In this document: in pieces, positions 1 to 64,000 of the stretch | Numbering within the stretch: position 1 is the first letter of the stretch | How the letters are laid out: each line of letters starts with the position of its first letter | NCBI GenBank assembly: GCA_027563935.2 | Contig: CM050451.1 | Span: 30,705,565 to 30,769,564 of the forward strand | DNA from: Costus lasius | Lineage: Eukaryota; Streptophyta; Magnoliopsida; Zingiberales; Costaceae | DNA length: 64,000 nucleotides | Direction of reading: 5' to 3' | The notes under the pieces: model-generated | What the model saw: only the letters and a program-made list of their open reading frames with translations | Told to the model about the DNA's origin: nothing | Databases searched by the model: none | Made by a program: the position numbers and the translations under genes

Positions 1-1021
1 GGCAAAGGATACATGTATGCCTTGTGAAGTGGATTCACACTTGTGCTATGGTTTGGGTGTAGTCTTGGAAGACTATTTCCTTTATATCGGGAGACAGTGA
101 TGTGTTGCTAGATACCCCTCACTGATCGTGATAATGTAAGTTATCGTTACCGACATTTAAAGGAAACCCTTAGGGTCGCACAATTTGATGATATGGCTTA
201 CTTGAGTCAGATCGTGTGGACTGAATTGTTTGGGTTCAGTTTAAAGGAGTTTAAACTCTGATTGTAAGTGAGATCCAGTCTAATCATGTTTGATTGATTA
301 GGGCTTGAGATCGGTAAGCTTCGATCGAGAGAGATGATGCTAGATCGGTGAGATCAAGAGCATCATGAGATGAACGGTTAGATTGGAAACCTTAGGGTTC
401 AGTTGATCTAGACCGATTGGCTTGGGCTGGCTTGGTTTGGCCTTTGGACCGAACACATTTACTTTGAACCGGTTCAAGAGCTTGAACGTATGGTTCATTG
501 TTTTGGCGTTTTGATCGATTTAGTGATCATGAACGCATGGCTTAATGGATTTTCCAATTTTGGAAAGTCATTTAGCGCATGTTCCCTTGAACGCCAAATG
601 ACTTGAACGCTCCATTCAACTCTCGTCTCCTTGCTCTTGCTTGACGAGACTTTGGCGTGGAGAAGGCGAGGTCTTGGTGGAGGTTCGGCAAGCCTAGACA
701 TCATCTCTCATTTCCTTACCATACGAGAGGGACCCTTGAAGGACCTTGCTAGCACAAGGATCTCCAAGGAGCAAGCACATCATCTTGTGTGCGTCAACTA
801 GGGAGAAGATCCCTTTCGATCTTTCTCTTCCAAGTCGCCATCTTCCTCATGGCTTTGGTATGGATCTAAACTTCATCAAGTTGATCATATTACATTGCTA
901 AGATCCATGAAAAACCCTTGCTTCCGCTTGTAATTTTTTATGCGCCACCCTTAAGGGTTTTTCGCCCCCCTCTTGAAAGGGGTTTCATCTGCTTGCGCTC
1001 CCCCTTGAAGGGGACTCTTCA
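1..1021 (+). repeat. 5' LTR of element A (3' part only)
   Basis: This matches 7415-8435 at a fixed offset and ends in CTTCA directly before the PBS. The last 60 bases contain two C-run/G-run stem-loops, the second at 1000-1013. A conserved GCTAGCACAAG ... CTTGTGTGCG inverted pair lies at 748-793, just upstream of the predicted mini-exon. Confidence 0.95.
849..857 (+). other. Predicted coding mini-exon in the LTR of A (Met-Ala-Leu)
   Basis: ATG GCT TTG is followed directly by a GT donor (GTATGG, 858). Joined to the acceptor at 2799-2800 it runs in frame through seven codons (2801-2821) into the gag ATG at 2822. The same ATG-GC arrangement followed by GTATG or GTAAAG is present in C, D, G, H and I. 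Splicing is predicted from sequence only. Confidence 0.55.
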
Positions 1022-1023
1022 AT

Positions 1024-1035
1024 TGGTATCAGAGC
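1024..1035 (+). other. Primer binding site of A (initiator-Met tRNA)
   Basis: TGGTATCAGAGC is the standard plant copia PBS, complementary to the 3' end of initiator Met-tRNA. It starts two bases after the LTR end. Confidence 0.95.
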
Positions 1036-2821
1036 ATGCGGTCCAAGCATGTAATATGATTGCTTGGTATATTTTGTGATCCTTGGTTGCGCATTTACAT
1101 GTATGCTTAGATCTTGTTGACATGCGAAACTTACATGTTATTTCTTCATGCGAAAGTAAGATGTTTACCTTATGTTGGCGCATGTTGTTTGTTCATCTTG
1201 TCGCATGTCTTGTGTTGGCGCTTAGTTCATGTTATTTTATCAAAAACCTAACATGCGCGCCTATGACTAGATCTAAGTGGCGCCTACTATAAACCCTTAG
1301 ATGGGTTGATGGGGTTGAAGTCACCTCTAGGTTAGATCCAATAGTCTGATCAGACCATCTGACAGCCGAGATGGATCGACCAGATGGCACCTGTGCGCAA
1401 GAACGAGGTGGCTATAGGTCGATTGCATCTTAGGCGTATAGCGAGGTCTGGTTGAGACAACCATTGAACACACATGAGTTAGGCCCGGGGTCACACCCGC
1501 TTGCCAGACCTCATGAGGGTTGTTCAGCCCTTGGCGCATGCATGGTTGACCATTAGGTCAACTCGAGTCAGTTAGGACTTGGTGCATGCAAGGGGCAGAG
1601 GATCTGACTAGATGAATGAGTGGATCCCTATCAATGGACCATTGTAAGGTTGTAGGGCACATAAGAAAATTAAAATTGATGCCAATGGGGTTTTCAAAAT
1701 TTATTTTCTTTTAATTGGATCACATGTTGTTTGATGCCTATGCTTGTTTATTTATTCTTATGTGGGCTGCCCATGTTAAATGTGTGTTGTGCTGGGGCCT
1801 GCGTGCCTGGAATTAAACCTGTAAATTAATATTATTGTGATCTGCGAATCACTTTTTAATTAATTTATTGTATAATTGACCTGCGAGTCAAACTTGTCTA
1901 GATAGATCAAAATGTATTTTGATTAGACAAGAGCACAAAGGCACACATCCCAGAGGGGCATTCAGCTGGTGGCGCACCTGAGGTGCTCTTGGCGCAAGGG
2001 CCCTGGGTTGGACCAGATGAGATGCTAAAGACCCAAGAAGAGCAAGTGAAGACTTAAGTATCTTAAGGTCTTACTTAGGCTATGGGCTTTTACCACATAA
2101 GATGCATGCTTTCTTTTATTGTTTAAATAAGTAGAACAGCATGATTTATTTATCTTCTGCTATAGCCATAGGATTTGCCTGATAGTAAGAAGATAAAAGA
2201 CCGTTAAAATCCAAACGCTAAAATATCAAGCACGTAATGCCTTCTGACGCGAAACCTCACTGTTCTGACTATCGTTGGAGCCGTGTTGTACCCACTCAGT
2301 GGGCACGTCCATCTATCTTCAGACGGTGTGGGATTACACCTGCGTGTTACAGAGTAGGGATTTATCCCTTCTCGTTGCTCAGCATAACACGTGGTGGTCC
2401 AGGGAGTAGGTCGGGTCAGCTTGACCATGTAGGCTGCATATGTGGCGCATATGGCAGCACATGGAGGCAGCCATCTGTGGGATCAGAGACTGTGTTGTAC
2501 CAACTCAGTTGGCACAGTCTGCTGGATTGCCCAGATGAAGGGGAATCGCACGGGTTGGCGATTGGCAAGGACTGCCTACCAGAAATTAGTGCTTGTACTC
2601 TCTGTGCATCTTATCTCGCCTGAGCGGGACGCGGAGACCAAGTATGAAATCTGGATCCCATCTCACTAAAAGAGTGTTACTCTTTCGGACTGTTTTATGG
2701 ATTTTACAGTCAGCTAAAATAGTGAGAAAAAGAATCTTTCTTAAGTCCTGGATTGATTCTATACATTGATACTGACCTTGCTGTTCTTGCATTGTTGTAG
2801 ATTCCTGCAGCAACGAACACC
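1036..2821 (+). other. Long 5' leader of A
   Basis: About 1.8 kb separates the PBS from gag. The first half is AT-rich, with many upstream ATGs. The second half (about 2240-2680) is strongly conserved among A, C, D, H and I. It contains stem-loops at 2291-2303, 2433-2458, 2500-2512 and 2614-2629. An open frame of about 128 codons (2237-2623) overlaps these structures. Leaders of this size are known in BARE-like elements. Confidence 0.85.
2291..2629 (+). other. Conserved RNA stem-loop cluster in leader of A
   Basis: Hairpin 1 (2291-2303) pairs CCCAC with GTGGG around loop TCA. Hairpin 2 (2500-2512) pairs CCAAC with GTTGG around TCA. Hairpin 3 (2614-2629) pairs TCTCGC with GCGGGA around CTGA. 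A longer stem at 2433-2458 pairs ten bases with one bulged G. Equivalent stems in the E/F family use different bases but keep the pairing. A packaging or dimerisation role is inferred. Confidence 0.6.
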
Positions 2822-5800
2822 ATGAGCTTCAATGTGCGATCCCTACTGGAAAGGGAGAAGTTTGCTGGGCCAAACTTCTCAGACTGGTTCGGACACCTTA
2901 AGATCGTTCTTAAGGCAGAGAGGAAACTGTATGTCCTCGAGACGGCTGTGCCGCCTCAACCCGCTGCGAACGCCGCAAGGGCGGTTCGTGATGCTTATGA
3001 AAAGCACGTCAATGATAGCATTGATGTCGCTTGCCTGATGCTAGCGTCTATGACGCCACCGCTGCAGCGTCAGCATGAGGATATGTCGGCTATAGAAATT
3101 ATAGCTAACCTCAAGATGTTGTATGCTGCACAGGCGAGGACAGAACGCTATAATCTGACAAAGCTTTTCTTTCAGAGCAAACTGGCTGAAGGGAGCCCAG
3201 TGGGAGCTCACGTGCTCAAGATGATTGGGCACAAGGAGGCTCTGGAGAAACTGGGGCATACCATCAACCAGGAGCTTGCTGTAGACATTATTCTGCAGTC
3301 TCTCCCGCCCTCTTTCGATGCGTTCATTATTAATTTTAATATGAACAAGATCGATTGTACTCCGGCAGAGCTGCTGAATATGCTCTTGACAACTGAGGAG
3401 ACTCTGAAGGGAAAGCCTTCAACCTCTGTCTTAATGGTTCCTTCTAGGAACAAGAAGAAGGGGAAGAAGGGCAAAGCCCCTGTCAAGAACTACAGTAAGG
3501 CTCTGAAACAAAAGGTTAAGCGGTCGAAGGACAACAGGTGTTTCCACTGTGGCCAGCTGGGTCACTGGAAAAAGGACTGTAAAGCGCTCCAAGGAGATAA
3601 GAGGGGAAGCATCGCTTCTGGCTCAGGTATATATGTGACTGAGGTCATGTTATCTTCTTCTTCTATTTCATGGGTGTTGGACACTGCATGTGGAGTTCAC
3701 ATTTGTTCAAATGTGCAGGAACTCAAGAGAAGAAGGCAGGTGGGACAGCATGAGGTAGACCTACGCGTTGGAAACGGGGCACGGGTTGCTGCTGTTGCTG
3801 TAGGAGACTATTTTATTTCTTTACCATCTGGCATTGTATTGGAATTAAACAATTGTTATTTTGTACCCAGTATAACCAAGAATATTATCTCTATTCCTGC
3901 TCTTGTCAGGAAAGGATTTGCCTTTGAATGCAATATTTCAAAGTGTGTACTTTCTCTTGATAATATTGTTTATTCTACTGGTTCAATTAACAATGGGTTA
4001 TTCATGTTGGACATGGAATATTCTATACAAAACATTGATAATAAGAAAGCCAAGTTTGCTGAAGACAGCACCTTGTTATGGCATAGTCGTTTAGGCCATA
4101 TTAACAAGAAGCGCATTAAGTGGTTGCATGATCATGGACTGCTGGGATCATTCTCCTATGAGGAGATTGATACATGCAAAGCTTGTTTGATGGGTAAAAT
4201 GACGAAGTCACCTTTTCCTAACAAAGGTCAAAGGGCTTCAGGTTTACTTGACCTTATACACAGTGATGTGTGTGGGCCATTTAGTAAACATGCCAGAGGT
4301 GACTATCAGTACTTCATTACCTTTACTGATGATTTCAGTAGGTATGGTTATGTCTATCTAATGAGACATAAGAGTGAATCCTTTGACAAGTTCAAAGAGT
4401 TCAAAAATGAAGTACAGAATCAGCTAGGGCGAAATATCAAGGCACTTCGTTCTGATCGAGGTGGAGAATACTTGAGTCATGCGTTTACTGACTATCTAAA
4501 AGAGTGTGGGATTATCTCACAGCTCACTCCGCCAGGAACACCGCAATGGAATGGTGTGTCCGAGAGGAGAAATAGAACGTTACTTGATATGGTTCGTTCT
4601 ATGATGAGTCAGGCTACTCTTCCATATTCCTTTTGGGGATTTGCACTGGAAACAGCTGCAAAGGTACTAAACCGAGTGCCATCCAAGGCCGTTTCAAAGA
4701 CGCCATATGAATTATGGTATGGGAAACAGCCGAGCTTGACATTTATCAGGATCTGGGGTTGCGAGGCTTATGTCAAAAAGCTCGCCTCTGGGAAACTGGA
4801 GAACAGATCTAAGAAATGCGTCTTTGTCGGTTACCCTAAGGAAACTAAGGGTTATTATTTCTACGATCCCAAAGAGAACAAAGTATTTGTTGCTCGGACG
4901 GCCATATTTCTTGAGAAGGAGTTTCTTCTGCAAGAAGCCAGTGGGAGAGAAATAAAGCTGGATGAGAATCCAGAGGAAGGACAAAGTAGTCAAGCACAGT
5001 TGGATGAGCCTGAGCCGGTGGATCAGGTTATTGAACAACCTGAGGCTCAGATATCACGGGAACCGCGAAGATCGGGAAGGATCCGTCGTCAGCCTGAGCG
5101 CTATGACGGAGTCTACATCATTGATAATGATGAACCCCTTACTTATGCGGATGCGGTCAGTGGACCGGAGTCAGCTAGATGGCTTGAAGCTATGTGAGCC
5201 GAGATGGACTCCATGTCAGATAACCAAGTCTGGGATTTGGTTGATCCGCCTCCGGGAGTAATCCCTATAGGCTGTAAATGGATCTTCAAGAAGAAGATTG
5301 ACATGGATGGTAACGTAGTTACCTATAAAGGCAGGCTAGTTGCGAAAGGTTTCAAACAAATCTACGGGATAGATTATGATGAAACTTTCTCTCCTGTAGC
5401 CATGTTCAAGTCTATTCGGATTCTTTTCGCGATAGCAGCATATTACGATTATGAGATCTGGCAGATGGATGTGAAAACAGCTTTCCTTAATGGAAATCTG
5501 GATGAGGATGTGTATATGACACAACCTGAAGGTTTCACTAATCCATCAGATCGTCATAAAATATGCAAACTAAAGAAGTCCATTTATGGACTGAAACAAG
5601 CATCTAGAAGCTAGAATATTCGTTTTGATGAATCAATCTCTGAGTTTGGTTTCATCAAGAACGAAGATGACCCGTGTGTATATAAGAGGTTTAGTGGGAG
5701 CGTGATTACATTCCTAGTCCTCTACGTCGATGACATCTTGATCATTGGAAATGATATTCCAGAAATGCATGCGGTTAAGGCATGGCTAAGGAAATGTTTC

Positions 5801-6706
5801 CAGATGAAAGATTTAGGAGAAGCAGCCTATGTATTAGGTGTGAAGATCTACAGGGATAGATCTAAGAGGCTTCTCGGGCTGTGCCAGACTAACTACATCG
5901 ATAAAGTCCTGGAGAGATTCCATTTAGAGAATTCTAAAAGAGGATATCTTCCAGTCAGACATGGTCTGAATCTTTCGAAGAGTCAGTGTCCACAAACACA
6001 GACTGAGAAAGATGAAATGGACAATACGCCTTATGCTTCGGCTATTGGATCCATTATGTATGCGATGTTGTGTACTCGCCCAGACGTCGCTTACGGGTTA
6101 AGCGTGACCAGTCGGTTCCAAAGTAATCCAGGTATGGCGCACTGGATTGCAGTCAAGAACATTATAAAATATCTGCGGAGGACCAAAGATATGTTCTTGA
6201 TATATGGTGGTCAGGAAGAACTCAGTATAGAAGGATATACTGACGCTTCGTTCCAGTCGGACCAGGATGATTTCCGATCGCAATCAGGCTATGTTTTTAG
6301 CTTGAATGGTGGAGCGGTGGTGTGGAAAAGTTTCAAACAGTCAACTGTTGCTGATTCCACAACAGAAGCCGAGTATGTTGCAGCCTCGGAAGCATCCAAG
6401 CAGGCAGTGTGGATTCGTAAGTTCGTGAGAGAACTTGGTGTTGTTCCTTCGAGTGTCGATCCTTTGGTTATCTTCTGTGATAACACTGGAGCCATCGCAC
6501 AAGCAAAGGAACCACGGTCGCACCAGAAGTCCAAGCACATACAGAGACGGTTTCACTTGATCCGGGAGATCATAGATCGTGGCGAGATCAAAATATGCAA
6601 GGTTCATACAGACGACAATCTGGCTGACCCGCTTACCAAGCCTCTGGCGCAGCAGAAGCATGAGAAGCACTGTAATAACATGGGTTTGAGATTTCTCAAC
6701 CATTAG
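2822..6706 (+). pseudogene. gag-pol: Gag-Pol of A, broken by two in-frame stops
   Basis: This is a single-frame copia polyprotein of 1294 codons, one serine longer than the intact copy in D. Domains run in order: Gag; CCHC zinc knuckle (CFHCGQLGHWKKDC, about residue 240); aspartic protease with DTA active site; integrase with HHCC and D-D35-E; RT with YVDD; RNase H. A TGA at 5195-5197 (codon 792, between integrase and RT) replaces an Arg codon (CGC or CGA in relatives). A TAG at 5612-5614 (codon 931, inside RT) replaces a Trp codon. No frameshift is seen. Gag, protease and integrase could still be made, but not RT or RNase H. Both stops are explainable as C-to-T or G-to-A changes. Confidence 0.95.
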
Positions 6707-6711
6707 ATTAA

Positions 6712-6726
6712 GTGCAAGTGGGAGAT
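6712..6726 (+). other. Polypurine tract of A
   Basis: The AAGTGGGAGAT core abuts the 3' LTR start TGTTGGGG. It is the plus-strand DNA primer site and is identical in C and D. Confidence 0.9.
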
Positions 6727-8435
6727 TGTTGGGGTATGCCCTTAAGGCTAATGTTTGAGGCCTTGGGATTGTATCAGTATCATGTAATAAACTCTTGTGT
6801 TTATAAAGGCATGGTTATTATTCAGGTTGTTACCTTGTCTGCTGTAATAAGTGTACTACTGAATAATGTCTCAAAGCTGTTCAGCTAGGCTGACATGCTA
6901 AATGTCCTTAGTCGATATATCTTGGTGAACATGAGACAGCCTTGATATGATTGAGACTAATATGTATTCTAATCTTATAGGATGCTTCGAGCATGGAATA
7001 AGATGTAGACTCATGGGTACATTGGATGTACTGGACAGACCCTACTAGGATATTCAATTGCTTGTCACAATGTGAATAATCCTTGTATGCTACAAGTGGC
7101 ACATGTCCTTTGACTTGAGATCAGTTGTGTTTCTAAATGATGATTGTCATTGTTTTGAGGTAGTTCAATATCATTTGAAACATAATGGTTATAGACTATC
7201 TTGGATAATGATCATGAGTCAGGTTAGGGCACTAGTGATAGATAAAGGATTGCCGTCTCCTTGTTTAAGGAGTGTGATGTTCTAAGGCCCCCCCTATATG
7301 AGATGATTGAGAAAGTGTATGGCCATACCCAGATGACTATGTTCATCTGATTTAATCATGCTCATCGTATTGGAGTCACAAGCTTGACACGCTTGTCCAA
7401 TAAGAACATCCAGTGGCAAAGGATACATGTATGCCTTGTGAAGTGGATTCACACTTGTGCTATGGTTTGGGTGTAGTCTTGGAAGACTCTTTCCTTTATA
7501 TCGGGAGACAGTGATGTGTTGCTAGATACCCCTCACTGATCGTGATAATGTAAGTTATCGTTACCGACATTTAAAGGAAACCCTTAGGGTCGCACAATTT
7601 GATGATATGGCTTACTTGAGTCAGATCGTGTGGACTGAATTGTTTGGGTTCAGTTTAAAGGAGTTTAAACTCTGATTGTAAGTGAGATCCAGTCTAATCA
7701 TGTTTGATTGATTAGGGCTTGAGATCGGTAAGCTTCGATCGAGAGAGATGATGCTAGATCGGTGAGATCAAGAGCATCATGAGATGAACGGTTAGATTGG
7801 AAACCTTAGGGTTCAGTTGATCTAGACCGATTGGCTTGGGCTGGCTTGGTTTGGCCTTTGGACCGAACACATTTACTTTGAACCGGTTCAAGAGCTTGAA
7901 CGTATGGTTCATTGTTTTGGCGTTTTGATCGATTTAGTGATCATGAACGCATGGCTTAATGGATTTTCCAATTTTGGAAAGTCATTTAGCGCATGTTCCC
8001 TTGAACGCCAAATGACTTGAACGCTCCATTCAACTCTCGTCTCCTTGCTCTTGCTTGACGAGACTTTGGCGTGGAGAAGGCGAGGTCTTGGTGGAGGTTC
8101 GGCAAGCCTAGACATCATCTCTCATTTCCTTACCATACGAGAGGGACCCTTGAAGGACCTTGCTAGCACAAGGATCTCCAAGGAGCAAGCACATCATCTT
8201 GTGTGCGTCAACTAGGGAGAAGATCCCTTTTGATCTTTCTCTTCCAAGTCGCCATCTTCCTCATGGCTTTGGTATGGATCTAAACTTCATCAAGTTGATC
8301 ATATTACATTGCTAAGATCCATGAAAAACCCTTGCTTCCGCTTGCAATTTTTTATGCGCCACCCTTAAGGGTTTTTCGCCCCCCTCTTGAAAGGGGTTTC
8401 ATCTGCTTGCGCTCCCCCTTGAAGGGGACTCTTCA
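6727..8435 (+). repeat. 3' LTR of element A (1709 bp)
   Basis: It begins TGTTGGGGTATGCCC and ends CTTCA, giving TG...CA termini. TTTATAAAG lies about 70 bases in and TTTATATC about 770 bases in; the latter is the more plausible TATA box. The mini-exon ATG is at 8263-8265. A minus-strand ORF near the LTR start recurs in all family members and is probably incidental. Confidence 0.95.
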
Positions 8436-9039
8436 TTTGGTGACCTCCAGCTATCTAGCGACCTCTCTGACCACTTCCGGCGATCTTCAAGTTTCAGATT
8501 TTCTATACTATTCTTGCTGAAATCTCCATCGTCGACGGCTCTGCTTTTCAGTGCTTCGCGGCAACAACTTCCTTTTGCCCTTCCGAATTTTTGACTCGTT
8601 CTTTCACCTCAACTATGCGTCCTCACAAGAGGCCGATAGGAAAGTGACCTGCCAGCGCTTCCTGTCCAGCTCCTCCACTGCCACAGCACCCATGTCCAGC
8701 AGAGATACAAATGCATGATGAGCACCAAGCTGCTCGTTACTAGGTCCTTTCTAGTCGCTATTTCATCAACACGAGGCATCCTGCATTGGCTCTCCCAACT
8801 TCAAGAAAGACATTTTCTAGGGCTGTATCTCCTCGATTACCGCCTACTCCCCATCGAATAACCTGAGCATCCATGGTCTCAATTCTAGGATAGCACCAAC
8901 TGGCATCTGCACCCACATCCCACTGCTCTAGAGGATTCTATCGCACCACTAGACATGGTTCTTGGCACTTCCTTTGGCGCCCAACCGAAACCATCGCTTG
9001 CCCCTCTATGAATGACATGTTGTAGCTTATCTACCAAGA
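8436..9039. other. Unresolved sequence between A and gypsy remnant K
   Basis: There is no long open frame. Plus-strand frames interrupted by stops around 8610-8840 faintly recall gypsy/Athila gag N-termini (for example EHQAARY), but this is weak. TTTGGCGCCCA at about 8974-8984 resembles a gypsy-type primer binding site. It is probably more gypsy debris; host intergenic DNA is not excluded. Confidence 0.3.
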
Positions 9040-9620
9040 TCAACTAGCACAAGGGAGGTAGTGATACGCTCTGTAAGTGCACAGAATTATCGAAGTAATA
9101 AAATGATTATCATTCCCAACGAGGACTATGTAGTTAAGTACTGACTTCTTGACTTGTTTGAATCTAGGCAAACTAAATATGCGGTGGTATTGAACTTCTA
9201 ACTCACATAAAGCATTTTCAACAAAAAACTTACCAATTTGGTAGGGAATTAAAATGTCTCCAGGATCTCTTACCTTTGTTATTTTTATGTCCATACTTAC
9301 CTGGTCACCTTTCACTTCAGACTCTCCGATATCAGATTTTCCCTGATCTGCTCCAAATAGCCTCTGGGGAAAGGGACAGGCGGAACATATGCAGGTGGAC
9401 CTACATATTTCTGCTCCTCCCCTTTCTCCTCACTATTTTCTAATTCAGGAGTAATGTCCTCAAGTTTGTCCATAGAATCCTCGCTAGATTCTCCAGGTGC
9501 GTCATTGTTTTTGCCACTCACAATAGTCACCGCATTACAATGCTCCATGGGATTCATCTCAGGTTGTCCCGGAAGTTTCCCTATGGGCCTACTAGTAGAA
9601 ACCACTTGCTAAGCTATCTA
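9040..9620 (-). pseudogene. Element K: Ty3-gypsy gag/protease remnant
   Basis: On the minus strand, 9605-9312 encodes a gag-to-protease linker typical of plant gypsy elements: KLPGQPEMNPMEHCNAVT (compare the common LPSQPExNPxExxNAxT pattern), then YVGPPAYVPPVPFPRG. A shifted frame at 9315-9040 encodes DPGDILIPYQIG...NALCELE, recalling the gypsy protease stretch DPGxFxIPCxIG...ALCDLG. Similarity stops near 9200, and what follows is unlike pol. Frameshifts and stops make it non-functional. Its upstream gag portion lies at 29955-30164 beyond inserted B, C and D. It resembles Athila/Tat-type elements. Confidence 0.75.
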
Positions 9621-9625
9621 GTTCT

Positions 9626-10088
9626 TGATGTGGGGTGGGAGCATGAAATTGGGCTAGCATGAAAAGATAAATCTAAGAGAAAACAAACTAGCATGCAAGA
9701 CACCCTTAGCGGGTTTTCGAAAATATGTTTTTGTTATTTTTATATAAAAAAAACTGAATCTAAACATGCATACTAAATCTACAAGCTAAACAAGAAATTC
9801 ACTACAAGAATAAGCATGCAATTTGCAAACATTGAATTCTTAAACATGGATGATATCATGCTAAAACTAAATTCCACTAAGCATGTGATCTAAGGCTAAA
9901 CATGCAACTAATATTAGGCTAACATTAAGCATGCGATTCAATAGGCAAAGCAAACCATAAGACATTAAAATAAATACAAAATCTAAACAAGTGCTCACCT
10001 TGCGATCCTTGAGAATAGAAGGACCGTGACTTCCCGATCTTCACCGGTCCTACTCTGATGGAAGGTGACGATTACACACAGTACATTA
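9626..10088. repeat. Element B, left part: probable solo LTR
   Basis: It starts TGATGTGGGG and is AT-rich, with no coding signal. Its other part is 28316-29954; together they are about 2.1 kb with TGATG...CATCA ends. The flanks are GTTCT (9621-9625) and ATTCT (29955-29959), a duplication with one mismatch. Removing B rejoins the gypsy gag frame of K on the minus strand, which independently supports the boundaries. No internal region or PBS is seen, hence solo LTR. A non-autonomous element is the alternative. Confidence 0.6.
10084..10088. repeat. Target-site duplication of C, left (CATTA)
   Basis: CATTA immediately precedes the TGTTGGGG start of C and recurs at 28311-28315 right after C's 3' LTR, proving that the two LTRs belong to one 18.2 kb composite. 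Confidence 0.95.
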
Positions 10089-11777
10089 TGTTGGGGTATG
10101 CCCTTAAGACTAATGTTTGAGGTCTTGGGATTGTAACAGTATCATGTAATAAACTGTTATGTTTATAAAGGCATGGTTGTTATTCAGTAAGCTACATTGT
10201 CTGCTACAATATATGTTCTTCTGAATAATGTCTCAAAGCTGTTCAGCTAGGCTGACATGCAGTTATGTCCTTAGTCGAGATATCTTGGTGAACATGAGAC
10301 AGCCTTGATATGGTTAAGACTAATATGTGTTCTAATCTTATAGGATGCTTCGAGCATGGAATAAGATGTAGACTCATGGGTACATTGGATGTACTGGACA
10401 GACCCTACTTGGATATTCAATTGCTTGTCACAATGTGAATAATCCTTGAATGCGACAAGTGGCACATTTCCTCTGACTTGAGATCACTTGTGTTTTCTAA
10501 ATGATGATTGTCATTATTTTGAGATAGTTCAATATCACTTGAAATATAATGATTATAGACTATCTTGGATGGTGAGCTTGAGTCAGGTTAGGGCACTAGT
10601 GATAGACATAGGATTGCCGTCTCCTTAATTGGAGTGTGATGTTCTAAAGGGGCCCCCTGGATGAGATGATTGAGAAAGTGTATGGCCATACCCAGGTGAC
10701 TATGTTCATCTGATCTAATCATGCTCATCATATTGGAGTTACAAGCTTGACTTGCTTGTCCAATAAGAACATCCAGTGGTAAAGGAAATTTGTATGCTTT
10801 GTGAATTGATTCACACTTGTGCTGTTTTTGGGTGTAGTCTTGGAAGACTCTTTCCTTTATATCGGGAGACAGTGATGTGTTGCTAGATACCCCTCACTGA
10901 TCGTGATAACGTAAGTTATCGTTACCGACATTTAAAGGAAACCCTTAGGGTCGCACAATTTGATGATATGGCTTTCTTAAGTCAGATCGTGTGGACTGAA
11001 TTATTCGGGTTCAGTTTAAAGGGATTTAATCTCTGATTGTAAGTGAGATCTGGTCTGATCATGTTTGATTGATTAGGGCTTGAGATTGGTAAGCTTCGAT
11101 TGAGAGAATGAATGCTAGATCAGTCAGATCAGGAGCATTGAGAGATTGACGGTCAAATCAAGAGCCTTAGGGTTTATTTTGATCTGGACTTATTTCTTGG
11201 TTTATTTGGTTAGTGGACCAAATCGGTTTGAACCAGCTCATGGATGAGCGCATGGTTCAAAGGTGATGTGGCATTTGCGATTGGGGTAAACCCAAGATCG
11301 CATGTGGAGAAGTGGGATGCTATTTTTGGATAGCACTTCTCAAACGTGGCCATGATCTCACGTCGCCCCTCTCTTGCCTCTTCACGCCTTTGACGCCTCC
11401 TTGGGTTGTGTTCGAGTGGCATTCTCGTGTAGAGGAAGTCTAAGGCGACAAGAGAGAAAAACGCCAAGAAGAAAAGCTCTCCTTTCCCTTTGCATTCGAT
11501 CAAGACGCTTTGGACGATCCTTGCTAGCACAAGGGACGACAAGAAGAAGCACATCTTCATCTTGTGTGTGACGATTTGGAGGAGATCTTCATTGTTCTCT
11601 TACTTCCAAGGCGCCATCTTGAAATGGCCATGGTATGAATCGAATCACTTCTTTACAATCGGTTTTGTTAAGTTGATCATATAATGCATGCTCATTGATC
11701 CTATGAAACCCTTTATCCGCTGCCCCCTTTCTTGTTTGCGCCACTATAGGGTTTTCGCCCCCTTTGGGGAACCATCA
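10089..11777 (+). repeat. 5' LTR of element C (1689 bp)
   Basis: It begins TGTTGGGGTATGCCC and ends ACCATCA before the PBS. The terminal stem-loop (11758-11769) pairs CCCC with GGGG around TTT. The mini-exon ATG GCC ATG is at 11624-11632, followed by the GTATGA donor. Confidence 0.97.
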
Positions 11778-13581
11778 ATTGGTATCAGAGCGATGGTTAA
11801 CGCATGTTTTTGTATGATTGCTTAAGCCATTTTGTGATCCATGCTTGCGAAAATGCTTAGATCTTCAATACATGCATAAATACATGTTTAGTTGTCATAA
11901 GCGAAACTTGTATTTGTTTTTCTTGCGCATGTATGTTGGCGCTTGATGTAGTTTTTCTCAAACAAATATCACTTGCGCGACTCATTGTAGATCTAAGATG
12001 CGCCTGCATTAAACCCTTAGACGGGTTATTAGGGTTGAAGTTATCCCCTAGGTTAGATCTAGACAGTCTGATCAGACCATCTGACAGCCTAGATGGGTCG
12101 ACCAGATAGCACCTTGGCGCATGCTAAAGGTGGCTATAGGTCGACTGCATCACAGGAGTGTAGCGATGTCTGATTGAGACAACCTGTGAACGCACATGAG
12201 TTAGGCCCGGGCTCACACCCGCTTGCCAGATCTCATTGTGGTCGTTCAGCCCTTGGCGCATGCATGGTTGACCTTTTTGGTCGACTCAAGTCAGTTAGGA
12301 CTTGGTGCATGTAAGGGCAGTGGATCTGACTAGGTTGGATGAGTGGATCCCTAGTAATGGACCGTTGTAAGGTTGTAGGGCATATAAGCAAAATAAAATT
12401 GATGCCCATGGGGTTTTTCAAAAATTTTATTTTAATGACTGGATCACATGATGATTGATGCCATGTGTTTGTCTATTTATTCTTATGTGGGCTGCCCATG
12501 TTAAATCTGTGCTGTGCTGGGGCCTGCGTGACTGTATTAATATGTAAATTAATTATTGTGATCTGCGCATCACATTGCTTTTAATTTATAAAATGTAATT
12601 GACCTGCGTGTCAATCTTGTCTAGATAGTTAAATTTGTAATTTAATTAGACAAGAGCACAGAGCACACTTGGCAGAGGCGCATGCAGCAGTGGCTTGACC
12701 AGGTGGGAGGTCTAGGGTTCGACCCTAGGACCTGGCACATATTCCTGGTGGGCGCACCAGAACTGCAGATGGCGCTTGGGCCCAGGTTTGGGCCAGATGA
12801 GCAGCGAAAGCCCCATGAAGAAAAGCAAGTGAAGACTTAAGTTTCTTAAGGTCTTACTTAGGCTATGGGCTTTTACCACATAAGATCCATGCTTTCTTTT
12901 ATTGCTTAAATATTAGAATTGCATGATTAGTTTATCTTCTGCTATCACCATAGGAATTGCATGATAGTGAAGAAGATAAAAGACCGTTAAAATCCAACGC
13001 TAAAATTTCAAGCTCGTAAGCCTTCTGACGCGAAACCTCACTGTTCTGACTATCGTTGGAGCCGTGTTGTACCCACTCAGTGGGCACGTCCATCTATCTT
13101 CAGACGGTGCGGGATTACACCTGCGTGTTACAAAGTGGGGATTTATCCCTTCTCGTTGCTCAGCATAGCACGTGGTGGTCCAGGGAGTAGGTCGGGTCAG
13201 CTTGACCATGTAGGCTACATATGTGGCGCATATGGTAGCACATGGGGGCAGCCATCTGTGGGGTCAGAGATTGTGTTGTACCAACTCAGTTGGCACAGTC
13301 TGCTGGATTGCCCAGATGAAGGGGAATCGCACGGGTTGGCGATTGGCTGGGACAGCCTACCAGAGATTAGTGATTGTACTCTCTGTGTATCTTATCTCGC
13401 CTGAGCGGGACACGGAGACCAAGTATGAAATCTGGATCCCATCTCACTAAAAGAGTTCTACTCTTTCGGGCTGTTTTGCTGGATTTTTCAGCCAGATAAA
13501 ATAGTGAGAAAAAGAATCTTTCTTAAGTCCTGATTGATTCTTAACATTGATACTGACCTTGCTGTTCTTGCATTGTTGTAG
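11633..13581 (+). other. Predicted intron of C
   Basis: The donor GTATGA follows ATG GCC ATG (11624-11632). The acceptor is TTGTAG ending at 13581. The joined frame reads through 21 nt into the gag ATG at 13603 without a stop. The PBS and hairpins lie inside. Confidence 0.5.
11780..11791 (+). other. Primer binding site of C
   Basis: TGGTATCAGAGC lies two bases after the LTR end and is a perfect initiator-Met tRNA match. Confidence 0.95.
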
Positions 13582-13602
13582 ATACCTGCAGCAACGAACA
13601 CC
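11792..13602 (+). other. 5' leader of C
   Basis: It is collinear with the leaders of D and A. It carries the same hairpin cluster between about 13075 and 13410, with the 10-bp stem in its GCTAC/GTAGC form. It ends with the conserved branch point, pyrimidine tract and AG before gag. No other gene is present. Confidence 0.85.
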
Positions 13603-14744
13603 ATGAACTTCAATGTGCGATCCCTACTGGAAAGGGAGAAGTTTGCTGGGCCGAACTTCTCTGACTGGTTTGGACACCTTAAGATTGTTCTTAAGGCAGA
13701 GAGGAAACTGTATGTCCTCGAGACGGCGATACCGCCTCAGCCCGCTCCGAACGCCGCAAGGGCGGTTCGGGAAGCCTATGAAAAGCACGTCAATGATAGC
13801 ATTGATGTCGCTTGCCTGATGCTAGCGTCAATGACGCCACCGCTGCAGCGTCAGCATGAGGATATGTCGGCTATAGAGATTATAGCGAACCTCAAGATGC
13901 TGTATGCTGCACAGGCGAGGACTGAACGCTATAATTTGACGAAGCTGTTCTTTCAGAGCAAACTGGCTGAAGGGAGCCCAGTGGGAGCTCACGTGCTCAA
14001 GATGATTGGGCACAAGGAGGCTCTAGAGAAACTGGGGCATACCATCAATCAGGAGCTTGCTGTGGACATTATTCTGCAGTCTCTCCCGCCTTCATTCGAC
14101 GCGTTCATTATTAACTTTAATATGAACAAAATCGATTGTACTCCGGCAGAGCTGCTGAATATGCTCTTGACTACTGAGGAGACTCTGAAGGGTAAGCCTT
14201 CGACCTCTGTCTTAATGGTTCCTTCTACGAACAAGAAGAAGGGGAAGAAGGGCAAGACCCCTATCAAGAGCTACAGCAAGGCTCTGAAGCAGAAGGTTAA
14301 GCGGTCCAAGGAATACAGATGTTTCCACTGTGGCCAGCTGGGTCACTGGAAAAAGGACTGTAAAGCGCTCCAAGGAGATAAGAGGGGAAGCTTCGCTTCT
14401 GGCTCAGGTATTTACGTGACTGAGGTCATGTTTTCTTCTTCTATATCATGGGTGTTGGACACTGCATGTGGAGTTCACATTTGTTCAAATGTACAGGAAC
14501 TCAAGAGAAGAAGACAGGTGGGACAGCATGAGGTGGACCTACGCGTTGGAAACGGGGCACGGGTTGCTGCTGTTGCTGTAGGAGACTATTTCATTTCTTT
14601 ACCATCTGGACTTGTATTAGAACTAAACAATTGTTACTTTGTTCCCAGTATTACTAAAAATATTATCTCTATTCCTGCTCTTGTCAGGAAGGGATTTTCC
14701 TTTGAATGCAATATTTCAAAGTGTGTTTTATCTTATGATAATAT
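13603..14744 (+). pseudogene. gag-pol: Gag-Pol of C, 5' part (Gag, protease, start of integrase)
   Basis: This holds the Gag domain, zinc knuckle and protease (WVLDTACGVHIC) of the family's polyprotein. It is open until the insertion of D, which cuts the codons after LSYDNIV in the pre-integrase segment. The read-through frame ends a few codons into D's LTR at 14763. D plus one duplication is 9117 bp, a multiple of three, so the two halves of C are still in the same phase. The rest of the gene is at 23862-26601. Confidence 0.95.
14740..14744. repeat. Target-site duplication of D, left (AATAT)
   Basis: AATAT belongs to C's gag-pol and recurs at 23857-23861 directly after D's 3' LTR. Confidence 0.95.
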
Positions 14745-15513
14745 TGTTGGGGTATGCCCTTAAGGCTAATGTTTGAGGCCATGGGAATGTATCAGTATCA
14801 TGTAATAAACTGTTATGTTTATAAAGGCATGGTTATTATTCAGTTGTTTACATTGTCTGCTGCAATATATGTTCTTCTGAATAATGTCTCAAAGCTGTTC
14901 AGCTAGGCTGACATGCTATAAGTCCTTAGTCGAAATATCTTGGTGAACATGAGACAGCCTTGATATGGTTGAGACTAATATGTGTTCTAATCTTATAGGA
15001 TGCTTCGAGCATGGAATAAGATGTAGACTCATGGGTACAATGGATGTACTGGACAGACCCTACTAGGATGTTCAATTGTTTGTCACAATGTGAATATTCC
15101 TTGAATATGACAAGTGGCACATTTCCTCTGACTTGAGATCGCTTGTGTTTTCTGAATGATGATTGTCATCATTTTGAGGTAGTTCAATATCATTTGAAAT
15201 ATAATGGTTATAGACTATCTTGGATGGTGAGCTTGAATCAGGTTAGGGCACTAGTGATAGACATAGGATTGCCGTCTCCTTGTTTAAGGAGTGTGATGTT
15301 CTAAAGGGGCCCCCTGGATGAGATGATTGAGAGAGTGTATGGCCATACCCAGGTGACAATGTTCATCTGTTCTAATCATGCTCATCATATTGGAGTTACA
15401 AGCTTGACAGGCTTGTCCAATAAGAACATCCAGTGGCAAAGGAAATATGTATGCTTTGTGAGTTGATTCACACTTGTGCTGTATTTTGGGTGTAGTCTTG
15501 GAAGACTCTTTTC

Positions 15514-15520
15514 TTTATAT
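15514..15520 (+). promoter_or_regulatory. Candidate TATA box in D's 5' LTR
   Basis: TTTATAT sits about 770 bases into the LTR, inside a block (TTTATATCGGGAGACAGTG) conserved in every A-family LTR here. The position suits the long U3 of BARE-like LTRs. An earlier TTTATAAAG at 14818-14826 is the alternative. The transcription start is unknown. Confidence 0.35.
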
Positions 15521-16294
15521 CGGGAGACAGTGATGTGTTGCTAGATACCCCTCACTGATCGTGATAATGAGAATTATCGTTACCGACATTTAAAGAAAAC
15601 CCTCAGGGTCGCACAATTTGATGATATGGCTTACTTAAGTTAGATCGTGTGGACTGAATTGTTTGGGTTCAGTTTAAAGGGATTTAATCTCTGATCGTAA
15701 GTGAGATCTGGTCTGATCATGTTTGATTGATTAGGGCATTAGATCGGTAAGCTTTGATCGAGAGATTGGATGCTAGATTGGTCAGATCAGGAGCATCAAA
15801 GAGATCGACGGTTAGATCTGGAGCCTTAGGGTTTAATTTGATCTAAGCCTTGTCGCTTGGCTTATTTGGTTTTTGGACCGAACCAACATGAACCGGCTCA
15901 TGGATGAGCGCATGGTTCAAGGGTGAAGTGAGTTGCGATTGGGGTAAACCCATGACCGCAAGTGGTGAAGTGGTATGCTATTTTTAGATAGCACTTCCCT
16001 ACGTGACCACGACTCACGATTCACGCCTTTCTCTTCTTGTCGTTTGACGCTCATCTCTCGCTGAAGAGCATCCATCTCTCGGGGTTTTTCCATTCGAGAA
16101 AGAGAGAGGTTGACGAAAATAAGGAGGAAGAAAATCGCCAAGCAAAGAAGATCTCCTTCCCTTCCATTCGAGAAGAACACCTTGACGCCTTGCTAGCACA
16201 AGGAGCATCAAGGAGTAGGCACATCTTTCATCTTGTGTGCGTATCTTCAGGAGGAGAGCGGCATCACTCTCTGCTTCCAAGGCGCCATCTAGAA

Positions 16295-16303
16295 ATGGCT
16301 ATG
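16295..16303 (+). other. Predicted coding mini-exon in D (Met-Ala-Met)
   Basis: ATG GCT ATG is followed by GTATGG (donor GT 16304-16305). Spliced to 18239 it continues in frame for seven codons to the gag ATG at 18260. Confidence 0.55.
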
Positions 16304-16441
16304 GTATGGTTCTATCTCATCTATGCAATCGGTTTTGTTAATCATATAACATGAAAGATCCTAAGAAGCCCTCTCCGCTGCGTTCTCCCTTAATATGCGC
16401 CTCACTTGGGTTTCGCCCCCCCTTATCTGGGGACCTTCAAT

Positions 16442-16452
16442 TGGTATCAGAG
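16442..16452 (+). other. Primer binding site of D (11 of 12 bases)
   Basis: TGGTATCAGAG matches the initiator-Met tRNA PBS. The next base is G instead of C, which slightly shortens the pairing. Confidence 0.85.
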
Positions 16453-18259
16453 GCATAGGTTAACACATGTTTTATGATTGCATGAGCCATTTTTGTGATT
16501 CATGTTGCAGATCTTTATTACATGCGCATATACATGTTTAGTTATCATGAACGATACTTGTATTTTTCATCTTGGCGCATGTAAGATGGCGCATTATTTT
16601 TGTTGTTGTTTTTACAAAACGATGATAACATGCGCGACTCACTATAGATCTGAGGCCCTGCTATAAACCCTTAGATGGGTTATTAGGGTTGAAGTCACCC
16701 CCTAGGTTAGATCCAAACAGTCTGATCAGACTATCTGACAGCCTGAATGGGTCGACCAGATAGCACCTTGGCGCAAGCCTATGGTGGCTATAGGTCGACT
16801 GCAGACAGGTGTGTAGCGATGTCTGATTGAGACAACAGATGAACACACATGAGTTAGGCCCGGGGTCACACCCGCTTGCCAGACCTCATTGTGGTTGTTC
16901 AGCCCTGGCGCATGCATGGTTGACCTTATGGTCGACTCAAGTCAGTTAGGACTTGGTGCATGCTAGGGCAGTGGATCTGACTAGGTTGGATGAGTGGATC
17001 CCTGGTAATAGACCGTTGTAAGGTTGAAGGGCAAATAAGGAAATTAAAATTGATCCCATGGGGTTTTTCGAAAATTTTAATTTTTATGGATCACATGATT
17101 GCTGATTGGATGCATATGTTTGTTTATTTAGTCTTGTGTGGGCTGCCCATATTAATTGTGTGCTGTGCTGGGGCCTGTGTGCCTGGGATTTAAAAGTGTA
17201 AATTAATTATTGTGATCTGCGCATCACATTGCTTTAATTTATAAAATGTAATTGACCTGCGTGTCAATTTTGTCTAGATAGTTAAATTTGTAATTTAATT
17301 AGACAAGAGCACAGAGCACACTTGGCAGAGGCGCATGCAGCTGTGGCTGGACCAGGTGGGAGGTCTAGGGTTCGACCCTAGGACCTGGCGCATTTCCCTG
17401 GTGGGCGCACCAAAGCTGCAATTGGCGCTTGGGCCCTGGCTTGGGCCAGATGAGCAGCAAAAGACCCATGAAGAGCAAGTGAAGACTTAAGTTAGGTTAA
17501 GGTCTCGCTAGGGCTATGGGCTTTTACCACATAAGATTCATGCTTTCTTTTATTTATTGTTTAAATATTAGAACTGCATGATTAAGTTTATCTTCTGCTA
17601 TCACCATAGGAATTGTATGATAGTGAAGAAGATAAAAGACCGTGAAAATCCAACGCTTAATATCAAGCTCATAAAGCCTTCTGACGCGAAACCTCACTGT
17701 TCTGATTATCGTTGGAGCCGTGTTGTACCCACTCAGTGGGCACGTCCATCTATCTTCAGAGGGTGTGGGATTACACCTGTGTGTTACAGAGTAGGGATTT
17801 ATCCCTTCTCGTTGCTCAGCATAGCACATGGTGGTCCAGGGAGTAGGTTGGGTCAGCTTGACCATGAAGGCTACATATGTGGCGCATATGGTAGCACATG
17901 GAGGCAGCCATCTGTGGGGTCAGAGACTGTGTTGTACCAACTCAGTTGGCACAGTCTGCTGGATTGCCCAGATGAAGGGGAATCGCATGGGTTGGCGATC
18001 GGCAGGGAATGCCTACCGGAGATTAGTGCTTGTACTCTCTGTGCATCTTATCTCGCCTGAGCGGGACGCGGAGACCAAGTATGAAATCCGGATCCCATCT
18101 CACTAAAAGAGTACTACTCTTTCGGGCTGTTTTGCTGGATTTTTCAGCCAGATAAAATAGTGAGAAAAGGAATCTTTCTTAAGTCCTGATTGATTCTTAA
18201 ACATTGATACTGACCTTGCTGTTCTTGCATTGTTGTAGATACCTGCAGCAACGAACACC
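16453..18259 (+). other. 5' leader of D
   Basis: It is collinear with A and C, with no gene other than a leader open frame (about 17677-18060). Conserved structures are at 17728-17740, 17870-17895, 17937-17949 and 18051-18066. The gag ATG context is ACCATGA. Confidence 0.85.
17728..18066 (+). other. Conserved RNA stem-loop cluster in leader of D
   Basis: It has the same three short hairpins as A. The longer stem at 17870-17895 uses GCTAC/GTAGC where A uses GCTGC/GCAGC, a paired change that keeps the helix. The function is unknown; genomic RNA packaging or dimerisation is the likely guess. Confidence 0.6.
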
Positions 18260-21200
18260 ATGAACTTCAATGTGCGATCCCTACTGGAAAGGGAGAAGTT
18301 TGCTGGGCCGAACTTCTCTGACTGGTTTGGACACCTTAAGATCGTTCTTAAGGCAGAGAGGAAACTGTATGTCCTCGAGACGGCGATACCGCCGCAGCCC
18401 GCTCCGAACGCCGCAAGGGCGGTTCGGGAAGCCTATGAAAAGCACGTCAATGATAGCATTGATGTCGCTTGCCTGATGCTAGCGTCTATGACGCCACCGC
18501 TGCAGCGTCAGCATGAGGATATGTCGGCTATAGAGATTATAGCGAACCTCAAGATGCTGTATGCTGCACAGGCGAGGACAGAGCGCTACAATTTGACGAA
18601 GCTCTTCTTTCAGAGCAAACTGGCTGAAGGGAGCCCAGTGGGAGCTCACGTGCTCAAGATGATTGGGCACAAGGAAGCTCTGGAGAAACTGGGGCACACC
18701 ATCAACCAGGAGCTTGCTGTGGATATTATTCTGCAGTCTCTCCCGCCTTCATTCGACGCGTTCATTATTAATTTTAATATGAACAAAATCGATTGTACTC
18801 CGGCAGAGCTGCTGAATATGCTCCTCACTACTGAGGAGACTCTAAAGGGAAAGCCTTCGACCTCTGTCTTAATGGTTCCTTCAAGGAACAAGAAGAAGGG
18901 GAAGAAGGGCAAGACCCCTGTCAAGAGCTACAGCAAGGCTTTGAAGCAAAAGGTCAAGCGGTCCAAGGAATACAGGTGTTTCCACTGTGGCCAGCTGGGT
19001 CACTGGAAAAAGGACTGTAAAGCGCTCCAAGGAGATAAGAGGGGAAGCTTCGCTTCTGGCTCAGGTATATTCGTGACTGAGGTCATGTTTTCTTCTTCTA
19101 TATCATGGGTGTTGGACACTGCATGTGGAGTTCACATTTGTTCAAATGTACAGGAACTCAAGAGAAGAAGGCAGGTGGGACAGCATGAAGTGGACCTACG
19201 AGTTGGAAACGGGGCACGGGTTGCTGCTGTTGCTGTAGGAGACTATTTCATTTCCTTACCATCTGGACTTGTATTGGAACTAAACAGTTGTTATTTTGTT
19301 CCCAGTATTACTAAAAATATTATCTCCATTCCTGCTCTTGTCAGGAAGGGATTTTCCTTTGAATGCAATATTTCAAAGTGTATTTTGTCTTTAGATAATA
19401 TTGTTTATGCAACTGGTTCAATTAGCAATGGGTTATTCATGTTGGACATGGAATGTTCGATACAGCAAATCGATATTAAGAAAGCCAAGTATGCTGATGA
19501 CAGCACCTTTCTATGGCATACTCGTTTAGGCCATATAAACGAGAAACGCATTAAGCGGTTGCATGATAATGGACTGCTGGGATCATTCTCCTATAAGGAG
19601 ATTGATACATGCAAGGCTTGTTTAATGGGTAAAATGACGAAGTCACCTTTTCCTCATAAAGGTCAAAGGGCTTCAGGTTTACTTGACCTAATACACAGTG
19701 ATGTGTGTGGGCCATTTAGTAAACATGCCAGAGGTGGCTATCAGTACTTCATTACCTTTACTGATGATTTCAGTAGGTATGGCTATGTCTTTTTAATGAG
19801 ACATAAGAGTGAATCTTTTGACAAGTTCAAAGAGTTCAAGAATGAAGTACAAAATCAGTTAGGCCGAAATATCAAGGCACTTCGCTCAGATCGAGGTGGA
19901 GAATACCTAAGTCATGCGTTTACTGACTATCTGAAGGAGTGTGGGATCATCTCACAGCTCACTCCGCCAGGAACACCGCAATGGAATGGTGTGTCCGAGA
20001 GGAGAAATAGAACGTTACTTGATATGGTTCGTTCTATGATGAGTCAGGCTAATCTACCTTACTCCTTTTGGGGTTTTGCGCTGGAAACAGCTGCAAAGGT
20101 ACTAAACCGAGTGCCATCCAAGGCAGTTTCTAAGACTCCATATGAGTTATGGTATGGAAAACAGCCGAGCTTGACATTTATCAGGATCTGGGGCTGCGAG
20201 GCTTATGTCAAAAAGCTCGCCTCTGGGAAACTAGAGAGCAGATCTGACAAATGTATCTTTGTCGGTTACCCTAAGGAAACTAAGGGTTATTATTTCTACG
20301 ATCCCAATGAGAACAAGGTTTTTGTTGCTCGGACGGCCATATTTCTTGAGAAGGAGTTTCTTCTGCAAGAGGCTAGTGGGAGAGAAATAAAGTTGGATGA
20401 GAATCCAGAGGAAGGACAAAGTGACCAAGCACAGTTGGATGAGCCTGAGCCGGTAGAACAGGTTATTGAACAACCTGAGGCTCAAATATCACGGGAACCG
20501 CGAAGATCGGGAAGGATCCGTCGACAGCCTGAGCGCTATGACGGAGTCTACATCATTGATAATGATGAACCCCTCACTTATGCGGATGCGGTCAGTGGAC
20601 CGGAGTCAGCGAGATGGCTTGAAGCTATGCGCGCCGAGATGGACTCCATGTCAGATAACCAAGTTTGGGATTTGGTTGATCCGCCTTCGGGAGTTATCCC
20701 TATAGGCTGTAAATGGATCTTCAAGAAGAAGATTGACATGGATGGTAACGTAGTTACCTATAAAGGCAGGCTTGTTGCGAAAGGTTTCAAACAAATCTAC
20801 GGGATAGATTATGATGAAACTTTCTCACCTGTAGCCATGTTTAAGTCTATTCGGATTCTTTTCGCGATAGCTGCATATTATGATTATGAGATCTGGCAGA
20901 TGGATGTGAAAACAGCTTTCCTGAATGGAAATCTGGATGAGGATGTGTACATGACACAACCGGAAGGTTTCACTAATCCAGCAGATCGTCATAAGATATG
21001 CAAGTTAAAGAAGTCCATTTATGGACTTAAGCAAGCATCAAGAAGCTGGAATATTCGTTTTGATGAATCGGTCACCGAATTTGGTTTCATCAAGAACGAG
21101 GATGACCCGTGTGTATATAAGAGGTTTAGTGGGAGCGTGATTACTTTCCTAGTCCTCTACGTCGATGACATCTTGATCATTGGAAATGACATTCCTGAAA

Positions 21201-22141
21201 TGCATGCTGTGAAGGCATGGCTAAGGAAATGTTTCCAGATGAAAGATCTAGGAGAAGCTGCCTATGTGTTAGGTGTGAAGATCTACAGGGATAGATCTAA
21301 GAGGCTTCTCGGGCTGTGCCAGAGTACTTACATCGATAAAGTCCTGGAGAGATTTCATTTAGAGAATTCTAAACGAGGATATCTTCCAGTCAGACATGGT
21401 CTGAATCTTTCAAAGAGTCAGTGTCCACAAACACAGACTGAGAAAGATGAAATGGACAATACGCCTTATGCTTCGGCTATTGGTTCCATTATGTATGCGA
21501 TGTTGTGTACTCGCCCAGACGTCGCTTACGGGTTAAGCGTGACCAGTCGTTTTCAAAGTAATCCAGGTTTGGCGCACTGGATTGCAGTCAAGAACATCCT
21601 AAAATATCTGCGGAGGACCAAAGATATGTTCTTGATATATGGTGGTCAGGAAGAACTCAGTATAGAGGGATATACTGACGCTTCGTTCCAGTCTGACCAG
21701 GATGATTTCCGATCGCAATCAGGCTATGTTTTTAGCTTGAATGGAGGAGCAGTGGTGTGGAAGAGTTTCAAACAGTCAACTGTTGCTGATTCCACAACAG
21801 AAGCCGAGTATGTTGCAGCCTCGGAAGCATCCAAGGAGGCAGTGTGGATTCGTAAGTTCGTGAGAGAACTTGGTGTTGTTCCTTCGAGTGCAGATCCTTT
21901 GGTTATCTTCTGTGATAACACTGGAGCAATCGCACAAGCAAAGGAACCACGGTCGCACCAGAAGTCCAAGCACATACAGAGACGGTTTCATTTGATCAGG
22001 GAGATCATAGATCGTGGCGAGATCAAAATCTGCAAGGTTCATACAGATGACAATCTGGCAGACCCGCTTACCAAGCCTCTGGCGCAGCAGAAGCATGAGA
22101 AGCACTGTAATAACATGGGTTTGAGATTTCTCAACCATTAG
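18260..22141 (+). CDS. gag-pol: Gag-Pol polyprotein of D, intact copia type (1293 aa)
   Basis: This encodes all proteins for retrotransposition. Gag occupies about residues 1-280, with a lysine-rich stretch at 210-235 and a CCHC knuckle (C240, C243, H248, C253). The protease active site is D286-T-A. Integrase has H420, H425, C451 and C454, and catalytic D481, D544 and E580 (35 residues between the last two). A linker with RRSGRIRRQPERYDG joins it to RT. RT has catalytic D882 (QMDVKTAFLNG) and Y967-VDD. RNase H has D1140, E1183, D1219 and D1263. All are present with no stop or frameshift. The start chosen is the first ATG of the frame. The homologous peptide continues upstream to the acceptor at 18238, so a spliced start in the LTR is possible. 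The order protease-integrase-RT-RNase H defines Ty1-copia. Confidence 0.97.
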   Translation: MNFNVRSLLEREKFAGPNFSDWFGHLKIVLKAERKLYVLETAIPPQPAPNAARAVREAYEKHVNDSIDVACLMLASMTPPLQRQHEDMSAIEIIANLKMLYAAQARTERYNLTKLFFQSKLAEGSPVGAHVLKMIGHKEALEKLGHTINQELAVDIILQSLPPSFDAFIINFNMNKIDCTPAELLNMLLTTEETLKGKPSTSVLMVPSRNKKKGKKGKTPVKSYSKALKQKVKRSKEYRCFHCGQLGHWKKDCKALQGDKRGSFASGSGIFVTEVMFSSSISWVLDTACGVHICSNVQELKRRRQVGQHEVDLRVGNGARVAAVAVGDYFISLPSGLVLELNSCYFVPSITKNIISIPALVRKGFSFECNISKCILSLDNIVYATGSISNGLFMLDMECSIQQIDIKKAKYADDSTFLWHTRLGHINEKRIKRLHDNGLLGSFSYKEIDTCKACLMGKMTKSPFPHKGQRASGLLDLIHSDVCGPFSKHARGGYQYFITFTDDFSRYGYVFLMRHKSESFDKFKEFKNEVQNQLGRNIKALRSDRGGEYLSHAFTDYLKECGIISQLTPPGTPQWNGVSERRNRTLLDMVRSMMSQANLPYSFWGFALETAAKVLNRVPSKAVSKTPYELWYGKQPSLTFIRIWGCEAYVKKLASGKLESRSDKCIFVGYPKETKGYYFYDPNENKVFVARTAIFLEKEFLLQEASGREIKLDENPEEGQSDQAQLDEPEPVEQVIEQPEAQISREPRRSGRIRRQPERYDGVYIIDNDEPLTYADAVSGPESARWLEAMRAEMDSMSDNQVWDLVDPPSGVIPIGCKWIFKKKIDMDGNVVTYKGRLVAKGFKQIYGIDYDETFSPVAMFKSIRILFAIAAYYDYEIWQMDVKTAFLNGNLDEDVYMTQPEGFTNPADRHKICKLKKSIYGLKQASRSWNIRFDESVTEFGFIKNEDDPCVYKRFSGSVITFLVLYVDDILIIGNDIPEMHAVKAWLRKCFQMKDLGEAAYVLGVKIYRDRSKRLLGLCQSTYIDKVLERFHLENSKRGYLPVRHGLNLSKSQCPQTQTEKDEMDNTPYASAIGSIMYAMLCTRPDVAYGLSVTSRFQSNPGLAHWIAVKNILKYLRRTKDMFLIYGGQEELSIEGYTDASFQSDQDDFRSQSGYVFSLNGGAVVWKSFKQSTVADSTTEAEYVAASEASKEAVWIRKFVRELGVVPSSADPLVIFCDNTGAIAQAKEPRSHQKSKHIQRRFHLIREIIDRGEIKICKVHTDDNLADPLTKPLAQQKHEKHCNNMGLRFLNH

Positions 22142-22146
22142 ATTAA

Positions 22147-22161
22147 GTGCAAGTGGGAGAT
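22147..22161 (+). other. Polypurine tract of D
   Basis: AAGTGGGAGAT directly precedes the 3' LTR. Confidence 0.9.
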
Positions 22162-23856
22162 TGTTGGGGTATGCCCTTAAGGCTAATGTTTGAGGCCATG
22201 GGAATGTATCAGTATCATGTAATAAACTGTTATGTTTATAAAGGCATGGTTATTATTCAGTTGTTTACATTGTCTGCTGCAATATATGTTCTTCTGAATA
22301 ATGTCTCAAAGCTGTTCAGCTAGGCTGACATGCTATAAGTCCTTAGTCGAAATATCTTGGTGAACATGAGACAGCCTTGATATGGTTGAGACTAATATGT
22401 GTTCTAATCTTATAGGATGCTTCGAGCATGGAATAAGATGTAGACTCATGGGTACAATGGATGTACTGGACAGACCCTACTAGGATGTTCAATTGTTTGT
22501 CACAATGTGAATATTCCTTGAATATGACAAGTGGCACATTTCCTCTGACTTGAGATCGCTTGTGTTTTCTGAATGATGATTGTCATCATTTTGAGGTAGT
22601 TCAATATCATTTGAAATATAATGGTTATAGACTATCTTGGATGGTGAGCTTGAATCAGGTTAGGGCACTAGTGATAGACATAGGATTGCCGTCTCCTTGT
22701 TTAAGGAGTGTGATGTTCTAAAGGGGCCCCCTGGATGAGATGATTGAGAGAGTGTATGGCCATACCCAGGTGACAATGTTCATCTGTTCTAATCATGCTC
22801 ATCATATTGGAGTTACAAGCTTGACAGGCTTGTCCAATAAGAACATCCAGTGGCAAAGGAAATATGTATGCTTTGTGAGTTGATTCACACTTGTGCTGTA
22901 TTTTGGGTGTAGTCTTGGAAGACTCTTTTCTTTATATCGGGAGACAGTGATGTGTTGCTAGATACCCCTCACTGATCGTGATAATGAGAATTATCGTTAC
23001 CGACATTTAAAGAAAACCCTCAGGGTCGCACAATTTGATGATATGGCTTACTTAAGTTAGATCGTGTGGACTGAATTGTTTGGGTTCAGTTTAAAGGGAT
23101 TTAATCTCTGATCGTAAGTGAGATCTGGTCTGATCATGTTTGATTGATTAGGGCATTAGATCGGTAAGCTTTGATCGAGAGATTGGATGCTAGATTGGTC
23201 AGATCAGGAGCATCAAAGAGATCGACGGTTAGATCTGGAGCCTTAGGGTTTAATTTGATCTAAGCCTTGTCGCTTGGCTTATTTGGTTTTTGGACCGAAC
23301 CAACATGAACCGGCTCATGGATGAGCGCATGGTTCAAGGGTGAAGTGAGTTGCGATTGGGGTAAACCCATGACCGCAAGTGGTGAAGTGGTATGCTATTT
23401 TTAGATAGCACTTCCCTACGTGACCACGACTCACGATTCACGCCTTTCTCTTCTTGTCGTTTGACGCTCATCTCTCGCTGAAGAGCATCCATCTCTCGGG
23501 GTTTTTCCATTCGAGAAAGAGAGAGGTTGACGAAAATAAGGAGGAAGAAAATCGCCAAGCAAAGAAGATCTCCTTCCCTTCCATTCGAGAAGAACACCTT
23601 GACGCCTTGCTAGCACAAGGAGCATCAAGGAGTAGGCACATCTTTCATCTTGTGTGCGTATCTTCAGGAGGAGAGCGGCATCACTCTCTGCTTCCAAGGC
23701 GCCATCTAGAAATGGCTATGGTATGGTTCTATCTCATCTATGCAATCGGTTTTGTTAATCATATAACATGAAAGATCCTAAGAAGCCCTCTCCGCTGCGT
23801 TCTCCCTTAATATGCGCCTCACTTGGGTTTCGCCCCCCCTTATCTGGGGACCTTCA
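22162..23856 (+). repeat. 3' LTR of element D (1695 bp)
   Basis: It has the same length as the 5' LTR, and I saw no difference at offset 7417. It ends CCTTCA, followed by the AATAT duplication. Confidence 0.97.
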
Positions 23857-23861
23857 AATAT
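23857..23861. repeat. Target-site duplication of D, right (AATAT)
   Basis: This is a perfect copy of 14740-14744; C's coding sequence resumes after it. Confidence 0.95.
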
Positions 23862-26601
23862 TGTTTATGCAACTGGTTCAATTAACAATGGGTTATACAT
23901 GTTGGACATGGAATGTTCTATACAGAAAATTGATATTAAGAAAGCCAAGAATGCTGATGACAGCACCTTGCTATGGCATAGTCGTTTAGGCCATATTAAC
24001 GAGAAACGCATTAAGCGGTTGCATGATTATGGACTGCTGGGATCATTCACCTATAAGGAGATTGATACATGCAAAGCTTGTTTGATGGGCAAAATGACGA
24101 AGTCACCTTTTCTTCACAAAGGTCAAAGGGCTTCAGGTTTACTTGACCTTATACACAGTGATGTGTGTGGGCCATTTAGTAAACATGCCAGAGGTGGCTA
24201 TCAGTACTTCATCACCTTTACTGATGATTTCAGTAGATATGGGTATGTCTTTTTAATGAGACACAAGAGTGAATCCTTTGACAAGTTCAAAGAGTTCAAG
24301 AATGAAGTAGAAAATCAGCTAGGCCGAAATATCAAGGCACTTCGTTCTGATCGAGGTGGAGAATACCTAAGTCATGCATTTACTGACTATCTGAAGGAGT
24401 GTGGGATCATCTCACAGCTCACTCCACCAGGAACACCACAATGGAATGGTGTGTCCGAGAGGAGAAATAGAACGTTACTTGATATGGTTCGTTCTATGAT
24501 GAGTCAGGCTAATCTACCTTACTCCTTTTGGGGTTTTGCACTGGAAACAGCTGCAAAAGTACTAAACCGAGTGCCATCCAAGGCCGTTTCAAAGACGCCA
24601 TATGAATTATGGTATGGGAAACAGCCAAGCTTGACGTTGATCAGGATCTGAGGCTGCGAGGCTTATGTCAAAAAGCTCGCCTCTGGGAAACTAGAGAGCA
24701 GATCTGACAAATGCATCTTTGTCGGTTACCCTAAGGAAACTAAGGATTATTATTTCTACGATCCCAAAGAGAACAAGGTTTTTGTTGCTCGGACGGCCAT
24801 ATTTCTTGAGAAGGAGTTTCTTCTGCAAGAGGCCAGTGGGAGAGAAATAAAACTAGATGAGAATCCAGAGGAAGGACAAAGTGCTCAAGCAGAGTTGGAT
24901 GAGCCTGAGCCAGTAGAACAGGTTATTGAACAACCTGAGGCTCAAACATCACGGGAACCGCGAAGATCGGGAAGGATTCGTCGTCAGCCTGAGCGCTATG
25001 ACGGAGTCTACATCATTGATAATGATGAACCCCTCACTTATGCGGATGCGGTCAGTGGACCGGAGTCAGCGAGATGGCTTGAAGCTATGCGCGCCGAGAT
25101 GGACTCCATGTCAGATAACCAAGTTTGGGATTTGGTTGATCCGCCTCCGGGAGTTATCCCAATAGGCTGTAAATGGATCTTCAAGAAGAAGATTGACATG
25201 GATGGTAACGTGGTTACCTATAAAGGCAGGCTAGTTGCGAAAGGTTTCAAACAAATCTACGGGATAGATTATGATGAAACTTTCTCACCTGTAGCCATGT
25301 TTAAGTCTATTCGGATTCTTTTCGCGATAGCAGCATATTATGATTATGAGATCTGGCAAATGGATGTGAAAACAGCTTTCCTGAATGGAAATCTGGATGA
25401 GGATGTGTACATGACACAACCTGAGGGTTTCACTGATCCATCAGATCGTCATAAGATATGCAAATTAAAGAAGTCCATTTATGGACTTAAGCAAGCATCA
25501 AGAAGCTGGAATATTCGTTTTGATGAATCAGTCACTGAATTTGGTTTCATCAAGAACGAGGATGACCCGTGTGTATATAAGAGGTTTAGTGGGAGCGTGA
25601 TTACTTTCCTAGTCCTCTACGTCGATGATATCTTGATCATTGGAAACGACATTCCTGAAATGCATGCGGTTAAGGCATGGTTAAGGAAATGTTTCCAGAT
25701 GAAAGATTTAGGAGAAGCAGCCTATGTATTAGGTGTGAAGATCTACAGGGATAGATCTAAGAGGCTTCTCGGGCTGTGCCAGAGTACTTACATCGATAAA
25801 GTCCTGGAGAGATTTCATTTAGAGAATTCTAAAAGAGGATATCTTCCAGTCAGACATGGTCTGAATCTTTCGAAGAGTCAGTGTCCACAAACACAGACTG
25901 AGAAAGATGAAATGGACAATACGCCTTATGCTTCGGCTATTGGATCCATTATGTATGCGATGTTGTGTACTCGCCCAGACGTCGCTTACGGGTTAAGCGT
26001 GACCAGTCTTTTCCAAAGTAATCCAGGACAGGCACACTGGATTGCAGTCAAGAACATCTTAAAATATCTTCGGAGAACCAAAGATATGTTCTTGATATAT
26101 GGTGGTCAGGAAGAACTCAGTATTGAAGGATATACTGACGCTTCGTTCCAGTCTGACCAGGACGATTTCCGATCGCAATCAGGCTATGTTTTTAGCTTGA
26201 ATGGAGGAGCAGTGGTGTGGAAGAGTTTCAAACAGTCAATCGTTGCTGATTCCACAACAGAAGCCGAGTATGTTGCAGCCTCGGAAGCATCCAAGGAGGC
26301 AGTCTGGATTCGTAAGTTCGTGAGAGAACTTGGTGTTGTTCCTTCGAGTGCAGATCCTTTGGTTATCTTCTATGATAACACTGGAGCAATCGCACAAGCA
26401 AAGGAACCCCGGTCGCACCAGAAGTCAAAGCACATACAGAGACGGTTTCATTTGATCAGGGAGATCATAGATCGTGGCGAGATCAAAGTATGCAAGGTTC
26501 ATACAGATGACAATCTGGCAGACCCGCTTACTAAGCCTCTGGCGCAGCAGAAGCATGAAAAGCACTGTAATAATATGAGTTTGAGATTTCTCAACCATTA
26601 G
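23862..26601 (+). pseudogene. gag-pol: Gag-Pol of C, 3' part (integrase, RT, RNase H)
   Basis: It continues C's frame after D. Integrase retains HHCC and D-D35-E. A TGA at 24649-24651 replaces the Trp codon of the conserved IWGCEAYV segment. The frame then stays open through RT (YVDD) and RNase H to the end FLNH. One RNase H-region change turns the usual FCDNTGA into FYDNTGA, next to the catalytic Asp. With D in place and the stop, the gene is dead. Confidence 0.95.
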
Positions 26602-26606
26602 ATTAA

Positions 26607-26621
26607 GTGCAAGTGGGAGAT
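26607..26621 (+). other. Polypurine tract of C
   Basis: AAGTGGGAGAT is adjacent to the 3' LTR start TGTTGGGG. Confidence 0.9.
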
Positions 26622-28310
26622 TGTTGGGGTATGCCCTTAAGACTAATGTTTGAGGTCTTGGGATTGTAACAGTATCATGTAATAAACTGTTATGTTTATA
26701 AAGGCATGGTTGTTATTCAGTAAGCTACATTGTCTGCTGCAATATATGTTCTTCTGAATAATGTCTCAAAGCTGTTCAGCTAGGCTGACATGCAGTTATG
26801 TCCTTAGTCGAGATATCTTGGTGAACATGAGACAGCCTTGATATGGTTAAGACTAATATGTGTTCTAATCTTATAGGATGCTTCGAGCATGGAATAAGAT
26901 GTAGACTCATGGGTACATTGGATGTACTGGACAGACCCTACTTGGATATTCAATTGCTTGTCACAATGTGAATAATCCTTGAATGCGACAAGTGGCACAT
27001 TTCCTCTGACTTGAGATCACTTGTGTTTTCTAAATGATGATTGTCATTATTTTGAGATAGTTCAATATCACTTGAAATATAATGATTATAGACTATCTTG
27101 GATGGTGAGCTTGAGTCAGGTTAGGGCACTAGTGATAGACATAGGATTGCCGTCTCCTTAATTGGAGTGTGATGTTCTAAAGGGGCCCCCTGGATGAGAT
27201 GATTGAGAAAGTGTATGGCCATACCCAGGTGACTATGTTCATCTGATCTAATCATGCTCATCATATTGGAGTTACAAGCTTGACTTGCTTGTCCAATAAG
27301 AACATCCAGTCGTAAAGGAAATTTGTATGCTTTGTGAATTGATTCACACTTGTGCTGTTTTTGGGTGTAGTCTTGGAAGACTCTTTCCTTTATATCGGGA
27401 GACAGTGATGTGTTGCTAGATACCCCTCACTGATCGTGATAACGTAAGTTATCGTTACCGACATTTAAAGGAAACCCTTAGGGTTGCACAATTTGATGAT
27501 ATGGCTTTCTTAAGTCAGATCGTGTGGACTGAATTATTCGGGTTCAGTTTAAAGGGATTTAATCTCTGATTGTAAGTGAGATCTGGTCTGATCATGTTTG
27601 ATTGATTAGGGCTTGAGATTGGTAAGCTTCGATTGAGAGAATGAATGCTAGATCAGTCAGAACAGGAGCATTGAGAGATTGACGGTCAGATCAAGAGCCT
27701 TAGGGTTTATTTTGATCTGGACTTATTTCTTGGTTTATTTGGTTAGTGGACCAAATCGGTTTGAACCAGCTCATGGATGAGCGCATGGTTCAAAGGTGAT
27801 GTGGCATTTGCGATTGGGGTAAACCCAAGATCGCATGTGGAGAAGTGGGATGCTATTTTTGGATAGCACTTCTCAAACGTGGCCATGATCTCACGTCGCC
27901 CCTCTCTTGCCTCTTCACGCCTTTGACGCCTCCTTGGGTTGTGTTCGAGTGGCATTCTCGTGTAGAGGAAGTCTAAGGCGACAAGAGAGAAAAACGCCAA
28001 GAAGAAAAGCTCTCCTTTCCCTTTGCATTCGATCAAGACGCTTTGGACGATCCTTGCTAGCACAAGGGACGACAAGAAGAAGCACATCTTCATCTTGTGT
28101 GTGACGATTTGGAGGAGATCTTCGTTGTTCTCTTACTTCCAAGGCGCCATCTTGAAATGGCCATGGTATGAATCGAATCACTTCTTTACAATCGGTTTTG
28201 TTAAGTTGATCATATAATGCATGCTCATTGATCCTATGAAACCCTTTATCCGCTGCCCCCTTTCTTGTTTGTGCCACCATAGGGTTTTCGCCCCCTTTGG
28301 GGAACCATCA
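26622..28310 (+). repeat. 3' LTR of element C (1689 bp)
   Basis: It is the same length as the 5' copy. Differences seen by eye include T/C near 27485 and A/T near 27662, about eight in total. It ends ACCATCA, followed by CATTA. Confidence 0.97.
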
Positions 28311-28315
28311 CATTA
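28311..28315. repeat. Target-site duplication of C, right (CATTA)
   Basis: It matches 10084-10088; element B resumes after it. Confidence 0.95.
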
Positions 28316-29954
28316 CAGCAAGCCCACACATGCGTGGGTGAGTTTTAAAGATAAAATTAAAGACTTTACACAAAATACTCAAGAGGGAGGTTAGGCCTCC
28401 AAATTCTCTTGCCTAAACAATAATTGGACTATTCTAAAGAAGGGAAGAAGTAGCTTGCATCAAGATGTAGAGATGGTGGCCATTTGATCCTTCAAATCCT
28501 TGCGACATCTTCCTACAAGACAAAGACAAGGTGTAGTATGGTGTTCAAACAAGCAGGGTGTTATGAAATAAACACTAGGAGTGGAGAACTACAACACTTG
28601 GCTTGTTTTGTTTGAGGGTGAAGAAGTAGCCGAGATGTTGAAACCCTTTGGTGATGATGCGCCTAGATGATGGAAGTGTGCAGTGTTGCGCCAAGAGTTG
28701 ATGAAGGGGATGGAGTAGTTTGCGCCACCAAAGATGAAGATGAGGATGCGCTACTTGTTGGTTGAAGGGGTTGTTTCTTGCACCACAAGTTGATGGAAGA
28801 TCTTTAAAGAAGAGGTTAGGGAAGGGAACCTTGGCCCTTGGGGAGGAAGTGGAGATAGGTGACACAAGCACCTCAGAGGAGAAGAGGATAGGGAAGGGGT
28901 TGACACAAGCACCCAAGGTTTCCTAGGAAACTAGTCGACATTTTCATTATTCAATCTTCTAATTCTTACATGCGAGATTACAAGATTTGTAGGTGTTTGT
29001 TCAACGTTACAAAAGAGAAAATTAAGAAATAAATTATAGTCTTCAATGCTTTGTCGAGGCAATGGCTCCTTTGATTGTGATTTGACTTGAAAACTTCCCT
29101 TATTTGTTTGTAGAGATGGTGTGGCCGAATTTGCTTGAAGACTTGCTTGCATGTTCGGCTAAGAGGCTAGCTTTCCTTCCTTCTTTGGTTTGGGGCGAAT
29201 TCCTTTAGGGCATGAAGCTTTGAAATTTGAAATTCTTTCCTTGAATGCATTTCCTTGTTTGTAATGAGCGAGTGGATGGCTTTGAAACTTGCGAATTTTG
29301 TTGTGGCTGAATTCCTTCTTTGCTTGGTGAATTCTCTTTTCTTGGGCGACAAGAGAAGGTGACAATCCTTCCTTCTTTGGCCATGGACGAATTGCTTTGG
29401 TTATCTTCCCTTAATTGGATTCATGAGGTGGCATTGCTTCTTGAATTGGCGTGGCTCTTTCCTTCCAAGGTGTGAACACAACTTGATTCCTTGATTTAAG
29501 GGATTTGATGGAGAGCCTTTGAATGAGCGCATATCCTTTGATGAGTTGAGATTGGAACCGAATTCTTGGATGCCAAGGTGGCATTATACTTCAATGGAAA
29601 GGTGAGTTGAAGTGCTTTATCTCAAGACTTCACTTTGAACTTTGGCTTTGAAGTGGCTTGCCATAATTGGAGCTAGCTTGTTGTAGTGAGCTTTGAGCTA
29701 ACTTTGAGCTTATCCACATGACTTGTAAATGCTTATTACACTACTCCTATTAGGATGCAACATTATGACATGCATTAATTATAGTATGATGCAACATAAT
29801 TTCCATAAAAGAAAAAAATACAAAACAAAGTATAAAACTTACCAAATGTAGCTACATGATGCATGCAATGCAAAGGTGCCTTAGGGTACCCATAAGCTAG
29901 GGTAGCCTTAAGCTCCATTTATATTTTCTTGGGTCATGGTCTCTACCCCCATCA
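28316..29954. repeat. Element B, right part: probable solo LTR
   Basis: There is no recognisable protein; short minus-strand ORFs (for example 28575-28916 and 29159-29365) have no family motif. It ends CTACCCCCATCA. Read on the minus strand, the end TGATGGGGGTAGAGACCATG is about 17/21 identical to B's left-end sequence, an unusually long imperfect terminal inverted repeat for an LTR. Confidence 0.55.
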
Positions 29955-30164
29955 ATTCTCTAATATCTTGTTATGGGTAGCCAAGGCATTCACACAAGAT
30001 GTCAGCAGTTGGATAGCATCAGCAAGGTCATCAGTGCTTTTCTTCTATTGCATAACAAATCCCTCTAGCATGGTCTACAAGTTTGACTTCTGGGGCTGTC
30101 CATACTGTCTTGGTTGAAAACCCGGTGGTGGCTTGTTGTTCTACTGAGGATACTGAGGAGGAGC
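29955..30164 (-). pseudogene. Element K: gypsy gag C-terminal fragment
   Basis: The minus-strand reading from 30164 contains PPPGFQPRQYGQPQKSN, then a helical segment ending LATHNKILEN, with stops in between. This is the proline/glutamine-rich end of a plant gypsy Gag. It continues into 9620-9040 once B, C and D are removed. Element E cut it on the other side at 30165. Confidence 0.7.
30160..30164. repeat. Presumed left target-site duplication of E (GGAGC)
   Basis: These are the five bases before the TGTTGGTGTG start of E. The matching right copy would lie outside the window. Confidence 0.4.
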
Positions 30165-32116
30165 TGTTGGTGTGTATGCCCTAGGACCTAGTTTTGGTCA
30201 ACTTATGTACTACTTCACATTGATATTTATATATATCATTCTGGCATTGTCGTTATCATTGTTTGTCTACACCTGCGATTGTGTACTTACATGATAATGT
30301 CCCTGGAGACAGATTAGATCTGTGCTCAAATAATTGTCCCCAGTCGATGTACCTGAGTGGATATGGGACAGCTCTGGTACTTGAGAGACTGGTATGTGGG
30401 CTGGTTAGGCACGTGGTGCTAACGCAGACACATGGGTATATCATTGGAGGATATACTGGATAGATCCGCTATGAGGCTATGACTTGGTGTCATGAGTTAT
30501 CCTCATAAGTGACAGGAGATGCATTGATCCCTTGACTTGAGGTCATTGATCATTCCATATGGCTAGGGACTTGCTTTGATACAACCCAATACCTTGCCGT
30601 AGTTGGGAGGTCATAACGGTTGTCATTGAGCATGTCACGACCCATATGAGAAGGTCAATGGACAGACATAGGATTTGCCCCTTCTTTAGGGAAGTATGAT
30701 ATCCATGGAGCTCCTCTATGGTTCTATGACTGAAAGTGTATGGCCATACCTAGGTGAGAACCTATTTTAGTCATAGCCATGTGATTGGATGAAAACAAGT
30801 GGTGACACACTTGTCCAATCGGATATCAGTTCGACAAAGAGACTGTAATGCATCTGTACCTAGTTGCGATGATGGGGATGTCGATGTCGATATCCATTCC
30901 AATGACCTGGGTAGCAGCGATGCACTGCTAGGTGCCACTCACTGCTTGTGATGACCTTTGGTCAGCACTGCCAGCGTCAGAGGAACCTACAGGGTCGCAC
31001 ACCTTGATACTTGAGTTCTTGTATTGATCGGGAAGCCTTATGATCGAGTTATTGGATAACTCGGATCTAATTGGGAGATTTCGTCAGCGCCAATGAGCCT
31101 GATGAGATGGAAGAATATTATTGGAGCCAAACTTCATTTTTGGCAGGTTGACCCGTATTTGACCATGGTTGGTCACATTTGGATTAGGATTGCATTGGAT
31201 TGGATCTAAGTGCTTAATCAACCCATGTAATGGAGTTTGGGCTAGCTCATTATCCAATGAGGCCCAATAATAAGTTGTCATGAAGAGAAGAAAGGCTAAA
31301 AGGGTATAATGGGGACAAATCTTCTCCCCTAGGCGCCTATGGGCATAATGGGGAGAAGTGGCGCAATTTGCTTCATAAGGAAGCAATTGGCGCCTCCCCC
31401 TTAATCCCTTATGGTATGAATGCCTCTATGGCATTACTTGGGGCGCAAGGCAAGGCCTTGGCGCACAAAGAAAGACATGGGCTCTAAAAGGAATGGTTGA
31501 ATGAGAATTATGAAAATGTCTTGGAGACTTTCCTTGTCTCAAACCTTCTCATCCTAGCCGCCCACTTGTCTTGATCCTAGCCTTTCATGAACCGCCTCTT
31601 GCCCTATAAAAGAGCACCTAGCCGAGCCCTCCAAGTGTGATCAATTCTTGAAGGCGTGAACACAAGAAGAGGGGCGAGTGCTAGGAGCAAGGGCGCATCT
31701 TCCTTCTTCCATAACCGCAAGCCTCTCCCTCCTTTCCTCTTGGCGCAAGGAGCTTTAGTGCTTGGCGGCTTGGGTAGTTTCCCTCTTCCCTTGGCGCATC
31801 TTTTCTCTTGGTGGCGCAAGTGAAGTAGAACATCTTCTTAAGGCTTGGATCTTCTTCCCGAGGCTAGCACCGGGCGTGGAAGAAGAGAACTCAAGAGATC
31901 CGTGTGTGTGAGACTGCAGAGGGCGCACACTTGGGCACCTACATCGGCATCACTCCAAATTGCTCTTAAGGTATTTCCTAATTCATCGTGTCGACTCCCT
32001 TGCTTGCAATCTTCACTGGTTTTTGGGACCGGCCTGTTTCGGGGACATTCTTCCGCTGCGTAATATGTATGTCTATGACTCTGAAAATTGTAAAATGTCC
32101 CCGGGGTTTCCCAACA
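30165..32116 (+). repeat. 5' LTR of element E (1952 bp)
   Basis: It runs from TGTTGGTGTGTATGCCC to CCCAACA before the PBS. It shares blocks with F's LTR, such as the stretch around 31110-31150. Near its end CCCCGGGG (32099-32106) replaces the C/G stem-loop of the other family. An AAG/GTATTT donor-like site is at 31970. Confidence 0.9.
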
Positions 32117-32117
32117 G

Positions 32118-32129
32118 TGGTATCAGAGC
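32118..32129 (+). other. Primer binding site of E
   Basis: TGGTATCAGAGC, one base after the LTR end. Confidence 0.95.
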
Positions 32130-33403
32130 GACGCAAGACTTGAACGATGTTTTATGCTTTTCTTTCATGCTCACATACCATATCTCTATTTTCGTAAATA
32201 GCATGATGCATGGCATACGATTTTTCTAAGTAGGAAAAATTAGGGTTTCTTGTTTCTATCATCCTCTCAATCTCTTTTGGATTTTTGGACTATTTTTCTT
32301 GTTTGATTTAAAGATCAATGGCGCACGTAATTTTGTCAAGTAGGACGGGCATTGTGTCTTCGGACTGGCCAAGTCTCTTGATCTGACAAAATTGCTAGCC
32401 AAAAGGATCTCTGAAATCATCATGAAAAATAAATCGCAATAAACCAAAAGATTTGTGAGAAGAAGATGAGAAAAAGAGGCTAGTTTTATGAAAAGTAAAA
32501 TTTCAGATTTTATGTTTTTCATGAGCATGTAGAATTGCATGAGTAAATACCTTGATTGTGCATGATGTTGTGATCATTAGTCAAGCCCCTTTGCATGCCT
32601 GCGATATATCCTCATGAGGCCTGCGTGCCGCTTTTCCTTTTGCTTTTGATTAAGATGAAGATTAAGGGCTAGGCGCATCCTTCTTGGACCTTGATGCTCG
32701 CATCTTGCTTGATGGTGCAAGCATGCAAGGTGGCGCATGCAAGTTGGTGCTTGGTTGCTTGGAGGCGCAAGAAAGCTTGGCCAAACCTCTTTTAGTTTAA
32801 GAGCTAGCCATCTTGGCCCCTTGCATAGTGGCGCACCTTCCTTGGAGGAAGACCATGGCATTGGCCGAACCTATGGGGAACTTTTAAAGTGTACCTCTAG
32901 GGTTTGAGAGCTAAACCATGAGAGAAGGACCTTGGAGCCAACCTTGAAGTTCAAGCTAGAGGTCGGCTAGGCTAGGTCTAGTTATTGGGGCTTGAGTTCT
33001 AGGACAAGAGTTGAACCTATTTCATGGCATGGATTGGTTCAGTGTCTTGAATAGGATATGATCACATCATTCTTTACTGCTTTTTATTATTATCTGCAGA
33101 AGCAAGCCTGAAATGTTTTATCGTTATGTTATCACCATAGGATTGCATGCCTGTAATGATAGACATAAGATAAAACTTAGATGATGAGACCTTAAACAAA
33201 AACCCTCAATTAAAATATCAAGTCTGGTAGCCTTCTAATGCGTAGCCCTCACTAAGCTATCGATCAGTGGAGTTGTGAATTGTTTCCCACCCTCGTGGGA
33301 CACACCCACTTATCTTTAGAAAGTGCGTGGTGGCAATGGTTTCCCCAGTCCAGTTTTAACCTGGGCGTGCCTTCGCAAGGAAACTCGTTGGCCCTGGGCA
33401 TAA
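32130..33403 (+). other. 5' leader of E, left part
   Basis: It has no coding sequence and no ORF of interest. Hairpin 1 at 33285-33300 pairs TCCCAC with GTGGGA around loop CCTC. The leader is interrupted by F directly after CATAA. Confidence 0.85.
33399..33403. repeat. Target-site duplication of F, left (CATAA)
   Basis: It recurs at 42639-42643 after F's 3' LTR. Confidence 0.95.
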
Positions 33404-35627
33404 TGTTGGTGTATATGCCCTAAAGACCAATGTATGGACATGGTCAGGCATTGTTTGAATGTACTTTGATAGAACTATTACTCTTTATATAGGCATGGTC
33501 GTTATTATGCAGACTTCTCTACCTGCGTTGATGTATTGAGTTGCATAAATAATGTCCCAGGAGTTTGGATTGGATCCATTCTCATAAGCTATCCCCAGAC
33601 AAGGTACCTTAGCAGATATGGGACAGCTTTGGTACATGTGAGACTGGTGTATGGGCTGGTTAGGTGCGGGGCACAGTAACGCAGACATACAGGTGCATTG
33701 GATGCACTGGAGTGATCCACTGTGAGGATTGACTTGTCTAGTCAACAAGTCAATCTCACATGCAAGAGGTTTGCATTGATCCTTAGACTTGAGGTATTCA
33801 TGTCTAGATTTGATGATGGGTATGCTTTAATACAGTCTTACGTCTCTCCGTAACTGGGAGATCAAAACGACTGTCATTGGGCATGTCATAAGTCATGTAG
33901 AGACATGAATGACCAATAGTAGGATTTGCCCCTTCCTTATTGGAAGCATGATATCCACTCGGGGCGCCCCACCTTATTGGTGCATGACAGGAAAGTGTGG
34001 CCACACTTGTTGAGTCATGACCAATGCATTGGATAATAAACTTAAGACTAATCCAATGGTAGGATATCAGCTTAGGCAAAGGGATCTGTAATGCAATAGG
34101 AATCCTCGTTGCTTGTTAGGAGTTGTTGCCATAATGACTTAAGTCCTATGACATGGGTAGTAGTGATGTGTTGCTAGATACCCCTCACTATTTATGATGT
34201 TTACATCATTGCCATCGTCATATGGATCCTACGGGGTCACACGCAATAGACTCTTGACGTTGCTTTATTCAGAAGCCTTCGGATCAAGTTATTGGATAAC
34301 TTGGATCCATTTGGAAGATTTCATCAGCGCCAATGGGCCTGATGAGTTGGAAGAAAGTTATTGGAGCCAAACTTCATTTTTGGCAGGTTGACCCGAAATT
34401 GACCTAGATTGGTCACATTTGGATTAGGGTTGCATTGGATTAGATCCAATGGCTTAATCAACCCATGCCATGAAGTTTGGGCTAGCTCATTATCCAATGA
34501 GGCCCAATAATTAGTTCTCATGAAGAAGAATTGGCTTAAAAGGGTATAATTGGGAGAAATCTCACCCCATTGGCGCCTAGGGGCATAATGGGGTGAGGGA
34601 GGCGCCTTTGCTTCATTATGGAAGTAAAGGGCGCCTAGCCCTTCTTCCTTGGATGGAATACTTGCCTCTAAGGTAAGTCTTGGGGCTGATATGGCTTGAG
34701 AACTTTTATGGGAAGTTCCTAGGCGCATATGGACATAGGGAAGAGGTATATGGTAATGTCTTGGAGACTTACCTTACCTCAAACCCTAGTTTCTCCCAAA
34801 ACCCTTACCCTAGCCGAAACTCCTCATGCATGTTGCGCCTAGCCACTTAGCCTTTGATGGTAAGAATGCATTTGAGGCATGTCTTGGGCTGATATAGTGT
34901 TTATACTTTTATGGATAGGTTGAATGAGGTTTATGGTAAAGTCTTGGAGACTTTCCTTACTTCAAGACACCTCATCCTAGCCATACACTTGGCATGATCC
35001 TAGCCCTTGCTCAAACCACCTCTAGTCCTATTTATAGGACCCATTGTCGCCCTCTCTAGATGATGAACGCTTGGAGACGTGAACACAAGTAGAGGGGCGA
35101 AAGCAAGGGCAAAGGGTGACAACATCAAAGTGGCGCAACCCTTCTTCCAACAAGTGACCGCAAGTCTTCTCCTTCCTCTCCTCTTGGCGTGACTTGGAGA
35201 AGGACTTGGTGGCGCAATTTCCCCCTAATCTTCCTCAAGGCCGAAACTCATCTTCTCCCTCTTCTCTTGGAGTGAAGAGGATAAGGAGTTGGCGGCATCT
35301 TCCTTGCACTTGGCGCATGAACCTTGGAGGTGGCGCAAGAAGAGTGAAGGAACCCTAAGGCTCGATTCTCTTCCCGAGGCTACCACCGAGCGTGGAAGGG
35401 GGCAACGATCAAGGAGTCGACGCGTGGATACTTGTAGAGGGCGAACACTTGGGCGCCTTCAACATGGCTTCGACATCTAAACAAGCAAAAGAGGTACATC
35501 TCTAACACATCCTTGTGTCTTCTCTCTCGCATGGATCCTTGGGAAAGGAATGTGTTTCGGGTGTAATGCTTCTTCCGCTGCGTCCTGGGACTGCAAAATT
35601 TTAAATTACACCCGGCATTCCCTAACA
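33404..35627 (+). repeat. 5' LTR of element F (2224 bp)
   Basis: It runs from TGTTGGTGTATATGCCC to CCCTAACA. It holds a ten-codon predicted exon at 35464-35493, followed by GTACAT. It belongs to the same family as E's LTR but is diverged. Confidence 0.95.
35464..35493 (+). other. Predicted coding exon in F's LTR (ten codons)
   Basis: The frame reads MASTSKQAKE and ends exactly at a GT donor (35494). Spliced to 37137 it continues in frame into KASPDLRLKLYKHK, the start of F's gag, which has no ATG near its beginning. Confidence 0.55.
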
Positions 35628-35628
35628 G

Positions 35629-35640
35629 TGGTATCAGAGC
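35629..35640 (+). other. Primer binding site of F
   Basis: TGGTATCAGAGC, one base after the LTR end. Confidence 0.95.
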
Positions 35641-37136
35641 TACTTGCAAGAAACACAAGGTGTACATTTGCTTGTGTGAAAAATTTTTGGAAAATTTTTC
35701 GTTCATCCATGCGCGTTTAACCTAGAAGGCGCTTTCATCCAAACTTCTTTCATCAATTTTTATGGCCGAAATTTGGATTGTGTTTATGATGGATTTAAGA
35801 CCAAAGGCGCACGTAGTTTTGTCAAGTAGGACAGGCATTGTGTCTTCGGACTGGCCAGGTCTCTTGATCTGACAAAATTGCCAGCCGATAGGGTCCATGA
35901 AATCATCATGAAACTTGATCCCAATTTTAGCATAAATTTGATAAAGAGAGTGCTTTGGATGGAGTTGGCGCATAAGGGGATAAAATTTGATTATTACGGT
36001 TTTTCAAATTTTATATATGCGCCACTTGTCTCTTTCATGGGTTGATATGGTCATAGCGAGTGCCCTCCTGTGTTGTGATGTGGAAGCATGTTTCCACCTG
36101 TGACGAATGCTTGTAAAATCTTTCTACCACCTGCGTGTGGTTCTCCCCTTCTTGATGAAAAATTTTCATCTTTCCTTAGAATAGATGTAGAATTGTTTAC
36201 ATGAGATAGGTTAAGGTTCATCAAAGACAACAAGGTGTCTTCTTCAACCGATATCAGAGTGGCGCCAGCTTTGGAAGCTTGGTGATGGACTTGCGGCTGA
36301 AGGAAGGACACTAGCTTTCGGCTTCTGGCATGGGCTGATTTGCTTCAGGGACTCGCAACCCTTGGATGCACAATAACATGTCACATGGCTCGTGACAAGT
36401 TATGTATATGAAAAGGGCTATGACCATATCGACCAAAATAGCATGCCTGTGATGGTTTATTATTTTGTCCATAGCATGCCTGTGATGTTTTTCCTTGCTG
36501 CCATAACCATAGGAAAACTGCATGCTAGAAATGAATAAAACAAACATGCAAAAACTCTCAATTCAATATCAAGTCGATAGCCTTCTAACGCGTAGCCCTC
36601 ATCAAACTATCGATCAGTGGTGTTGTGAACTATTTCCCACCCTCGTGGGACACACCCACTTATCTTTAGAAGATGTGTGGTGACAATGATTTCCCTAGTC
36701 CAGTTTTAACCTGGACGTGCCTTCGCAAGGAAATTTGTTGGCCCTGGGCATAACGGTTAGGACCAGACTTGACTGGTTTTTCATATGTCATTGACATGAT
36801 GAATTACTAGAGGCAACTGTTGAGAGGATAGGGTTTTGTGTTGTATCCAGCCCTCGCTGGACATAGGACGCCTAGTCTGTCTTAACTAAGAGGAATTGTG
36901 CATGGCACAATTGGCTGGCATGCCTACCTAAGGAAGCATGAGACTCTCTGTGCATCTCAACTCACCCTCGTGAGTCGCGGAGACCTTATGTGAAATTAGG
37001 ATCCTACTCACTCATCTCCATGTTGAGTTAGAGAGTTCTCAACTTGTTTTGGAAGTAGTGGGAGCATAGCATTTAATTTAAAGTCCTTGTTAAATGCTTT
37101 ATCATTGTACTTACTTTACTTATTTGCTTATTGTAG
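35641..37136 (+). other. 5' leader of F
   Basis: It is a noncoding leader of about 1.5 kb. Three hairpins are followed by the acceptor block. The middle and right parts align with E's leader at 33220-33403 and 42644-43036. Confidence 0.8.
36635..36975 (+). other. RNA stem-loop triplet in leader of F
   Basis: Three six-pair stems share loop CCTC: TCCCAC/GTGGGA (36635-36650), TCCAGC/GCTGGA (36846-36861) and ACTCAC/GTGAGT (36960-36975). Loop and layout stay constant while stem bases vary. The third occupies the same place as TCTCGC/GCGGGA in the A family and TCCCAC/GTGGGA in E. Confidence 0.6.
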
Positions 37137-40100
37137 AAGGCATCTCCTGATCTAAGATTGAAACTTTATAAACATAAACTGGATGGGACAAATTGGACAA
37201 AATGGTTCAAGATTTTGTCCAAGATACTGGGACAATAAAATAAGGTGCATCTTCTTGAAAGACCTCCATCCCAGCCCAGTGTATATTTCACTAATGACTG
37301 GGAGTGGAATGTCTATCTTGAACATTGTGAAGATAACGAACAGTACACTGCTCTTGTCTTAGAGTGCATGACCCCAGAGGTCAAGGTTGAATGTGATGAG
37401 ATGGGGATCTATGATCTAATCATACATCTCAAAGGTCTCTTCACACCATGCACTATAGTTAATGATCAGGAGAGTTCTGTTGGATCTTCAGAATGTGTGC
37501 CTGAATCTAAGAAAGACCATGGTTCTGTATCTTCGAAGCTAATACTTCGGAAGACTAGGAATGCATGGGTATTTCGAAGAGGATTGATGGCCAAGAAGAG
37601 CATGGCAAAGAGGAAGGGATGTAATCCATCCGCTTCAGGTATTGTGTTACCGAGGTCTTTTGTCTACTTCTTATTCATGGGTACTGGGTACCGTATGTGA
37701 GGCTCACATATGTTTTACATGTGCAGGAGCTCAAAAGAAGTAGGACGAAGAGGCTTGATGGTATCGACTCTCGGGTCAGGAACGGAGCATTGGATGCTGC
37801 TGTTGATATCATCTCACTGCCTTGAAGACTTTATATAGAACTTTGCTATTATTGTATCAGCTTATGTATTAGAACATCATTCCTTTTGGAAAGGACTTCA
37901 GTTTGAAATAATAAATAATATTTTTCTTTAATCTGAGATGTTCTATTGAAGTGATACAATTGACAATAGTTTATGGTTCTATATGTAACACAAGATCAGA
38001 TCTAATGATTCAATAAAATTCCTCTAATAGCATTGTCTCTTGAACCATAGAACAATGTTCACATCCAAAAGTCCATGGACTATTGGGATCATTATCCTTT
38101 CAGGATTATGATACATGTGAGCCTAGTTCAAAGGAACAATATGACAGATGCTGCCTTCATGGAAGGACTGTTGGCTTGTTGGATCTAATACACAAAATGT
38201 AAGTAGGCCCATGTAAACAAGCTCTAAGAGGAGTTATATATACTTCATTTAGGTGTGGGTATGCCTTACGCAACCCAAGAACTTTGGAAAAATCCAAGAA
38301 GTTCACAAATGAAGTATTGAGTCAAATTGAAGGATCTATTAAAGCACCTTGATTGGATCAAGATAATTAGTGGAGAATTTGATGACTGTCCTAAGAAGTG
38401 TGGAGTGACCTCACAGCTTTCTTAGCTCACCACTGTGTGGTGAATTTCAAAGAAAGAAAAAGGAACACATTGGATGTGGTTCCATCTTTGAGTAGTCATG
38501 CAAATATACTACTATGATGCCATGCAAACAGATGTACTGCTGCTCCGTAAGAAAATGTCTAAGTTAGCTTTTGAGTTGCAAACTGCAAATATCCCATTTC
38601 TTCAATGGAATTGGGAATGTAATGTGCAGTGATTCAAAAGTATGTATTTGTGGTGCACTATAGAGTGCTAGTTCTATCCCATGGAGAACAAAATATTTGT
38701 TGCTCAAACTGCTGTCTCTCTTGAGAAAGTATTTCTTTTGAAAGAAGCTAGTGGGAGTAGATTTGATTTGGACAAGATCCAGAATCAACCACAATATAAT
38801 TAGACACACATGGAAAGCAAAATCTCACATACAGGTTGAAAGTCAACCTGAGGTTCAAGTAACACAGGAATAACATAAGTCTGGATCGATTCGATATGCT
38901 GGGCATGACGAATTTTTCATCAAGCATGAACCTAAGACTTATGAGGAAATGGAAGCGGTCGGTGGACCAGATTCCAAGAAATGGCTAAGGGCCATGAGAA
39001 CCATAATGGACTCCATGTCTGCTAATCAAGTCTGGGACTTGGATGAGCTGCCAAAAGGGGTAATTCCCACAGGCTATAATAAATCTTCTAGGAAGATAGA
39101 CATGGAAGGTAACATTGTTACCTTAAAAGACAAGCTAGTGAACAATAATTTCAGGCAAATCCACTAGGTGGATAATGATGAAATTTTCACCAATAGCTGA
39201 GCTTTAAGTCCATTAGGGATCTGCTTGTTGTAATTGCATGATCAATTATGGCATCTTGTTATGATAACTGCTTTTCTTGCATGGACATCTGAAAAGATAT
39301 CTATAAGGAAATAGCCAGAAGGTTTTCATATCAAGGCCATATAGATATGCATGATGTTATGCAAGCATGTTTGAAATAGCCTGTGTTTACAAGAAGATCA
39401 GTGGGAGCACCTTAATATTATTTCTTGTCTAGATGATTGATGATATTCTCCTCACATGGAATGACATCTCAACTCTTCACATGGTGAAGAAAAGGTTTGA
39501 TATGTATTTCGAGAAGAATGATCTAGGGAATGATGCCTGCATCCTAGGAATGAGGATCTATAGATAGAGATCCAAGAAAGTCATTGCCCTTTAGTCAATC
39601 TATGTTCATCCAAGAGTTTCTGGAGAGGTTTATATTGGATGATTCCAAATATTGATACCTTCCAGGAAGATATGGTCTGAGTCTCTCAAAGATGTTGTGT
39701 CCTATGGCACAGCTGGAGAGTAATAACATGGGTCTAAAATCCTGATATTTGGTGTATAGGATGGATCATGTTTTGAATAATATACTCCAGACCATTTGTG
39801 GCAAATGCTTGGAGCATAGCCAGCAAGTTTCAATCAGATTTTAGTGTTTAACATTAGATAGCTGTGAAAGCGATCCTTATATATATACTTGGGAAGTATA
39901 AAGGATTTGACTCTAGTCTATGATAGACAGGAAAGAATTTTGTGTACAGGGGTACACTGACACTTCGTTCCAGTCTAATGACTATTGATCACAGCCAGGA
40001 GTTGTGCTTTGCCTTGTTATGGTGTTGTGTGCTGAAAGAGCATTATGCAAACCAAAGTGGCAAGATTCTACAAATAAGGCTGAGTACATTGCAGCTCCTT

Positions 40101-40400
40101 GTGGCAGCCAAGGAGGCAGCTTCATTCGTTTGAACTTGATCTAGTTCATTGTGCTTGATGGTCCAGTATAGTTCTTACTGGGACCATAGCATAGGAGAAG
40201 AAACTTAATGCTCAAGTATGTACTGCAGCATATCATCTGATCTTAGAGATCATGGATAATGATGATGATCAAATTTGTTAAAATAAACACAGATAGCAAT
40301 CTGGAAAACCCACTGACCTAGCCTCTGGCGCAGCAGAAGCTAAATAAGGTCATACTAGAGACATTGGAACTGACTAAACACCAGTTGTCCTTGGTCTTAG
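37137..40400 (+). pseudogene. gag-pol: Decayed Gag-Pol of F
   Basis: Fragments appear in copia order but with many stops and shifts. Gag is at about 37137-37600, with no start ATG and a stop near 37237. At the protease site (about 37678-37710) the catalytic Asp codon is replaced by Gly at 37687-37689 (WVLGTVC). Integrase traces follow at about 38050-38720. RT start is at 38949-39167 (SANQVWDLDELPKGVIPTGY), with a degraded DDIL motif near 39436. RNase H is at 39942-40130 (GYTDTSFQS), ending in LAQQKLNK. The zinc knuckle is not visible. No functional enzyme can come from this copy. Confidence 0.9.
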
Positions 40401-40414
40401 TGCAAGTGGGAGAT
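40400..40414 (+). other. Polypurine tract of F
   Basis: GCAAGTGGGAGAT next to the 3' LTR. It is preserved although the coding region is not, as expected for a cis-acting site. Confidence 0.9.
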
Positions 40415-42638
40415 TGTTGGTGTATATACCCTAAAGACCAATGTATGGACATGGTCAGGCATTGTTTGAATGTACTTTGATAGAACTATTACTCTTTATA
40501 TAGGCATGGTCGTTATTATGCAGACTTCTCTACCTGCGTTGATGTATTGAGTTGCATAAATAATGTCCCAGGAGTTTGGATTGGATCCATTCTCATAAGC
40601 TATCCCCAGACAAGGTACCTTAGCAGATATGGGACAGCTTTGGTACATGTGAGACTGGTGTATGGGCTGGTTAGGTGCGGGGCACAGTAACGCAGACATA
40701 CAGGTGCATTGGATGCACTGGAGTGATCCACTGTGAGGATTGACTTGTCTAGTCAACAAGTCAATCTCACATGCAAGAGGTTTGCATTGATCCTTAGACT
40801 TGAGGTATTCATGTCTAGATTTGATGATGGGTATGCTTTAATACAGTCTTACGTCTCTCCGTAACTGGGAGATCAAAACGACTGTCATTGGGCATGTCAT
40901 AAGTCATGTAGAGACATGAATGACCAATAGTAGGATTTGCCCCTTCCTTATTGGAAGCATGATATCCACTCGGGGCGCCCCACCTTATTGGTGCATGACA
41001 AGAAAGTGTGGCCACACTTGTTGAGTCATGACCAATGCATTGGATAATAAACTTAAGACTAATCCAATGGCAGGATATCAGCTTAGGCAAAGGGATCTGT
41101 AATGCAATAGGAATCCTCGTTGCTTGTTAGGAGTTATTGCCATAATGACTTAAGTCCTATGACATGGGTAGTAGTGATGTGTTGCTAGATACCCCTCACT
41201 ATTTATGATGTTTACATCATTGCCATCGTCATATGGATCCTACGGGGTCACACGCAATAGACTCTTGACGTTGCTTTATTCAGAAGCCTTCGGATCAAGT
41301 TATTGGATAACTTGGATCCATTTGGAAGATTTCATCAGCGCCAATGGGCCTGATGAGTTGGAAGAAAGTTATTGGAGCCAAACTTCATTTTTGGCAGGTT
41401 GACCCGAAATTGACCTAGATTGGTCACATTTGGATTAGGGTTGCATTGGATTAGATCCAATGGCTTAATCAACCCATGCCATGAAGTTTGGGCTAGCTCA
41501 TTATCCAATGAGGCCCAATAATTAGTTCTCATGAAGAAGAATTGGCTTAAAAGGGTATAATGGGGAGAAATCTCACCCCATTGGCGCCTGGGGGCATAAT
41601 GGGGTGAGGGAGGCGCCTTCGCTTCATTATGGAAGTAAAGGGCGCCTAGCCCTTCTTCCTTGGATGGAATACTTGCCTCTAAGGTAAGTCTTGGGGCTGA
41701 TATGGCTTGAGAACTTTTATGGGAAGTTCCTAGGCGCATATGGACATAGGGAAGAGGTATATGGTAATGTCTTAGAGACTTACCTTACCTCAAACCCTAG
41801 TTTCTCCCAAAACCCTTACCCTAGCCGAAACTCCTCATGCATGTTGCGCCTAGCCACTTAGCCTTTGATGGTAAGAATGCATTTGAGGCATGTCTTGGGC
41901 TGATATAGTGTTTAGACTTTTATGGATAGGTTGAATGAGGTTTATGGTAAAGTCTTGGAGACTTTCCTTACTTCAAGACACCTCATCCTAGCCATACACT
42001 TGGCATGATCCTAGCCCTTGCTCAAACCGCCTCTAGTCCTATTTATAGGACCCATTGTCGCCCTCTCTAGATGATGAACGCTTGGAGACGTGAACACAAG
42101 TAGAGGGGCGAAAGCAAGGGCAAAGGGTGACAACATCAAAGTGGCGCAACCCTTCTTCCAACAAGTGACCGCAAGTCTTCTCCTTCCTCTCCTCTTGGCG
42201 TGACTTGGAGAAGGACTTGGTGGCGCAATTTCCCCCTAATCTTCCTCAAGGCCAAAACTCATCTTCTCCCTCTTCTCTTGGAGTGAAGAGGATAAGGAGT
42301 TGGCGGCATCTTCCTTGCACTTGGCGCATGAACCTTGGAGGTGGCGCAAGAAGAGTGAAGGAACCCTAAGGCTCGATTCTCTTCCCGAGGCTACCACCGA
42401 GCGTGGAAGGGAGCAACGATCAAGGAGTCAACGCGTGGATACTTGTAGAGGGCGAACACTTGGGCGCCTTCAACATGGCTTCGACATCTAAACAAGCAAA
42501 AGAGGTACATCTCTAACACATCCTTGTGTCTTCTCTCTCGCATGGATCCTTGGGAAAGGAATGTGTTTCGGGTGTAATGCTTCTTCCGCTGCGTCTTGGG
42601 AGTGCAAAATTTTAAATTACACCCGGCATTCCCTAACA
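40415..42638 (+). repeat. 3' LTR of element F (2224 bp)
   Basis: It is identical in length to the 5' LTR, with scattered substitutions and no length change. It ends CCCTAACA, followed by CATAA. Confidence 0.95.
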
Positions 42639-42643
42639 CATAA
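42639..42643. repeat. Target-site duplication of F, right (CATAA)
   Basis: A perfect copy of 33399-33403; E's leader resumes after it. Confidence 0.95.
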
Positions 42644-43040
42644 CGGTTAGGAATGGACTTGACTAGAAGATCACATGTGCTGGGCACATGGTGAAAGTCT
42701 AGAGGCATCGTTGAGAGGTAAAGGTTTCATGTTGTATCCAGCCCTCGCTGGACATGAAATGCCCAGACTGTCTCGACAAGGGGAGTTGCTTGGAGCAACC
42801 GGCCGGCGCGCCCACCTTAGGAAACATGGGTTACTTTATGCATCTCATCCCACCCTCGTGGGACGCGAAGCCTCATGTGAAATAAGGATCCCATCTCACT
42901 AGGAAGTCTTAAACTTCTCGATTGACTTTGTGGGTTGTCAATTCGAATTTAAAATAGTGAGAGTAGTAATAATTTAAAACAAGTCCAGTTTAAATGATTC
43001 GAAGTAGTACTAATCTGTTCTTCTTGGGTGTTGTAGAACA
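42644..43040 (+). other. 5' leader of E, right part, with acceptor site
   Basis: Hairpins are at 42737-42752 (TCCAGC/GCTGGA, loop CCTC) and 42848-42863 (TCCCAC/GTGGGA, loop CCTC). A TACTAAT branch-like motif and TTGTAG (ending 43036) lie just before the gag ATG at 43041. Confidence 0.75.
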
Positions 43041-46000
43041 ATGGCTACGAACACTGGCGGATTATCACTGCGATCACTCCTTGATAAGGATAAGTTTGTT
43101 GGAACTAACTTTATGGACTGGCATCGGAACTTGAGGATAGTCCTAAAGCTCGAGAAGAAGTTGTATGTCCTTGAACAGCCTCTTCCTGCGGCTCCTCCGC
43201 CTAATGCCCTAATGGCAGACAGAGATGCTTATAGAAAGCATCAGGATGATTCTTTGGAGGTTGCATGTCTTATGCTAGCCAGCATGGCACCTGAACTGCA
43301 GGTGCAATATGAGGAGCATAACGCTTTTCAGATGATCACTCGTCTGAAACAGATATTCGAGGCTCAGGCTAGAACTGAGAGATTTGACACCACTAAAGCA
43401 GTCTTTCGGTGCAAGTTGTCTGAGGGTGCACCAGTGAGACCTCATGTTCTCAAACTCATTGGGAACGTGGATCATCTCAGGAGACTGGGACACACCATAG
43501 ACAACGAGCTGGTTGTGGATCTTATTTTGCATTCCCTGCCCCCTAGCTTCAGTCCGTTTATTATTAACTTCAACATGAACCGGATTGAGTGCACACGGGA
43601 GGAATTGATGAATATGCTCCAAACAGCCGACCGAGAGATGGGTAAGACCAAACCCAATTCTGTTCTTTTGGTCCCTGCGACCAAGAAGATAAAGAAGAAG
43701 GGTAAGGCACGTGCTAAGAGCAGTGCCAGAGGTCCTACCAAAGCACTGAAGAAAAAGGCGAAGAAGTCAAAGGACCAGAGGTGTTTTCACTGTGGCGAGC
43801 AGGGTCACTGGAGAAGGGACTGCAAGCTGCTTCAGAATGAGGAGAAGAAAGGCTTGGCTTTAACTTCTAGCTCAGGTATCTATGTTACAGAAGTCAATCT
43901 TTCTACTTCTATGTCATGGGTATTGGATACCGCATGTGGAGCTCATATTTGTACAAATATCCAGGGGCTCAAGAAAAGTAGATCGGTGTGGCTTGGAGAG
44001 ATTAACCTACGCGTTGGAAACGGGGCACAGGTTGCTGCTGTTGCTGTAGGCATTTTGACTCTCTCCTTGCCTTCTGGACTTCGATTAGAACTAGATAATT
44101 GCTTTTGTGTACCTTCACTTACTAAGAACATTGTATCCATTCCTTGCTTAGCAAGGAAAGGATTTAAATTTGAAATAAATAAGAACTCCTGTTCTTTTTC
44201 ATTTGCAAATATGTTCTATGGGAAGGGTACTTTGTGCAATGGTCTATATATCTTGGATATGGAAAGTTCTATTTGTAACATAAGTAATAAAAGGACCAAA
44301 CTGAGTGGTTCAGTTGGTGCTTTCCTATGGCACTGTCGATTAGCCCATATAAACAAGAATCGCATCCAACAACTCCATGCAAATGGATTGTTAGATTCGA
44401 GTTCCTTGGAGGAATTTGATACTTATGAACCTTGTTTATTAGGGAAAATGACAAAGGCACCCTTCACCAAGATTGGTGAGAGGGCAAAAGGTTTATTAGA
44501 TCTCATACATACTGATGTGTGTGGGCCCTTCAATAAACAAGCCAGAGGAGGGTACAACTACTTCATTACCTTCACTGATGACTTCAGTAGGTATGGCTAT
44601 GTCTACTTAATGAGACATAAATCTGAATCCTTTGGGAAATTCAAGGAGATCAAGAATGAAGTAGAGAACCAGCTTGGAAGATCCATTAAAGCTCTTCGAT
44701 CAGATCGAGGTGGAGAATACCTGAGCGGTGAGTTCTTTGACTATCTGAGAGAGTGTGGGATCATATCCCAACTCACTCCTCCTGGAACACCTCAATGGAA
44801 TGGTGTGTCTGAAAGAAGAAATCAAACTTTATTGGATATGGTTCGATCTATGATGAGTCATGCAACTCTACCTTCATCATTCTGGGGGCATGCACTAGAA
44901 ACAGCTTCTCTGATACTGAATAATGTTCCATCTAAGAGTGTCTCCAAAATACCATACGAGATGTGGAGTGGGAGACGCCCTAATCTCACTTTTATCAAGA
45001 TCTGGGGATGTGAGGCTTTTGTCAAACGTTAGGATTCTAGTAAGTTAGAACCTAGATCTGATAAATGTGTGTTTGTGGGGTATCCTAAGGAAACTAAAGG
45101 ATACTACTTCTATGTCCCAACCGAGAACAAAATTTTTGTTGCTCGGGGTGTTGTCTTTCTAGAGAAAGAATTTCTTATGAAAGAAGTTAGTGGGAGGAAG
45201 TTTGACTTGGATGAGGTTGAAGTGCAAGCACAAGACCAAGAGATGGAATCTGAGCCACCTGCACCGGTTGCTAGGCAACCTGAGGCTCAGACACAGGTCC
45301 CGCGTAGGTCTGGGAGAATTCGTCGTGCACCTAAAAGGTATGGGTCGCTACCGACCCAACACGATGGGATCTTCATCATTGAGGATTAACCCAGAACCTA
45401 TGATGAGGCGGTCAGTGGACCGGACTCTGAGAGATGGCTTGACGCCATGCGATCCAAGATGGATTCCATGTCGGCTAACCAAGTCTGGGATTTGGTTGAG
45501 CTGCCTGATGGGGTAAAACCCATAGGGTGTAAATGGGTCTTCAAGAAGAATACAGACATGGATGGCAAAATAGTTACCTATAAGGGTAGACTAGTGGCTA
45601 AAGGATTTAAACAAGTCCATGGGGTGGACTATGATGAAACCTTCTCGCCAGTTGCCATGATCAAGTCCATTCGGATTCTGCTTGCTATAGCTGCGTATCA
45701 TGACTATGAGATATGGCAGATGGATGTGAAGATAGCGTTCCTTAATGGGAAGCTAACTGAGGATGTGTATATGTCACAACCTGATGGCTTCATCCATCCT
45801 GCAGAGGCTAATAAGGTCTGCAGGGTAAAGAGGTCCATTTATGGATTAAAGCTAGCATCTCGAAGTTGGAATCTTCGATTTGATGAAGCCGTGAGAGATT
45901 ATGGCTTTATCAAAAGCGAAGATGACGCCTATGTATACAGAAAATTCAGTGGGAGCTTGGTGATTTTTCTAGTTTGTATGTTGATGACATACTGCTCATC

Positions 46001-46919
46001 GGAAATGACATCCCTAGTCTTCAAGCTGTGAAGACATGGTTGGGGAAGTATTTCGACATGAAAGACTTAGGGGAGGCCGCCTATATTCTAGGCGTAAGGA
46101 TCTATTGGGATAGATCCAAGAGGCTTCTGGCCGTTAGTTAGAGTACCTACATTGATAAGGTACTGGAGAGGATCTACATGGAGCAATCCAAGAAAGGACA
46201 CCTTCCAGTGAGACATGGCCTTACTCTCTCAAAGAGCCAGTGTCCTACAACACAGGCTGAGAGGGATGACATGAGTCGAATTCCTTATACTTCGGCAGTA
46301 GGATCGATCATGTATGCAATGTTGTGTACTAGACCAGATGTGGCATATGCTATGAGCATAACCAGACGATACCAATCCAATCCAGGTCTGCAGCACTAGG
46401 TGGCTGTAAAGAACATCCTGAAGTATCTGAGAAGAACTAAGGATCTGTTCTTGGTCTATGGGGGACAGGAAGAGCTCAGTATGCAGGGCTACACTGACAC
46501 ATCGTTCCAGTCTAACCCTGACGACTTTAGATCGCAGGCCGGCTATGTGTTCAAGATAAATGGAGGCGCTGTATGTTGGAAGAGCTTCAAGCAATCCACC
46601 ATAGCAGATTCTACAACCGAAGCTGAGTATGTGGCTGCTTCTGAGGCAGCCAAGGAAGCTGTTTGGATAAGGAAGTTCTTATGTGATCTTCAGGTGGTAC
46701 CTAGTGTAATGGATCCCATTGAACTCTACTGTGACAACAATGGAGCAATTGCACAAGCCAAGGAACCACAGTCTCATCAAAGATCCAAACACATACTCAG
46801 AAGATTTCACCTGATCAGAGAGATCATTAACAGAGGTGATGTCAAGATTAGCAGAGTAGACACAGAGAACAATCTGGCAGACCCATTGACCAAGGCTTTG
46901 GCACAGCAGAAGCATGATG
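43041..46919 (+). pseudogene. gag-pol: Gag-Pol of E, broken and truncated by G
   Basis: Gag, protease and integrase are open for 663 codons: the CCHC knuckle starts at about residue 248, the protease has D296-T-A, and the integrase has SDRGGEYLS and NGVSERRN. Four stops follow: TAG at 45030-45032, TAA at 45387-45389, TAG at 46139-46141 and TAG at 46397-46399. A one-base loss near 45973 sits just before the YVDD motif. The integrase zinc finger has lost its first Cys (TYEPCLLGK against TCKACLMGK). RNase H is readable up to LAQQKHD, where G's LTR interrupts. The start ATGGCTACGAACACT aligns with sequence upstream of the A-family ATG. Confidence 0.93.
46915..46919. repeat. Presumed left target-site duplication of G (TGATG)
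   Basis: The five bases before G's terminal TGAAAGTCCCC; the partner lies outside the window. Confidence 0.35.
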
Positions 46920-47640
46920 TGAAAGTCCCCTTCAAGGGGGAGCGCAAGGGGGTGAAACCCTAAATAGGGGGCGCATGAAAAATTTCTAGGGTTTCAACTA
47001 GATCGATTGCATGAACTCATATATGATCAACTTTGATATTATTTCAAAGATCAGGTTTAGATCCTTTACCATAGCCATGATGAAGGAGGCGGCTTGGAAG
47101 AGAAAGAACCAAATGCTTCTTCTCCAAAGGTACCGCACACAAGAAGAGAGATGGCTTCTTCTTGTTGATCTTTGTGCTAGCAAAGATCTTCAAGTGTCCT
47201 TGCCGAATGGAAGGGATGGGAGATGAGATCTTGGTTGGCCGAGAGCTCCACTTGTTCATCCACCTCTTCTCCACACGAAAAAAATGCAAGAAGCCAAGTG
47301 AAGATCAATCATCCACACTTACCACATGGAGGCATTTTCGGTTTTTTTCAACATAGAAAACCGCCTTCCACAAATGGTAAGTGTTAATGGCTCATGCGTT
47401 CACTCCAAGTGAACGCTCGAAACTTCCTCTAATTGAACCAAGCGTTCACCTAGTGAACCGGTTCAATTAGATTTGGTTCAAAACCCCAATTAAGCCAAAC
47501 CACTTGGTCTAGATCATATTAAACCCTAAGGTTCCAGATCTAACCGTTCATCTCCTGATGCTCCTGATCTCACCGATCTAGCATCATCTCTCTCGATCGA
47601 AGCTTACCGATCTCAAGCCCTAATCAATCAAACATGATCA
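46920..47640 (-). repeat. Element G: end of an A-family LTR, minus orientation
   Basis: The reverse complement ends GGGGACTTTCA, after a CCCCCTTGAAGGGG stem-loop like A's LTR end. Further in it has the mini-exon ATG GCT ATG followed by GTAAAGG, and the GCTAGCACAA/CTTGTGTGCGG pair. It is cut at 47640 by H; the rest of G should lie right of the window. Confidence 0.9.
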
Positions 47641-49349
47641 TGAAGGAACCCCTTTCAAGAGGGGGGGGGGGGGGCGAAAACCCTATTAGGATGGCGCATA
47701 AAACCTTTTGCAAGCGGAAGAAGGGCTTTCATAGATCTTTATATCGCATATGATCAACTTAGATGGATATGAGAAGGATCCATACCGTCGCCATCTCTTG
47801 GATGGTATCTTGGAAGAAGAAAGCAAGAGAGATCTCCTCCAAAGGTTGTCGCACACAAGAGGAAGAAGGCCTACTTCTTTGGGGCGATTTGTGCTAGCAA
47901 TGCTCCAAAGCTTCCTTGATCGTTTGAGGGACGAAGAGATGAAAACTTGGCCGAATCCTCTTGTCGTCAACCTTCACGCCACCAGCCGTAAGTCGTCCAA
48001 TGCCAAGAGCGAATTAGCGAGAGGAATAGAGAGGAGGCGTTGCAAGTGAACGTGGAAACGTTCCCACGTTGAAAACCGAAAGTTCCCAAAATAGCAAGCC
48101 TTGATTACATGCGTTATGCGTTCACCAAGTGAACCATGCGCAACTCTCTTCTCCCACCTGAACCTTGTGCTCAACCCATGAGCCAGTTCAAGATGTTTGG
48201 TTCAATGACCAAACCAAATCAGCCCAAACATTAAGTCTAGATCGAATTAGACCCTAAGGTCCTAGATTTGACCATTCATCTCCAGATGCTTCTGATCTGA
48301 TCGATCTAGCATCAACACCCTCGATCGAAGCTTACCGATCTCAAGCCCTAATCAATCAAACATGATCAGACCAGATCTCACTTACAATCAGAGTTTAAAT
48401 CCCTTTAAACTGAACCGAAACAATTCAGTCCACACGATCTAACTTAAGTAAGCCATATCATCAAATTGTGCGACCCTGAGGGTTTCCTTTAAATGTCGGT
48501 AACGATAACTTACGTTATCACGATCAGTGAGGGGTATCTAGCAACACATCACTGTCTCCCGATATAAAGGAAAGAGTCTTCCAAGACTACACCCAAAACA
48601 CAGCTCAAGTGTGAATCCTTTTCACTAGGCTTCACTAGGCATACATATTTCCTTTGCCACTGGATGTTCTTATTGGACAAGCGTGTCAAGCTTGTAGCTC
48701 CAATATGATGAGCATGATTAGACCAGATGAACACAGTCACCTGGGTATGGCCATACACTTTCTCAATCATCTCAGCCGGGGGGGCCCCTTTAGAACACCA
48801 CACTCCTTAAACAAGGAGACGGCAATCCTATATCTATCACTAGTGCCCTAACCTGACTCATGATCATTATCCAAGATAGTCTATGACCATTATCTTTCAA
48901 ATGATATTGAACTACCTCAAAACAATGACAATCATCATTTAGAAACACAAGTGATCTCAAGTCAGAGGAGATGTGCCACTTGTAGCAAACAAGGATTATT
49001 CACATTGTGACAAGCAATTGAATATCCTAGTAGGGTCTGTCCAGTACATCCAATGTACCCATGAGTCTACATCTTATTCCATGCTCGAAGCATCCTATAA
49101 GATTAGAACACATATTAGTCTCAAGAATATCAAGGCTGTCTCAAGTTCACCAAGATATCTCGACTAAGGACTTAACTGCATGTCAGCCTAGCTGAACAAC
49201 TTTGAGACATTATTCAGAAGAACATATATTGCAGCAGACAATGTAATTAACTGAATAACAACCATGCCTTTATAAACATAACAGTTTATTACATGATACT
49301 GTTACAATCCCAAGACCTCAAACATTAGTCTTAAGGGCATATCCCAACA
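47641..49349 (-). repeat. 3' LTR of element H (1709 bp)
   Basis: On the minus strand it begins TGTTGGGATATGCCC and ends CTTCA. Near the end it has an uninterrupted run of 14 G (plus strand 47661-47674); the other H LTR has 13. Confidence 0.95.
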
Positions 49350-49364
49350 ATCTCCCACTTGCAC
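49350..49364 (-). other. Polypurine tract of H
   Basis: The reverse complement reads GCAAGTGGGAGAT directly before the 3' LTR. Confidence 0.9.
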
Positions 49365-49369
49365 TTAAT

Positions 49370-52300
49370 CTAATGGTTGAGAAATCTCAAACCCATATTG
49401 TTACAGTGCTTCTCATGCTTCTGCTGCGCCAGAGGCTTGGTAAGCGGGTCTGCCAGATTGTCATCAGTATGTACCTTGCAGACTTTGATCTCGCCACGAT
49501 CTATGATCTCCCGGATCAAGTGAAACTGTCTCTGTATGTGCTTGGACTTCTGGTGTGACCGTGGTTCCTTTGCTTGTGCGATTGCTCCAGTGTTATCACA
49601 GAAGATAACCAAAGGATCAGCACTCGAAGGAACGACACCAAGTTCTCTCACGAACTTACGAATCCACACTGCCTCCTTGGATGCTTCCGAGGCTGCAACA
49701 TACTCGGCTTCTGTTGTGGAATCAGCAACAGTTGACTGTTTGAAACTCTTCCACACCACTGCTCCTCCATTCAAGCTAAAAACATAGCCTGATTGCGATC
49801 GGAAATCATCCTGGTCCGACTGGAATGAAGCGTCAGTATATCCTTCAATACTGAGTTCTTCCTGACCACCATATATCAAGAACATATCTTTGGTCCTCCG
49901 AAGATATTTCAAAATGTTCTTGACTGCAATCCAGTGCGCCATACCTGGATTACTTTGGAATCGACTGGTCACGCTTAACCCGTAAGCGACGTCTGGGCGA
50001 GTACACAACATCGCATACATAATGGACCCAATAGCCGAAGCATAAGGCGTATTGTCCATTTCATCTTTCTCAGTCTGTGTTTGTGGACACTGACTCTTCG
50101 AAAGATTCAGACCATGTCTGACTGGAAGATATCCCCTTTTAGAATTCTCTAAATGGAATCTTTCCAGGACCTTATCGATGTAAGTACTCTGGCACAGCCC
50201 GAGAAGCCTCTTAGATCTATCCCTGTAGATCTTCACACCTAATACATAGGCTGCTTCTCCTAAATCTTTCATCTGGAAACATTTCCTTAACCATGCCTTC
50301 ACAGCATGCATTTCAGGAATGTCATTTCCAATGATCAAGATGTCATCGACGTAGAGGACTAGGAAAGTAATCACGCTCCCACTAAACCTCTTATATACAC
50401 ACGGGTCATCCTCGTTCTTGATGAAACCAAATTCAGTGACTGATTCATCAAAACGAATGTTCCAGCTTCTTGATGCTTGCTTATGTCCATAAATGGACTT
50501 CTTTAATTTGCATATCTTATGACGATCTGATGGATTAGTGAAACCTTCAGGTTGTGTCATATACACATCCTCATCCAGATTTCCATTAAGGAAAGCTGTT
50601 TTTCACATCCATCTGCCAGATCTCATAATCATAATATGCAGCTATAGCGAATAGAATCCGAATAGACTTAAACATGGCTACAGGAGAGAAAGTTTCATCA
50701 TAATCTATCCCGTAGATTTGTTTGAAACCTTTCGCAACAAGCCTGCCTTTATAGGTAACCACGTTACCATCCATGTCAATCTTCTTCTTGAAGATCCATT
50801 TGCAGCCTATAGGGATTACTCCCGGAGGCGGATCAACCAAATCCCAGACTTGGTTATCTGACATGGAGTCCATCTCGGCTCGCATAGCTTCATGCCATCT
50901 AGCTGACTCCGGTCCACTGACCGCATCCGCATAAGTGAGGGGTTCATCATTATCAATGATGTAGACTCCGTCATAACGCTCAGGCTGTCGACGGATCCTA
51001 CCCGATCTTCGCGGTTCCCGTGATATCTGAGCCTCAGGTTGTTCAATAACCTGATCTACCGGCTCAGGCACATCCATCTGTGCTTGACTACTTTGTCCAT
51101 CCTCTGGATTCTCATCCAGCTTTATTTCTCTCCCACTGGCCTCTTGCAGAAGAAACTCCTTCTCAAGAAATATAGCCGTCCGAACAACAAAAACCTTGTT
51201 CTCCTTGGGATCGTAGAAATAATAACCCTTAGTTTCCTTAGGGTAACCGACAAAGACGCATTTCTCAGATCTGCTCTCCAGTTTCCCAGAGGCGAGCTTT
51301 TTGACATAAGCCTCGCAGCCCCAGATCCTGATAAATGTCAAGCTCGGCTGTTTCCCATACCATAACTCATATGGAGTCTTAGAAACTGCCTTGGATGGCA
51401 CTCGGTTTAGTACCTTTGCAGCTGTTTCCAGTGCAAACCCCCAAAAGGAGTAAGGTAGAGTAGCCTGACTCATCATAGAACGAACCATATCAAGCAACGT
51501 TCTATTTCTCCTCTCGGACACACCATTCCATTGCGGTGTTCCTGGCGGAGTGAGCTGTGAGATAATCCCACACTCCTTTAGATAGTCAGTAAACGCATGA
51601 CTTAGGTATTCTCCACCTCGATCTGAGCGAAGTGCCTTGATATTTCGGCCTAGCTGATTTTGTACTTCATTCTTGAACTCTTTGAACTTGTCAAAAGATT
51701 CACTCTTATGTCTCATCAGATAGACATAACCGTACCTACTGAAATCATCAGTGAAGGTAATGAAGTACTGATAGCCACCTCTGGCATGTTTACTAAATGG
51801 CCCACACACATCACTGTGTATAAGGTCAAGTAAAACTGAAGCCCTTTGACCTTTGTGAGGAAAAGGCGACTTCGTCATTTTACCCATCAAACAAGCTTTG
51901 CATGTATCAATCTCCTCACAGGAGAATGATCCCAGCAGTCCATGTTCATGCAACCGCTTAATGCGTTTCTCGTTAATATGGCCTAAACGACTATGCCATA
52001 GCAAGGTGCTGTCATCAGCATACTTGGCTTTCTTATTATCAATGTTTTGTATAGAATTTTCCATGTCCAACATGAATAACCCATTGTTAATTGAACCAGT
52101 TGCATAAACAATATTATCATAAGATAAAACACACTTTGAAATATTGCATTCAAAGGCAAATCCTTTCCTGACAAGAGCAGGAATAGAGATAATATTTTTA
52201 GTAATGCTGGGAACAAAATAACAACTGTTTAGTTCCAATACAAGTCCAGATGGCAAAGAAATGAAATAGTCTCCTACAGCAACAGCAGCAACCCGTGCCC

Positions 52301-53255
52301 CGTTTCCTACTCGTAGGTCTACCTCATGCTGTCCCACCTGCCTTCTTCTCTTGAGTTCCTGTACATTTGAACAAATGTGAACTCCACATGCAGTGTCCAA
52401 CACCCATGAAATAGAAGAAGATGAAAACATGACTTCAGTCACGAATATACCTGAGCCAGAAGCGATGCTTCCCCTCTTATCTCCTTGGAGCGCTTTACAG
52501 TCCTTTTTCCAGTGACCTAGCTGGCCACAGTGGAAACACCTGTATTCCTTGGACCGCTTAACCTTCTGTTTCAGAGCCTTGCTGTAGCTCTTGACAGGGG
52601 CCTTGCCCTTCTTCCCCTTCTTCTTGTTCCTTGAAGGAACCATTAAGACAGAGGTTGAAGGCTTTCCCTTCAGAGTTTCCTCAGTAGTCAAGAGCATATT
52701 CAGCAGCTCTGCCGGAGTACAGTCGATTTTGTTCATATTAAAATTAATAATGAACGCATCGAATGAAGGCGGGAGAGACTGGAGAATAATGTCCACAGCA
52801 AGCTCCTAATTGATGGTATGCCCCAGTTTCTCTAGAGCCTCTTTGTGCCCAATCATCTTGAGCACGTGAGCTCCCACTGGGCTCCCTTCAGCCAGTTTGC
52901 TCTGAAAGAAGAGCTTCGTCAGATTATAGCGTTCTGTCCTCGCCTGTGCAGCATACAACATCTTGAGGTTCGCTATAATTTTTATAGCCGACATATCCTC
53001 ATGCTGACGCTGCAGCGGTGGCGTCATAGACGCTAGCATCAGGCAAGCGACATCAATGCTATCATTGACGTGCTTTTCATAGGTTTCTCGAACCGCCCTT
53101 GCGGCGTTCGGAGCGGGCTGCGGTGGTATCGCCGACTCGAGGACATACAGTTTCCTCTCTGCCTTAAGAACAATCTTAAGGTGTCCGTACCAGTCCGAGA
53201 AGTTTGGCCCAGTAAACTTCTCCCTTTCCAGTAGGGATCGCACATTGAAGCTCAT
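49370..53255 (-). pseudogene. gag-pol: Gag-Pol of H with one stop and one frameshift
   Basis: It is the same 1294-residue type as A. From ATG at 53255 the frame is open through most of Gag. A TAG at 52808-52806 replaces a Gln codon (HTINQEL). It is then open through zinc knuckle, protease (DTA), integrase and the first part of RT. At 50599-50603 an A-run on the coding strand has five bases where relatives have four, shifting the frame right after QMDVK. The remainder (50566-49370) encodes the rest of RT with YVDD and RNase H. SIYGLKQAS reads SIYGHKQAS here. Confidence 0.95.
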
Positions 53256-55059
53256 GGTGTTCGTTGCTGCAGGAATCTACAACAATGCAAGAACAGCAAG
53301 GTCAGTATCAATGTTAAGAATCAATCAGGACTTAAGAATGATTCTTTTTCTCACTATTTTATCTGGCTGAAAAATCCAGCAAAACAGCCCGAAAGAGTAG
53401 AACTCTTTTAGTGAGATGGGATCCAGATTTCATACTTGGTCTCCGCGTCCCGCTCAGGCGAGATAAGATGCACAGAGATGACAAGCACTAATCTCTGGTA
53501 GGCAGTCCCTGCCAATCGCCAACCCGTGCGATTCTCCTTCATCTGGGCGATCCAGCAGACTGTGCCAACTGAGTTGGTACAACACAATCTCTGATCCCAC
53601 AGATGGCTGCCTCCATGTGCTACCATATGCGCCACATATGTAGCCTACATGGCCAAGCTGACCCGACCTACTCCCTGGACCACCACGTGCTATGCTGAGC
53701 AACGAGAAGCGATAAATCCCTTCTCTGTAACACGTAGGTGAAATCACACACCGTCTGAAGATAGATGGACGTGCCCACTGAGTGGGTACAACACGGCTCC
53801 AACGATAATCAGAACAGTGAGGTTTCGCGTCAGAAGGCTTACGAGCTTGATATTTAATCGTTGGATTTTAACGGTCTTTTATCTTCTTCACTATCATGCA
53901 ATTCCTATGGCGATAGCAGAAGATAAACTAATCATGCAATTCTAATATTAAACAATAAAAGAAAGCATGGATCTTATGTGGTAAAAGCCCATAGCCTAAG
54001 TAAGACCTTAAATAAACTTAAGTCTTCACTTGCTTTTCTTCATGGGTCTTTTGCTGCTCATCTGGCCCAAACCAGGGCCCAAGCGCCATCTGCAGCTCTG
54101 GAGCCCCCACCAGGAATATGCGCCTGTCCCAGAGTCGAACCCTGGACCTCCCACCTGGTCAAGCCACTGCTGCAAGCGCCTCTGCCAAGTGTGCTCTGTG
54201 CTCTTGTCTGATTAATTTACATATTAATCTATCTAGACAAGATTGACTCGCAGGTCAATTACATTTTATAAATTAAATGCAATGTGATTCGCAGATCACA
54301 ATATAAAGATTAATTTACAAAATTTACCAGGCACGCAGGCCCCAGCACAGCACACATTTAACATGGGCAGCCCACATAAGATTAAATAAACAGGCAATAT
54401 GGCATCAAACATCAGCATGTGATCCAATAAGAAAACAAAATTTTGAAAACCGCATTGGCATCAATTTTAATTTTCTTATATGCCCCCACAACCTTACAAC
54501 GGTACAATAATAGGGATCCACTCATCCAATCTAGTCAGATCCTGTGCCCTTGCATGCACCAAGTCCTAACTGACTTGAGTCAACCCAGTGGTCAACTATG
54601 CATGCACCAAGGGCTGAACAACCACGATGAGGTCTGGCAAACGGGTGTGAGCCCGGGCCTAACTCATGTGCGTTCAACAGACGTCTCAACCAGACATCGC
54701 TACACACCTATGATGCAGCCGACCTATAGCCACCTCTTGCTTGCGCAAGGGTGCTATCTGGTCGACCCATCTAGGCTGTCAGATGGTCTGATCAGACTAG
54801 TTGGATCTAACCTAGAGGATGACTTCAACCCTACTAACCCGTCTAAGGGTTTATAGTAGGCGCTTAGTCTAATGATAGGCGCGCAAGTGATATTCTTTTG
54901 ATAAAACATCAACAACAAAGATCACAAAGATGCGCCTAGTTTGAAACATGCGCAAACATAAAACATGTGTAATCATATTCGCATGTAAGCTATAGATCTA
55001 AGCATGCAAACAAGGATCACAATATAGCATTAAGCAATCATATGCATAGATATAAACCT
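53256..55059 (-). other. 5' leader of H
   Basis: Collinear with the A-family leaders. The hairpin cluster lies at about 53440-53780, with the GCTAC/GTAGC long stem. The acceptor AG is at 53278-53277. No other gene is present. Confidence 0.85.
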
Positions 55060-55218
55060 GCTCTGATACCAATTTGAAGGAACCCCTTTCAAGAGGGGGG
55101 GGGGGGGTGAAAACCCTATTAGGATGGCGCATAAAACCTTTTGCAAGCGGAAGAAGGGCTTTCATAGATCTTTATATCGCATATGATCAACTTAGATGGA
55201 TATGAGAAGGATCCATAC
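53277..55218 (-). other. Predicted intron of H
   Basis: The minus-strand exon ATG GCG ACG (55227-55219) is followed by GTATGG. The acceptor ends at 53277, and 21 nt in frame lead to the gag ATG at 53255. Confidence 0.5.
55060..55071 (-). other. Primer binding site of H
   Basis: The reverse complement is TGGTATCAGAGC, three bases after the LTR end (one more A than in A). Confidence 0.95.
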
Positions 55219-56601
55219 CGTCGCCATCTCTTGGATGGTATCTTGGAAGAAGAAAGCAAGAGAGATCTCCTCCAAAGGTTGTCGCACACAAGAGGAAGAA
55301 GGCCTACTTCTTTGGGGCGATTTGTGCTAGCAATGCTCCAAAGCTTCCTTGATCGTTTGAGGGACGAAGAGATGAAAACTTGGCCGAATCCTCTTGTCGT
55401 CAACCTTCACGCCACCAGCCGTGAGTCGTCCAATGCCAAGAGCGAATTAGCGAGAGGAATAGAGAGGAGGCGTTGCAAGTGAACGTGGAAACGTTCCCAC
55501 GTTGAAAACCGAAAGTTCCCAAAATAGCAAGCCTTGATTACATGCGTTATGCGTTCACCAAGTGAACCATGCGCAACTCTCTTCTCCCACCTGAACCTTG
55601 TGCTCAACCCATGAGCCAGTTCAAGATGTTTGGTTCAATGACCAAACCAAATCAGCCCAAACATTAAGTCTAGATCGAATTAGACCCTAAGGTCCTAGAT
55701 CTGACCATTCATCTCCAGATGCTTCTGATCTGATCGATCTAGCATCAACACCCTCGATCGAAGCTTACCGATCTCAAGCCCTAATCAATCAAACATGATC
55801 AGACCAGATCTCACTTACAATCAGAGTTTAAATCCCTTTAAACTGAACCGAAATAATTCAGTCCACACGATCTGACTTAAGTAAGCCATATCATCAAATT
55901 GTGCGACCCTGAGGGTTTCCTTTAAATGTCGGTAATGATAACTTACGTTATCACGATCAGTGAGGGGTATCTAGCAACACATCACTGTCTCCCGATATAA
56001 AGGAAAGAGTCTTCCAAGACTACACCCAAAACACAGCTCAAGTGTGAATCCTTTTCACTAGGCTTCACTAGGCATACATATTTCCTTTGCCACTGGATGT
56101 TCTTATTGGACAAGCGTGTCAAGCTTGTAGCTCCAATATGATGAGCATGATTAGACCAGATGAACACAGTCACCTGGGTATGGCCATACACTTTCTCAAT
56201 CATCTCAGCCGGGGGGGCCCCTTTAGAACACCACACTCCTTAAACAAGGAGACGGCAATCCTATATCTATCACTAGTGCCCTAACCTGACTCATGATCAT
56301 TATCCAAGATAGTCTATGACCATTATCTTTCAAATGATATTGAACTACCTCAAAACAATGACAATCATCATTTAGAAACACAAGTGATCTCAAGTCAGAG
56401 GAGATGTGCCACTTGTAGCAAACAAGGATTATTCACATTGTGACAAGCAAGTGAATATCCTAGTAGGGTCTGTCCAGTACATCCAATGTACCCATGAGTC
56501 TACATCTTATTCCATGCTCGAAGCATCCTATAAGATTAGAACACATATTAGTCTCAAGCATATCAAGGCTGTCTCAAGTTCACCAAGATATCTCGACTAA
56601 G
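55075..56601 (-). repeat. 5' LTR of element H (first about 180 bases displaced by I)
   Basis: It matches 47641-49167 with about seven substitutions (for example near 55422, 55700, 55855 and 56451). The LTR's own 5' end is separated by the insertion of I after CTAAG and lies beyond the window. Confidence 0.95.
56597..56601. repeat. Presumed left target-site duplication of I (CTAAG)
   Basis: The five bases before I's TGTTGGGG belong to H's LTR; the partner lies outside the window. Confidence 0.5.
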
Positions 56602-58306
56602 TGTTGGGGTATGCCCTTAAGGCTAATGTTTGAGGCCTTGGGATTATAAACTGTATCATGTAATAAACTGGTATGTTTATAAAAGGCATGGTTATTATTC
56701 AGGTTGTTACCTTGTCTGCTGTAATAAGTGTACTTCTGAATAATGTCTCAAAGCTGTTCAGCTGGGCTGACATGCTCTTTGTCCTTAGTCGAGATATCTT
56801 GGTGAACTTGAGACAGCCTTGATATGATTGAGACTAATATGAGTGCTAATCTTATAGGATGCTTCGAGCATGGAATAAGATGTAGACTCATGGGTACATT
56901 GGATGTACTGGACAGACCCTACTGGGATATTCCATTGCTTGTCACAATGTGAATGATCCTTGTAAGCACTAAGTGGCACATGTCCTTTGACTTGAGATCA
57001 CTTGTGTTTCTAAATGATGATTGTCATTGTCTTGAGGTAGTTCAATATCATTTGAAACATAATGATTATAGACTATCTTGGATGGTGAGCTTGAGTCAGG
57101 TTAGGGCACTTGTGATAGATAAAGGATTGCCGTCTCCTTGTTCAAGGAGTGTGATGTTCTAAAGGGGCCCCCCTTGTATGAGATGATTGAGATAGTGTAT
57201 GGCCATACCCAGATGACTATGCTCATCTGATCTGATCATGCTCATCGTATTGGAGTTACAGGCTTGACATGCTTGTCCAATAAGAACATCCAGTGGCAAA
57301 GGAATCATGCATGCCTTGTGAGTTGGATTCACACTTGTGCTATGGTTTGGGAGTAGTCTTGGAAGACTCTTTCCTTTATATCGGGAGACAGTGATGTGTT
57401 GCTAGATACCCCTCACTAATCGTGATTACGTATGTTATCGTTACCGACATTTAGAGGAAACCCTCGGGGTCGCACAATTTGGTGATATGGCTTACTTGAG
57501 TCAGATCGTATGGACTGGATTCTTTGAGTTCAGATTAAAGGGATTTAATCTCTGATTGTAAGTGAGATCTGGTCTGATCATGTTTGATTGATTAGGGCTT
57601 GAGATCGGTAAGCTTCGATCGAGAGAGATGATGCTAGATCGGAGAGATCAGGGGCATCAGGAGATGAATGGTTAGATCATGAGCCTTGGGGTTCGATTTG
57701 GTCTAGACCAAGTGGCTTGAGCTATTTCGGTTTGGTTTGATGAACCAAATTCGATTGAACGATTTGGATTGAACCGGTTCACAAATGTGAACGCTTGGTT
57801 CAATGCCAATATGCGTTCTTGAAGTGGCTTGAACGCTTGGCTTGATTCTCTTCCACTTATGGAAAGTAATCAAAGCCGGTTATGCTTCAACGCCAAAACG
57901 CATAAGCGTTGGCTTCTTCACTACAACGCTCATCATCCTTTTCGTTGGGTGGTTGACGAAGGTGGAAAAGAAGCAAGAGAAGCTCTCGGCCAAGAAAGGG
58001 AATCATCTCATCATCCCTTCCATTCGACAAAAAGAAAAGCTTGGGTGTCTTGCTAGCACAAGGGACCGCAAGGAGTAAGCATCTTCATCTTGTGTGTGAA
58101 CTTGTGGAGGAGATCTAGTTTGTTCTCTTCATCCAAGCCGACTTCCAAGCATATGGCGTTGGTATGAATTTCCATCTCAATCTACTCAATCGGTTATAGT
58201 TGAACATATGGCATGCAAATGATCTTAAACCCTTGCTTCCGCTAGCATATTTTTCTTTAGCGCCATGCTTTAGGGTTTTTGCCCCCCCATTTTAGGGGTT
58301 TCTTCA
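56602..58306 (+). repeat. 5' LTR of element I (1705 bp)
   Basis: It runs from TGTTGGGGTATGCCC to TTTCTTCA. The terminal stem-loop (about 58285-58298) pairs CCCC with GGGG around ATTTTA. The mini-exon ATG GCG TTG is at 58153-58161, followed by GTATGA. Confidence 0.95.
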
Positions 58307-58308
58307 AT

Positions 58309-58320
58309 TGGTATCAGAGC
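58309..58320 (+). other. Primer binding site of I
   Basis: TGGTATCAGAGC, two bases after the LTR end. Confidence 0.95.
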
Positions 58321-60213
58321 TAGGCTCTTTGCATGCTATTATGTTTGCTGATGTGATCCATATATGTTGCGCTTACTTGATGATTTTGCGCTTACTTGAT
58401 GATTTGGTTACATGAACTTGGCGCTTGTGTTTTGGTTACATGAACTTTGCGCTTGTGTCATGGTTACATGAACTTTGCGCTTGTGTCATGGTTACATGAA
58501 CTTTGCGTTTGTCTCATGGTTACCTAAAGTTTGCGCTCCCCCTTGAAGGGGACCCCCTAAAGTTTGCGCTCCCCCTTGAAGGGGACCCCCTTAGATCTAA
58601 GGGTTATCAACATAAGTGAAGCATGTTGTTTGATTGTTTGCGCTTGATCTAGATGTTTTATAAAACTTATATCTTGCGCGGCTGATTAGATCTAAGGTGA
58701 CCCTACTATAATTCCTTAGATGGGTTGATGGGGTTGAAAGCATAATCTAAATAGATCCAAGTCTGATCAGACCATCTGACAGCTCAGATGAGTTGACCTG
58801 ATAGCACCTATGCGCAAGCACAAGGTGGCTGTAGGTTGACTGCATCTAGGGCTTGTAGCGAGGTCTGGTTGAGACAACTTCTGAACACACTTGAGTCAGG
58901 CCCGGGGTCACACCCGCTTGCCAAAACTCATGAGGGTGGTTCAGCCCTTGGCGCATGCATGGTTGACCATTAGGTCAACTCGGGTCAGTTAGGACTCGGT
59001 GCATGCAAGGGGAAAGGATCTAACTAGATGGATGAGTGGATCCCCATCAATGGACCATTGTAAGGTTATAGGGCTCATAAGGAAATTAAAATTGATACCA
59101 TGGGGTTTTTCAAAAATTTTAATTTCATGAATGGATCACATGTTGATTGAACCATATGCTTGTTTATTTAGTCTTATGTGGGTTGCCCATTTGTGTGCTG
59201 TGCTGGGGCCTGCGTGCCTGGATTTAAAAAATTGTAAATTAATTTGTGATCTGCGAATCACATTGTACTTAATTTATAATATGTTGTTGACCTGCGAGTC
59301 AACCTTGTCTAGATAGATCAAATGTACTTTGATTAGACAAGAGCACAAAAGCACACATCCAAGAGGGGCATTCACCTGGGGGTGCACCTGAGGTGCTCTT
59401 GGCGCTAGGGCACTGGGTTGGACCAGATGAGATGCATAAGGAGCTCAAGTGAAGACTTAAGTAAAATTAAGGTCTTACTAGGGTTCTTGGGCTTTTACCA
59501 CATAAGATCATGCTTTCTATTTATTGCTTAAATAATTAGAATTGCATGTGTTTATCTTCTGCTATAGCCATAGGATATGCCTGATAGTAAGAAGATAAAA
59601 GACCGCTAAAATCCAATGCTAACATATCAAGCTCGTAAGCCTTCTGACGCGAAACCTCACCTTTCTGATTATCGTTGGAGCCGTGTTGAACCCACTCAGT
59701 GGGCACGTCCATCTATACGGTGCTGGATTTCACCTGCGTGTTACAGAGTTGGGATTTATCCCCTCTCGTTGCTCAGCATAGCACGTGGTGGTCCAGGGAG
59801 TAGGTCAGGTCAGCTTGACCATGTAGGCTACATATGTGGCGCATATGGTAGCGCATGGAGGCAGCCATCTCTGGGATCAGAGACTGTGTTGTACCAACTC
59901 AGTTGGCACAGTCTGCTGGATTGCCAAGATGAAGGGGAATCGCACGGGTTGGCGATTGGCTGGGATAGCCTACCAGAAATTAGTGCTTGTCATCTCTGTG
60001 CAACTTATCTCGCCTGAGCGGGACGCGGAGACCAAGTATGAAATCTGGATCCCATCTCACTAAAAGAGTGTTACTCTTTCGGACTGTTTACTGGATTTTT
60101 CAGTCAGACAAAATAGTGAGAAAAGAATCTTTCTTAAGTCCTGGATTGATTCTAAACATTGATACTGACCTTGCTGTTCTTGCTTGTTGTAGATTCCTGC
60201 AGCAACGAACACC
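58321..60213 (+). other. 5' leader of I
   Basis: It starts with a tandem-repeat block (58367-58590), then follows the common A-family leader. In the hairpin region it lacks six bases near 59718 relative to A; the long stem has the GCTAC/GTAGC form. It ends with the conserved acceptor block. Confidence 0.85.
58367..58590 (+). repeat. Tandem repeats in leader of I
   Basis: There are two copies of a roughly 19-bp unit (58367-58405). Four 28-bp units follow (58406, 58434, 58462 and 58490), starting GGTTACATGAACTT, plus a partial fifth. Two identical 33-bp units (58525-58557 and 58558-58590) contain TTGCGCTCCCCCTTGAAGGG, the motif found at the end of A's LTR. Confidence 0.9.
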
Positions 60214-63200
60214 ATGAGCTTCAATGTGCGATCCCTACTGGAAAGGGAGAAGTTTGCTGGGCCGAACTTCTCTGACTGGTTCGGACACCTTAAGATCGTT
60301 CTTAAGGCAGAGAGGAAACTGTATGTCCTCGAGACGGCGATACCGCCGCAGCCCGCTCCGAACGCCGCAAGGGCGGTTCGGGATGCCTATGAAAAGCACG
60401 TCAATGATAGCATTGATGTCGCTTGCCTGATGCTAGCGTCTATGACGCCACCGCTGCAGCGTCAGCATGAGGATATGTCGGCTATAGAAATTATAGCGAA
60501 CCTCAAGATGCTGTATGCTGCACAGGCGAGGACTGAACGCTATAATCTGACGAAGCTCTTCTTTCAGAGCAAACTGGCTGAGGGGAGCCCAGTGGGAGCT
60601 CACGTGCTCAAGATGATTGGGCACAAGGAGGCTCTGGAGAAACTGGGGCATACCATCAACCAGGAGCTTGCTGTGGATATTATTCTGCAGTCTCTCCCGC
60701 CTTCTTTCGATGCGTTCATCATTAACTTTAATATGAACAAAATCGATTGTACGCCGGCAGAGCTGCTGAATATGCTCTTGACCACTGAGGAAACTCTGAA
60801 GGGTAAGCCTTCAACCTCTGTCTTGATGGTTCCTTCTAGGAACAAGAAGAAGGGGAAGAAGGGCAAGGCCCCTGTCAAGAATTACAGCAAGGCCCTGAAA
60901 CAGAAGGTGAAGCGGTCGAAGGACAACAGGTGTTTCCACTGTGGCCAGCTGGGTCACTGGAAAAAGGACTGTAAAACGCTCCAAGGAGATAAGAGGGGAA
61001 GCATCGCTTCTGGCTCAGGTATATATGTGACTGAGGTCATGTTATCTTCTTCTACTATATCATGGGTGTTGGACACTGCATGTGGAGTTCACATTTGTTC
61101 AAATGTGCAGGAACTCAAGAGAAGAAGGCAGGTGGGACAGCATGAGGTAGACCTACGAGTTGGAAACGGGGCACGGGTTGCTGCTGTTGCTGTAGGAGAC
61201 TATTTCATTACTTTACCATCTGGCATTGTATTAGAATTAAACAATTGTTATTTTGTACCAAGTATCACAAAGAATATTATCTCTATTCCTGCTCTTGTCA
61301 GGAAAGGATTTGCCTTTGAATGCAATATTTCAAAGTGTGTTTTATCTCTAGATAATATTGTGTATGCAACTGGTTTAATTAACAATGGGTTATACATGTT
61401 GGACATGGAAAATTCTATACAAAACATTGATAATAAGAAAGCCAAGTATGCTGATGACAGCACCTTGTTATGGCATAGTCGTTTAGGCCATATAAACGAG
61501 AAGCGCATTAAGCGGTTGCATGATCATGGACTGCTAGGATCTTTCTCCTATGAGGAGATTGATACATGCAAAGCTTGTTTGATGGGTAAAATGATGAAGT
61601 CACCTTTTTCAAACAAAGGTCAAAGGACTTCAGGTTTACTGGACCTTATACACAGTGATGTGTGTGGGCCATTTAGTAAACATGCCAGAGGTGGCTATCA
61701 GTACTTCATTACCTTTACTGATGATTTCAGTAGGTATGGGTATGTCTATCTGATGAGACATAAAAGTGAATCTTTTGACAAGTTCAAAGAGTTCAAAAAT
61801 GAAGTACAAAATCAGCTAGGCCGCAATATCAAGGCACTTCGTTCTGATCGAGGTGGTGAATACCTGAGTCATGCGTTTACTGACTATCTGAAGGAGTGTA
61901 GGATTATCTCACAGCTCACTCCGCCAGGAACACCGCAGTGGAATGGTGTGTCCGAGAGGAGAAATAGAACGTTACTTGATATGGTTCGTTCTATGATGAG
62001 TCAGGCTACTCTTCCATATTCCTTTTGGGGTTTTGCACTGGAAACAGCTGCAAAGGTACTAAACCGAGTGCCATCCAAGGCAGTTTCAAAGACGCCATAT
62101 GAGTTATGGTATGGGAAACAGCCGAGCTTGACATTTATCAGGATCTGGGGTTGCGAGGCTTATGTCAAAAAGCTCGCCTCTGGGAAACTAGAGAGCAGAT
62201 CTGATAAATGCATCTTTGTCGGTTACCCTAAGGAAACTAAGGGTTATTATTTCTACGATCCCAAAGAGAACAAGGTTTTTGTTGCTCGGACGGCCATATT
62301 TCTTGAGAAGGAATTTCTTCTGCAAGAGGCCAGTGGGAGAGAAATAAAGCTGGATGAGAATCCAGAGGAAGGACAAAGTAGTCAGGCAGAGTTGGATGTG
62401 CCTGAGCCAGTAGATCAGGTTATTGAACAACCTGAGGCTCAGATAACACGGGAACCGCGAAGATCGGGAAGGATCCGTCGACAGCCTGAGCGCTATGACG
62501 GAGTCTACATCATTGATAATGATGATCCCCTCACTTATGCGGATGCGGTCAGTGGACCGGAGTCAGCTAGATGGCTTGATGCTATGCGAGCCGAGATGGA
62601 CTCCATGTCAGATAACCAAGTATGGGATTTGGTTGATCCGCCTCCGGGAGTAATCCCTATAGGCTGTAAATGGATCTTCAAGAAGAAGATTGACATGGAT
62701 GGTAACGTGGTTACCTATAAAGGCAGGCTAGTTGCGAAAGGTTTCAAACAAATCTACGGGATAGATTATGATGAAACTTTCTCACCTGTAGCCATGTTTA
62801 AGTCTATTCGGATTCTTTTCGCAATAGCTGCATATTACGACTATGAGATCTGGCAGATGGATGTGAAGACAGCTTTCCTTAATGGAAATCTGGATGAGGA
62901 TGTGTATATGACACAACCAGAAGGTTTCACTAATCCATCAGATCGTCATAAAATATGCAAGTTAAAGAAGTCCATTTATGGACTGAAACAAGCATCTAGA
63001 AGCTGGAATATTCGTTTTGATGAATCAATCTCTGAGTTTGGTTTCATCAAGAACGAAGATGACCCGTGTGTATATAAGAGGTTTAGTGGGAGCGTAATTA
63101 CATTCCTAATCCTCTACGTCGATGATATCTTAATCATTGGAAATGATATTCCTGAACTACATGCTGTTAAAGCATGGTTAGGAAAATGTTTCCAGATGAA

Positions 63201-64000
63201 AGATTTAGGAGAAGCAGCCTATGTATTAGGTGTGAAGATCTACCGGGATAGATCTAAGAGGCTTCTCGGGTTGTGCCAGAGTACTTACATCGATAAAGTC
63301 CTGGAGAGATTCCATTTAGAGAATTCTAAACGTGGATATCTTCCAGTCAGACATGGTCTGAATCTTTCGAAGAGTCAGTGTCCACAAACACAGACTGAGA
63401 AAGATGAAATGGACAATACGCCTTATGCTTCGGCTATTGGGTCCATTATGTATGCGATGTTGTGTACTCGCCCAGACGTCGCTTACGGGTTAAGCGTGAC
63501 CAGTCGATTCCAAAGTAATCCAGGATTGGCGCACTGGATTGCGGTCAAGAACATTTTAAAATATCTGCGGAGGACCAAAGATATGTTCTTGATATATGGT
63601 GGTCAGGAAGAACTCAGTATAGAGGGATATACTGACGCTTCGTTCCAGTCGGACCAGGATGATTTCCGATCGCAATCAGGCTATGTTTTTAGCTTGAATG
63701 GTGGAGCAGTGGTGTGGAAGAGCTTCAAACAGTCAACTGTTGCTGATTCCACAACAGAAGCCGAGTATGTTGCAGCCTCGGAAGCATCTAAGGAGGCAGT
63801 GTGGATTCGTAAGTTCGTGAGAGAACTTGGTGTCGTTCCTTCGAGTGCTGATCCTTTGGTTATCTTCTGTGATAACACTGGAGCAATTGCACAAGCAAAG
63901 GAACCGCGGTCGCACCAGAAGTCCAAGCACATACAGAGACGGTTTCACTTGATCCGGGAGATCATTGATCGTGGCGAGATCAAAATATGCAAGGTTCATA
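60214..64000 (+). CDS. gag-pol: Gag-Pol polyprotein of I, open to window edge
   Basis: The frame from ATG at 60214 shows no stop in the 1262 visible codons; by comparison with D and A about 32 more are expected. Gag with CCHC knuckle, protease DTA, integrase HHCC and D-D35-E, RT with YVDD (in FLILYVDDIL) and RNase H up to the region of the last Asp are all present. Differences from D include a Gly-to-Arg change in ECRIISQL inside integrase and KMMKSPF in place of KMTKSPF. If the remainder and the 3' LTR are sound, I may be autonomous. The same upstream spliced start as in D is possible. Confidence 0.93.
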   Translation, partial: MSFNVRSLLEREKFAGPNFSDWFGHLKIVLKAERKLYVLETAIPPQPAPNAARAVRDAYEKHVNDSIDVACLMLASMTPPLQRQHEDMSAIEIIANLKMLYAAQARTERYNLTKLFFQSKLAEGSPVGAHVLKMIGHKEALEKLGHTINQELAVDIILQSLPPSFDAFIINFNMNKIDCTPAELLNMLLTTEETLKGKPSTSVLMVPSRNKKKGKKGKAPVKNYSKALKQKVKRSKDNRCFHCGQLGHWKKDCKTLQGDKRGSIASGSGIYVTEVMLSSSTISWVLDTACGVHICSNVQELKRRRQVGQHEVDLRVGNGARVAAVAVGDYFITLPSGIVLELNNCYFVPSITKNIISIPALVRKGFAFECNISKCVLSLDNIVYATGLINNGLYMLDMENSIQNIDNKKAKYADDSTLLWHSRLGHINEKRIKRLHDHGLLGSFSYEEIDTCKACLMGKMMKSPFSNKGQRTSGLLDLIHSDVCGPFSKHARGGYQYFITFTDDFSRYGYVYLMRHKSESFDKFKEFKNEVQNQLGRNIKALRSDRGGEYLSHAFTDYLKECRIISQLTPPGTPQWNGVSERRNRTLLDMVRSMMSQATLPYSFWGFALETAAKVLNRVPSKAVSKTPYELWYGKQPSLTFIRIWGCEAYVKKLASGKLESRSDKCIFVGYPKETKGYYFYDPKENKVFVARTAIFLEKEFLLQEASGREIKLDENPEEGQSSQAELDVPEPVDQVIEQPEAQITREPRRSGRIRRQPERYDGVYIIDNDDPLTYADAVSGPESARWLDAMRAEMDSMSDNQVWDLVDPPPGVIPIGCKWIFKKKIDMDGNVVTYKGRLVAKGFKQIYGIDYDETFSPVAMFKSIRILFAIAAYYDYEIWQMDVKTAFLNGNLDEDVYMTQPEGFTNPSDRHKICKLKKSIYGLKQASRSWNIRFDESISEFGFIKNEDDPCVYKRFSGSVITFLILYVDDILIIGNDIPELHAVKAWLGKCFQMKDLGEAAYVLGVKIYRDRSKRLLGLCQSTYIDKVLERFHLENSKRGYLPVRHGLNLSKSQCPQTQTEKDEMDNTPYASAIGSIMYAMLCTRPDVAYGLSVTSRFQSNPGLAHWIAVKNILKYLRRTKDMFLIYGGQEELSIEGYTDASFQSDQDDFRSQSGYVFSLNGGAVVWKSFKQSTVADSTTEAEYVAASEASKEAVWIRKFVRELGVVPSSADPLVIFCDNTGAIAQAKEPRSHQKSKHIQRRFHLIREIIDRGEIKICKVH

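Follow-up and report, generated by a model that had tools for sequence, protein, structure and literature searches.

A Gag-Pol reading frame that probably begins in the LTR and is spliced to gag in an abundant Ty1/copia family of Costus lasius

The window analysed here is a 64,000-nucleotide stretch of Costus lasius contig CM050451.1. It contains five Ty1/copia elements (A, C, D, H and I) and one LTR fragment (G) with the motif ATG-GCN-NNG followed by GTA in their LTRs. Two pieces of element D, which sits nested inside element C, gave the Pfam order Retrotran_gag_2, zf-CCHC, Pol_BBD, gag_pre-integrs, rve, SH3_retrovirus and RVT_2, the domain order of a Ty1/copia LTR retrotransposon; no match to a Pfam model named protease was found in these two pieces. 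The LTR termini are TGTTGGGG...TTCA, and the primer-binding site (PBS) TGGTATCAGAGC, which presumably matches the initiator-Met tRNA, adjoins the 5' LTR (ending at 1021 in element A). Target duplications of 5 bp were read by eye for two elements, D (AATAT) and C (CATTA). The best protein matches were 52% and 60% identical, with P0012 reaching 63% over two thirds of the query, and many plant relatives are annotated with a start MAANTNT-, MANNTNT- or MASNTPNN- at the same place. None of the 66 and 46 database matches started with MA-x-IPAATNT, and a search for relatives in IMG/VR gave 30 pattern matches, none of which was confirmed. A sequence-only reading of the window had proposed that the gag start codon lies in the LTR and is joined to gag by an intron that spans the leader. 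The features concerned are:

849..857, plus strand: proposed exon 1 of element A (ATG GCT TTG) in the 5' LTR, with donor GTATG at 858
858..2800, plus strand: proposed leader intron of element A (1943 nt), which includes the PBS, 53 ATGs and the end of the LTR
1024..1035, plus strand: PBS TGGTATCAGAGC, inside the proposed intron of element A
2770..2800, plus strand: acceptor region of element A, with branch-point-like TACTGAC (2770-2776), a pyrimidine tract and TTGTAG
2801..2821, plus strand: start of exon 2 of element A, codons I-P-A-A-T-N-T, upstream of the apparent gag ATG and kept as codons
2822..2824, plus strand: apparent gag ATG of element A, codon 8 of exon 2
8263: second copy of exon 1 of element A, in the 3' LTR
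11624..11632, plus strand: proposed exon 1 of element C (ATG GCC ATG); donor at 11633, intron to 13581
13582..13602, plus strand: start of exon 2 of element C
16295..16303, plus strand: proposed exon 1 of element D (ATG GCT ATG); donor at 16304, intron to 18238
18239..18259, plus strand: start of exon 2 of element D
47070..47078, minus strand: proposed exon 1 of LTR fragment G (ATG GCT ATG), then GTAAAG
55219..55227, minus strand: proposed exon 1 of element H (ATG GCG ACG); donor at 55218, intron to 53277, exon 2 from 53276
58153..58161, plus strand: proposed exon 1 of element I (ATG GCG TTG); donor at 58162, intron to 60192, exon 2 from 60193

The motif ATGGCNNNG followed by GTATG was found at every position for which it had been claimed (849, 11624, 16295, 55227 on the minus strand and 58153), and also in partner LTRs at 8263, 28157, 23712 and 47794 (minus). 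Fragment G, a minus-strand LTR piece with ~71% identity to the LTR of element A over 616 columns, carries ATGGCTATG followed by GTAAAG at 47078 (minus), again as described. The leader ends agreed with the earlier description as well: TACTGAC, a pyrimidine tract and TTGTAG close all five leaders, in phase with the LTR exon, and TTGTAG is followed by 21 nt and then ATG. The TAG at 2798-2800 of element A is an in-frame stop for unspliced RNA. With a simple pyrimidine/TGYAG score devised for this analysis, the acceptor came first among 145-156 AGs in four elements, C, D, H and, with a tie, I, and second among 145 in A. The LTR donor was only moderate, ranking 13-27 of 140-145 GTs for U1 pairing in the five elements.

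The putative splice, predicted from the sequence, would join donor to acceptor in frame in all five window elements, as had been noted. The same phase was found among 20 genomic elements sampled by LTR, where exon and acceptor are in phase 0 in every case; the intron lengths span all three modulo-3 classes, and phase is kept nonetheless. The donor GT is intact in 19 of these elements, the exception (L084) having GA. Sixteen of the 69 GTs common to the five window elements are preceded by an open frame with an ATG in four or all five of them, and phase alone is therefore weak evidence; what sets the LTR site apart among those GTs is its use of the first ATG in the sequence covered (from 240 nt upstream of the exon).

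Two LTR blocks upstream of the exon co-occur 41,878 times in the plant's own 1.28-Gb genome, and the exon with donor GTA follows at the expected distance in 39,648 of these block pairs (94.7%), bearing out the conservation of the donor across genomic copies that had been proposed as a check. In 36 non-redundant LTRs, picked by other blocks and not by the exon, the nine predicted sites (ATGGC, the last exon G and GTA) are invariant at 2.00 bits each. The third base of codon 2 (Ala) is nearly free at 0.21 bits, and the first two bases of codon 3 reach 0.72 and 1.32 bits. The exon 12-mer window ranks 13th of 318 for conservation in these LTRs, and the 12 windows ranked higher (offsets -107 to -101 and -69 to -65) all fall on the two anchor blocks, whose sequence was fixed by the way the LTRs were chosen. 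The earlier view of an exon and donor conserved amid varying LTR sequence stands for the nine invariant sites, but it was too sharp in its contrast, as several other LTR blocks are also conserved.

The codon at the position of 2822 is ATG in 22,562 genomic copies and ACA in 3,519, and this, together with the constant phase in the 20 sampled elements, supports the proposal that the start codon of gag lies in the LTR. The internal ATG is missing in six of the 20 elements sampled by LTR. Among 31 copies compared by codon, codon 8 of exon 2 is ATG in 19, ACA in 11 and ATA in one, while the amino acid of codons 1 and 3-7 is unchanged in all 31; codon 2 is P in 26 and T in five, and codon 1 is ATT in 24 and ATA in seven. 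The first in-frame Met of the ATG-less copies is residue 50 or 80, both within the 31 (12/12) and in another, overlapping ATG-less set (29/30). This 30-copy set has an in-frame TAG directly before exon 2 in 30/30 copies, and the LTRs fetched for it carry the exon and GTA in 6/6 cases. The gag dN/dS of ATG-less pairs (0.14 at 2-6% divergence and 0.18 above 6%) shows that the gag of these copies is under purifying selection; the wider pairs may be partly older than the loss of the ATG. Close pairs gave 0.52 for ATG-less copies vs 0.12 for ATG copies, so some ATG-less copies may be relaxed or parasitic. The internal ATG, formerly assumed to be the gag start, is dispensable, and of the candidate starts found, the one in the LTR exon is conserved best.

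The sequence-only reading had cautioned that ATGs lie between the candidate TATA box and the exon, a concern that is softened here. The last 248-317 nt before the exon ATG are free of ATG in A, C, D, H and I, as are 178 nt in fragment G. Dinucleotide shuffles of the ATG-free stretch gave 1.5-3.0 expected ATGs and P(0) of 0.02-0.16 per LTR, so that the stretch is suggestive only, not striking for any single LTR against its shuffles. Past the LTR blocks, the LTR ATG comes before any other in 35 of 37 distinct LTRs; in L094 another ATG precedes the exon by 60 nt, and L081 has an additional one just upstream. Counting against an LTR start, a TATA-like site 766-779 nt upstream in the five elements would put ATGs into the 5' UTR.

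It is highly likely, judging from these patterns, that the Gag-Pol frame of this very abundant plant Ty1/copia family starts in the LTR and is spliced to gag at the end of the leader. Pol II would transcribe from the LTR, and scanning ribosomes would cross a long stretch devoid of AUG before meeting the first one, in ATG-GCN-NNG. A spliceosomal intron of ~1.9-2.0 kb, running from the GTA after the 9-nt coding exon to TTGTAG at the leader end, would then let the reading frame continue from the LTR exon into I-P-A-A-T-N-T and the remainder of Gag-Pol. The spliced RNA would be the mRNA, and only the unspliced RNA would be reverse transcribed: the spliced form could not be primed at the PBS because the intron contains it, and the 43-53 AUGs in its leader, together with the in-frame TAG, would leave the unspliced form hardly able to give complete Gag. 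A genome search found no intronless copy with a mismatch-free spliced junction; allowing up to two mismatches gave 1,677 places, and all 100 of those listed carry the unspliced TAG. As spliced RNA would lack the PBS, no intronless copy is expected and the absence is uninformative; it also fits a lack of splicing, and is not positive proof of a splice.

A second LTR family in the window offers a point of comparison:

31604..31970, plus strand: F LTR, with TATA-box-like CTATAAAAGAG at 31604, then a 337-nt ATG-free stretch
31971, plus strand: GT of the F LTR donor (AAG, then GTATTT), ending the 337-nt ATG-free stretch
43008..43043, plus strand: leader end, with branch-like TACTAAT at 43008, TTGTAG ending at 43036 and gag ATG at 43041; taken as the interior of F, which is split by element G at 33404-42638

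The gag ATG of this family lies in exon 2, its predicted intron holds 51 ATGs, and its branch-like site and pyrimidine tract line up with those of the main family. The G LTR, also of this second family, has four ATGs before its donor, which counts against an LTR start of the proposed kind.

The main rival explanation, which we regard as improbable, is that ribosomes shunt along unspliced RNA, as in plant pararetroviruses. The uORF needed for a shunt would be the mini-ORF of the LTR (MA-x-V-stop, in many cases four codons), followed by a structured leader; ribosomes landing at the leader end would start Gag at the near-cognate AUU/AUA of codon 1 of exon 2 or at the internal AUG. The uORF indeed has four codons in 24 of the 36 non-redundant LTRs and in five sampled ATG-less elements (L075, L076, L077, L083 and L086), but it is variable in length in the other 12 LTRs (6 to at least 38 codons) and measures 6-32 codons in six LTRs of the 30-copy ATG-less set. 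Codon 1 is near-cognate in all 31 copies, the two halves of the leader of element A fold better than shuffles (z -5.5 and -4.9, 20 shuffles each, one leader), and ORF I of RTBV begins at AUU after a shunt according to excerpts of PMC5902531. Shunting nevertheless leaves unexplained the invariant last exon G and GTA (36/36, including the third base of the Val codon), as well as the branch-like site, pyrimidine tract and TTGTAG. It also fits poorly with the second family, where the 337 nt preceding the F LTR donor are ATG-free, though four ATGs precede the donor in the related G LTR.

An ordinary 5'-UTR intron, using this or another donor, is less likely still. Gag would then start at the internal ATG, and the LTR ATG would be a uORF or irrelevant. 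Retention of the internal ATG in 22,562 copies, the start of gag within exon 2 in the second family and the presence of leader donors with stronger U1 pairing (e.g. CAG before GTGGGA in C, D and H) are consistent with such an arrangement. Against it stand the 3,519 copies with ACA, codons upstream of the internal ATG that are better conserved than the ATG itself, and an LTR ATG that comes first in 35/37 distinct LTRs and is in phase in 20/20 elements.

We give a similarly small chance to the view that the ATG-less copies make no Gag, are packaged in trans and are uninformative on the Gag start, as in BARE2, a parasite of BARE1 in which the start codon of gag has been lost (excerpts of PMC3735527). 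The ratio of 0.52 in close ATG-less pairs points in this direction, but the low ratios of the wider pairs, the conservation of codons 1 and 3-7 in ATG and ATG-less groups alike and the exon and GTA retained in 6/6 LTRs of one ATG-less set argue against it. Parasitic copies would be compatible with an LTR start, and they leave the conserved exon, donor and acceptor of the ATG copies unexplained. The least probable alternative is an LTR motif kept for reverse transcription, packaging or promoter function and resembling an exon by chance: LTR blocks such as TTGCTAGCACAA and TCTTGTGTG are equally conserved (invariant in all six window LTR types), but free and fixed sites follow the pattern of codons plus donor, and phase agreement, internal ATG loss and a matching acceptor would go unaccounted for.

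It has long been asked how one retroelement RNA can serve both translation and reverse transcription. If the spliced LTR start is right, the split would be encoded in the sequence, with one excision both removing the PBS and creating the reading frame. Annotations that start Gag at the internal ATG would be wrong for this family, and the Gag start of ATG-less subfamilies would escape gene finders. Reads across the junction should be easy to seek, given ~42,000 LTR blocks in one genome. We see an even chance that the consequences go further, with translation and replication mutually exclusive and the LTRs acting as portable modules of promoter, start and donor. RNA able to make full Gag-Pol would then lack the PBS, and full Gag could not be made from copyable RNA. 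Any one of the tens of thousands of LTRs could then attach MA-x to host exons lying downstream of it, and the uORF on unspliced RNA may also drive shunting, like the RTBV uORF.

Parts of the proposed arrangement have counterparts in well-studied systems. The Gag start codon of yeast Ty1 lies in the 5' LTR, as suggested here, but to our knowledge no intron separates it from gag. Splicing of the avian sarcoma/leukosis virus env mRNA gives an upstream start and a few codons to another ORF, although there the donor exon carries the start of gag and lies outside the LTR, and the product is env. A plant copia start codon in the LTR spliced to gag was not found described in the parts of the open PMC literature covered (text without figures), in line with the claim of the sequence-only reading. 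Plant LTR elements are generally without introns, with exceptions including Ogre and EVADE (EVD), according to excerpts of a 2025 review (PMC12786077). BARE1 and EVD, also plant copia elements, resemble the scheme proposed here in that splicing converts their RNA into a translatable form, but in the excerpted accounts (PMC3735527, PMC12786077, PMC7765848) their intron is located within the gag/protease region and cuts Gag short, with start codon and leader not involved, whereas the intron proposed here lies in the leader; distinct RNA pools have been described for BARE (PMC3735527). Ogre, a Ty3/gypsy element, likewise needs a spliced intron for its polyprotein to be read, although that intron divides GAG-PROT from RT-RH-INT rather than the start codon from gag (excerpts of PMC6317226). 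The ORF IV mRNA of RTBV (Tungrovirus), also a reverse-transcribing plant element, is made by splicing that fuses a donor-carrying leader uORF to a distal ORF, which can then be translated (excerpts of PMC5902531). RTBV differs in being a pararetrovirus, in having its uORF in the leader and not in an LTR, and in producing P4 instead of Gag-Pol; a candidate donor of the RTBV type at the end of an upstream ORF, with an in-frame acceptor, is present in the five window elements and, with the GT intact in 19 of them, in the 20 genomic elements.

The five first-family elements in the window (A, C, D, H and I) are Ty1/copia elements, an assignment based on their domain order. Their LTRs are bounded by TGTTGGGG...TTCA and followed by the PBS, which has one deviation in D. 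Identity within each of the four LTR pairs is 99.4-100%, and the insertions are therefore taken as recent. D sits inside C, and the 5' LTR of H breaks off exactly at the start of I (56601/56602), so that I seems to have been inserted there. By sequence, the closest solved structure to the A gag product (P0001, window 2801-3640) is the Drosophila copia VLP protein (8vvw, E 3e-5, residues 92-261). The sequence-only reading was that the gag start codon may lie in the LTR, in a mini-exon ATG-GCN-NNG followed by GTATG. Nine such sites were located, one in either LTR of A, C, D and H and one in I, of which a single LTR is in view, and the reported variant with GTAAAG was recovered at 47078 on the minus strand (ATGGCTATG) in a further LTR:

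About 46920-47640, minus strand: LTR fragment G, the sixth related LTR type

ATGGC, the G that closes the exon and GTA do not vary among the six LTR types, unlike the three bases in between. Genomic LTRs were sought with two blocks upstream of the exon, and so were not chosen by the motif itself. The block pair occurs at 41,878 places in the C. lasius genome (G000, 1.279 Gb; reversed control, 0) and, with LTRs of roughly 1.7 kb, the first family must therefore account for much of these 1.28 Gb. The exon plus GTA lies 40-70 nt downstream of the pair in 39,648 of the 41,878 cases, but this 94.7% mainly reflects abundance because copies within a subfamily are young, and subfamilies compared with one another provide a better test. 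When 51 distinct LTR segments were thinned to 36 LTRs, all nine sites predicted to be conserved in exon and donor reached 2.00 bits, in agreement with the original claim; the third base of the Ala codon held 0.21 bits, the variable bases of codon 3 held 0.72 and 1.32, and the five bases preceding the ATG 0.22-1.06. ATGGCNNNGGTA is the first ATG past the blocks in 35 of 37 distinct fetched LTR segments, the exceptions being L081, whose exon is intact but closely preceded by an additional ATG, and L084, whose donor reads GA in place of GT.

The caveat that ATGs precede the exon stands farther upstream and is softened close to it, where 248-317 nt are ATG-free in the five window elements and 178 nt in LTR fragment G. 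In the 37 fetched segments 190-331 ATG-free nt precede the first ATG, but L094 has only 60 nt. The candidate TATA box, TATATCGGGA, stands far upstream of this stretch, 766-779 nt from the exon in A, C, D, H and I alike. A CTATAAA around window 1288 (seen in the A copy), in the leader downstream of the PBS, is a possible internal promoter.

The predicted acceptor signals are present: TACTGAC places its last A 25 nt upstream of the end of the proposed intron, with a pyrimidine tract behind it, and among 145-156 AGs the acceptor AG takes first or second place in each of the five window elements. The donor is moderate (rank 13-27 of 140-145 GTs in these elements), and 12% of the remaining GTs of the LTR segments equal or better its mean pairing energy. 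The proposed intron contains 43-53 ATGs in the five elements. The in-frame join claimed for the window extends to 20 elements sampled genome-wide by their LTR, in all of which TTGTAG precedes a Gag frame whose phase matches that of the LTR exon. Intron lengths in this sample cover all three classes modulo 3, also once L081, counted from its extra ATG, is corrected; thus only intron removal links both frames in general. A strong donor-like CAG/GTGGGA in mid-leader (1061-1079 nt past the exon ATG in C, D and H) ranks top or joint top for U1 pairing in these three, falls outside the top four in A and I, and may give an alternative exon.

The evidence supports the view that the apparent gag ATG, codon 8 of exon 2, is not the gag start. 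It is missing in 6 of the 20 sampled elements, and 31 exon-2 starts (the 20, five from the window and six from an ATG-less set) have ATG (19), ACA (11) or ATA (1) there; the amino acid is constant at codons 1 and 3-7, codon 2 is P in 26 and T in 5, and codons 9, 10 and 12 also vary. Genome-wide, a 21-base stretch with three open positions is followed by ATG at 22,562 places and by ACA at 3,519. Thirty ATG-less copies were collected via the junction pattern and are not a random sample, since that pattern is biased towards one acceptor variant; codon 8 is ACA in 28, ATA in one, ACG in one and ATG in none, an in-frame TAG lies directly 5' of exon 2 in all 30, and 29 of them reach their first in-frame Met only at residue 50 or 80. 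Six LTRs were fetched for this set, and each has the exon and GTA; their donors (GTAAC, GTAAT or GTATGT) pair to U1 at -5.0 to -8.1 kcal/mol. Pairing is weaker, -4.2 to -4.7 kcal/mol, in the elements sampled by LTR (18 of the 20, without L081 and L084). Values of gag dN/dS, from 47 open of 57 copies, up to 170 codons and non-independent pairs, were 0.09-0.12 in ATG copies (25 open) and, among the 22 open ATG-less copies, 0.52 for close pairs, 0.14 for pairs 2-6% apart and 0.18 above 6%, although the wider pairs may partly predate ATG loss. By the wider pairs, gag in ATG-less copies is under purifying selection, less strict than in ATG copies.

The LTR end and the PBS both lie within the proposed intron. 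Spliced RNA would have Gag-Pol read from the LTR, but PBS priming of reverse transcription would be closed to it. Unspliced RNA would be primable at that site, but would carry dozens of AUGs as well as a stop codon in frame. A donor of moderate strength would allow some of the RNA to stay unspliced. The spliced junction is absent from genomic copies in a G000 search without mismatch, as expected without a PBS and equally if there is no splicing.

A second family is represented by element F, taken to be split by element G (33404-42638):

Element F LTR: TATA-box-like site, 337-nt ATG-free stretch, donor AAG/GTATTT
Element F acceptor: TACTAAT...TTGTAG, then AACA-ATG-GCT-ACG-AAC-ACT

The branch-like site and tract of F align with the first family, with TTGTAG offset by a few columns, and the acceptor-plus-start arrangement occurs at 1,423 places in the genome. 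The related LTR of G has AGGTA at the donor in common, but four ATGs before it. The ATG of F corresponds to GCA in the first family, and the following codons (GCT/GCA and ACT/ACC) differ only silently. Many database relatives (Hibiscus and Gossypium among others) start with M near the same point, their annotated models beginning MANNT-, MAANTNT- or MASNTPNN-. The second family is thus probably the earlier state, and the simplest reading, in a direction that we infer, has a start codon arising in the LTR exon of an old leader intron, with loss of the one in exon 2. Element G itself has 2.2-kb LTRs (99.3% identical, CATAA flanks) and is likely non-autonomous, since no ORF of 200 aa was found between them; its LTR reads ATGGCTTCG..., open up to a donor GAG/GTACAT at 35494.

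Ribosome shunting via the LTR uORF and a structured leader deserves respect as an alternative. The uORF is four codons long in 24 of the 36 LTRs and the A leader is structured, but shunting leaves unexplained the fixed GTA, the variable uORF length and the acceptor. Each half of the A leader (858-2800) is more stably folded than its dinucleotide shuffles (z -5.5 and -4.9), a structure with possible uses in packaging, dimerisation or shunting. As for splicing from an LTR start codon to gag, no plant copia element of this kind was found in the accessible portions of the open-text literature, including those of PMC3735527, PMC6317226, PMC9097378, PMC2576258, PMC12786077, PMC5902531, PMC7730604, PMC7765848 and PMC3059260. 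In RTBV a single uORF is used for shunting and splicing (PMC5902531). Because one RTBV uORF serves both, shunting and splicing may, by analogy, both hold in the first family.
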